Of a stretch of DNA of 64,000 nucleotides, positions 1 to 64,000 are shown piece by piece. Position 1 is the first letter of the stretch. Each line of letters begins with the position of its first letter. The stretch comes from Cladopsammia gracilis (lineage: Eukaryota; Cnidaria; Anthozoa; Scleractinia; Dendrophylliidae), in the NCBI GenBank assembly GCA_022457155.1, contig JAJGOT010000339.1, positions 869,501 through 933,500 on the forward strand, given 5' to 3'. The notes beneath the pieces are model-generated. The model was not told where the DNA came from. It did no database searches and was given only the letters and a program-made list of their open reading frames with translations. The translations under genes were made by a program, and so were the position numbers.

Positions 1-1197
1 TTGATTCCACCCACTCACCACCCTCTTAACCCCCAACAGTTACAAGTAATAGCATCAAATTCCTCTGCACAAAACAAACGTATTTAATATTATTAGGCAT
101 ACAGATCACAAGAATAAAAGATGTAATCAATAAACGTCTTTTAGCAACTACTTTATGGTGTTACACTCAGAAATAAATGTACGCCAGTAAGTCCAGTTTT
201 AAAATACATCTAAGTTTTTGGTGAGCTTAAAACTTACATTCTGCAAGTTACATGACTGCAAGCTCAAAAATGTAACGCTATAAAGGTGCTTTTATATGTA
301 CTGAGTAAATCGTACGCTTACCCATCACAGACAGGTAAAGACCAAGTGACCATCTCGTCTAGTTCGTCTACCAACAACTTCTAGACATTTCATAGCATCC
401 TCAGATGTAAGCTTATTAAAGTCAAAGACCACACATCCAGCCAAATCGATACAGATTAATTGAAGTTAGAGAGCCAAGCAAGTACAAAATTCCCTGTTGT
501 TCTTGCAATACAAGACTCTTCTTGTAAAACGCCTTATTACTTTGAAGTTGTTCCGCTGTTGGCAGAAAAGCTAGAAAACGAGACTCGCCATTCGAAGCAA
601 GATGGCTGCCAAGGGTCCAAGAAACTGTTTTGATCATGTGACTTGAAAGTTAATCACATCGCGTGATCTAGAAACACGCTGGTCTGGCTAAAGTCACGCA
701 ATATTTAAGCTAAAAGCACATCAAATATTTGTCTCATAATATCACTGCCAGATACGGTATCCACTGTCACCACTGACTGGCTATCAGATTGTATTTCGGC
801 AAGTAACCTCGTATCAACTAAAGAATTCCAGGTAAGTTTACTGAGAGCACTTTTGCACTGTTCGATGCGATCAAACGGAAACGACCCGGGCCGGACTGTG
901 GCACATTTTGAAAAGTTGGACGAAACCTGGTAATAAGTTTACGAAAGGGATTATGGATCAAAAGGAAAATGGCGGACGTACTCTGGCTTTCTTTTAGGGA
1001 TGTACCGAAATATTTGTGACAGCTTTCAGAGCCAACATACCGCAAACAACCCAAATGATTCTCAATCACGGGTAAAACGCTCCCCATTGCAAATGCAAGT
1101 GCTTCGGATTAGCCGGTGTGTAAGCCTCAAGCGGTGTGTAAGCCTCGAGCAAGAATGTGCTTCAATTTATGATAAGGTGGCATATCCAAGTTTCCAG
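1..1197. other. Gene-free flank
   Basis: Downstream of the PTPR gene. I see no convincing gene, RNA or repeat structure in this stretch; the short open frames have no recognisable content. Confidence 0.4.
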
Positions 1198-1427
1198 CAG
1201 CTCAGACTATTGTAAGAGAAGCACAAAAGCCACAAGCTTACGGAACAAAAAAAGTGGGTGGAAGTGTTTTGCCTTTTGAAGACTGGAGAGGTGCAAATTG
1301 GTTGGGTGCCAGGAAAGGATCAAAGGCTTTTGCAAGGAAGGCATGCCTGTTACCAAAGTTTCGAGCCAAGATAGATAGGGCAACTTGTGTTACTGTTGGT
1401 GATGCATTGACACTGTATTCACTAAGG
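1198..1427 (+). CDS. Possible orphan exon, unknown protein
   Basis: A frame of about 76 codons is open on the plus strand between a good acceptor (TTTCCAG just before 1198) and a GT donor after CTAAG at about 1427. The peptide is compositionally ordinary, with a run containing YGTKKVGGSVLPFEDW, and does not look like repeat translation. It starts in phase 2 if the acceptor is right. No partner exon is obvious nearby. It could be an exon of a neighbouring gene, a retained fragment of a transposase, or chance. I do not recognise the family. Confidence 0.3.
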
Positions 1428-2284
1428 TAGTTATCTTTACAATGGTTGGTATTGTTTTATTTTTATTTAAGTCTGAATGGAAAACAATCCTTTCAGACTT
1501 TTTTTCATAAGTATTTTTGTAAGTAAATTTAGGTTGTTAATAACTTTGTAACTATGGCAATAATGTATTTCCTCAAAATAAAGACAACCCATGATGGCAT
1601 CTGAAGAAAATTGGCAATCATATAATTATAAAACATTCTTAAAATAAGCTCATTGGAATAGCAATTGTTGCTTTTGAGAGACATATATGATATTTTGAGG
1701 AAATAAAGTATTATTAAATACAGTTTGTGGCATCTCACTCCCATTTGATGCATCCACTGTGCATTCCGAATTTAAATTTGGTTAATGGTAGAGGCAGAAA
1801 AATATTAGTTCGCTTGCCAAGGCTGTTGCCTAACCAGAGCCCTATACCCTGAAATGCCCAAGGAATCACTCTGGGCCCCTAAATTTCTTGTTGTGACACT
1901 CACTATTTCATAGTTTTTGCTTAATTCCTTAGCTTTTGGCCCCATGACCAATTTGGGAACAACCTTGCTTGCTACCTGTTGTTTAGGTCATTGTTGCATG
2001 TTTATTGTTAATGTATTGACTTCAGTGTGCAGGTCCAAACCCACATCATGGGAGGTTATTAGAAATTCCTAGGGGGAGGGGGCAGAGGAGGGTCTTAAAA
2101 GCCACTAAACTGGAATTTGCAGAAGGGTTGGGGGGGGGGAGAGGGCAGGGGGGTGGGTGTGGAGCATTCAAACCAAAAGCCTTCCATGGAGATAGAATGG
2201 ATATTTTCTGAAACAATGCAGTATGGGGTACCATAATGATTCCCATTTTAGAAAGATAGGTATATATACCACAACTGTACTTGG

Positions 2285-2505
2285 TTTCACCTTGCCATCT
2301 CTACTTAAATCACTGAAGGTCGCCTAAAATTGCCCAAAGTCGCCCATAATCGCCCAAAGTCGCCTAAAATCGCCTAAAGTCGCCCAAAATCGCCTTAAAT
2401 CGCCTTAAATCGCCCAAAATCACCCTAAATTTTGGAGAAAATTTGCTTAAATCGCCTAAAGTCGCCCAAAGTCGCCTTAAGTCGCCCAAAGTTACGGCGA
2501 CTTTG
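2285..2505. repeat. Degenerate short tandem repeat, TCGCC(C/T)AAA type
   Basis: About twenty imperfect copies of an 11-bp unit of the form TCGCCTAAAGT/TCGCCCAAAAT. No coding potential. The repeat ends in a short stretch that partly complements the unit (ACGGCGACTTTGGG). Confidence 0.85.
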
Positions 2506-2823
2506 GGTCCCAGAGTAGGCCTAAATATCAAGTGATTGCTCGACGAAGCGCCGAGGAAATACAGACCATCATTCAGTTCTTAGCGATTTTTCCAGGAAAC
2601 GTGGGGAGAACTTTAAAACTTTGACCTTTTTATTTTTAAGTTGTAATATATTTCTATCCTGGTCATCGTCAGCCGAAAGCAACCAATACTACCTTATGTA
2701 CACGTACACTGGTAGAGTAATTTTGACTCTCTTTTTTTTTTTTACTTTTTAAAGTGACACTTAGCATAGGTGACATTGCCCCTTTGAACCACTTCGACTT
2801 ACAAAAAAAACGTTTGAACATTC

Positions 2824-3258
2824 TAAAAGGAAACTCCATTGTAATAACAAATTGACGTTAAATTGTTGGAAATAAAGTCTAAATTAAAAAAAAAATAAAT
2901 TAAAAAGCAGGTGCAAATATAATTTTAGTGTACAAAAAAATGGATATGAATATCGCCTATTTTCGCTTTTAAATTTCCCGCGCGCCGCCATTTTGAATAT
3001 TTATGACGTGTTACGGTTGTCTTATTGTTGCATACAAAAGAACTTCGATTCTTAACAATAGCGGCAACCGTAACACGCCATAAATATTCAAAATGGAAGC
3101 GCGCAGGAAATTTAAAAGCGAAAATAGGTGATATTCATATCCATTTTTTTATACACTAAAATTATATTTGCATTTGTTTTTTTTTTCAAAAAATTAAATT
3201 TAGACGTTATTTCCAACAATGTAACGTCAATTTGTTATAACAATGGAGATTCCCTTTA
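2824..3258. mobile_element. Foldback (MITE-like) element, about 435 bp
   Basis: The two halves are long imperfect inverted repeats of each other, about 200 bp per arm. The outer ends read TAAAAGGAAACTCCATTGT on the left and its near complement on the right. The arms carry a CG-rich block (CCCGCGCGCCGCCATTTTGA on the left). No open frame. Non-autonomous; the mobilising transposase is not identified. Confidence 0.75.
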
Positions 3259-3899
3259 AGTGCGCAAAGTCACTAACTGGAAAGTCACAATTTTGCTGTC
3301 ACACAACACAATAACCACAGGACAGTCATGACAGTTTCAAAGGGTATGCGGTAAAAATAAAGCCATGTAAAACTCTCAGAAGTCACAACAAGTCAAATGC
3401 CGTCTCATACTTATGACACGTATCCTTTACCACTCTTTACCCTTACTTTACCCACTCTTTACCCTTACTTTTTTGGATAAAATAATGGCAGACCTAGTAG
3501 TCCTTAATATACCCGAGTTTACTAAGGTGAACTGACAGTTTGACTGTTATATACGTCTTATGGTTACAAAAAACTTAAAATTTAATGAAAAAGTGTGAAA
3601 ATTGAATGTTTTTTTTTTATGGTGTAATTGAAGCATATGATGTAATGAAACACTCTGCTGCTTTTGGAGGCAGCATTTTTTTATTTTTGTTGTTACTAAA
3701 AAAAAGGTGAAAAGCACGCATTTTGTTAAAAAAATAGTTTGCCTTTATGTTGCTTATGACGTCATTACCATTATCAAAGAAACTGATTCTCATCAAACTA
3801 CTCAAGACGGCAATTTCTGACAACAAATCCTCTTCAAACAATCGTCCTGATACAATCGTGTACGTCCGAAGAGTTAGCCATCATAACCGTTGAACTGAA

Positions 3900-3905
3900 T
3901 TTTCA
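3900..3905 (-). other. PTPR stop codon and start of 3' UTR
   Basis: The terminal exon ends with TGA at 3903-3905. The 3' UTR continues to lower coordinates. An AATAAA-like signal on the minus strand occurs near 3680, but I cannot prove it is used. Confidence 0.6.
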
Positions 3906-3983
3906 ACATTCTGAGAAGTTTGAATAGGCGTTAAAAGAATCAAGGTAGGCTTGTATTGTCTTGTAGCAGAACTTGTACTGTTC
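3903..3983 (-). CDS. PTPR exon, terminal (end of D2)
   Basis: Starts after TTTTTTTCCAG and opens with EQYKFCYKT, the conserved last helix of a PTP domain, then 17 more residues and TGA. Phase 0 joins exactly to the preceding exon. This defines the C terminus, which is short and has no PDZ-binding type ending. Confidence 0.93.
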   Translation of the reverse strand, partial: EQYKFCYKTIQAYLDSFNAYSNFSEC

Positions 3984-6900
3984 CTGGAAAAAAAGATAGA
4001 AATAAGAAAGTGTAATTTATTTTTTGCAGGATAAGAACAGTTGAGAGAAAACGGTTTTAACAAAGCTCACGACAGTTTTTAGTAATTTCCAGCACTTACA
4101 CTTAATTGATGAATCAAAGCAACAGTTGTTTATCAGTTGATGCTACAATAATAGTATCATTCAAATGCCTAGTCATTGGTGAACAGGTTATGGTCATCGT
4201 CATGACGTAACATGTGACCTTAAATTTTCGACAATTTAAGGTGGTTCTAAACCCCACCCAAGAAATTAGAATGTTTTTAAACTTTGCTAATTACAATTCC
4301 AGTAAGCTTATGTTTTCACACTGACATGGTTCAATATATTTTTAAAATTAAACGTAAGGATTTTTGACAAACACAAAAAGAAAAACAGCGTACATCACTT
4401 TCATAATGTTCAGTCTCAAGAAGAAAGAAAAAAAATTAAATTAAATAAAAAGGACGGCAGGAGCGAGATTCGAACCTGGGACTTTTCGGCTAACAGTCCG
4501 GCCTTAACACCATTCGGCCACCATGATCACTGGCTTGGAACAGGATGAATTTAATTACTTCAAGGTAGATACGCATCAAAACGCATGTCTCGGTTGAAAA
4601 ATCCTTTTAGATCGATTTTATCGTTGCATTAAAAACTCCAAATGAGAAACATTTTTAAACTTATTGTTATTTATATTCGTTTACAACAATTTAGTTATTG
4701 TTATCGCTGGATTCACGTTATTCCTGTTACAAAACGCATTCGTCATAAACATTACGTCACAAAGTTTACAGCTGATGGAAGGAGTGAGCGAGTGAGTGAC
4801 TCATTTGCATAGTATAAGTGATGAAAAATTTCAGGAACTATTACGAGCCACCTTAAAAGAAATGAATTAGGAAAATTAGCAATAAAAACACATCAACTTT
4901 AGTTTAACATTTCCACACGAAGCAGACAACATTTTTGTAGCTAAGAAATTCTGAGTGCGCGAATTATTATCCCCGCCTCGAAGAAAATTAACACTGCGGA
5001 CACTTAGTGTGAACAGTTAGGGCTTTGGTTCTTTTCGGACTGTTTTGAAGCAGTAAATCACAAGCGCGATTTGAAACAATGGTGCAGAACACCACGAAAA
5101 ATAATAACTATCAAAACTAAATGATATAAGAACCATTCAAACTTTTCAATCGCCGCCTCGTGGTGGAAAATACTCGATTGGCATATGCAAAAGTCCTTCT
5201 AATTTGGTCCTATTTTGCTCAAATTGCAATTGGTCTCGCTTTGTTTACTTCTCACGTATTGACTACTGGCCAATCGAGCATGGTACAAATGTAGCATCAC
5301 CTGAATCAGCTATCTCTGTTGCCCCTTTTTTCTCCCATAGCTAAACTATAAATAGGTAACGCAGTCAATTGGACCGCGTTACGCGAAAAGGGCCCAGACG
5401 ACATATTTTCTCGATTTTAGTTTTTTTGCCCACTTCAATCCCTAAATAATATGATGGGGGTGAAAAAAGTCCGGCAATAAAAATTGAAACCGTAAAAATG
5501 GCGCCTTGAATGCACATACCGCAAGGCTTCCGCCATTTTGAGCAGCTGATTTAAATGCAAATTACTCGAAATCACGTGTCATGTCGTCCGGGCCCTTTTT
5601 GCGTGAAGCAGTCCTCATGTTACAAGGTTTAATTTTACCATAATTTGAATACATTATTTCATTGCACTTATCTATAAACGCTGTTGAATATGTTAACTGA
5701 TGCCGTGTTTGCACCGATTCAATAAAGCACAACAGAGCGACTGAAGAAAAGACCTGATCTCTCTCTCTTGTCACGTACTGTATGGATGTGAATATACTTC
5801 TTGTCAGAATACCGATCCGCCGTAAAGTTTATCAGAAATATCTAGTCAGAAATTTGTTTATGGTAGACATAAAATTAATCTCACAATAAAGTAACGAATC
5901 GAGAAAGCTTTCCTCGCAAGATAATCCTAGTAACTACATGTCGAACACTGAGAATTACACTCAGCTAGCAATTCAAACCGCTAGGACATCATTACTTGAT
6001 CCGCGAATCGAGTTGTACGTATTCAACAGGCGTTTAGACTAATTTTGACTTATAATGACTGAAAACTCCACGGCCGACCACATTTCCAAGTGAAAGAAAT
6101 TTCAAATAAAGCCCCAACCGTTGACAAAGTGTCCGCACTGTAAGTCTCGGTCGTCAGTAAAATACTTGACTTCTTATTGACTATTAAATATCAAAATATA
6201 TTCTTTAAAATATAAAATATCATGAACATAAACGTGTGTAAATGCCAGAGATAGGTATCTTACCACATTTGCGACAGCACCAGGTCTCTTGACTCGAATC
6301 ATATTGACGGTCTGAAACACATCGACAGTTTGTTCGTTCTTGATTCGCTCAATTGTTGACATTATGGTAGATACGACACCACTGCGACCGACACCGTCAC
6401 TGCAAAAAACAAACAAACAAAATACACTATTAATTAGTTAAACTTACTAATATACTTCAGAGATATGAAAGTATATTGCCTTTATAACTAAAATAATGAA
6501 ATGGTCTGATTTTTTACATTGTTTCGACAGCACCAAAGGCCATATATGCCTTCCGCTGCTTTTCCTCTAACGGCCTAATTTTAACCCTCAACTGTAGATA
6601 ATTAAACATTCTGATCACCAATATATTGATAAGTAGAAGTCAAGCGCTCTAAAAATGAAAATTAAGTCGCATCGGAAAATAGGTTAAACATTACATTAAA
6701 TAGACAATCGTTTGCAGAGAAAATGCTTTCTTTGGTAACTGAGTTCAGTTTGGTTCAAATAATGAAATGAATCCTAATGAACTTAAAAGCAAATTTGGGG
6801 TTGTCGGCCCCACTCCCTCCTATAATTTTGCTGTCATGTTATTTAGATCTATTTAAACTTCAGTATTGGTCACGTGGCTATGAATGACGCCATGCTGTTT

Positions 6901-9034
6901 AAGAGACGCCATTTTGCAGAATTTTGGGATTTCCAGGAGTTCACTTGTACTGATCCAAAAGAATATGAAGTCAATCAAGGGATGCTAAAATAGACTTAAT
7001 AAGACTTAACATAAAAAAGCGCAACATTTCAATTCCAATATTACGAAGTCTTGAATCCGCAGAAATTGGATCTAGTACAACTTTGCACAGGTAGCATTAG
7101 GATTCTTACTAGTTTGGTATCGTATAGCTTGCATCCGTGCAGGATTTGTAGCGGTACGGTGTCAATATTTCCGAAAAGAAACAACTGTCAACGTACCTGC
7201 ACTGAAAAACAATGACTCCATTTCCGGTTTGTTGCTGAGACTTCTGTATAGCGGTCAGTAGTTGAATAATTTCTTTGGGATCTGGGCATGAGTTTGCGTC
7301 AGTCCACCCAGTGAACTGTAAGTGATGAACGGTCGACTTCTCCTTGGGAGACTGATGAATAAAGGCATAAAAATGATTTTGGTAAACCGACACACATACC
7401 TACAATCGGGACAACCACGCACGACATACATACAACACTAATTTTATGCCAACAGCTACCTGGGTCTTATAAACGACACCAAAAAAATGATCTGAATAGA
7501 ACACACAAAAAGAAACTAAACACTGAATACGGTGAACAACATATCTAAGGCACTGATGCATTAAAATATTCACAAGTTCTACCGTTTTTAGACACTCCTT
7601 CTCCCCTCCTCTTACCCTGAACAATCGGCTAAGGAGGAAAACATTTTGCTATCCACATTCTTATCCGTTATGTTTTATAGGCTGTAAAGGATTTTGATCT
7701 GTCTCGCTAGCCCAAAAGAAAAGGTTCGTTTTGGGAATGATGCTGAGAAAAATTTCAGTCCATCTGATCGATAAAAATGGTTATTACTATTTTTATGAAC
7801 AAAACTCAGGTATTAATCCACAGGATCAAAGTTAGAACCATCGTACAAGCATAACTTGATAAGTAGCACAATAAGGTACTGCTGAATATATTTTATTGGA
7901 ATGATAACATTTTTTTTATACCATTCACGTTAGAAAGTTTGAACGTTTGAACAACTTTAACGGATTACCACACACTTGTTGTAAACTTCATATTCGAATG
8001 CTCCAACTGAAGGACCTGTAGCCTTCGAATTTATCAATAGAAAAGTAACATCCATGTACCTCTGCATCCAATACACTGAATTTCCTGGTCGTTATGTTGT
8101 TGGCGGTGGATTCTGCCAGGATTTCTAAAGAGATGTTCCCGTACCTGACAACGCCTTCAAAGGGCCAATATTGTGGATAAACCTAGTACATACATTTAAG
8201 CAATAATTAATATAGGCGAAACAATCATCTTCGTTAAAAAAAAAAATAGCAAATACCTTCTCAGCTCTGTATTTGCAACTGTGTGGAGTGAAACAATGTG
8301 CTCCACATCTCTCTACCCAGGATTGTAAATGGGTAACGACCACATAATGTTGGGGTAGGCCAGGGGGGAGTAGCAATACTCCCAGTTGCTTCATATCATA
8401 TAAACTGCGCTGGGTTGTGCTTCTGCTGCATGGGTTGCCTGTGGATCATGTGTAACACAATTGTATCTACGGTCACCGCTGGTGGGGTAAGAAATGATTC
8501 AGTTGTTCTAAATGCGTGTGTAAACAAGTGCCTTGTACCCTTATGCTGGCGAATGGACTAATGAAACTGAATGTTAAAAAAACCTTGTAAAAAGGGTGGG
8601 GGTTCTGAGAGCTCAACAAACCGATATATCTCTGATCTCGTAGCATTCAAGTGTTATTTGGACAAGTGTAATCTACCTCTTTTCCTTCTTTTAAGCTGTT
8701 CAACATCACCACTGTGCGGATATCATACTGTGATACCATTCGCCAGAAGTCATCAATAGTGTTGTCCAGTGGCGCTTGAGTCAGGACGTACGCATTGCGT
8801 TGAATGTAGTCCTATCGAGTTAAATTAATGTTATAAACGGCAACAGACTAACAAGGTAAGAAATCTATATGAAACAAATTTCATTTTCATTGAAACACAT
8901 ATATAAATATGTTTTTATTTGTATTGTTCTTAGTCTGAAGTAATTCTTTTACACCGACGTATTGTTGCATACACAATTCCCCCCTAATGTTGACAAACTA
9001 GAGAAAACCACACCCATAATAAAATAAAGTAATT

Positions 9035-9112
<78 letters not shown>

Positions 9113-12100
9113 ACCAACCAAACAAACAAAACTTGTAAACGTTTCAACCATTTTTATCTTTTGTGCATAATGTACATGACTTTTCTAAGTTATATTTGTA
9201 GAAATGTCAGTTGATATTAGTTTTAATTATCGTCCACGTTTTCGTTTTGTTTTCAGAAAACTCCACGTTATTCAATGTTAACGTATACTTACGTCGACAA
9301 AAGAGGCGTTGATATAGTCTTTATCTGGATCAGAAGACCTCAAAAACGGCCGAGCACTATCCACTAAGATAAAATGGAAAAGAAGTTGCAAATAACGCAA
9401 AAGGGACTAAGTTACTTCAAAAGTAAGCAGGTTGCGATGTATTTATCACCCACGTAACATAATTCTTAAAAACATTTCAACGAAACAGTTTTCGAAAAGG
9501 CAACTTTTGGAGTATTTTGTAAGTCAGAGAAATCCTCGACTTAATTTCTTAAGTAAGTTTCATGTTTTAAGTTAAAGTTTATTGCCATATATTGAAAACA
9601 GTTACATAAACATAAACTTTGTGGCAAGGAAGCCCAAAGGTAACCACTGGGCTTATAACCAGGCATAACTAATCAATGATCAATGACATCAATGAGTAAT
9701 CAATGGGTAATCAATTGATTAATCATTGAGTATTGCCAATACTCAATGAGTAATCAATGATTAATCGAACCCAAAACATTTTGTGGGTCATTGATTACTC
9801 ATTGATGTTATTGATTACTCATTTTACACCAACAGAGACCTTCCAGTACACCATTCCTCTTCCTGTCGCCCACCAGGGGTCAGAAAAGGGCTCAGGAAAG
9901 GTGGAGCCCTGAGACTTTTAAGAACAAATAAATTCCTCAGCGAAATCATTCAGTGAGGAATATCGACAACTTCAAAGCACGCCTCCGTGCTAGAGGCTAC
10001 ACTCTCAATCTCATTGAGAAAATAATTTCCGAGGTAAAATTCAATGAACGGAAGTCATCTTTGTAGCAAAAAAAAAAAAAACGTGCGAAAAAGAATACTG
10101 CCTTTCGTAACAACGTACCACCTGGCGTTGCCTAATCTTAAAAACATCTTAATGAACACATGGCATTTAATTCAGAACCAACCATTGCTAAGAGAAATGT
10201 ACAAAGAGCCTCCCCTTATCTCATACAAAAAAGGAAAATCCTTGGAGATATACTTGTTACAGGCTGCAAAACTCTAAAGGTCACATTCCACGTTATCACG
10301 AGCTTATGAGTCGTGTCTGACCTGTCAACACCTCTTTTCATGCAAATTAACGACTAATCAACGACATCAATGACTAATTAATGACCAAAAATTTTGTGGG
10401 TCATTGATTAGTCATTGAGTACTCATTGAGTATTGGCAATACTCAATGAGTAATCAGTTGATTACTCATTGATTACCCATTGATTACTCATTGATTACAT
10501 CGATATCATTGATGTCATTGATTAGTTAAGCCTGGTTATAAATAATAGGCTCCCTTAATATATTATTTTCAACGAATTAAGTAAGTTAACATGTACGTGT
10601 TTTTACAAGGGAATAAAACTACAGGCGTCACGCACTTTGATTTTAACTTTTGATTATATAAAATAAATATATTAAATATCCTATACCTTATGAACTTATG
10701 GACGCTTTTGGAGGAGAATAGTAATCGAAAGGGAAAAGTTTAATACCAATTGTTTTCCTTAGCGCCCATCGGCGACATACTGTAAAACACGTGCATTACC
10801 CTGTGCATTGAGAATTTAATGTTGGTCAATGCCGTCTCTCAGCTGTTCATTTGTCCTTGAGACACATTTTGGTAAATTTTGGCGACAATCAGTTGCTATG
10901 GTAACGAGATATGACATCATAAGTAGCATGATGTCAAGCTATTTTTAATTAATAGAAATGCGAGTTTTCCAACTTTTCTCAGTGAAAAAATAAACATATA
11001 AAACTCTAACAAAAGCAACAAAATGGTTAATTGAAAAAATATTTTACAACTCTAGGGGGGAGGGGGGTTGCAACCACCACCCCACATCCCCTACCCCCTT
11101 CCTTTGTCACACTGTTTGTGGGGGTATATAGGTTGACCTGTACGTCCGAGGGTTAAAACATGGAACAGTTTTCGTTTTTCTCAGGTAACTCAAAGCAATA
11201 AAAATACTAAGGAATTAAAAGAAAGAGAAGCTAATACTTACATGGAACAATGTTTGGAAATCTGTTCTTGTGTATGTTTGCTGGTTTAAATGCTGCCGTT
11301 GAATCATCTTCTGAGCCTTCAAACTCACTGATAAATTTAAGACGCTAAACAAAAACGTATACTTATTAGCGAGTAAACAAGACATGTTTTCTGTTAAACT
11401 TTATGGTTGAAAGAAGCAAAAAGTTAAAAATGAAATAACCGTGGCTAAGGTTTTCACAAAAGAATTACGCGACCATCTGAACAGCACATTTAGACCGTAC
11501 AAGAGTTCACAAAAACAACTTTTTCTCCGTCTAGAATAACTAGTACGACTAATTTCCGAATAAAATACACCTGTTGCTTATCAAAAATTGCCCGAGAAAC
11601 TGATTTGGAAATCAAAATTGCAAAAAATACACAAACACATTTGCATAAGGCCACGCAGGTGAAGTTGAAACTATAAAATTCAAGTCTTGTTTTGTTTACA
11701 TAAAATCGCTTTTCAACCTATGTAATGAATGAACAAAGACATAAAAATGGACAACACAATCTTCTTTCGAAAAATTATATTCAAATCTCCATAAGTTTAT
11801 GTTCAAAAGCAAAACGCGAACCATTTATAGCGCATCGAGGCCGAGCTGTCTTCGATGAAAGAAATCATGAAACGACTGAATTTGAGCACGGTTTATAAAC
11901 AATTCTCCAAAACTAACAAAACACAAAGAAAAAGTCAATCACAGATTGATATCAACATCTCCATGCAAGGAAATAGCCACTTTAATTTGAATCGGTTTTC
12001 TCCGCTAAACACAGCAAAACATCAAAAGTGTTTACCAAGCTGACGTGACATTTGTCCGTGTAGCCGCGCGAAAAACAAAGCCTCGCTTTGGTTTAAAAAT

Positions 12101-15100
12101 TGCTAAGATCCCGGATGTTGTGTGGCGTCATACGCGCATGTTTTGCGACGTCATGATTTATCCTTGCGCAACGGACACACATGTTTCAGACGCCGCCCGC
12201 AAAACATTCCGCTAGCCATAGCTACGGACATAGGTTCTATGAGTATGGGGTTCTGCAGCGGGCCTTCGGCCCGCGAGAGCTCCGCTAAGAGTGCAAACGT
12301 TAGGGAACATGTGAACAGTTGATGATAACAAAACCAAAACAACAACTGTATTCGCACTGCGTCTTTGCATCTTTCGTCTTAAGAAGGGAGGGGGAGTGGC
12401 GGGGTGGTGTCGTATTATTGTTCCAAGCCTTATTTTACAGACAGAAATCGATTGCCGGCACCGATCTTCCCACTGTCTCATTCAATTCGTTCCATAGGAC
12501 ACTGGCTTCAACTTAATATTTCATGCTAGTTTACACACTTCAACCCACTACCCTCCTATTTCCATTTAATTTCTACCTTGAATTCTTGAGAATACCCTGT
12601 CTGTTTAGACGTTTTATGAACTCTAGCGAGCTTGTTCATTCGTATGAGTAAGTCTTGCGGGGCAATCTCTGTATTTCCACAAACCAGAGCTTCCATCACA
12701 GCTTGATGCAAAAACACATACTGTTCCTACAGAGGGAGAAATTACAGAAGCAGTGTACAGAATAGAAGAGTATAATACCAACCATTTGAAGAAAGTATAC
12801 AAAAGTATACAAGTGATACTTGAATGCTAGGTTTTGTAAGACGTAAGCCTGTGGTTAAGTTAACTTGAAAAAATAGGACGCTTGATAAAATAAAAATAAC
12901 CGCACATTTTCAACACACTTTTGAGGGACAAATAGACGCGAGAAAATTGAAATGATGATTTGATCGGCGTTCAAGAAATTCGGCGTTGAGCCAAGATATG
13001 ATAGAAAATACCGGGTATAACAGAAACCGAGTCTGCTATCATAAAGCTATTACAATGCTATTAAACATTATTTAGGCCTTTGCTTACCTCCTTCTGTATC
13101 ATATGAGGACGCTGTTTGCGCATGACATGCACGTAATTTGGGATAAACACACTGTTCTGCTCCTTGGCACTTTCCAGCATAGCGTCAATAGCAAGGTATG
13201 TTCCCGTTCGTCCAACACCGGCACTACAGAAACAAAAAAAAATAAACATGTATTAACAAGTTTAAACTGTTAATCACCACTGAACTGTCAGTTATGATAA
13301 CAAGAATAATGATAATGATGGTGACAGTGATGATGAAGATGACGGTAATGATAAAAGTGAACCTTGCATTTTTAGGCAAAAACTAGAAATAATCAAATAA
13401 AAAGTATTCGTGTAGCATGTTCGAAATGAATGGAACAGTACTAACTAAAGTTCATTCTGCACTCAAAGCATAATAGAGGGTTTAAATTTACTCTGAAAAA
13501 AGGCAAAAAAAGTATTTTGGAAATATATATTTTATATACCATGTTTTTCAATAAAAAAAAAAAAACAGTTGCAAATAAGGCAAAAGTCGAAAAAGTCGCT
13601 TCTCGAACGCCTTGTAATACCAGCATTTTTGATAGGTTGTGAATCACGCTACCATATTCGCTTCTAGGTTTTAACCTGTCTCCGTTTCCGGGTAACAGTA
13701 CCTTTGAAACGAGTTTCAAATTTTCTATTTACCTGCAGTGCACAACAAGCGGTCCACCAGTTAGTTGATGTCTAACATGAACCTTCCATCTGAATGCCAA
13801 TAGAGCTGTTGAGTGATGGGGAACGCCCCTGTCTGGCCATGTAATGTAATGATACTGAAGAACCTCACGCTTCTCAGAGTCCTATACAGAAAACTCAGAT
13901 GTGTAAATGGTCTGAATCCCTATCCAGCAAAGGTCTATCTGGTGTGAATGTTCGTGGGGGTGGGGGTGGGGGTGGTGGTGGTGGCGGCGGTGGGTTGGAG
14001 GTCAGTTATTGTTTTTTTACTTTAAGCACACGCTATATAACAACAGTATATATTTATTTTGTAGTTATAGTCTCAGATTTTAATACGAGTGTTACTCAGT
14101 ACCAATAATGCAATTAAAATTTCCCTTCAAGTTTCGTAATTTTCCGTCTTTTGTAAACACATTTTAATTAAATTAATTTTGCGAAAATGTGGACAATTAA
14201 ACATTAAATCAACTAAACTAAACTAAGTACTATTTACAATATGAGTGGCGATGTTGTCGGCTCGAGATTGTAAATCCGATACAACATTGCCACGAATATT
14301 GTAAAGTACTTATGATATTTTACACTCCATTGTTATGCAAACATTTTCTATTGTTTCTGAAAACCGACGTGGATAAGGTTATGTAACACACTGTTAATGA
14401 TCAAGCTTTTGTTTTTTTAAACAACACCAACGTGGATAAGGTTATGTAACACTCTGTTCCTGAATAACCTTTTCTTTTTTAAACAATAGTGTTTTGTGGG
14501 CGAAAAAATCGAGACAAATTTGAATATTCACTTCGGTATAGCTGCTCAGCCAGAGGAGTCGTAACAAGCATGGCTCGTCCGTTTAGGAAACCAAAAAGTC
14601 CTAAAGAGGAGGAATCTTGGTTGAAAGAAACTGTTCCTCGTAATACTAGGAACAGCACTAAATGGAGTGTTAAAATATTTGAAAAGTGGCAGAATACTCG
14701 TAAAAATAAAGTAGCCAAAAACGAGTCGGTTCTGCATCGTTCATACAGAAAAATCTATTAGTATTCTGTTTATACAGAATACTAATAGATCTATTAGTAT
14801 TCTGTATATACAGAATACTAATAGATCTATTAGTATTCTGTATATATACAGAATACTAATTAAGGTCATTATTTATTGTATTAATTCATCAACCCCAACA
14901 TTTCCCTGCTGACTATTCAAACCCTCCCCGTGCTTTCAACTACTTGGGATTATTATCGGGTATACAAGTATGTTCACGTGAACTTAATGCTGCGCAGAGA
15001 TTGGACAGAAACCTTATGAATTATTAATGAATATTATAAGTTGCAAGAAAATACTTTCATCGCCACTCGATATTGTTAGGTATCTAGTCATAGACCTCTT

Positions 15101-18100
15101 TAGCATGTTTTGTTTTTCCAATGTAGGTCATGTGATGTCTTTTCATAAATTATGCATACATATGCACGTGAATAAAACAAATTTTAAAAGAAAACGTTCT
15201 CTAGGGTAACATCACACGATCTACATTGGGAAAACAAAACAAGCTAAAGTCAAGAGGTCTATTATCCGATAGTCCATTCCTGTTGGTATTGATTTTGGAG
15301 GAGGTCAACCGCGCCGGGTCAGCTGCACGCAAAAAGTGATCTTTAGGGAACAACTTTTGTGTTGTTAATCCGATGGAGCTCAAACTTTGCAACCAAACAG
15401 ACATTGCAAGTCCAAACAATCGTATGATTTTTTGTTTTTCGATTTTAACGGCTTTTGGCGGAAAATGACGTCATACAACTAACAGTAAAATTTTATTTTC
15501 ACCATGTGACAAAACTAATGTATGATTTTGAAAGAATATGTTGATACGGACGGATTTAAATATGAAAAAAATTAAAATGATGTTGATTAAAAATATATTG
15601 CATGTTGAAATTTCGCAAATTTCTAAAAATAGAAACAAAATGGCGAGAATTTCAAAATTCAGATATTTATATCTTTTAAACCAATTGATCTATTTCAATA
15701 TTTTTTCACATTTTAGTTTGTCTCAACATGTTCTTTGAAAACTATGTATCATTTTAGTCATAAAGTGAAAATAAAATTTTGCTGCTAATTGTATGACGTC
15801 ATTTTCCCGCCAAAAACCGTTAAACTCTAGAAACATAAAAACATACGATTGTTTAAACTTGCAGTGTCTGTTTTATTGCAAAGTTTGAGCTCCATCGGAT
15901 TAAAAGCACAAAAGTAGTTCCCTAATGATCCCTTTTTGCGTGCAGCTGACCCGGCGTGACAAGGATGACACAATAAAAGGGCGATAACCAATTCCAATAA
16001 AGTTGAATTACTATAAGCTTGGGAATAACAAGACAATAGTTACTTTAACAGTCTTTTTAACGACTATAATCATCTAGAAGATCACACGAGACAAACTGCG
16101 TGATAAACTGGAAACTTACCAAACCTAGCTGTAATTTGCACTGAAGGCAACTTATATGTAAACTTCAATTATGAAGTAAATTCACAAATTAAGAATATGC
16201 GAGAGGATTTGTTCAAATTCATAAATAAAAATTATAATAATAATAATAAAAATAAAAATAATATTTTAAGAGGAGGCCTCCAATCACCTAAAGGTGGTTT
16301 TCAGGAGGGTCCTCTAAATGAAGGTCAAAAATACATAAAACTAAATGCAGCTAAAACCTAAGACTAACTATGGTTAAAACTAAAACTAAGATTAAAATAC
16401 TACATTACAATTCAAAATGATTTAATAAAAACTGTTTCAGTTTGTGTTTAAAAATAGTTTTTGGCGTCAGTCTCTTGAGCTCACTCGGTAGAAAGGACCA
16501 ATCGTTAATTGCTTTATAATATGTTTTATTTCTGCCCCACTCCGTTCTTGGCCTATTGACTTTGGGCATGTAACCATTTCGGGTATTATAACCGTGATGT
16601 AGGCTCATTGTAGAACTGAACACCTCGAAATGTTCGGGGATCTTTCCCTTCAATGCATCTTGCTCAAGACAGCATCGATGACCGAAACGCCTCGCGTGCA
16701 ATGGGGCCCACCGCAACAATGTCAGGGCCTCAGTTGATGTCACTTTTGCTTTTACAATCTTCTTTGCAAAGCGATTTTAGAAAGACTGCAATTGTTTCAT
16801 CTGTGTTGAAAGACCTGGCTGATCTCCCCAGACAACATCTGCATAATCCAGGTGTGGTAGGACAAGGCCATTAAAGTATGTCATGAGACTTCTCTTATCG
16901 AGCATATGATCAATTCGGTTAACCACTGAAAGGCGACGCCCTAGTTTTTGTAAGAGGCTAATGATATGCATCTTCCAATTCCATTTCTCATCCAGTACTA
17001 CCCATAGATACTTAATAGATGGAACACGATTTATTCCCCTTTCATCAATAAAAAACTGAAAGTTATTAAATTACGACAACATTGTTTTGCTTCCTGACAG
17101 CATCAATTTAGTCTTATTTGCATTAAGTGTTAATTTGTTTTTGATATACCAGTTGGAGATTAGGGTGAAGTCATATCGAAGGGCAACGTTAAGTTCTTGG
17201 GGTGTCGATGCAGCAACCACAAGAACTGCGTCATCTGCATACAATATCAATTCACTCCTCGTTACACTCTTCGTTACAGCAGTAGACAAGCTGTTAATGT
17301 ACACATTGAATAGAAGTGGACCTAGGATACTCCCTTGTGGTACACCCAGGTCGACTCGGTGAGTCTCTGACATTTCACCATTTATATACATGCATTGCCG
17401 TCTGTCTGAGAGATACGATTTAAACCATCTCAGACTTCTCGCTGATAATCCTATGTATTCTAGCTTTTCCAGGAGTATCCTATGGTTTATAGAGTCGAAC
17501 GCCTTGGATATATCGAGAAATAGCATACCAGTGACTTTACCTCCGTCCATGGCATCAAGCACAGAATTATTCAAATGGCCCACCGCTTGTACTGTACTAC
17601 GACCACGCCTAAAACCATACTGATGTTTGTATATCAATCCTAAGTGATCCAAATAAGCACTCATTTGTGTGTGTACGACTCTTTCCAAAACTTTACTTAG
17701 TACTGGCAACACAGAAATAGGCCTATAGTTTTCCACCAAAAGTTTATCTTCAGCCTTATACAAAGGTGTTACACGAGCAACCTTCCACAAGGCTGGGACA
17801 ATTCCATCTGTGATCGATTTATTAATGAGATATATGTTATTGAGGGAGCAAGTTCCACTTTAGCATCTCTCAATAACCTTGCCGGTATTTTGTCCAGTCC
17901 AGCTGCCTTGTTGACTTTCAACGAATGCAAGATCTTCGAAACAACCTTAGAACTGACACATTGAAATTCGCATAGATTTTTATCATGCAGTTGGATAACA
18001 GATTCGTATTTCTTCCAGGCATCCCTTGATACAGAGCACAATTTTTTGGTGATGCGACATCCAATGGTTGCAAAGAACTTGTTAAATTTAGAGGCGACGG

Positions 18101-20923
18101 CCTTAGGTTCCGATATGATATTTTTCCCATCTTGCACTTGAAATGTCAAGTTTCCTTCTTATTTCCTAAAACGAAATTCAACTTGCGCCACATCTCTTTA
18201 GAGCCCTGGGCCCTATGTAATTCGGAGCGTTTGAGACACCAATCAAAATAGTAACAGCATGGGTGTTGCTGTTTCGTAACGTAATTTTTTGGTACAATAC
18301 AGTATGTGTTCAAAATGAGATCAGAAAGCTTTGATTTTGTACGAGTTTCCAATTTTTACTGAACCGCATGTTGTCAAAATAATGTTTATACTTTACATAT
18401 CATAAACCATTCATTTTACATTGTCTTACCTTCACCAAAATAAACGTTCGGATGAGGTAATCAGCGAATGTTTCAGTCTTTTGAACAGTAACCGTAATGT
18501 CGCCAAACTTGGAAGAATTATCCGGCCAATACTGTTCACACTTGACCTGAAAAAGACCAAATTGCTCGAGACACATTTTGGCAAAGTTTGGTGAGAATCG
18601 TTTACTATGGTAATAGTTATGGCGTTATAAGTAGTATGAGGTCAAGCCATTTTGAGTAAAACATTAAGATCCAGTGTAAAAATCTTTGGATCAGTAGTAG
18701 TAACCGGGAGTTCAACCACACAAACTCCCCATTTGTACAACGGTTGGGGTGTAAGGGCTTGTTTTCACATGTCAGGAAAGTCCTACATGATCAGGGATCG
18801 GAATGTTTCCCGACCGTACCGATATTGGATATTGGATAGAAGCGTCGGAAATATCAGCATAATTAAATGAAGACATGGCAAAGCGCGCTTAACCGATTTG
18901 TGAGTGCTTGTTTTTTACCAATTGGTGCCGAGCCTAACATATCGCCGACGACTCGGACAGTCACAATTTATGTTTTCATAAGTCGGAAATGATCGCCGAC
19001 CATCGCAGTAATCTGGGATTACTGGGATTAATCGTGTTTTTACAATTCAACAAAATATGGAACGGTCGGGAAACAGCAAAATTCCCGATTGTCTGGGATT
19101 TTCCCGACATACATGTACGGAAACAAGGCTTAAGTTTGCGTGTACGTCCGAGTGGGTTAACCGTCGTTATGTGGTCAACGCGTTGGACATTAGATTATTT
19201 TCTTTAAAAGGTGTATACATCAGTACCAATGGCATAACAGTGGTACGTAGTAGTACAATGTATTGCATGTATTGCATGGAACTTCATCCAGGAGGAAGCA
19301 GAAATTCTTCTATAATTACTTCATGCCACAGAAACCGGGTTAAGCGAAGACTGCGTTGGCCGTCTGTGGTTCCTGTGCGACTTTACTCACTTCAATTGAC
19401 ATTATTTAGTTTCACGGGTAATATACAGGGTATGTATACTCTTGACTAGGCCAGGAAACTATAAGTTTACCTTTCCTTGTTCAATGGTATTTGTCAGCAT
19501 TACAATGGTGTTGCAGTGTTCTTGCCAGATCATCCGCCAGAAGTCATTGGTTGTTACTGTATTTGGACCTAAAAATGTAACATTGATAAGAAAAACATAA
19601 ATATTGCAACATGTAACGTCAGCCTCATATAGAAACGAAAACATGTTACAACATTGCGCTTAGAGCGGCATTCAATTGAGTTTCATGCGTAGTTTGTGTT
19701 TGCTTTGGTTTTAATTGGCATTGTTACGCTTTAAATTTATTTAGAAAATAAAATCGTTACTTTCTCAACCAAACAGAAGTAATGGAAATTTCTTGCAGGC
19801 TTTTTCGTGCACTTTGCGGCGGTTACATGCATTTGCTCTGAATTGTTATCGGCTCATTGGGTTTTCTGATTTGGCTTCACGGGACTCGATTAAGAACGTT
19901 TTAACTTATCAGTTTACGCAACGAAAGTACATTGTACTTCTGGAAGTATGACAACGTTCATATCTCTGGGATATACTTAATGACACAGGAATGTTTAAAA
20001 GGTTTTACCTTGAGTTGCAATGTAACACATTGTTTTTTCATCGTATGTCTGAGGACAAAGAAGTGAGATATGAAAAAGACGATATAAGTTATTGGAAAAC
20101 TGATAATACAACACAAGTCAAGGGTGTAGCATACCACATATATATATATATGTACATCCTGTGCCCAAGTTCAGGAGTTGCCATAAAGCCATTATGGTAA
20201 CAACCGGGAGGGCACATTGTATACATAATTGTATGTTACGCTCACTGTTCATACAGTTTGAGCACTCTCTGGATTGGGTGGAGAGCCTCGTAAGAGGTGT
20301 TCACTATTGGCATATTGCTTTGCTCACTGCTCGCAGTTTGAGCACTCTCGTGACTCCACAATGCAATCCAACAATGTGTAACCGTACATCCTGTGCCCAA
20401 GTTCAGGAGTTGCCATAAAGCCATTATGGTAACAACCGGGAGGGCACATTGTATACATAATTGTATGTTACGCTCACTGTTCATACAGTTTGAGCACTCT
20501 CTGGATTGGGTGGAGAGCCTCGTAAGAGGTGTTCACTATTGGCATATTGCTTTGCTCACTGCTCGCAGTTTGAGCACTCTCGTGACTCCACAATGCAATC
20601 CAACAATGTGTAACCGTACATCCTGTGCCCAAGTTCAGGAGTTGCCATAAAGCCATTATGGTAACAACCGGGAGGGCACATTGTATACATAATTGTATGT
20701 TACGCTCACTGTTCATACAGTTTGAGCACTCTCTGGATTGGGTGGAGAGCCTCGTAAGAGGTGTTCACTATTGGCATATTGCTTTGCTCACTGCTCGCAG
20801 TTTGAGCACTCTCGTGACTCCACAATGCAATCCAACAATGTGTAACCGTACATCCTGTGCCCAAGTTCAGGAGTTGCCATAAAGCCATTATGGTAACAAC
20901 CGGGAGGGCACATTGTATACATA

Positions 20924-21003
<80 letters not shown>

Positions 21004-24000
21004 ACAATAAGCTTGCTGCGCCTTTTTCAGCTCCTTACCGGAATGTAAGTTGCGTTGATGTAGTCAGATTTTGGGTCTCCCTCTATTTTCTCTAAGACAA
21101 CCCGAGAGTGATCATCTGAGAGAAAGAAAAAAAAAAAGAAAGGTGCAGTGAACTCTGTCTGAACCGGACTCCTTAGGAGCTAGCTCTAGCTGTCCGCCTT
21201 TTAGTTAGAGAGTTTAGTTACAAATAACGTCCATCTGAGAGAGTTGTCCGTCTTACAGGGATGTCCGTCTTAACTCTTTCACTCCCAGAGTCAATTATGG
21301 AGACATGTAGTGTAGTTCTATCTTTTGAGTCTGTGGACGAAATCCTTTGGTGTGAACATTCAAATAAAACATTCGGCCTTACTGATTTTCTACTACCGCG
21401 TTACAACACCGTTAGGTATGGCAAACATTCAATTAGTTACTTAGGGCCTTGACTATGGTCAAGGCTTACAAAAACAGAAATAAATGCATAGTCTCTAACT
21501 GCCTTTACGAGCCTACTTAGCCATAAAGACCTTAGCTTATTAAATGGCATTGGCTGTAACTCTTGCTATTTATTTAACAGCTAATTTTTATTTTATTTTT
21601 TTTGAATTTGAAATCTACATTATTATAATTATTATTATTATTGTTATTATAACGAAGGAATTTTAATGTTAGTGTAAATCTGTGAATATCTTAGAAATTA
21701 GTTATTATTTTTTGTAGTTCTTCTTAATTTTAAGTTTTTAGTTTAGGTGTCACCAATTAGCTCAATTAAAAGATTGAGCTAGAAAGTTTGTTTTTTTGAC
21801 ACATGATTAAAGTTGATTGATTTTTTTTTTTGCATAGTACAATTTTTTCAATGTTTTACAAACCGAAATCTATTTTCCTTAAATGTTTGAATATTTGGTA
21901 CTCTTGGGAGGTAAAGGTTAAGATTTGCTTGAACAGTGAGTGATACTGAATTCTCAGAAAAAGGCAATTTCGATATGTTAAAATTCATAACTGGCTCCGA
22001 GGCTTAGGGAACTAAAACAAAATAAATCGTATCGAAGTTCTGTGTTGATGAATAACTGATCTATTTTTCGGAGTCAAGTAAAAACTTTAACATATCGAAA
22101 TAGCCTATTGATTACAGATTACGACATTTAATCCAAATTTGGATTGGAAATTGGGATTTGGATTGGGATTGAAAATTTGCTTCTATTTCCTAGTTGACTA
22201 ATATCTTAAATACGCTATTAACAACAACAACAAAAAAAAAAAACAGTGGCAAGTATAATATGTACTTACAAGTCACTATGTTACCATAACGGTTTTTGAT
22301 TTTGTTATTCTTTGCAACTTCCCAGGTTGACAGCATGCCTCCCGGTAGATCCTTCAATAAATAAATAAATATATAAATAAATAAACGAATAAATAATGGG
22401 AAAAAGAACAGCTTTAAGTAAAACGTTTCTGATCAATGCTTTCATTCTTCATTGGGGCTTACAAATTTTAACATTCTGGATAAGAAAAAGCGATGTCTAT
22501 GTTGAAAAAAAAAACAACAACATAGGAATGTAATCGTCCAAAGGAAATCAGTTTTTCGTAGTTCATATGACCGTATCCTCAAGCATTCAAACAACCACTG
22601 TTCAAAGATAAATGACTCAATGCGCTTGGAAACTAAAATAATCCAAACAGCCTAAGCTTCTTCCCCAATCAGTGGAACCTGTTCAAAAACACACCTATTT
22701 CTTCACCGATTAAAACAGATAATTGTGACAATTTGTTCATCATCTTGCCTTGAATTCCTGCCGTAACACCGCTGCACCATTACTGGACTTGCTCTTGAAG
22801 TACGCTGCAAACTCAGAGGCGATAATTGGTCTCGGTTTGCCGTCTTCAGCTTCACTGTAAATTGGTTCTTTTACTTCAGACGGATTTGCCTTTGCGGCAT
22901 CTGGGTAAAGAGTGTTGCGAAGTTTCATACATAAATATATATTCAAACAGTTTTCCATTAACTACAATACAATACAATACAACTCTTTATCCCAGGCAGA
23001 ATACACATGAGCTCTCAACGTAATTGCTCGTTTAATCTAGTAGATTTCCTTGAACTATGAAATCTCTTTTTTGTCCTGATGCATATCTGGTTTACATCAC
23101 CTAATGTATTCTGCCCAGGATTTCAATAGGTCACGAAACGTGATATCTGTTATTAAAAGCGTCAAAATTGAGTTCAAATTAATCAAAATCAGAAGTAATG
23201 ATCTTACATTGAAAAAAAAAATACTACAATAAAGTACAAAATGATCGATTTATCCATTCATTTTATCACAAAAGCATGTTCCCAAATAAATGTTGGAAAA
23301 AGTAATGAAGTTTGGCGGGGAGTAGTTTTATGTATCTCTTAAGTTGTAATCAAATCAGCTAAAGCCCTTCCCTCTGACCCTTCCACCACCCCCCCCCCCC
23401 CCCCCCCCTATTCCACCCTCTCTCTCACGGTCTAGATAGGATTAACGTAAAGGTTCATTTAAGTTTTCGATAGTGTGGTCATAGACATTAACGAATTTTC
23501 ACTGTGGAATAAAGTATTGTAAATTACTGTAAGTTATGTAATAAAACAAATCACCTTTTCCATTGCGCATGTCAGCAACATTTTGGTAAACCTGATTGGC
23601 TGGTGGGATTGTGGTATCCTTTTTAGTATTCTGATAAATCCGTTCAGCTTGTTTCGATTTGGCATTATCCTTGACATTTTGATAAATCTGGTTATTTGTT
23701 TCTGCCGGACAGTCCATTTCCATAGCATTTTCATAGACCAGATTGGTGTTGCTTGAAGTGGACTGAGGATTACCACTTCCGATGGCATCGAATTTAACAG
23801 GAAGTTTTTTGTCGCTTTCTCTCTGTGACCTCTTCCTCCTTATAATAACAAGGGGAATATAAAAAAAAGTAATTATGCTAACCTTACTTTCACTGTGGCA
23901 TGTCACTGGGATATATGTGAAATATCTCACGAATGATTTCAATTTTCTTTGTTTTCCCTACGAATCTTTGGGCCTTTTCCTAGGTCACGTGTACGATATT

Positions 24001-27000
24001 TCATGTTATAGCACTTGCTGGAGAAAGCATTCCACCTACCTCACCTTGTTTTATTTTTAGAATTTATAATCCACTGTAACTGGCGATAAAAGCTGTCCGT
24101 CGGAACACGTCTTTTGTAAATTAAAAATGTCGTTACATTGCTACTTTGTTTGCTGCTGTCAATACCATATAAGTTGATAAAAAAAAGATGGTCGTCACTA
24201 GCGTCAACCCCTTGAACTGGCGATAAAAGTTGTCCCTAGCGTCAATCCACTGTAACTGGCGATAAAAGTTGTCCGTCGGAACACGTCTTTTTTAAATTAA
24301 AAATGTCGTTACATTGCTACTTTGTTTGCTGCTGTCAGTACCAATTAAATTGATAAAGTAAAAGATGGTCGTCACTAGTGTCAACCCCTTGACCACATGG
24401 AGCTGAAACGATGTGCATGCTTTAACCCTATTTAGCCTGGCCTTTTTTGGATTTCCCGAGCTCAACATCGCAACTTCAAGGGCAAGTTCAACATTTTAAC
24501 AACTTTTTAGTTTTTGTTCTTTTCGGCATCAGACAATAACAGACAGTAACAGACACTGTTTTAAGGTATTAGATTTTGATTCTTCTCAGTAAACTGAATG
24601 TTGCATAAGTTTTGACCAAAAATGTCTTATAAAAATATTCTATTGTCTTTTTTTTTACGAAGTTTACTTTAGAGTTCTGTAGACCAATTTTACTAGAAAA
24701 AAGTACGTGTAGTTAAAAGTCAATTTATACATCTGATTAGTCGGGAATAATTCGACGTGAAAAGCTTCTGCTACAGCTGATAACAAATATGTACCAAACC
24801 ACATTCTAACCCCTAAAAACTTCGACGAGTTCCTCGTCAGTTAAAATGCGACGATTATCCTCTGGTACATACCTTCGATATAAAAGCAATACAATAACCA
24901 CTAATGGTATGAAAAGAAGTAACAAGACCACAGGTACAACGACTGCCGTTGTGTTAAGGGAATCCTTCGAACCCTCGGAGTTGTTGGTGACTGCAATATA
25001 TGTACAATACGTTAGAGAAGAATGACAGCAATGTTGATAATATATTATTATAATAAATTGACAATAGTAATAGCATGCAATAATGTTTTGGTATGTTTCA
25101 AATGTGACTGAAATATATGTACAATAAATTAGAGAAGACTTACGGCAATGTTGATCATATATATTATAATAAATTGACAATAGTAATGGCATGCAATAAT
25201 GTTATGGTATGTCTCAAATGTGACTGAAATATATGTACAATACATTAGAGACGAATAACGGCAATTTTGATCATATATATATATTGTCATAAATTGACAA
25301 TAGTAACAGCATGCAATAATGTTGTGGTATGTTTCAAATGTGACTGAAATATATGTACAATACATTAGAAAAGAATAACGGCAAGGTTGATCATATATAT
25401 TATCATAAATTGACAATAGTAACAGCATGCAATAATGTTGTAAAGTCGCACTCGGGCCATGATGGCCCCACGGCCGGAGCTTAACCCGGTTTCCGTAGCA
25501 TGAAGCAACTGAGAATATTGCTACTCCCCCCTGGATGGGATGCTAGTCCATCGCAGGGTTACCCCCAGCATTTTGTCGCCGGTACCCATTTATACACCTG
25601 GGTGGAGAGAGACAGTGTGGAGTAAAGTTTCTTGTCTAAGGAAACAACACGACGGCAGAGACCAGGCTCGAACCACTGACCTTCAGATTGAAAGTCAGAC
25701 GCGCTAACCACTAGTAATGTTGTGGTATGTTTCAAATGTGACTGAAATATATGTACAATATAGAGAAGAATAACGGCAATGTTGATCATATATATTATAA
25801 TAAATTGACAATAGTAACAGCATTGAATAATAAATTATGTAAGGGATAATGCCCGAGCTCCGAGGCCTTCTTAAAAATAATGACCGAGCGCGTAGCGCGA
25901 GGTCATTATTTTTAAGAAGGCCGAGGAGCGAGGGCATTATCCGTTTTAATGCACCTTTTCATTGTTTTAGAACAAGCAAACCAACGACTTGCTGTGAAAT
26001 TTTGCTCATTAGTGACAGTAGTGATTGTCTAAATCCCGTAAGGATTGTGCAAGCATTTTAATCATTGTAATGACTCCCGTGGGCGAATTTTTTCTTGCCG
26101 TTACAATCAGTTTAGAATTGATCAACTATGGCCTCGATGAAACGCGGTGATGCGATGTGAAGCGCCGTTTGTGATATTCTTTACTGGCCAAGTAGGATAC
26201 TTTTTACAACAAGATGCGTATAAAGTTCTCAAGTTACCGCAAAACAGGAGGATGCAATCTTGGAAAAAATGTGAGCTAGCGAAGTGAAATTTTAATAGCA
26301 CACTTTTTAAACGTTTCAATTCTTAAATGACAAGGGTAAAAAGTTCCTTGACAGTCAGCAGTAATAATAATAATCAAAATTTGGGGATATGGGCTTTAAA
26401 TTAGACTACGAGCAGTCTCTCTTTCCCAGCTTAGTCCATCGAGCGAGAAACGAAGAAACATTAGCGAACGGTAATGGCCGTGCGAAACCGGGGCGCCTCC
26501 AGTTTCGCGCGGCCATTATCCATTCGCTAATGTTTTTTCGTTCCTCGCTTGATGGCCTAAGCTGGGAAAGAGAGACTGCTCATAGTCTAGCTTTAGATAA
26601 AAATAGGAAATTCACTGTCGATAATTTTTCATTTCACGTTCAATGTAATGGAAAATATTGAGATTTTGCCTTATAGTGTCTATAGTAAAGGTTTATTTAA
26701 AACTATTAACCAAGGTGGTTGAAAACCTAAAAACATAAGTCCCTCGGAGATACAGGGTGTATGTTGTTGGTCCAGAGGGATGTTTTGTTTATTTTGTTGA
26801 CATGTACATCAAAAGTATTTGTCAGGGGTGTTGCGAGTGCTATCCATGTTGGAATTTTTAATAAATTATGCTGATGTGCTAAATTGAGAAGATTCTAGAA
26901 AATCACTGAGGTGGAACAGTAGGTTATTATTGTGATCAGTGAGGTGGAACAGGAGGTTACTATTTTTAATAATAACCTCCTGTTCCACCTCACTGACCAC

Positions 27001-28736
27001 AATAATGACCTGTTGTTCCATTTCAGTGAGCATGTATGCAGATTATTAGAAATAATAACCTGTTCAAAACAATGAAAAGGTGCATTAAAATTATATAAAT
27101 TATATGGTATGTTTCACATGTGACTGAAATATGTGTAGAATACATTAGAAAAGAATAACGGCAATGTTGATCATATATATTATAATAAATTGACAGTGGT
27201 AACAGCATACAATAATGTTGTGGTATGTTTCAAATGTGACTGCATGAAATATATGTACAATACATTAGAGAAGAATAACGGCAATGTTGATCATAAATAT
27301 AATAAATTGACAATAGTAACAGCATGCAAAAATGTTGTGGTATGTTTCAAATGTATCGTTCTTAGTTTCTTAATGTGGATCGAAATATTTCCCAGTATTT
27401 TCCATAACATACTTTGATGGACCATTTCTAATCTATTCTTTATCAGTAGAAACTATTGAGAGTCCCCTTGTAAGCCATGGTATTTGCTGTCCACAAAAAC
27501 AAACTTTATTGGAGTTTTTTTGGTAGCTGCACCTAAATATTCTTACCTTGAGCGACGGATACTTTGGCAACTTTGCTATATTTTCCTTCTAAGACAACCT
27601 AAGATATCAAGATCACAAACAAAAGTCGAACATTGAAGTGGAATTTGTGTATGTTTATACCTTTCGTACACAAACGTAATAGACGATATTCGTATTCTCG
27701 GTATTGAACTGGAGCTAGCTTGCAGACGAGGCTCATGCGAGGGAATTCTTTTCACATGCAAATATTTTTAACCATATTCCCCCGCATGAGCCTCCTTTGC
27801 AAGCTACTTCCAGTTCAATACCGACAATACGAATATTGTCTATTGTGATACGTATTTTTTAAAACGTTTTTCAATACAAAGCTATAATTTTGTCTCATTT
27901 TATTAACTGGCTCGCCGCCCTGCGGCGAGTCAGTTCTTAAAATACGCTTTTTTTTTTTTTTCTGTCGTGTCAACTGCCCCGGGAATCGGTTTTGCTGCGG
28001 CCAACACCGTACCTAGTTTACTTCCGGTTTTCAGAAATGGCGTAATCAGTGATGTCGGCAACTATAATTCAAATATTTACCGTTCTAATTTCGACGGAAT
28101 TGTTAAAAATTAAATCTCTGTGATTTTCGGATGCGATCTATTTCTGGTAAAAGGAAAGCGAGTTGAATTTTTCTAACCAAATCATCGTTGAATAAAACAC
28201 GTCCCGGCAGGTTCTCAAGCATTACTCCGTGGAGTCACGTTCAAATTCCGAACATCTCGTATTTATGTCACGCTATTTGATCGATCATGTTGATATTGTT
28301 AATTTATTCGAAACCCCGTCACCGATTCTCCAAAATGCCTGTGTTAAAACAATCCTGATTCCTTGTAGTAGGTGGTTTCAAGGATTTTAAAGCGAAAAAA
28401 ACAATACAAAGTTCAAAGAAAAAGATATAGACCTGAAATTGCAGCCTCTTTGAAGCAGAGTGCGGAATGTAAAGCGGACTGTGGAATGTAAATGTGGACT
28501 GGACTGTGCATATTAATAGACTCTAGATTGTATATTGTGGACTCTAAAATGAAAACCGGGTGGAAAATGAGACCAAACGAGCCAGTTTCGAAGCCCAACG
28601 GGCTCCTTGTTTTCTTTATTTTAATTCGAGACAAAAATGTCCGTGGTTGTCGTTTTCAATGCTTATTGTTTTTCACCCTATACAAATATATATCAGCAGT
28701 GTAGCCATTTCATTTCCATTTTTGCTTTCTTAACTA

Positions 28737-28818
<82 letters not shown>

Positions 28819-31800
28819 CCGTAGAACTTGTGAGGGGTCTCGCAAACAATGCAAATCCTTAACCAACGTAAAATGCTTGCTGGAGGATCACTAAAGCGAT
28901 CGTGGACACTTGAAATAACTTAAATAAAACCGAAAATGTGAGGGTCAAGAGTCCAACTCCAATGTAGCTTTGCTGGTTTATTCGCTCAACGTTTCGACCA
29001 TAACGGTCTTCATCAGGAGCATCTGAGGTATATACTAACTGTTACAACATTCGAAATTTAAAAAGCTTAACGGAAAGAACACACGTGTCATGCTGACGTA
29101 ATAATCAGATATGGAGCTATAAAACTAAACTAAACTAAGCCAAACAATTTATTACGTAAATTTAACCAGGCTATTAATAGTAGGCTTGAATTTAGAAATC
29201 CAATAGCTTTCTCTTGCTCTTCTAATGTCTTGATTAGGATTTCTAACTTTTTCAATGACGGTTAATTTTAAATGTTTAACCCCACAGTTTTTAAAGTGTC
29301 TGACAGTGGGAATGTTCTTATGACCTGCGTTTATGTCGCTGCGATGTTGGTTTGTACGGCGATGAACGGGGTTTTTTGTTTCCCCTATATACTGATCGTC
29401 GCATTTTGTGCATTGAATCAAGTATATAACGTTGCTTGTTTGACAGGTGGTGTGTTGCGTAAGAGTGAAGGTTTCCCCTGTAGTTGTGCTTTTAACTGTT
29501 TCTGTGAATCTACCATATGTTTTGCAACATGCACATCTATTGTCTACTTTACAAGGCCAAAATCCTGGATTAGTATGTTCGGCGGATGTATGTTGCTTGT
29601 GTTTATGTGAAAAGTGTATCCTAAGGTTTCTGTTGGTTTGAAAGGAGCGGCCACATATTCTGCATGAGGTTTCTGATGTGTTTGGCGTGTCACTGCTAAT
29701 GGTGGAATGGCTTGCTTGTTCACTAGGGTCGCATGGTGGTAATCTTTTGTTCGTTAGCATCTCTGACAGGTTTCTTCCTCTACGGTAGGCAACGAGGGGG
29801 CGGTCCTTAAAGATGATTTTGCATTTAGATGAGGTGTGTAGTATTTGCTGGTGTTGGTTGAGAATATTATGCAGGTTCGGCATTGCTGGATTGTAGGTTA
29901 CTATAAGGGGTACACGGTTAGTGACAGGATTCTGCTTGGTTCTTAGAGCCTCTTCTCTAGTTGTTCTTCTCGCTCTCATAATGCACTCCTTGATGAGTTT
30001 GTTTTTGTAACCCCGATCAAGAAGTACATTGTGTAGTTCTCGGGCTGTCTTCTCAAAGAAATTGTTGTTAGAACATATGCGGCGTAGTCTCAGTGCCAAG
30101 CTGTAGGGGATGGACGTTTTAGTGTGACGTGGATGGCAACTGGTCCAGTTTAGATATTGATGAGTGTCAGTAGGCTTGGTGTATAGGTCAGTGCTAATCT
30201 TGCCGTTGTTGTTGATTACTTGGACGTCAAGAAATGGGATGCTTGTGGTTGATGAGGTTTGTTCAAATTTTATATGTGGATCAAAAGTGTTACATTGGTT
30301 AAGGAAATGTGTTAGTTTTTCCTCACCATGTGTCCATATGAAAAATATATCATCAATGAATCTGAACCAGAGTAAAGGGTGGTTAGCGCTTTGTTTCAGC
30401 AAGTGGTCTTCAAGACGACCCATGTAAAGGTTGGCATAACTTGGTGCCATCTTGGTTCCCATTGCTGTTCCTGTTTGCTGGATGAAATGCTTGCCTTGGA
30501 ATGTGAGGTTGTTGCAGGTGAGAACTAAAGTGATAAACTGTAAGATTGTTTCTCTTTTGTCGTCTGTGAAGTTATTTTGGCGCATGAAGTAATCGCAAGC
30601 TTCTATACCACCATCATGTGGGATGTTAGTGTATAGGGATTTGACATCCCAAGTTACTAATAGTGTTCCTGTAGGTAGTGTATGAGTGGTGTTTAATTCG
30701 ATGAGTTTGTTAAGAAAGTCGTTGCTGTCTTTAAGATGGGAGGGCAGATTCTCGACAAGCGGTTGGAGCTGGTCATCAACCCATTTAGAGATGTTAGCTG
30801 TGGCAGAATTGATGGTGTTGCAGATCGGTCTAGCTGGCGGTGGGCGTTGCGGTTTGTGGATTTTAGGAACAAAGTAAATATTGCCAGGTCGAGCGTTTTC
30901 CATTATTAAGTAATCCGCCGTATCGTTGTTGATTACCCCTTTCGAATGGGCCTCTTGTACAGCTTGTGATACTCTAATAGCGAAATCAGATGTTGGGTCG
31001 GCGGGTATGTGAAGGTACACTTTCTTGCCATTTTCGTCAGTGCCGTTAAGTTGTTTGTACGCTTCAGTTAGATAATCCTTCCTATTTTGCACAACCACTG
31101 CTGCTCCTTTGTCAGCTTGGAAAATGGCGATGGTTTTGTCACGCTTGAGTGTTTTGATAGCTTCACGTTCCAGCCTGGTGATGTTAGAGCGCTGCTTGTT
31201 GTTAGGTGTTTGCTGTAAGATGGCACGTTCCACTGCATTAATGTAACAGTCTAGGGTTTGATCTCTGCCAGGGCTTGGGGTCCATTTTGATGTTTTTCTG
31301 TATGTAGGGCTGTCATTCTCTTTTGTTGTTGTTTCGCCGTCATTCCAAAAGTATTCTTTCAGGCGCATACGACGGCCCCATCGTTTAATATCGGTTATAA
31401 GTTCAGTTTTATTCACACTATTTGGGGTAGGCACAAACTTAAGACCTTTACTTAGTATACTGATTTCGGGTTCTGATAATACACGGTCTGAGAGGTTAAT
31501 TACAGTTTTAAAGTTATTATTGGCGCGTGGTGTTGTGTTACGTCTGCCACGATGGTAATGTCTGCGGTGTTTTCGTTTGGAGGCGTGAGCTGCATTGACA
31601 GGTTTGGTATGAGCTGATGCGATTACTGAGGTATTTAAACTTGTATTCATGCTGTCACGAATTACAGCGGAGGTCGCATGCACAGTGTTGTTCATTTGAG
31701 GAGAGGTTGGTGTTGGATGCCTGTTGCTAGGACTGGAGGAGTTTTGCCTTCTGTTAGGTTTATGATGTCTGTGTACGCGTGTGGACGATTGCCTAAGATT

Positions 31801-34800
31801 GGGGAGTGGGTTTTGGGATTTCTGGTGATCGCGTGAGAGACTTGTGGACTTTGGTTGAGGTGAGTTTACCGCGGTTTCATAATCATTCCATATAGTCGTA
31901 GGGGACAACGGAGGTGTTGTTTCATCAGCATTGTGTTCTTGAAAGCCAAGGTGTTTGTCAAGTTTCTGCTGTTTCGTGTGAAACAGGCGGTCCCGGGTAT
32001 TTTCATTTTGGATTTCTAGCCAGTGTTTAATTTCTTCGAGTTGTAGGAATGACAGATTATTACTAAGAATAGATTGTTGATTTGCAATCTGTTTTCTCAA
32101 TGTCACGCATTTAGTTTCATGTGATTCAATCAGAAGGTCTAGCAATCGGTTTGAAGATTCCTTTAAAACATCAGTCCATTTATGTAGAATGTTTGAGTTA
32201 CCGACCTGTGGTTCTAATCGTATTTTTAGGCCCGGTGGAGTAATATTGTGTTTTTTGTACAACGAGAGAAAGTGTTGATGTAGTTCGCTCGAAATTAACT
32301 TGTGGTGTAACTTTCGGAGTTGCCAAATAGTTTTGGTACAGTAGGTGGAAATCCCTTCTGGAAAATTAGTCGTAGGGCCAGGGTTCAGTTCTATGTCACC
32401 GCTAGCTATTAGGAGAACGAGTAGGATAGAACCGTAGTGATTCCGGGTGGTGTTGATGTGAAGAAAGGGACGCACGCTGATGGATCGACACTGCGATTTA
32501 CCACGGTATAATGTAGAACGAAACCAGGAAAAAATCAGATCCTTGTTGTTAAATTCAAAGGGCTTGTTCAAAGTAAAGTCGCCGTCAATCCTTTCTTTAG
32601 AGAAAGACGTCAGAATAAAAATAAAGGAGGTAAATACAGAAATTCTTGACAGGAGCATGTTGAACATGGTATAGAAGCTTGCGATTACTTCATGCGCCAA
32701 AATAACTTCACAGACGACAAAAGAGAAACAATCTTACAGTTTATCACTTTAGTTCTCACCTGCAACAACCTCACATTCCAAGGCAAGCATTTCATCCAGC
32801 AAACAGGAACAGCAATGGGAACCAAGATGGCACCAAGTTATGCCAACCTTTACATGGGTCGTCTTGAAGACCACTTGCTGAAACAAAGCGCTAACCACCC
32901 TTTACTCTGGTTCAGATTCATTGATGATATATTTTTCATATGGACACATGGTGAGGAAAAACTAACACATTTCCTTAACCAATGTAACACTTTTGATCCA
33001 CATATAAAATTTGAACAAACCTCATCAACCACAAGCATCCCATTTCTTGACGTCCAAGTAATCAACAACAACGGCAAGATTAGCACTGACCTATACACCA
33101 AGCCTACTGACACTCATCAATATCTAAACTGGACCAGTTGCCATCCACGTCACACTAAAACGTCCATCCCCTACAGCTTGGCACTGAGACTACGCCGCAT
33201 ATGTTCTAACAACAATTTCTTTGAGAAGACAGCCCGAGAACTACACAATGTACTTCTTGATCGGGGTTACAAAAACAAACTCATCAAGGAGTGCATTATG
33301 AGAGCGAGAAGAACAACTAGAGAAGAGGCTCTAAGAACCAAGCAGAATCCTGTCACTAACCGTGTACCCCTTATAGTAACCTACAATCCAGCAATGCCGA
33401 ACCTGCATAATATTCTCAACCAACACCAGCAAATACTACACACCTCATCTAAATGCAAAATCATCTTTAAGGACCGCCCCCTCGTTGCCTACCGTAGAGG
33501 AAGAAACCTGTCAGAGATGCTAACGAACAAAAGATTACCACCATGCGACCCTAGTGAACAAGCAAGCCATTCCACCATTAGCAGTGACACGCCAAACACA
33601 TCAGAAACCTCATGCAGAATATGTGGCCGCTCCTTTCAAACCAACAAAAACCTTAGGATACACTTTTCACATAAACACAAGCAACATACATCCGCCGAAC
33701 ATACTAATCCAGGATTTTGGCCTTGTAAAGTAGACAATAGATGTGCATGTTGCAAAACATATGGTAGATTCACAGAAACAGTTAAAAGCACAACTACAGG
33801 GGAAACCTTCACTCTTACGCAACACACCACCTGTCAAACAAGCAACGTTATATACTTGATTCAATGCACAAAATGCGACGATCAGTATATAGGGGAAACA
33901 AAAAACCCCGTTCATCGCCGTACAAACCAACATCGCAGCGACATAAACGCAGGTCATAAGAACATTCCCACTGTCAGACACTTTAAAAACTGTGGGGTTA
34001 AACATTTAAAATTAACCGTCATTGAAAAAGTTAGAAATCCTAATCAAGACATTAGAAGAGCAAGAGAAAGCTATTGGATTTCTAAATTCAAGCCTACTAT
34101 TAATAGCCTGGTTAAATTTACGTAATAAATTGTTTGGCTTAGTTTAGTTTAGTTTTATAGCTCCATATCTGATTATTACGTCAGCATGACACGTGTGTTC
34201 TTTCCGTTAAGCTTTTTAAATTTCGAATGTTGTAACAGTTAGTATATACCTCAGATGCTCCTGATGAAGACCGTTATGGTCGAAACGTTGAGCGAATAAA
34301 CCAGCAAAGCTACATTGGAGTTGGACTCTTGACCCTCACATTTTCGGTTTTATATATATATATATATTTATATATATATACTAGTTAAAAAGACCGAAAG
34401 TAGGTGGTAAAAGAGACTTCTGAGACACCCTCAAATTCCCCTGAATTTCACACAAATATTTCAAACTCAACAAATCTGACAAATTCAACAATTTCTGTCA
34501 GTTTCCACTTAACTCACAAAATTGTCAAATCTGCTCAAACTCATCAGAATTGCGTGGTATCTGTTGATTTGGACTGATGAAAGATAATGTATTATTTGTT
34601 GAAATCTGCAGGAAATATTTGTGTGAAATTCAGGGGAATTTGAGGGTGTCTCAGAAGTCTCTTTTACCACCTACTGACGCTAAATTCAGCACAAGACAAA
34701 ATCTTGAAATTGGCCAATTTCGAGATTTCTCCGCTGAATTTCCGCAGAGGAAAATTCTTTTCAAATCTCAAAAAACTTCTCTCCCGGCAAGAAAATGTCT

Positions 34801-37800
34801 GATTCTGAAGAAGAAGAAATCGATTTCACGCCTGAAATTATTCGAGAAACCCACACAACATGGCAATCTCACAAAAATCCCAGGCTGGAACATTTCAAAA
34901 ATATCATCCGCAAAAATCAGGGGAAAAATCAAATTCCACTCAAAGATCTCGAATTTTATCAAGAACAAATTCTCTCCCAAATTCCCCGTGACGAAATCAC
35001 AAGAAAAAAAGTCAGGGATTTCGTCAAAGTTTCTAAGTGGAAAAAAGTCAATGGCAACGACCACACAATTTTTAATCACATAACAGGCCACGACGGGGAT
35101 GATTATGAACACCTGGAAAAATTCCTCATCGACGACTTTAAATATTTTTCACTTGCATATAATGACCTTCATCCCAGCAGAAACAAGTTTCTCAATTGTC
35201 ATCAAGTTCTTTTTGCTTTGTTGAAGAAGAACGGTTTTAATCCAAATGAAGATGATTTCAAACTGCTCAAACTTCCATCCAGACGGGCGGAACAAGAAAA
35301 AATAATCCAAACAATCTTCAAAAAATGTCATTGGAAATAAAATGGATCCATTTGAAAAAATAATTTACACTGAAGCCGAGCGAAGCGAAGCGAGCGAAGC
35401 CAGTGACCATGAAGATTGTTCCACATGTTCAGAGGAAGAAATAAGAAGCGACGATGAAACTCCGACAACATCGGATGATGAATTTATTGTCTCTGATTCA
35501 GAGATGGCGGAAGTTGAGGAAGAGGAGTGGGAAGAAGATCAAATTGAAAAACTTTTTGAATCTTTTGCCAATCTCCAGGAGGAACACAAGATTCTCAAAA
35601 AGGAACTCCAAAAGCAAAGCGGTCTTCTCTGGGAAATCCGCCGGGAAATGAACGAAAGCCAAGTGAAACGAAAGCGCCGTGAAGCGAAGTGAAGCGGTGT
35701 TTTGAAATAAGCGACTTTGTGAATATTAATGTTTAACATTCATATTCTGACATTGCCCAGCTGCCCGGTTATTGACATATGGCGGCCAATCAAAATCTCA
35801 ATTGTGTCTAACGCGTTAGACAGTTTTTCGGGGAATCAATTTTATGGCTAACGCGTTAGAAAGTTTTTCGGGGAATAAATTGGAATAATTTTGTCTAACG
35901 CGTTAGAAAGTTTTTCGGGGAATAAATTGGAATAATTTTGTCTAACGCGTTAGACAGTTTTTATAATTTTGTCTAACGCGTTAGACAGTTTTTCGGGGAA
36001 TAAATGGAATTTCCCCAGATTTTTTTTCAGCGGAATATTTTTTTTTAGTCAAAAAATATTTCCCCAGATTTCAGCGGAATATTTTTTCCAAAATTTTTTC
36101 AGCGGAATATTTTTTTCCGAATTTTTTCAGCGGAATATTTTTTTCCGAATTTTTTCAGCGGAATATTTTTTTCCGAATTTTTTCAGCGGAATATTTTTTT
36201 CCGAATTTTTTCAGCGGAATATTTTTTTTCCGAATTTTTTCAGCGGAATATTTTTTGTGTCTAACGCGTTAGACAGTTTTTAGGGGGGAGAAATGAAAAT
36301 TTTGTCTAACGCGTTAGACACCAAGTTTTTCCACATCACTCAGTGGAACCCAAGAATTAAATTTGTCAGGGTAACTTTTCCATTTTACAAGCGCGAGTTT
36401 TCGCTTATTATCGCGGCGAATAACTTTTTCAATTCGAAACACATCTTGCGTTGTCTTTTGAAGTTCTGCCTCGTAAAATGATCCAGTGATTGATTCTCCC
36501 AACAGATCAACTAATTTATACGTCGGAGGGTTTGTGTTTAAAACCTCATCGATAACAAATATCTCCTCTGTCCAGTTCGGGGTGAAACCTTTGTCAAATA
36601 TCTTTCGTTTAAACTTTGAAATTCTCACCCTGTCGCCAACCCTGAATTTTGCCGGGTTGTGTTTAGCATAAATTAAATCTCCGTATAAATTAGCGAAAAC
36701 CTTTTTCTCATTTTCCTGCTTGCTCGCCTCTGCTGGGCTCATGGCAATGCTGGAATGAAAACGGTGGTTATATTCATCCGCTAATTTGCCAAGTTTGTCC
36801 CAGTATATTGTATTGTTGTTAACAGAAAACATTTTAAAGAGTTTTTCCTTCATTGTCTTGTTCCAGCGCTCAACAACAGATGACTTTTCTTGATTTTCCG
36901 TTGTATACAATTTTACCCCATTCTCGCTCAGGAGGGCCTTCATTATTCCATTGAAAAATTCAGACCCTTTGTCAGTCCAGAGCATTTTCGGTTTTCGCCC
37001 CTTGAATATATCTCGGAAAGCATCAGCCACTGTTTGACCTCGCTTGTCTTTCAGGGGACGAATCCAACCGAATTTTGAGAAAACATCGATCACCATCAGG
37101 AGATATCTGATTCCCTTGTTCCACCTCGAAAATTTCCCCATCTCGACCAGATCAGCCGCCCAGATGTTGTCAATCCCATACGCAATGACTCGCCTCTTTG
37201 GAAAGCGCTGCCTGATTGGCCGGTGAAGTTCGTTTGCCAGATTTTTAGCCCACCGACCTTCACTCAAAATCTTTTCCCGTTTTTTGGGGCACCGAGGCCC
37301 AGTTTCTGTTTTGCTTGAATTGTGTTTCGCGCCAAAGCATGCCCCCACTGTCTTTCTTTCCAGGGAATGGCATCCAAAGCGGCAACCATTTTCCTGTCTG
37401 CTTTGTTTTTGCATTTGCGCGGATCCGCTTCGGCTCCGCCTCGGCTCGCTTCGCTCGCTTTCTTCGCGCAGACTGAATAATCAACATCGTGCTGCATAGC
37501 AACTGCGTCTGTTTTTCCTGTGGGCTGCTGCATAATTTCGAGAATCTTTCCCTTTTCATCAAATCTGACTTGCTTATCCAATGGGTTATAAGGGCCGGTA
37601 TAATTATGCCCTGGGAGAGTAAAACCTTTCTTTGGTCTTGGCAGCTTCCCAATCAGGGAATGAACATCTAAAGCACCCCCATCCAAATCTGCTCGATCTG
37701 TCTTATATTTTCTGTTTGGTCGTATCGCCGTACTCAGTTGATTGAGCATATCCGCAGAGGTTTTGGCAAGAAATGGTTTCATCTTGTCCAACGCAAAATC

Positions 37801-40800
37801 CAATGCTTTTTTCTGAGTGTTTTTGTTTCGCAGCAGTTCGCTTGCTCCATAACGACCCATTTCAACTGTTTTTTTCCCGAGCCAGGGAAGAGCATGAGCC
37901 ACGCCAGTCAGCGCAAGTTCACCAATGCCCCCGCCACGCGGGGGCCGACTCAGTTTCCCGAACTTTTCACAAATCTTGTTTTCTTGATTCCGCAGGAAGC
38001 GCAATGGCAAAACCACATCTTTCTTCCATTTTTTGCGGTCATATATCCAGATGGCTCAACACATTCAGTTTGTTTTTTTTCCTTCACGCAATATGACTTC
38101 ATTTTTCAATCGAAATATTCTTTTATGAATCTTTCATTAAACCTGGTATCAGTCAGACTGAGAGGCTGGAGAATATCATAGAAATCTTTTCCCTGCGACC
38201 ATTGATGGAGGAAGAAGAGGCAATAATACCCGCAAAGAACGCTGTTGATGTTTTGATACTGACTGTTGTTCCAAATCACCGGTTTGGAACTTTTGAATTC
38301 CTGGGGAAATCCCATCCCAAAAGAGTCGAAATACCACGTGAATTTTTTCCCCGGAGCGCAGCACACCCAGTGAGTTCCTGCATTTTCAAGCGAATCAAGA
38401 TTGATGATGCAGGGGCTGTGTTCTCGGGGCCTTGCTTCATCCCTGGCGAAAATCCCTTTGAAATTGGGAATTTTCAGAAAATCAATCCACTGGAGAAGAT
38501 CAAGGTTGCTCAGGGGTTTGTTCACGAATTTGGGTTTCACAATATTGCCCCGAGAACTGGGATATTGTTGAATGGACTTTTCGATCCCAGCAGAAGTCCC
38601 GTTCCTTTTTTGGATTTTTTTCCCATCCCTTTTTTCCAGCTGCCTACAAATGGAGGAGGTGGATTCAACGCGTGATATAGGGAAGGAGCTCCCAATCTTG
38701 GCGCACCTTTGCCTTTGTGGCGACCAACTCTAGGAGCGCCTTTTCCTTTGGGGCGACCAACTCTAGGAGCGCCTTTCCCAAACAAATTTTTCACCATGTC
38801 CAGCGCCAGTGGAATTCCGATGGAAGCCAGAATTGTTCCCAATGCCCCACCAGATTGTTTTGCTGATGGTTTTATCGTCAGTTGTCCTCCTGAATTCAGG
38901 GCAGTCAAAATATCCTGTTTCTGCTTATTTGTCAACAAATGTTTATTGGCAATCAGTTTTTGAATTTTATCTTGGGGAATGAGAAATCCGCCCGTTTGCC
39001 CGCTCCCGCTTATCTTTTTCACGACTTGACTCGCTCCTTCACTCGCCAAACCAGCCAATGCTGACAGTCCAAGTGTCTTTGCCAGGGTGGGTGCCAGGGA
39101 ACGAGCCAGGGGAACAATAGCAGAGAAAAGACTTCCACCCTGCCGCATCACTTTTCGGATTTGCGTTTTCGATATCTTGATTTCAACTCCCTTTCCCAAA
39201 GCCACAGCTTTGCCGATTCGTCTTATTTGATTTGCCGTGAGCCACAGTTCATCATTTCCGCTTGTTTGTTTGCCATCCAATCTCAGGGTGATAGGGCTTT
39301 TTGTTCGGAATGCTCTTCCAAGCTTGCTTTTTTGCCCTTCCGACAGATTTACTTTATATGGGTGATATGTTGTCATTTAAATGACAAGATATGTTTTTCA
39401 CTCCCTACACGATAACCAGCTCATTTCCAATCTTATCGATTTTCACTTCTTCGTCATAGAGAACAATCGCATGAACATTGAAGTTGTCAGTTGCATCTGC
39501 GCTCAATCGATACCTGAATATCAGCTGCTTGGGATCTCTTGTTGGTTTTTCCGTTTGATAAGTCAGATTGAAATAGATCAACGGGAAAAGAGAATTGTAA
39601 TTGGCCAGATTCAACTGTGTTCCAGTGTTGTAGTCATTTTTCCTCATTGCATAAGCCATGACATCCTGGAAAATCCTCACTTTGCTTTCACTGTCGTACT
39701 CTGTTTCCGGGTAGAAAACTCCGTTTCCATATTCCAGCCGGCAGTTCGACAAGGATGAGTTTGCATCTGCCGCATTCAGCTTGAAAGTGTCCATCAGATA
39801 GGGATTGTCTTCTATAGGGATGGCAGCGGTTCTTTTCAGCCAGACAAAAATATGCCTCACATTGTCGATGCTCGCTGAGATCTGGAAAAATCCTGATGAT
39901 GTTGCGGGAGCAGATTGCTGATACATTTCCCTCAGATATTTCCATTGCGATTCTTTCAGGAATGAGCTGACAAATTTGTCATACAGAGAATCTTTGGGAG
40001 TCAGTCTTGGCACCCAAAGCAACAATCGATTCACAACAACTCTTCCAGGATTAGCAGCAACGGCGTGTGCCATATGAATGAGTTCCTCATCATCATTCAG
40101 TGTTATCTCGAATTGAAGCTGCATAGGCACAAGCATCTTATCTTCCAACTCTTCGAAAAAGGAAAAACGATTCAGGGGAATGATCGTATTAGCGTTTTGA
40201 AGATTTCGAGTAATCAGTCGCCGAGCTTCAAATCCTGCATTCGTATTAGCGGTTGTTGCATCAGTATCCAAATACCAGAAACTGTTCTTGGCGACTGATC
40301 TGCTGAAGTCGTCGGAGTATTCCAGCAAATTCTTTGTGAAACAGACTTTATGTAGATTATCAGTATCATAAATAATCTTTCCTGCAGATTTTATCGTCAG
40401 GTGTTTAATCAGGGAATGAGCCCCATTGATTACGGTTATTCTGTCAGCGTCATATGCCGCTCCATCTGCTAATTTCTGGAGTTGAAATTGCACCTCGAAA
40501 TAAGCGTTATACCAATCATAGAATGCGGATCGGTCATTAATCGTGAATTTATAACCACTTTTTTGTTGATGTTGATCATTAGCTGGAGCTCGGATTGTGT
40601 CATCCAGCTGGAAGCGCACTAATTCATTTCTTTGAAGATATTCATTCGATCGAAAAGCCATTTTATATTATTTTTTTCTTTTTCGGATGCCTTGCCCAGA
40701 GATCAACCTGTTCAATATGACATCAGAACTTTCTCCGGAGGTTGACGCAGGGGGTGATTGTGACTTTGTTTTGCCTGGTGGCTTCCCCTTTCTCATATTT

Positions 40801-43800
40801 CCCAGCTTTTTCATGATCAAATCACCAGATTTTTCAACTGCTTTTTTGCCGAGTTTATCCCCAGCGTGAGAAATTCCTGATTCCAATGCTTTTTTCGCAA
40901 TGGGTTTCGCGAATTTATTGAAGACGACTGATGCGACCTTCCTCATTGGTTTGAAAATATTGTCCACAATGACACCTGTTCCTTTATGCCGGAAGACAAA
41001 CCGCCCCAGCTGGGGGTGGAAAAAACGAGAGAATTCATAACTTTTCATTTTATTTGTTTTTTCAAGATAAGCGAGAACGCTGTATCAGCTCCATTCAAAT
41101 CAACAACCCGCCTTTTGCCGTCAGTGATATAAATCCGAATGGAGCTTATTCTGTTTTTATTCACAGGGCTGAACATCACTCTCATGGGTTCCAAAGTGAA
41201 ACTATAAGAGGCCTGCAGAACAGATGTGGAAAAGGAGAAGATGATATCACTCTCTTCCCCATCCACAAGCGAATCACTTGTGAGATCGCAATGAACGTTC
41301 AACATATCAGTATCTTGACTGAGGTTTGGAACTCTGGGGCCAATGTTGACTTTGTCTTTCAGAATCTTTTTATCGAAACCAATGAGATCGCCAAAGTTGG
41401 ATTTCTCGAGATCAAGTTGCCAGTTTTCTTCCAGCGTGATTGTTACTCTGAAAGTTGTGGGAGAGAAAGCAAGATTGATTGGGAATTTTTCATTCTTTCC
41501 TGGGGTGGATCCTACGAGGGGGCCTGTTGCTTTTCGAATTGCCTCATTCAAAGTGGAATAATCCCAAACCCCAGCGGGAAAGGTGATATCGGAAAATGTT
41601 TTCCCACCGTCAGAGCTGAATCTGATCAGCTGATTTTTCAATGCTGCATTGATGTTATACCACGTAAAACTCATATTGATAATTCTGTTCAACCCAACAA
41701 CATATTGGGAATTTGGATCCAAAGCAATGGGCTGATTGAATTTTGTTGTGAAATTTTCTGGTTTGTTTCCCCCAGTCTTGACGGAAAAAGATGACAGGAC
41801 AATTTCTCTTTCGATTTCCATTTTAGGGCTTGAAATACTTTCTGAAAAGCTTCTCATGCTGGGAACGATTGATGACTCCCTCTTTCAGGAGAAGATCGAG
41901 AATGCCAACTCCAGTATTTCTGATTCCCTGATTCGTATTCCCAGCACGAATGGAGCCAACAATGACCTCAAGTTTCTGGAGGAGATCTGCGGGGTTGGAG
42001 AAAAAACGGATGGATCCGCCCCTTCTACCGACACCCGATCCTTTAAATGACTTGAGTTTCCCTCTATAATATTTCATGTAGTCATTCACTACTTTTCTGT
42101 CAGCCATTATTGGCTTTACTGCCGCAGCCAATGCCTCTGCCGTTATTTTACCATTTTTGAATTTGTTGTTATGATAGCTGATGCGGCTGTTCAGTTGGTC
42201 TCTTTTTTTTAAAGCCGGCTTTATAATGCTGATTTGAATGAAATTTTTTTTCTTTTCTACCGGAACCTTTGGCTCAGCTAAGACTTTCTCCGTTGTGTCA
42301 TAATTTACTAAACCCATGTTATCTAACATGTTATTAACTGCGTCTTCTTGAGCGCCTTCCTCGTCTCCCGCCGCTTCCGCTTCTTCCTCTTCTTCTTCCA
42401 TAGCATAATCAGGAACGCTCTCTTCATATTCCAATGGTTCACCTTCTAACTCTGCCAATACTTCTTCATATGTTGGCGGTCTTTCTGAATGTGGCTTAGC
42501 TGCTTGCGGTGCAACAGCTGCCTCATCCGCATCAAATAAGCCTTCAACATCCATCTCTTCAAATGGGTCGACTTCGGGGAGATAATCAATTTCTGTTGGT
42601 TTGGCCCCACGTTTCAAGACCTTCGGCTTTTTCCGGGGAAGTGGACCCAAATTCGACGCAATCACCTCATCCAATTTCGCTGTGACTGGATTGAACATTT
42701 TTTCAAACCCAATTTGACTTGTCTCTTCACCCAACTTTTTCTGGGTGATGACATCATGAACAAAGTTGATTTTTTTACCCAAAGCAGATTTGCTTTTAGC
42801 AATTTCTTGCCATTTCAATAAACTCATTTTATTAAGAATCATAATCTCAGAATCTCAGAATCTCAGAATCTCAGAATCTCAGAATCTCAGAATCTCAGAA
42901 TCTCAGAATCTCAGAATCTCAGAATCTCAGAATCTCAGAATCTCAGAATCTCAGAATCTCAGAATCTCATTCTCATAATCTTACAAGTTGCCACATATCA
43001 AGAAGAACGTTATCTTCTCTTTTAAAAATGAAAATCCCAAATTATGATTGTCAGGATCCAATCACGAATTTCCGACAACGTTACCCTTTCATGCCGGATC
43101 GAACTTTCAGGATGTTGATCTGTGGCCCTTCAGGATCGGGGAAAACAAATGTTCTCCTGGATATGATTTTCCGCCTGCTCTTCTACGATAAAATTTATCT
43201 CTATGCGAAAAATCTTGACCAAACCAAATATCAGCATCTGCTGAAAACATTTCGCCCAATCAGCAAAGAAGCTGGGTATGACGTTGTGGAAGTATCCCCG
43301 GATGAAATCATCCCAGTTTCTGAATTGTCAGGGGAGAATCAAAAGCTGGTTGTTTTCGATGATTTTGTTTCCGAAAAAAACCAAAAGCCATTGATTGATT
43401 ATTTCATTCAGGGCAGGCACAAAAAATGTTCTGTGATTTATCTTTCGCAAAGTTATTTCGGAACACCAAAAGATATCCGCCTGAATTGCTCGCATTTTTG
43501 CATCTTCGAATTCCCTAGCAACAAAGAAGTCTCAGCGATCTGCAGGGAGAACAATGTCAGCAAAGAAGATTATCGGAAAGCAACAGCGCAGCCCTTCTCT
43601 TTCCTGTATGTGGATAAGCCGAGGAAATTCATTGCCAAAAACTTTGATGAAAGCATTTAAAATGAGTTATTCAAATGGACTGCTTTCTGAAACAAGCAAC
43701 TTCCAGGGAGGAAAAGGACGAGATGGAAAAGATGGATTGCCAGGAGTTGGTTTCAAGCTGACGCCGGCAGGGGACTTCGACCTGCAAAGGAAACGCCTGA

Positions 43801-46800
43801 CAAATGTCGCTGAAGGAACGGGGAATTCGGATGCAATTACCAAACACCAAGTTGACACGCTTGCAACGCAATTGCGGGCAGATTCTCTCCAGGTGGATGG
43901 TTCCTCGCACATGACTGGGGATCTTGATCTCAGGGGACAAAAACTCATCAACCCCGGGGAAATAGAAATGAATCGCAAATTGATCGTCAATCTGGACACT
44001 GATGAAAACCAGGATTTGTCAGCGGTGAATATGATCACTCTGAAAAAATTCCACCCTGATGCTCCTGAACCAACTCATGAAGTCACGAAGGATATTGATT
44101 TGAAAGAACTTTTCAACGTGAAAAACTCAAAACAGCAAACATGGCATGATTTGGGAGCCGCATACAACAACCTGGTTTCTTATAATGACACCAAAAATAT
44201 CTTTCTCAGCCGCAAAGAGACGTTTCCAATGGAGACGGCTTTGGATATGGGAAATCACACCATTTTTAACGTGAAAGATCCCGAAGTTGCCGATCAGGGC
44301 GCAAATAGGCGATATGTGGATGCCCAATCCGCGAAAAAGCTTTCGTTGGAAGGTGGAACAATGACCGGAAACCTGGATATGAACTCGCAACAAATCAACA
44401 ATATTGCAACGCCAACTCTGAAGCGGCAACCCACGCCAAAATCTTATGTGGATAACCAGATAGGAGGTGTGGTAGCCCACACGATGGAATTAGAAGAAAA
44501 ACTTAAAGAATATGTCAATGAATCGCATATCACGTCAACCTCTCACCCAAAGGACGCATTCCGCTATCTGATGGAAAATGTGGATGAATCCAGCTCTGAA
44601 CATCATATGACAGTGACTGGGATAAGTGATTTTCCAGATTCGCCGCATCATTTCAACAAGAAGGCTTATGACTTGGAAATCACAAAAGATCTTTTAAATG
44701 AATACTCTGGGAGACTTGGATTCAATATGTTCAAACTCCCAGAGGGAGAATACACGATTTGCATTGAATTCTTCCCCGCGGCAATGGATGGCGTGAGCGT
44801 CAACGTTGTGAGCACAAGTCTGAATATAAATCAGCAATCAACTAAGAAGTTTTCGGGGTATTCCAGATCCATCATCCACATGCACAAATGGAGGATTTCC
44901 CCACCTGAATTCATTTTCCTGGATTTGAAATGGAGAGGAACTGCCGAGTCAGCCGAAAAAGGAAACGCAAAGCTGATCATATATGGAGTTGCTGGTTCTC
45001 AACCTGATGTTGAAAGCAGCGTCTTCGATTCCCCTTTCGTTTTTGAGGGCGGGAAGATGGTCATGGAGGCTGACTTGGATTTGAATGGCCACAAATTGCT
45101 CAATTCAAATTTGAAGAACAATTTCATGCTGATTGGAAGATTTAGAAAATCATCTGGAGACGCCATAAATATACTTTTTGATAATTTTTTCAATGATATA
45201 GTCATCGCCATCCGATGCAAATTAATTAAAGCATATGTCCAAATTTTATCGAAAACATCTTCTTTTCCACAACTGACTTTATATCTCCCAGATAAAGAAT
45301 CACAAAGTGGAACGAGGGTTAGCAGAGATAATAGAATTCAATTATTTTCTTTTTCAAATGTTGTTTATAAGGCAGGAGAATTATTTTCAGCAAGAATACA
45401 TGATCGATCATTGAATGTTGGGACTGCCCAAGTCACATTTCTTTTTGAAATTATCTAGAAAATGAGAGCGAGAAAAACGAGCCGAGCGAAACCCACGCGA
45501 AAACAAAGCATATTTGCTTTCAATCACATCCACCCCGCAATTCGGGAAGAAGAACTGGAAGAGATCAAAAAACTCTTCCGATTTTATCACAAAAGATTTT
45601 GGTGTCTGAAACGAGCGCATGGCCGATTCAAGAAAATGAATCTGCTCATGAATTTGACCTCTTCCGGCCTGGTTGCAATCGGGACGATTGCTGGGGCAGC
45701 AACAATGAACCCAATCGTTTTGGGAGTGATTTCAGGAGCGGGATTAGTTTTGAAAACCGCGAATGAAATGAAGAATCTGAAAAGCAAAATTGAGATGGCG
45801 AAATTCGCTTTCACCACCTATGAAAAAACATTGAGTGATTTGCGCTTCGCTTTGCGGGGAGGAAATTTTGATCGAGCTGAATTTTTGTTTTCAATGGAAG
45901 CGATTGATGGGATTGTGATTGATTTGGGGTTGGATTTGGAAAAGTTTGAAGCTGAATGGGAGAAAAAATTTGAGTGAGCGAAGCGAGCGAGCGAAGCGAG
46001 AGGGTTGAATTTTCATTTCTGGGAAATGAAAAATCAGGGGAAAATCACTTGAATTTCTTGATTTTGTTGAATATGTCAACGTGAAATGTTCTTTCATTTT
46101 TCCTCAAAGATGGTAAAAATCCAATTCGTTTCAAGGGGTGAAAATCTTTTTTTCCCAGCTTCGCCTCCAGATCTGCTAGGGCTTGATCTCGGTTCACCTG
46201 AAAAGCCACCCTGCAGATGATGGAAATGATTTTGATCAGGCAAATGGTTTCACCATTGTATTGGCATTCTTTTTTCTTCCAGTCCAATTCGAGATCTTCA
46301 TCCGCGAATAATTTATTCGCAATCATTCGACAAAGTTCATCAAAAGATGAAACAACGATCTTGAATTTTTCAAACCATTCCTCATCCATTGGGAGTGAAG
46401 AAAAATCGATTTCGCAAGAAAGTTGTGAATCTGTGGCTTTTGGTTCGCCGAGGAAGAATTTTTTCTTGTCCGACCTCCGGGTGATGGTTGAGTTGTTCTT
46501 TTTCAATGCATTGACGATTGCGCAATTTGAGATTCCATATTCTTTTGCCGCGGAATTGATGGAAGTGAAATTTTTGGTTTTTTTCCCATCGGAGATTGAA
46601 AAATGCGTTGCTGATTTCGACATTTTTTATGTGGAGAAAAAAAGGAAATAAAAAATTAAAATCCCATTTTATCTGGATAAAGCTCAATTTTAACCAATCA
46701 GTTCTCCAATTTAGTTAACTGAGTTTTAGCTGATTTGGGGAGAAACTTTTCTTGAATTTTCAATTCAAGCTGATTTTCAGCGAAAAATTTTCATCCCCGG

Positions 46801-49800
46801 AGAGATTTTCATCTCAAAATCCGTTTTCAGGGAGATTTTTCATCCCAAATCCATTTTTGTGGGCGTTTTTTTCGTTCTGAAATCTATTTTTTGGAGAGAT
46901 TTTTCATTCCCCCGGACATCCCTTCATATATTAATCTGGAAAAAAAAATTTGGGAAAAAAATTTTCCTCCAAATAATATGGGAGGAATGCTCCGGAGGAA
47001 ATTTCATTTCAAAATCAGTTTCCGGAGGATTTCATTTTCATTTTCCAGAGGGATTTCAATTCAAATTCTGGGGGGTTTTCATTTTCCGGAGGCATTTTCA
47101 TTTTTCTGGAAGGCATTTTCTGCTCCAGAAAAATCCATTTTTCCGGAGGCATTTTCTGCTCCAGAAAAACTCATTTTTTTCCGGAGGCATTTTCATTTTC
47201 ATTTTCCGGAGGGATTTCATTTTCATTTTCCGGAGGGATTTCAATTCAAATTCTGGAGGGGTTTTCATTTTCCGGAGGCATTTTCATTTTCATTTTCATT
47301 TTCCGGAGGGATTTCATTTTCATTTTCCGGAGGGATTCCAAAATTCAACAGTTTTTATGCTGCGAAAAGGGGAAATAACACATTTAAAATCCCATTTTAT
47401 CTGGATAAAGCTCAATTTTATCCAATCATTTCTCCAATTTAGTTAACTGAGTTTTAGCTGACATGGGCAGAAAAATTTCTTGGCTTTGAATTTTCCGCTG
47501 ATTTTCAGCGGAAGATTTTCAAACCCCGGAGAGATTTTCAATCCCCGGAGGATTTTCATCCCAAAATCCGTTTTTTGGGGGTGATTTTTCATCACAAAAT
47601 CCGTTTGGGGAGATTTTTCATCCCCCGGACATCCCTTCATTTATAAATTTGGAAAAAAAAAATTTGAAAAAATTTTCCTCCAAATAATATGGGAGGAATG
47701 CTCCGGAGGAAATTTCATTCCAAAATCAATTGGATATTTTCAAATTCAAATTCATTTCCCCGGAGTGGATTTTCAAATTCAAATTCAAATTCATTTTTCC
47801 GGAATTCATTTTCAAATTCAAATTTCAAATTCAAAATTCAAATTCGTTTTTTCTGGAGCAGATATTTTTTCCAGAATTCAAAATTCCAAATTCAAAAATT
47901 CGTTTTTTCTGGAGCAGATATTTTTTCCAGAAAAATCCATTTTTTCTGGAATAGATATCTGCTCCAGAAAAATCCATTTTTTCCGGAGGGGTTTTGAAAT
48001 TCAAAATGCATTTTCCGGAGGGGATTCATTTTCATTTTCCGGAGTGGAAAATTTCCCCTGAGGAAAAAAATGATTGGAAAGAAAATGCCTTCAAATTCAA
48101 ATGCGAAAAGAAAAAAATTGAGTGAAAGTGACGACGAAATTGATTCCATTGACCTGCTGATGGAAAGCTATGTGAATTTGGAAAAGTGGGTTGAAGAGAT
48201 TGCCGCAGATATGAAAAAACAAACTGAATTGTTTGAGAAAATGATGACTGAATCAACTCATTGCAAATTCTGCGAATCTGCGGTGATTTGAATTGATTGG
48301 AGTGATTTCGGCTGATTTAAAGTTGGATTCCGCAAATCAAATTCTGGGGATTTCAGAATTCAAAAAATTTTCCGGAGCAGAATCAAATTCATTTTCCGGA
48401 GCAAATACGTGAAAATCTGCCCAAAATGAACTGAAAAAATCTGAGGCAAAATCAGACCTACCACACGTGGAAAAATCAAAAAATCAGGAAAAAAGATTCT
48501 GCCCAAATTCACTGAAAAATTCACAAATATTTTCCAGAATTGAATTCTGGAAAAGATTTTCTCCCTGATCTCAACGAGATCCAACTTCAATCTTCATCCT
48601 CATTCTTGTCCTCAAACTCATCGAATTCCGAGGCAGCTTCCACCTTTTCCTCCACCAAAACTTCGTCCACGATGCATGTGATGGCTTTCAGATTTCCGCA
48701 GAAAAGGTGTTTGATTGAAAACACAACTTGCCCCCGGAGAGGAACGCCAATGAGTTCTTTTTGCCTCAGGATTGGTTTTTTCTTCCCATCGTCGCACAAT
48801 TCCCAAAATCTGCAGGAGAAATCCGTGTGCTTGAGTTTGGAGGGATAAATCTTGGCATAAATCTTTTCCTGCTCGGATTTGTCGATTTTCACGAGAGTGA
48901 AATCTCCCTCCTGAAATCGAGCAAAAGACGGGGAAATCTCTTGGATTGCCTGCTTCTTTTTCATCGCAGCAGAGTTGAGATGTTTTTCCAAATCTTTGAA
49001 AAATTCGATGTTTTCTTCCGGAAGAGTGATTCCCAGAGAAAACGAGTCACCTTGATGAGCGAAAATCTTGAATTTGGTTTGGAGTTTCACTTTGAACCGT
49101 GAGTCCATGTGGAGGCAGGGGAGAAGGCAGAAATTAATTTTTCCAGAAGATTTTTTCACGGGGTCTCCGAGTGAGCAGTCGGGGATAGATATTTTCTCGG
49201 GATTCATTTTTTGGGAGGAGATAAAAAATAAATTAAATCGTGAAAAATCCATTTTTCCATGAACTTGCGATCCTCTTCCAGTCGGACTGGGAGAAAACCA
49301 GTGGCCATGTCAACCGCTTTTTGAAAGTTTCTTTCTGCGTCACACGCTTTTTCCCAGATCAAATCTTCTTGAATTTTTTCAGCCTCTTTCTGAGGAGTGG
49401 ATTTGTTTTCACCTGACATTTTTTCTCCAATGGAGAAAAAATTCAAAACGCATTTTGCAAATCCACAAGGATGTCGTTCATCTCAGCCTGAGCCAGGTCA
49501 TGATGTTTATAAAGCCCTTTTTTAGGATGCGCGTGCATCAACTTTCCCAATGTAGCTTTCTTTTTCATGAGATAGATGAATTCTTGCAATCTGGGAGAAA
49601 CCCAAGTGACTTCGTGCGATTTTTCCCCTGAATCCAGAAAATGAGTTTTTTTCCTGCAGAGTTGATTGAAAAAAACTGTGCGTGATAACCCAAATCGTTC
49701 CCGAATTTCCTCCGCGGTGAAAAAATCTTCCCCGTCAATCTGGATGAATGGTGAGTCTTCTTCCTCCTGAATCCAGAACACTTTTTGATCGGTTCTTCTG

Positions 49801-52800
49801 GTATATTTAGTGTTGCCTGATTTGAGAACTCGCAAAATCGTTTTGGAGGGAAGACCAGTTTTTTCTGATGCTTCTTTGAATGTGAAAAAAATTTGTTTTT
49901 CTTTTCCTTCTTCCTGAATTGAAAACTTCATTTTAAATGGGGAAAAAAGGTTTTTTTCTCCATTAAAAATGTCTTTAGCTGCATGGCAATCATTTGCGCG
50001 AACGACAAATTTGCGAGGATGGTCGCGATTGAAAAAAGATGAACTGGTGAAGTTTTTAGTTTAAAATCTTTGGCAAGGAGGGGGAAAAAATCAGCCAAAA
50101 ACTCGAAAAAGACGAGCCAACCTAGATGACAAAAATCCAGAAATTGATGTGCCTTTTTTGATTCCGGAAAGAAGAATTGTTCCCCCCAGAGTCATTCCCA
50201 GAGCGATTGAAGAAAATGTAGATACTGTTATCGATTGGACAAATTGGTTGGAAAGTGTGGATGACGCGGATGTTCGGAGAAGAGCCAATCCCGCAGTGGA
50301 AAGATTGAAAGAACAAGTCAGAAGATTGTGGGAACAAAGGTTGGTCGTGGAAGAAGGAAAATCCGCTTTGCGAGGATTCGCGAGACAATTTTTTATTCAA
50401 GGAGATGATTCCATTTCTCCCCAAGATTTTTTCCGGAAAGCAAGATGGTTGGTTCTCAGGCTCCTGCGAGAAAATCCACAAACAAGAGTGAAATGCGTTT
50501 TGAATGTGGAAATGTCCCAAACAAACTTGGCTTCTGGGGAGGAAGTGATTGAAAATCCATTTTTCCATTCCCAGCAGAAAAGGAATTTAGGGAACAACCC
50601 AGAGATTCTGGATGAAATGGAAAAAGAAATGATTGAAAATCTGGAAAACTTCAATCGCAGGGGATCCAATTGGGTTTTTGAAAGAGTTTTGCGTTTGGAA
50701 ATTCATTTTGTGCGCTGGAACCCCCTGCGAGGATCTGGATGGCTGCCACTGCCTGCTGATTTGGCAAACAAGAAAGCCGTGATCAACATGCAAAATGAAG
50801 ACGAGATGTGTTTCAAATGGTGCTTGGGCAGAGCCGCAAATATGGTCAAAGTTCATCCGGAAAGAATCACACCGACTTTGCGTGAACAAACAGAAGAGAT
50901 GAATTGGGATGGTTGCGAATTTCCCATGGCCGTGGAAAAAATCAAGTTTTTTGAGGCCAAAAATCCTGACATTTCAGTGAACGTTTTTGGCTGGAATGGA
51001 TCTGTTTTTCCCCTGAGAATCACCAAGGAAGAAAGGGGACTTCATGTGGATTTGATTCTGCTGACAGAAGAATTCAAAACGCACTTCTGTCTGGTGAAAA
51101 ATTTCTCCCGCTTGGCAAGCTCTCAAGTTTCTCGAAATGGACATGAAAGATTTTTCTGTAAAAGATGCCTCAATTCATTTCCCAGATTGGAAAGTCTGGA
51201 GAAACACAAAACCATTTGCGGAGATTTTGAAGCCGCGAGAATTGAACTTCCAGGAGGAACTTGTTCCTTCAAAAACTTCCCAAAAATGATGCATCTGCCT
51301 GTTGTTGGATATGCAGATTTTGAGTCAATTTTGAAACCGCTGGGGGGAACTCAAAAAACCCACGAGCATATTCCCTGCGGATTTGCGTTTCATCTCGTTT
51401 CCCCGTTTTTGCAAATGAAGCCTGTGTTGAAAAGAGCTGCAAATGAAAATGAAGAACTTCCCAAAGAGTTTATTCGAGAATTGATTTCCCGAGTGAGAGA
51501 AGCTCACTTGAATTTGCCGAAAAAGGAAATGATTCCCCTGACCAACCAAGAATGGAAATCATTTCGAGAAGCGGAAGTGTGCTGGCTGTGTCGAGAAGAA
51601 TTTGGAGAAAAAAGTCTGTCCAAGGTGAGGGATCACTGCCACTTTTCAGGAAAATTCAGGGGAGCAGCGCATCAATCTTGCAACCTGAAGTTTCAAAGGT
51701 CAAAATTCACCCCTGTGTTTTTTCACAATCTACAAAATTATGACGCCCATCTTTTTGTGCGAGCTTTGGGGACAATGGATGAAGTTTTGAGCGTGACATG
51801 CATTCCCAACAACGAGGAGAAATATATTTCCTTTTCCCTGAAATTCGAGTTGAAAAAAGAATGGAATGAGGAGAAAGGGAAAAATTTTTCAGTGAAACAT
51901 GAAATTCGATTTCTGGATTCCTTCAAATTCACGCTGGCAGGATTGGACTCGCTGGCAAAAAATCTCCCCAAAGAAGAATTGAAAGAAATCACCAGATTTT
52001 TTGGTGAGAAAAGCGATTTGATGCGGCGAAAAGGAGTTTATCCCTATGAATTCATGACAGGATTTGACAAATTCGAGCGACAATTACCGAAAAAAACCGC
52101 GTTTTTTTCCAGATTGAATCAGGAAAAAGTCTCAGATAAAGATTTTGCCCATGCCCAGCGAGTTTGGGAAGAATTTGAATTGGAAAATATGGGCGAGTTT
52201 CACGATCTTTATTTGAAAACGGATGTGCTGTTACTTGCAGATGTCATGGAAAGTTTCAGAAAACTTTGCGAAGAAAACTATGAACTGGATCCAGCGCACT
52301 ATTTTACCACCCCTGGGTTGGCTTGGGATGCAATGCTGAAAATGACCGGAGTGAAGTTGGAACTGCTGAAGGAGGTGGAACAGTTGTTGATATTTGAAAA
52401 AGGAGTCAGGGGAGGAAACGCAAATGCATTCAAACGATTTGCGAAAGCAAACAATCAATATATGAAAAATTTCAATCCAAATGAACCATCTCGTTTCCTG
52501 GTTTATTTGGACGCCAACAATCTTTATGGATGGGCCATGTCACAGCCTCTTCCAGTTGGGAAATTCCAGTGGATGAATGAGGAAGATTTGGAAAACTGGG
52601 AAAAGTTTGTGAAAGAAGAAGGTCAAGGTTGCATTCTGGAAGTTGATCTCGTTTATCCCCCAGAATTGCATGATGATCACAATGATTTTCCCCTGGCTCC
52701 GGAAAAACTAGCGCTGGGTGGGATTGAAAAACTCACGCAAAATCTGGAGGATAAAGAAGGCATGGTTTTACATGGACGCAATCTGGCGTTTTATCTTTCC

Positions 52801-55800
52801 CAGGGAATGAAGTTGAAAAAGATCAGGCGAGGAATAAAATTTGAAGAAGCAGCATTTATGAAATGTTATATTGACAAAAACACTGCCCTGAGATCCAAGG
52901 GAAAAACGAAGTTTGAAAAAGATTTCTTCAAACTCATGAACAACTCAGTCTTTGGGAAAACCATAGAAAACCTGAGAAATCGAGTCACGATTGAACTGGT
53001 GAAAGATGCGGAAAGAGCAGAAAAGCTGGTGAGCAAATGCAACTTCGCCGATGTGAAAATTTTCGATGAATTTCTGATTGCAGTCAAGATGAGGAAAACG
53101 CGAGTGGTCATGTCAAAACCCATCTTTGTTGGGATGTCAATCTTGGATTTGTCCAAACTTTTGATGTATGATTTTCACTATGAATATGTGAAGAAAAAGT
53201 GGGAAAATGTTTCTCTCCTGTATACCGACACAGATTCTTTGGTGCTGGAGATTGAAACGGAAGATTTTTTTGCGGACATTGCGGGGGATGTGGCAGAATG
53301 GTTTGACACAAATGATTTTTCCCCAAAGCATCCGGCAGTGTTGAATGGAATGCCAATCGTGCCAGGGAACAAGAAAAAGATTGGGTTGATGAAAGATGAA
53401 TGCGAGGGTGCCATTTTGACAGAATTTGTCGCCCTGAGACCAAAACTGTATTCTCTCCTGATTGAGGAGAATGCAGAAACCACGGAGGAACAAAAGGCAA
53501 AGGGAGTGAAAAAATGCATGATCAGGAAGAGTTTGAGACATGCAAACTTTGTGAAATGTTTGAGGACAAAACAAAAGCAACTCAGGAGGCAAAGTATCTT
53601 CCGCAGCAGAGGGCACCATTTGTTCACGGAAAACATGACCAAAATTGCGCTGAGTGCGGAAGATGACAAAAGAGTGATTTTGGGCAATGGAATTGATACG
53701 CTGGCTTTGGGGCATTGGAGACTGGGAGAAATATTCTCCCCAAATGAGCGTGAAATTTTGGAAAATGATTGATTTTTTCGTGTGGAAATTCAGCGGAGAA
53801 ATCTTGAAATTGGCCAATTTCAAGATTTTGTCTTGTGGTGAATTTAGCGTCAGTAGGTGGTAAAAGAGACTTCTGAGACACCCTCAAATTCCCCTGAATT
53901 TCACACAAATATTTCAAACTCAACAAATCTGACAAATTCAACAATTTCTGTCAGTTTCCACTTAACTCACAAAATTGTCAAATCTGCTCAAACTCATCAG
54001 AATTGCGTGGTATCTGTTGATTTGGACTGATGAAAGATAATGTATTATTTGTTGAAATCTGCAGGAAATATTTGTGTGAAATTCAGGGGAATTTGAGGGT
54101 GTCTCAGAAGTCTCTTTTACCACCTACTACCGAAAATGGACAACTTTTGGTATAAAAAATAAAAATTTAGTTTAAAAACGTTTCGGTCTCTCGACCTTCA
54201 TCAGTTATACAGACAAGTTCCACATGAGACTTAAATACGGTTACAACAATGACTTAATGTTAAACTACTGATAAATTACGTAACAAAAATAAAAGCAAAA
54301 ATTACAACAATAATACAATAATAGAAGTGATAACGAGACTAAACCAAAGGCAAATCACAATTGCCACAAATAATACTAATGAACTACAGTAACCTAACAA
54401 AAGGTATAATAACTAAGAAAAACAATCAAAAATAGAAAAAGTTATGCAATAGTCCCAACTTAATAAGTTTCCCATTCAGGGCTCTGAACAATCATACAGG
54501 CCAATGCCACAACAAAATCCCTGAGCAGGGTCCTTAAACAATGAGTAATAAATTCCACACTCAGAGCCTTTGAGTGACGAGGCCAGCACAAAAATAACAA
54601 ATTCCCGAACGAGGCCCTTGAACTTTAAGACAATTACAAAAGGCGATAAAATTTTTTTTTATGCTAAAAATTCACTATAAGAAAATTACAACCTAGTGAT
54701 GAAACCTCCCGGAATTTAATTGTAATGAATACGATTTTTTGAATGAAATTCTTGTCTTTTATTTAGCCCAAAAGGTGAAAGGGAAAATAGTTGCGCACTC
54801 CAATACGCTTCTTTCGTGACAAGTAATTTTTCTGTGTCTTGATTTGTGTTTGTATAAATTTGGTCTATGCATTGAAAAGTGAAATCTGTTAGAATGTGTG
54901 GCGTTTTGTTGAAGTGTATGGCGACCTCGCAGGTTTTCTTGTTTGTTTTCATCGTAGATTTGTGATTCCTAAATCTAACTTTAAATTCCGTAGTGGTAGA
55001 TCCAACATACTGGAGATTGCATTTCTTACAATGAACCAAATAAATCACATTATCGGAGTTGCACGAAGGTCTTTGTCGAATACTATACGTTTTGCCAGTT
55101 TGGGCGCTGAAAAAAGTTTTAGAACAAAACGCAACAAAACGCCACACATTCTAACAGATTTCACTTTTCAATGCATAGACTAAATTTATACAAACACAAA
55201 TCAAGACACAGAAAAATTACTTGTCACGAAAGAAGCGTATTGGAGTGCGCAACTATTTTCCCTTTCACCTTTTGGGCTAAATAAAAGACAAGAATTTCAT
55301 TCAAAAAATCGTATTCATTACAATTAAATTCCGGGAGGTTTCATCACTAGGTTGTGATTTTCTTATAGTGAATTTTTAGCATAAAAAAATTTTTTTATCG
55401 CCTTTTGTAATTGTCTTAAAGTTCAAGGGCCTCGTTCGGGAATTTGTTATTTTTGTGCTGGCCTCGTCACTCAAAGGCTCTGAGTGTGGAATTTATTACT
55501 CATTGTTTAAGGACCCTGCTCAGGGATTTTGTTGTGGCATTGGCCTGTATGAATGTTCAGAGCCCTGAATGGGAAACTTATTAAGTTGGGACTATTGCAT
55601 AACTTTTTCTATTTTTGATTGTTTTTCTTAGTTATTATACCTTTTGTTAGGTTACTGTAGTTCATTAGTATTATTTGTGGCAATTGTGATTTGCCTTTGA
55701 TTTAGTCTCGTTATCACTTCTATTATTGTATTATTGTTGTAATTTTTGCTTTTATTTTTGTTACGTAATTTATCAGTAGTTTAACATTAAGTCATTGTTG

Positions 55801-56332
55801 TAACCGTATTTAAGTCTCATGTGGAACTTGTCTGTATAACTGATGAAGGTCGAGAGACCGAAACGTTTTTAAACTAAATTTTTATTTTTTTTACCAAAAG
55901 TTGTCCATTTTCGGTCTTTTTAACTAGTTTTTTATTGTATCCACCGAATCCGGACTGTGAATCCATTATTGTGATCCTTTTGGTATGACATCTTTCGTTG
56001 GCTCAGGCAGCACCTTCAAAACCGTCTATATAATATATAGACGGTTTTGAAGGTGCTGCCTGAGCCAACGAAAGATGTCATACCAAAAGGATCACAATAA
56101 TGGATTCACAGTCCGGATTCGGTGGATACAATAAAAAACTAGTTAAAAAGACCGAAAATGGACAACTTTTGGTAAAAAAAATAAAAATTTAGTTTAAAAA
56201 CGTTTCGGTCTCTCGACCTTCATCAGTTATACAGACAAGTTCCACATGAGACTTAAATACGGTTACAACAATGACTTAATGTTAAACTACTGATAAATTA
56301 CGTAACAAAAATAAAAGCAAAAATTACAACAA

Positions 56333-56422
<90 letters not shown>

Positions 56423-57234
56423 TAAGTGTATGAAGATGTGACATAGAAGCAAACTTCTAACTGTTCCAGCTATTTAATTCGACGTTTCGGCCTTCGGCCT
56501 TCTTCAGGTGGAACTATTTACAGGGATAAAAATTTAAAAAGCTAAAAATCCTAACAAGCTTACAGAGTCACAAATATTTATACTATAACTGAAAAATGTA
56601 AATAAAGTTATGTAATATGATAAAATGCAAAACAAAAGATTATGTAACGAATAAAATGGCAACAGACAAGAAGGCGCAAACAGCGAAAATACAACAATTC
56701 GTAAGAAAACTAAATTACAAAGTGTACTATAATTAGCTGATTAGGTGTTATAGCAGATGCGATTCTTAGATCTGAATTCACGTCTTTTGTTTAGGCCATG
56801 AGGGTTGAGTGTAAACAATTGTGCGGTCCAATAAGCTTCCCTCGTTAATAACAATTGATCAAGATAGGCAGCATCTCCCTGGCTAATGATTTTTTCAATG
56901 ACAATGAAGCTAATTTGCGAAATCTGATGTTCAATACAATTAAAATGGATAGCCAACTCACAAGTTTTTTTGTTATTGAGCATAGATGATTTGTGGTTAC
57001 GAAAACGTACTTTAAATTCTGTTGACGTAGATCCTACGTACTGCAACTTACATTTGTTGCATGAGGCCAAGTATATAACGTTTTTGGATGTACATGTTAA
57101 TCTTTGATTGATCTTGTAAATACGGCCTGTGGCAAAGCTCTCAAATTTGGAGTCTTGGATTAAAAATTTTTGGCATAAATCACATCTTGCAGAACATTTA
57201 AAACATCCTCCCATTTCTTTCTGTGCCTGATCTA

Positions 57235-57301
<67 letters not shown>

Positions 57302-60300
57302 CTACTATTGCATTAAAGTCTAAACAGAATATCAGACTGTGTTTTGATACCATAAGCGCTTTTAGTTAATGTGCACTAAATCGATCGCTTCTCGTTAAGA
57401 CAGTAACTCAATGATGTTGCGTTTACTTACGTTCTTATTAATGCTGATAGCCCTCTGGTATACATTATACACCTGTCCTTTTTCAAGTGCGCTATTTAGG
57501 TAACCTCCATAGTCCTTCTCGTCACCAACTGTAAATTTCCAGACTACTTTGTGCACCGGATCATTCTTTATCTCTGCAGCAATGTAAAAGTTTAAGTCTG
57601 ATTCGGAGGCCTTTCCTGAACTTTTCAGCTCTAAACCATAATCAGCTGGTAAGTCTGTAACACCGTCAGCAACTTTCTGAACTATAACCTGATAAGCACT
57701 GAAAACGAAAAACATAAAATATTTTTTTAGAACAACATAGCAGTATAGCAATAGTCATAATGAAGAGAGGAGTCTCTGTCTGGGAATCAGATGTTGGTAC
57801 TTATTGAAATTGGAAAACATTCGGTTATTGAAATGCAAACATAAATAGAGAAATAACAGTCGTTTATTCCGTTGATTTTTTTCCTAGCAATTGATATACC
57901 GACCAATAAGAGAATGGAAACAGAATGGAACAATGGAAACCAATTTATCATTCGTACAGTCAATCGGTCAGTCACTAACGGTGTAATCGCACTAGAGGAC
58001 AATTAGGAGATTGTTTCAGGACTTTTGTCTCAAAAGCGTATTTACAAAGGGGGCCGCTGGCTGCCGCTGTCGGTCCATTTATGAGCCTACTGAAGATAGA
58101 CCACAATAATGTGTGGGTTCTTTAACGTCGCACAGAATTATATAAGAACAGGGTTTGTGAGACGGGGCCTACGATTTTTCGTCCTAGAAAGTCTAACCAG
58201 GCAGGCAGCACTTTCTCCTCAGTTATTTAAAGACCCTGAGTGTTGGTCCGGCCGGGATTCGAACCCGCGACCTCCCGCTCAGCAGACTGGCGCTCTATCA
58301 ACTGAGCTAGCCAGACAACTAATCAAACGAGTTGTATTATTATCATTATCTCTTTAATGATTAATGATCATCTGATTTGTTCAAATATGTTTATGCAACA
58401 GCAGCAGTTTGGCACCAATTTGATCCTTTTCATCAATTTAGGCATCTACTATTGAACAGAATGATCCATATCATTGTTATCCATGTTTTTCGACCCGTAA
58501 GACTTGGACATTTGATTCTAAAAAATACCTTATTGGACCGTTTCTTTGTTTTGCAGGCCATAACTGAACAATAGCACTTGACTCGGAGACGCTTATAGCT
58601 GATACATTGCTAACGTCTGGCGCCAGAGGTTCTAAAAAAGAATTAAAAATTTAGTATTACAAGTAAACTGCTGAATGGCAAATATCCCAATAACTACAAA
58701 GTTATCGAATCATTTGTACTGTTTTTAAATTAAAATTAATCAGAATAGTACAGAAACACGTTGTGTTCCAATGCTGAAGTGTTTTATCGTTTGTCTCACG
58801 ATGGAGTCACTTCGGGTGTAAATCGTACACACGTCGGGTTAAAGAGGCTACCCACATTGTAAGACGTCAACCTAACAATAAGGGTGTATGCCAACGGTCC
58901 AGCAACACAACGACGGAAGAACAGTACAACAGGGGACCGAAGAAAGAACACTTTCTCACCGGAATAATGAGGATCGAGTTCCACCAATCAAATCGGGATA
59001 CTAACGGTGAGGCGTTATCAGTCGAGCTCATCACGTGGTTAAGACTAACAGTTAGCGTCACGATTTCCATCTCAAGTGACTGCATCGTGAGACTTGCAAA
59101 CGATAATATACCGAATTGTTGGTTATTGTTGTACTTTAACACGATCTGGTTTATTAAATTCATCCCGAGCTTACTACAGTGTGGCGATTTATAGTTTTCT
59201 GTATAGATTTTGACTCATAAAGTGTTAGATGGATATTTTCCGCTCCAGATAAGTCAATACGATGGAGAAAGAAATGTCGTTAATTTTCCTTAAGTTACGA
59301 GCATTATCCCTGAGCGACACATGCAAATTTGTTCTTTTGTGATAGTGGTCAGATTACGGGAGACTTTTCACTTCCGTTTACGTAAACAACCAATCAAACT
59401 ACGAGCTTCGGTCTCTAGGCCGAATGCGCCATTTTGCTAATGTTGTGTTCCCAGTGCATCTTGGGTAGTTCTAGTCCTTTGTGGGGGCAAACGGCCAAAA
59501 TTAAAATTTCAAATTACCTGCCAAACTGGTCGTTTGCCCCCACAAAGGACTGGAACTACCCAAGATGCACTGGAAACACGACATTAGCAAAATAGTCTAT
59601 TCTGGCCGCGGGCACGAGGTCCTGTGAGATATTGTGTCACGCCCATTTTTAGCTTGCGATCAGAGACGAGAAACTTAGGGCGCTGCTAAAATTGTGCCTC
59701 ATCGCAGGTTACATAGGGGGAGTAGTAACAATCTAGGCTCATTTAAATCGACTCATACGAAGTTAAGGACTGACTGATGAGCCATAAGGCTCCCTATCTA
59801 CAATGTTTCAAAACGGCGGGTTATAATCACGAGGCGCTAGTGAGGGTAACAAGGACAACGGCTCGTCCTACCAAATGACCTTGTGCTACGAAAAGCGTTG
59901 GATGAAACGCCATCGGTTTTCCTATCCAATTCGCTTTCGACTTGACAGACTTAATAGTTTCGTCATAGAGGTCCTTGAATGTGTTTATTAACATATACAT
60001 AAAGAAAGGGCCATTCAACCTAACTTGAACAACAACGAAAACAAAACAAAACTAAAAAATGCTTACCCGCAATATCTGTCTTCACATTATTAAGGGTTGT
60101 GGATGAACTGTTACCACATTTAGAGACACCATAAACCTCAAAGCTGTACGAAGTACCAGGAATCAAATCCGTCAATGTGTATGTTGTTGCTTTATTTGCA
60201 TTTGTTGATCTACTGTCTGAAAATTGCTCATCGTACTCCTTCTTTCCAGTGTACTTGATCTTAATGAAACAAACATAAATAACTTTAGACTGTAAGAAAA

Positions 60301-60645
60301 ACAGTAAATAAAAATTGCAATAATATCAATTCAATTTCTGTTTATAGAGACCATGCTCGAAATCAGAAAAAAGGCTGGTTAACGTGAGAATTATTAAAGA
60401 GATTAACCTGGTGCGTATTCTGATGAAGAAAACCGATGAGAGAGCCTGACTATAAATCACCGCAATCAAAATGAAGTTAAAATGAAAACGTATGTTTTTG
60501 TCATAAATTCAGGTCATTGATTACCGCCTTGGTACAAAAGTTGGAGGGTGCGTGGATCACGCACCCTCCAACTTTTGTACCAAGGCGGTTTTCGATTACC
60601 TAAATTTATGACAAAAACATACGTTTTTAGTTGCAACCCTATCCC

Positions 60646-60700
<55 letters not shown>

Positions 60701-62983: not shown

Positions 62984-63182
62984 CTGCGGGTGTAGGAAAG
63001 TGCCCAATATTACAAGTTTCAATCTAATAATGAGCCCGCCTACATCGGGATAGCAGATGCAGTTTTATCATATAAGTACTGAGATTCATTCATAGATTGG
63101 CAGTGATGAAAAAATCGTTCTGTTTTTTGTCACAGCCAGGTTTGAGCGACATCTCAAAAAAAAAAAAAATACTCTGCCAGTA

Positions 63183-63500
63183 TCATGAATGATCTCGTAT
63201 TTGAGAAGACAAGGAAAGTCCATTTGTCCCAACAAAAAGAGTTGAAGGAAAATGGAAAAGGAAATAAGCCAAACGCTTCAATAGCTTTAACAAGTGATGA
63301 ATTGAATACGCTCTACGAAAAAGGCCTCCTTGGTGCACGAAATCCCGACGCGCTTTTAAACGCACTGTGGTTAAATAACACCACGCATTTTTGACTCAGA
63401 GGCTGCAAAGGGCATAAAGATATGCGCTGGGGTGATGTTAAGTTGGAGCGTTGCCACGATGAAAGAGACCGAGGCCTTGGCAACAGTTATGATTGGCAAG
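63183..63500 (+). pseudogene. Crypton-type tyrosine recombinase fragment
   Basis: FEKTRKVHLSQQKELKENGK..GNKPNASIALTSDELNTLYE..KGLLGARNPDALLNALW and, after a frame break near 63392, RGCKGHKDMRWGDVKLE. This matches the middle of DUF3504/Crypton-like recombinases (K.LK..GKGNKP......E...L.....G..NP..LL...W......G.RGC.EH..M.WGDV). No catalytic C terminus. Intronic, opposite to the gene. Confidence 0.6.
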
Positions 63501-64000
63501 CTTGACTTTAAGTAACATTACTTTGAATAATTCAAAGTAAATAAAACTAGCTTTAATTATTTCCATTTTTTTTTCGATTTGTTAAAATTTTGAAAAGAAA
63601 ATGTTGACTCTTTTAAGTTTTTGAGCGATTAAACTCATTTCAGCGTCTAATCGTTATTGTCCGTTATTGTTTGAAAGACATCTCAGTACTAATAAAATAA
63701 ACAAATAACTTCACTGTTGGTTCACTCGAACGATTTTTTATTCACGATTTGGAATAATTACAAACGAACGAGCGAGTCTTCGAGCGAGTAATCTCTACTT
63801 ATTATCAGAAAAAAAAATAGTTTTATTAACCTGTAAACCTGTATTATTGAAATTCATCAGAATCGTCCATGCACAAGCTTACAGCAAGCTTCTGGTCATA
63901 ATCATGAGAACAAGATACATCAGCCGGGACACTGTCCCTTTTAATTGTCTCTCGGTTGCCAGAGTTCTGATGGATAATCAGTTTATTTTGTGAAAGCATA

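Follow-up and report, generated by a model that had tools for sequence, protein, structure and literature searches.

How the two ends of a transposable element are made is the question raised by the window, as we call the whole 64,000-nucleotide stretch of DNA analysed here. The element in it is a Polinton; as in other Polintons/Mavericks, it has PolB, an rve integrase, an A32 ATPase and a 6-bp target-site duplication (TSD). As the original prediction had it, the terminal 277-bp units are 100% identical in direct orientation, each consists of perfect 64-bp inverted arms flanking a 149-nt loop, and the inner 70 bp are inverted with 3 differences (Table 1). Between the two ends, the outer 64 bp and the inner 70 bp are thus inverted, with arm A′ lying between them, and the 149-nt loop is direct; relative to the element, the loops do face opposite ways. 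It should be noted that inverted-repeat finders started at the outer edge hit the unpaired loop after 64 bp, which serves as a warning.

Table 1. Ends and genes of the Polinton in the window (positions are those of the window).
Feature	Position	Strand	Remarks
Left TSD, ACCGAA	34393..34398	.	Same 6-mer at 54129-54134
Left 277-bp terminal unit, A-loop-A′	34399..34675	+	Direct copy at 53852-54128
Arm A, 64 bp, outermost AGTAGG end	34399..34462	+	100% complementary to 34612-34675
149-nt loop, core TCAAATCTGCTCAAACTCATCAGAATTG	34463..34611	+	Core shared by alpha, beta and gamma, with small changes in gamma
Arm A′, reverse complement of A	34612..34675	+	Pairs with arm A
Inner TIR I	34676..34745	+	Inverted partner 53782-53851; hardly homogenised within copies
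VLTF3-like gene, left-end marker	34795..35340	+	PF04947, E=1.7e-20
rve integrase + chromodomain	36314..37414	-	PF00665, 4.5e-10; PF00385, 2.1e-6
PLA2-like domain protein	37264..37860	-	PF08398, 9.4e-9
Possible adenovirus-type C5 protease, stop-to-stop frame	38106..38729	-	PF00770, E=0.0084, weak, below cut-off
A32-like packaging ATPase	43028..43660	+	PF04665, 3.5e-14
PolB, right-end marker	50512..53772	+	PF03175 (DNA_pol_B_2), 9.1e-26
Inner TIR I′, right end	53782..53851	-	Inverted partner of I
Right 277-bp terminal unit	53852..54128	+	Direct copy of left unit
Right TSD, ACCGAA	54129..54134	.	Matches left copy

The domain matches come from a Pfam scan of 18 ORFs, which covered 17 of the 25 listed. 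In PolB, an Endonuclease VII-like His-Me motif sits upstream of the polymerase domain; its PF02945 match falls just under the cut-off (5.4e-5, 23.5 vs. 23.6 bits), and the CxxC...RDHCH...CN motif is present in the window PolB and in 5/5 homologues inspected, of 120 listed. The Pfam scan of the 18 ORFs detected no Rep/NS1-type nickase, tyrosine-recombinase or reverse transcriptase domain, and neither it nor an NCBIfam scan of 7 ORFs gave a match to major or minor capsid proteins. A PolB search of viral contigs, a set that may omit records near the source genome, gave no relative, and Rfam gave no match in 34300-34800.

Folded as a DNA strand, the unit reaches -89.5 kcal/mol vs. -27.0 +/- 3.7 for 200 shuffled sequences (z = -17). 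The pairing of the stem is kept in 94.5% of cells across three families (10 units), namely the window family (alpha) and two others (beta and gamma), and the covariation score in this comparison exceeded all 500 shuffles. Both sides had changed in 19 of the 57 stem pairs, a number matched by 8/500 shuffles; the number of pair types was not above that of the shuffles (480/500 as high), and a further 9/57 pairs depart by unpaired cells alone, mostly in gamma, which has a shorter stem. The loop core is conserved in all three families, with small changes in gamma.

The original prediction was of flip/flop ends, which would give mixed loop orientations among copies. We analysed 53 two-ended alpha copies from the same host genome, 51 of them normal, and found both loops direct and in a single fixed orientation in 50/51; the 51st had lost its left loop. 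Among the first 100 of 374 places where the loop core occurs, 38/40 neighbour pairs, many of which overlap with the 53-copy sample, lay on the same strand and the other two were palindromes. Inverted loops were seen in three elements, all palindromes with two like ends, and even there each loop keeps the orientation proper to its end type. These counts contradict random flip/flop, and the opposite outcome, in which all other copies would have plain TIRs, does not occur in the copies read. What is left over is a fixed direct repeat, and a mechanism other than flip/flop is therefore required. The two arms have 298 and 299 matches in the genome, and the family probably numbers well over a hundred copies. 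One apparent pair 31 kb apart (C1305) turned out to be a single element with matching TSDs.

To what extent the two ends of a copy share their sequence was measured in 32 of the first 33 alpha copies, against 5000 shuffles. The loops differed at 13/4768 positions within copies (0.3%) vs. 5.9% between copies, a value that none of the shuffles reached. The inner TIR behaved differently: the first 16 bp differed by 19.3% within vs. 21.6% between copies (553/5000 shuffles as low) and the full 70 bp by 6.2% vs. 7.1% (111/5000). Taken over all 70 bp, the two inner TIRs of one copy thus resemble each other slightly more than those of different copies do, and are not wholly independent. In 46/53 alpha copies, the element's own two units differed at no more than 2 positions, and an asymmetry at position 19 of the arms, where A differs from A′, was identical at both ends in 6 of the 8 copies carrying it at the left end. 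The same asymmetry was confined to one end in two copies, and two copies with unlike ends had 8 and 5 substitutions, showing that unit sharing is not absolute. The chimeric element C1300, which has a TSD, differs at 22/30 positions between its inner ends and at 0/277 between its units. As read from sequence, these results suggest that both ends derive from one parental unit, and that the unit behaves as an LTR-like direct terminal repeat. The original prediction thus stands as far as the opposite loops and the copying of the hairpins from one another are concerned, in that both units share one source sequence; its flip/flop and its parvovirus-like hairpin transfer do not.

Measured against PolB, the loop of the beta family has the orientation opposite to that of the window family (5/5 checked). 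Same-contig unit pairs were nevertheless direct in 18/18 cases listed, and 10 elements checked at the sequence level were all direct, with 0-5 differences, 9 of them having TSDs. Since beta is reversed in absolute orientation and yet direct, both ends must have changed together. The gamma family, with termini AGTAGT compared to AGTAGG in the window element, contributed 12 same-strand pairs and one palindrome among the pairs listed. An apparent gamma pair 42 kb apart (C409) consisted of ends from two separate elements and was left out.

We propose, with rather more confidence than doubt, that the 277-bp unit acts as a terminal repeat in direct orientation, like an LTR or the repeats of a concatemeric virus, made via a circle or head-to-tail junction with a single unit. 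The oppositely facing arms of the unit would also supply the inverted ends of the element. The extrachromosomal stage would be a junction of the form ...I′ [A loop A′] I..., in which arm A points rightwards when read on the top strand and arm A′ leftwards when read on the bottom one, and the same signal, a terminal-protein start or a nick at AGTAG, would act on both strands at the two unit edges. Because the signal works at both edges, both nascent strands would run through the unit from edge to edge, leaving every new linear end with a complete copy; the rve integrase would then insert the linear form with its 6-bp TSD. Arm complementarity may be maintained by occasional hairpin or cruciform copying; if the single unit were, on rare occasions, inverted, both ends would flip together. 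No circle, concatemer or I′-unit-I junction was seen among the 118 alpha units checked, none of which was solo; the inner TIR was on one side only in 117 of them, the last being L049, a shortened left end with its loop cut out at the stem tip. The first 100 loop-core places listed likewise contained no three-unit runs and no tandem elements with a unit in common. The absence of junction forms from integrated copies is weak counter-evidence, because the integrase is not expected to fix them.

Speaking against a circle, elements with a protein-primed PolB are generally held to replicate in linear form, with no circular stage. The direct, co-inherited ends seen here, a sequence-level observation, point to a single-unit junction rather than to a linear panhandle scheme. 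The broader statement is that, in a large Polinton lineage, one stem-loop unit at the junction of a circle or concatemer serves to rebuild the two ends, by cruciform cutting or by paired starts at the two arms; we consider it to be evenly balanced between true and false. If true, these Polintons would have a terminal-repeat cycle halfway from direct repeats of the LTR kind to hairpin telomeres, although their group is credited with simple linear protein priming. A literature search found no description of such a replication step for Polintons, which have been placed close to the origin of many eukaryotic DNA viruses and whose replication has, to our knowledge, hardly been tested. In a family with this many copies, and with ends that bear the trace of copying from one to the other, the replication intermediate is open to testing.

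The stem itself would also fit covalently closed hairpin telomeres, an explanation we think rather unlikely. Here, the junction unit would form a cruciform cut at its base by a resolvase, such as the Endonuclease VII-like domain of PolB, and the hairpin-ended linear DNA would later be opened by copying, one junction giving two direct, identical ends. The perfect, strongly folding stem, its pairing and covariation across families, the motif in PolB, the loop excised at the stem tip in L049 and the both-end loop reversal between families are all consistent with this. However, the copies read are integrated, a form unable to display closed ends, the nuclease domain is just under the Pfam cut-off with its motif inspected in unit-bearing Polintons only, and the pair-type count, the shuffles that match the both-side changes and the unpaired cells weaken the case from the stem. 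Gene conversion between the ends, which we judge improbable, would combine ordinary linear protein-primed replication with episomal recombination that homogenises the direct units, a past inversion having made the direct layout. In direct register, the homology between the ends coincides with the 277-bp unit, which leads one to expect a sharp boundary, and copies with unlike units do exist. Conversion would nevertheless have to be near-complete to account for the 46/53 copies while the 70-bp inner TIR largely escapes, and by itself leaves unexplained the reversal of both beta ends with retention of the direct layout. Frequent extrachromosomal conversion between ends would give a pattern identical to that of a single-unit junction.

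Parvovirus-type terminal hairpin transfer, in which each end folds back on itself as a primer, with nicking and inversion of the loop, would account for the hairpin anatomy and the opposite loops. It is very unlikely, since it expects both orientations at each end, a mixture absent from the 51 normal copies; moreover, palindromic copies retain the orientation of their end type, hairpin transfer does not tie the sequence of one end to that of the other, and the ORFs scanned yielded no Rep/NS1-type nickase, although an undetected one is possible. A variant with strictly strand-specific resolution could still be proposed. Identical palindromic units can confuse assembly, but we discarded an assembly error as having almost no chance of being correct: the arrangement recurs on many contigs, the script recognised TSDs in 49 of the 53 alpha copies, all different, and the three palindromic elements obey the end-type rule.

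Among known systems, intact vertebrate Mavericks are described as having inverted TIRs of 46-1447 bp, with end motifs (AG)3 and (AGT)2 (PMC8097293). The AGTAGT termini of gamma and the AGTAGG termini of the window element resemble these motifs. In the window element, by contrast with the inverted TIRs, the outer 277 bp form a direct repeat that is self-complementary and is homogenised separately from the inner TIR. Direct terminal repeats, with a median of 266 bp, are reported for Tyrannomonas PLV-56 and PLV-78, in an account that calls them rare in Polinton-like viruses and ties them to tyrosine recombinases (PMC12747079); in these two and PLV-RED1 they are taken to indicate a circular intermediate (PMC12747079, PMC4642659). 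PLV-56 and PLV-78 are described as having a tyrosine recombinase and primase-helicase, linked to integration without a TSD, and also an integrase of the rve type that is not related to the canonical enzyme (PMC12747079). The window element differs in having PolB, an rve integrase, a 6-bp TSD and no detected tyrosine-recombinase domain in the scanned ORFs, and its repeat is itself a stem-loop.

Parvovirus termini, like the units described here, are palindromes with an asymmetric loop, but no flip/flop was seen in the window family, and one sequence is common to both of its ends. Closer in this respect are T7-type terminal repeats and LTRs, which are likewise direct repeats, the same at both ends of a copy and renewed in every round; the window units differ in having inverted arms at their edges, and the element has no detected reverse transcriptase domain in the scanned ORFs. 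A literature search on symmetric defective genomes of the adenovirus type gave nothing to the point. Such genomes are palindromic, with one end duplicated in inverted form, as are the palindromic copies found here; the latter, however, are integrated with TSDs.

The Polinton at 34399..54128 ends in identical 277-bp units in direct orientation (34399-34675 and 53852-54128). Each unit consists of a 149-nt loop between perfect 64-bp arms. The adjoining 70 bp (the inner TIR) are inverted between the ends and differ at 3 positions. All of this is as the original prediction had described. The target-site duplication (TSD) ACCGAA flanks it left and right. Gene order runs from a VLTF3-like gene at the left end, through rve integrase and A32 ATPase in the middle, to PolB at the right end. 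The general layout of the element is that of a complete one, with capsid genes unrecognised in its scanned ORFs. Its PolB carries an EndoVII-like His-Me motif, which we take to be catalytic.

The direct units had been read as a sign of parvovirus-like terminal hairpin transfer (flip/flop) or of arm-to-arm inversion, a reading that can be checked by scoring loop orientation in other copies. A search of the host assembly (878 Mb, 1469 contigs) with the 31 bases that open the arm, at ≤3 mismatches, gave 298 matches on one strand and 299 on the other (reversed control, 0), and these counts suggest about 150 copies of this family, called alpha. We compared 53 alpha copies at both ends, picked among the best DNA matches and the exact arm matches listed. 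Of these, 51 pair a VLTF3 end with a PolB end. Fifty of the 51 have both loops direct and facing one way with respect to the element, and the remaining one (L049/L050) has had its left loop excised at the stem tip. Among the first 100 of 374 places matching the loop core, 20 were unpaired and the others formed 40 neighbour pairs (9 additional to the copies already compared), 38 of them same-strand and 2 opposite-strand, the latter being the palindromic elements on contigs C50 and C408. Such uniformity excludes random flip/flop. TSDs were detected by script in 49/53 copies, no two alike; of the other four, L079/L080 has GAACGG on both sides by eye, L022/L021 and L114/L115 each have five bases common to both flanks, and the last runs into a contig end.

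Loop orientation is instead tied to end type, with no flipping seen, because like end types carry inverted loops in all three palindromic elements. In C50, the right part is duplicated in inverted form around a unique centre (units 0/277, inner parts 1/800 different). In C408, an inverted stretch of right-end sequence spans about 450 bp (units 2/277 different), after which the sequence resumes near window position 41652. The third, C1302, belongs to a related family (gamma) and is the sole inverted-loop pair in the gamma listing; its end types were predicted from the loops and then confirmed in sequence (units 0/277 different in reverse complement, inner parts 5/729, TSD AGTGTA). C50 and C408 resemble the symmetric defective genomes of the adenovirus type, and are integrated with matching TSDs.

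Palindromic elements, a loop-deleted unit and PolB-side ends of further elements (G000, host genome; L, element ends; C, contigs)
Ends	Coordinates	Description
L081/L082, L119	G000:C50:523105-542662	integrated palindromic Polinton, two PolB ends, TSD
L037/L109, L120	G000:C408:4514402-4528735	integrated palindromic Polinton, two PolB ends, TSD
L151/L152	G000:C1302:313695-330584	palindromic gamma element, two VLTF3 ends
L049	G000:C304:920884	loop-deleted terminal unit, a nearly loopless palindrome of two ~47-bp arms
L122, L123, L130		alpha, grouped by eye
L121, L124, L125, L127		beta, grouped by eye
L126, L128, L129		gamma, grouped by eye

A stem-loop was found at the PolB-side end of all ten further elements examined (10 of 36 scored PolB matches), with arms of 49-64 bp, 94-100% complementary, and loops of 149-179 nt; nine have the complete unit (277-279 bp) and L125 is without the innermost bases. 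The loop is homologous across the ten aligned units, and arm sequences diverge with pairing kept. Of 57 stem pairs, 27 are invariant, 19 carry changes in both partners, 2 carry them in a single partner, and 9 depart only via unpaired cells. The observed pairing and the covariation score were each reached by 0/500 shuffles and the count of pairs changed on both sides by 8/500; the pair-type count of these ten units was not above shuffles (480/500 as high). The rarity of one-sided changes is in keeping with one arm being copied from its partner. In the open literature consulted on Polinton ends and replication, adintovirus terminal repeats and adenovirus defective genomes (PMC12220804, PMC8547959, PMC12747079, PMC4642659, PMC8097293 and PMC8363768 among it; subscription papers, supplements and Repbase outside its scope), we found no account of a PolB/rve Polinton whose direct repeat is a stem-loop.

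In the beta family, the loop is reversed relative to PolB in 3/3 extracted units and, by strand, in 5/5 elements (three common to both), a comparison covering a minority of the beta listing. This listing, which includes relatives down to 82% identity, gave 18 same-contig pairs (36/40 scored matches, 4 unpaired), all direct; the sequenced pairs were likewise direct (10/10, 0-5 differences), with TSDs in 9/10. The gamma listing gave 12 direct same-contig pairs besides the C1302 palindrome, with 12/40 matches unpaired; one false pair was dropped from the count. Both ends were compared in one of these 12, the gamma element on C1456 (units 0/277 different, TSD present).

The hairpins had also been predicted to be copied from one another, and this was borne out. 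Over 32 copies (the first 33 minus L049), loops differ at 13/4768 positions within copies vs. 5.9% between copies, and none of 5000 shuffles comes near this likeness; 24/32 unit pairs show no difference at all. The 16 bp of the inner TIR that adjoin the unit differ by 19.3% within vs. 21.6% between copies (553/5000 shuffles as low). For the whole 70 bp the values are 6.2% vs. 7.1% (111/5000), suggesting at most a weak tie between the two inner TIRs of one copy. The beta-listing element on C1300 (L137/L138, L158/L159; VLTF3 left, PolB right, TSD present) is a chimera, its left inner end of beta type and its right of another type (22/30 differences), and its terminal units are identical despite these unlike inner ends. 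Across the 53 alpha copies, 46 have ≤2 unit differences (two palindromes compared in reverse complement) and seven have 3, 5, 6, 8, 13, 25 and 146, the last being the loop loss in L049 and the 25 a unit truncated by a contig end. The copies with 8 and 5 hold loop or arm variants unlike at the two ends, a sequence pattern indicating that unlike units do get mixed in one copy.

Panhandle repair would yield inverted copies, and sharing in direct orientation therefore points away from it. The data point towards a template holding the right and left ends as one unit, in a circle or at a head-to-tail junction; no replication intermediate was seen directly among the element copies examined. A single unit at such a junction would be the source of both ends: its inverted arms would let one signal act on both strands, at the unit's two edges, and both daughters would thereby receive a whole unit. 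Candidate steps at the unit are paired priming, nicking with fill-in, or cruciform cutting that leaves hairpin ends, for which the EndoVII-like motif of PolB is a lead. Gene conversion between the two ends on episomes is a less likely alternative source of the sharing.

Several minor features were also seen. First-look candidates for Polinton-type polymerases in the host genome numbered 5926 with one PolB query and 3789 with PF03175 (36 and 76 scored); by such matches they seem very abundant. Single ends L072 (G000:C321) and L073 (G000:C346) have identical host flank and are probably one insertion assembled twice, on allelic or duplicated contigs. Inside the window element lie repeats at 35798-36326, with copies around CTAACGCGTTAG, and an 8-bp array at 42839-42969 (16 copies, TCAGAATC). 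Outside it are large inverted repeats close to its edge at 54544-55500 (264-nt arms, 98%; 117-nt arms, 97%), a perfect 232-bp tandem repeat in host DNA at 20152-20999 (3.4 copies, then a TA run) and, adjoining the element's left side at 29152-34125, two long stop-to-stop frames of 1193 and 491 codons on opposite strands, perhaps another mobile element.
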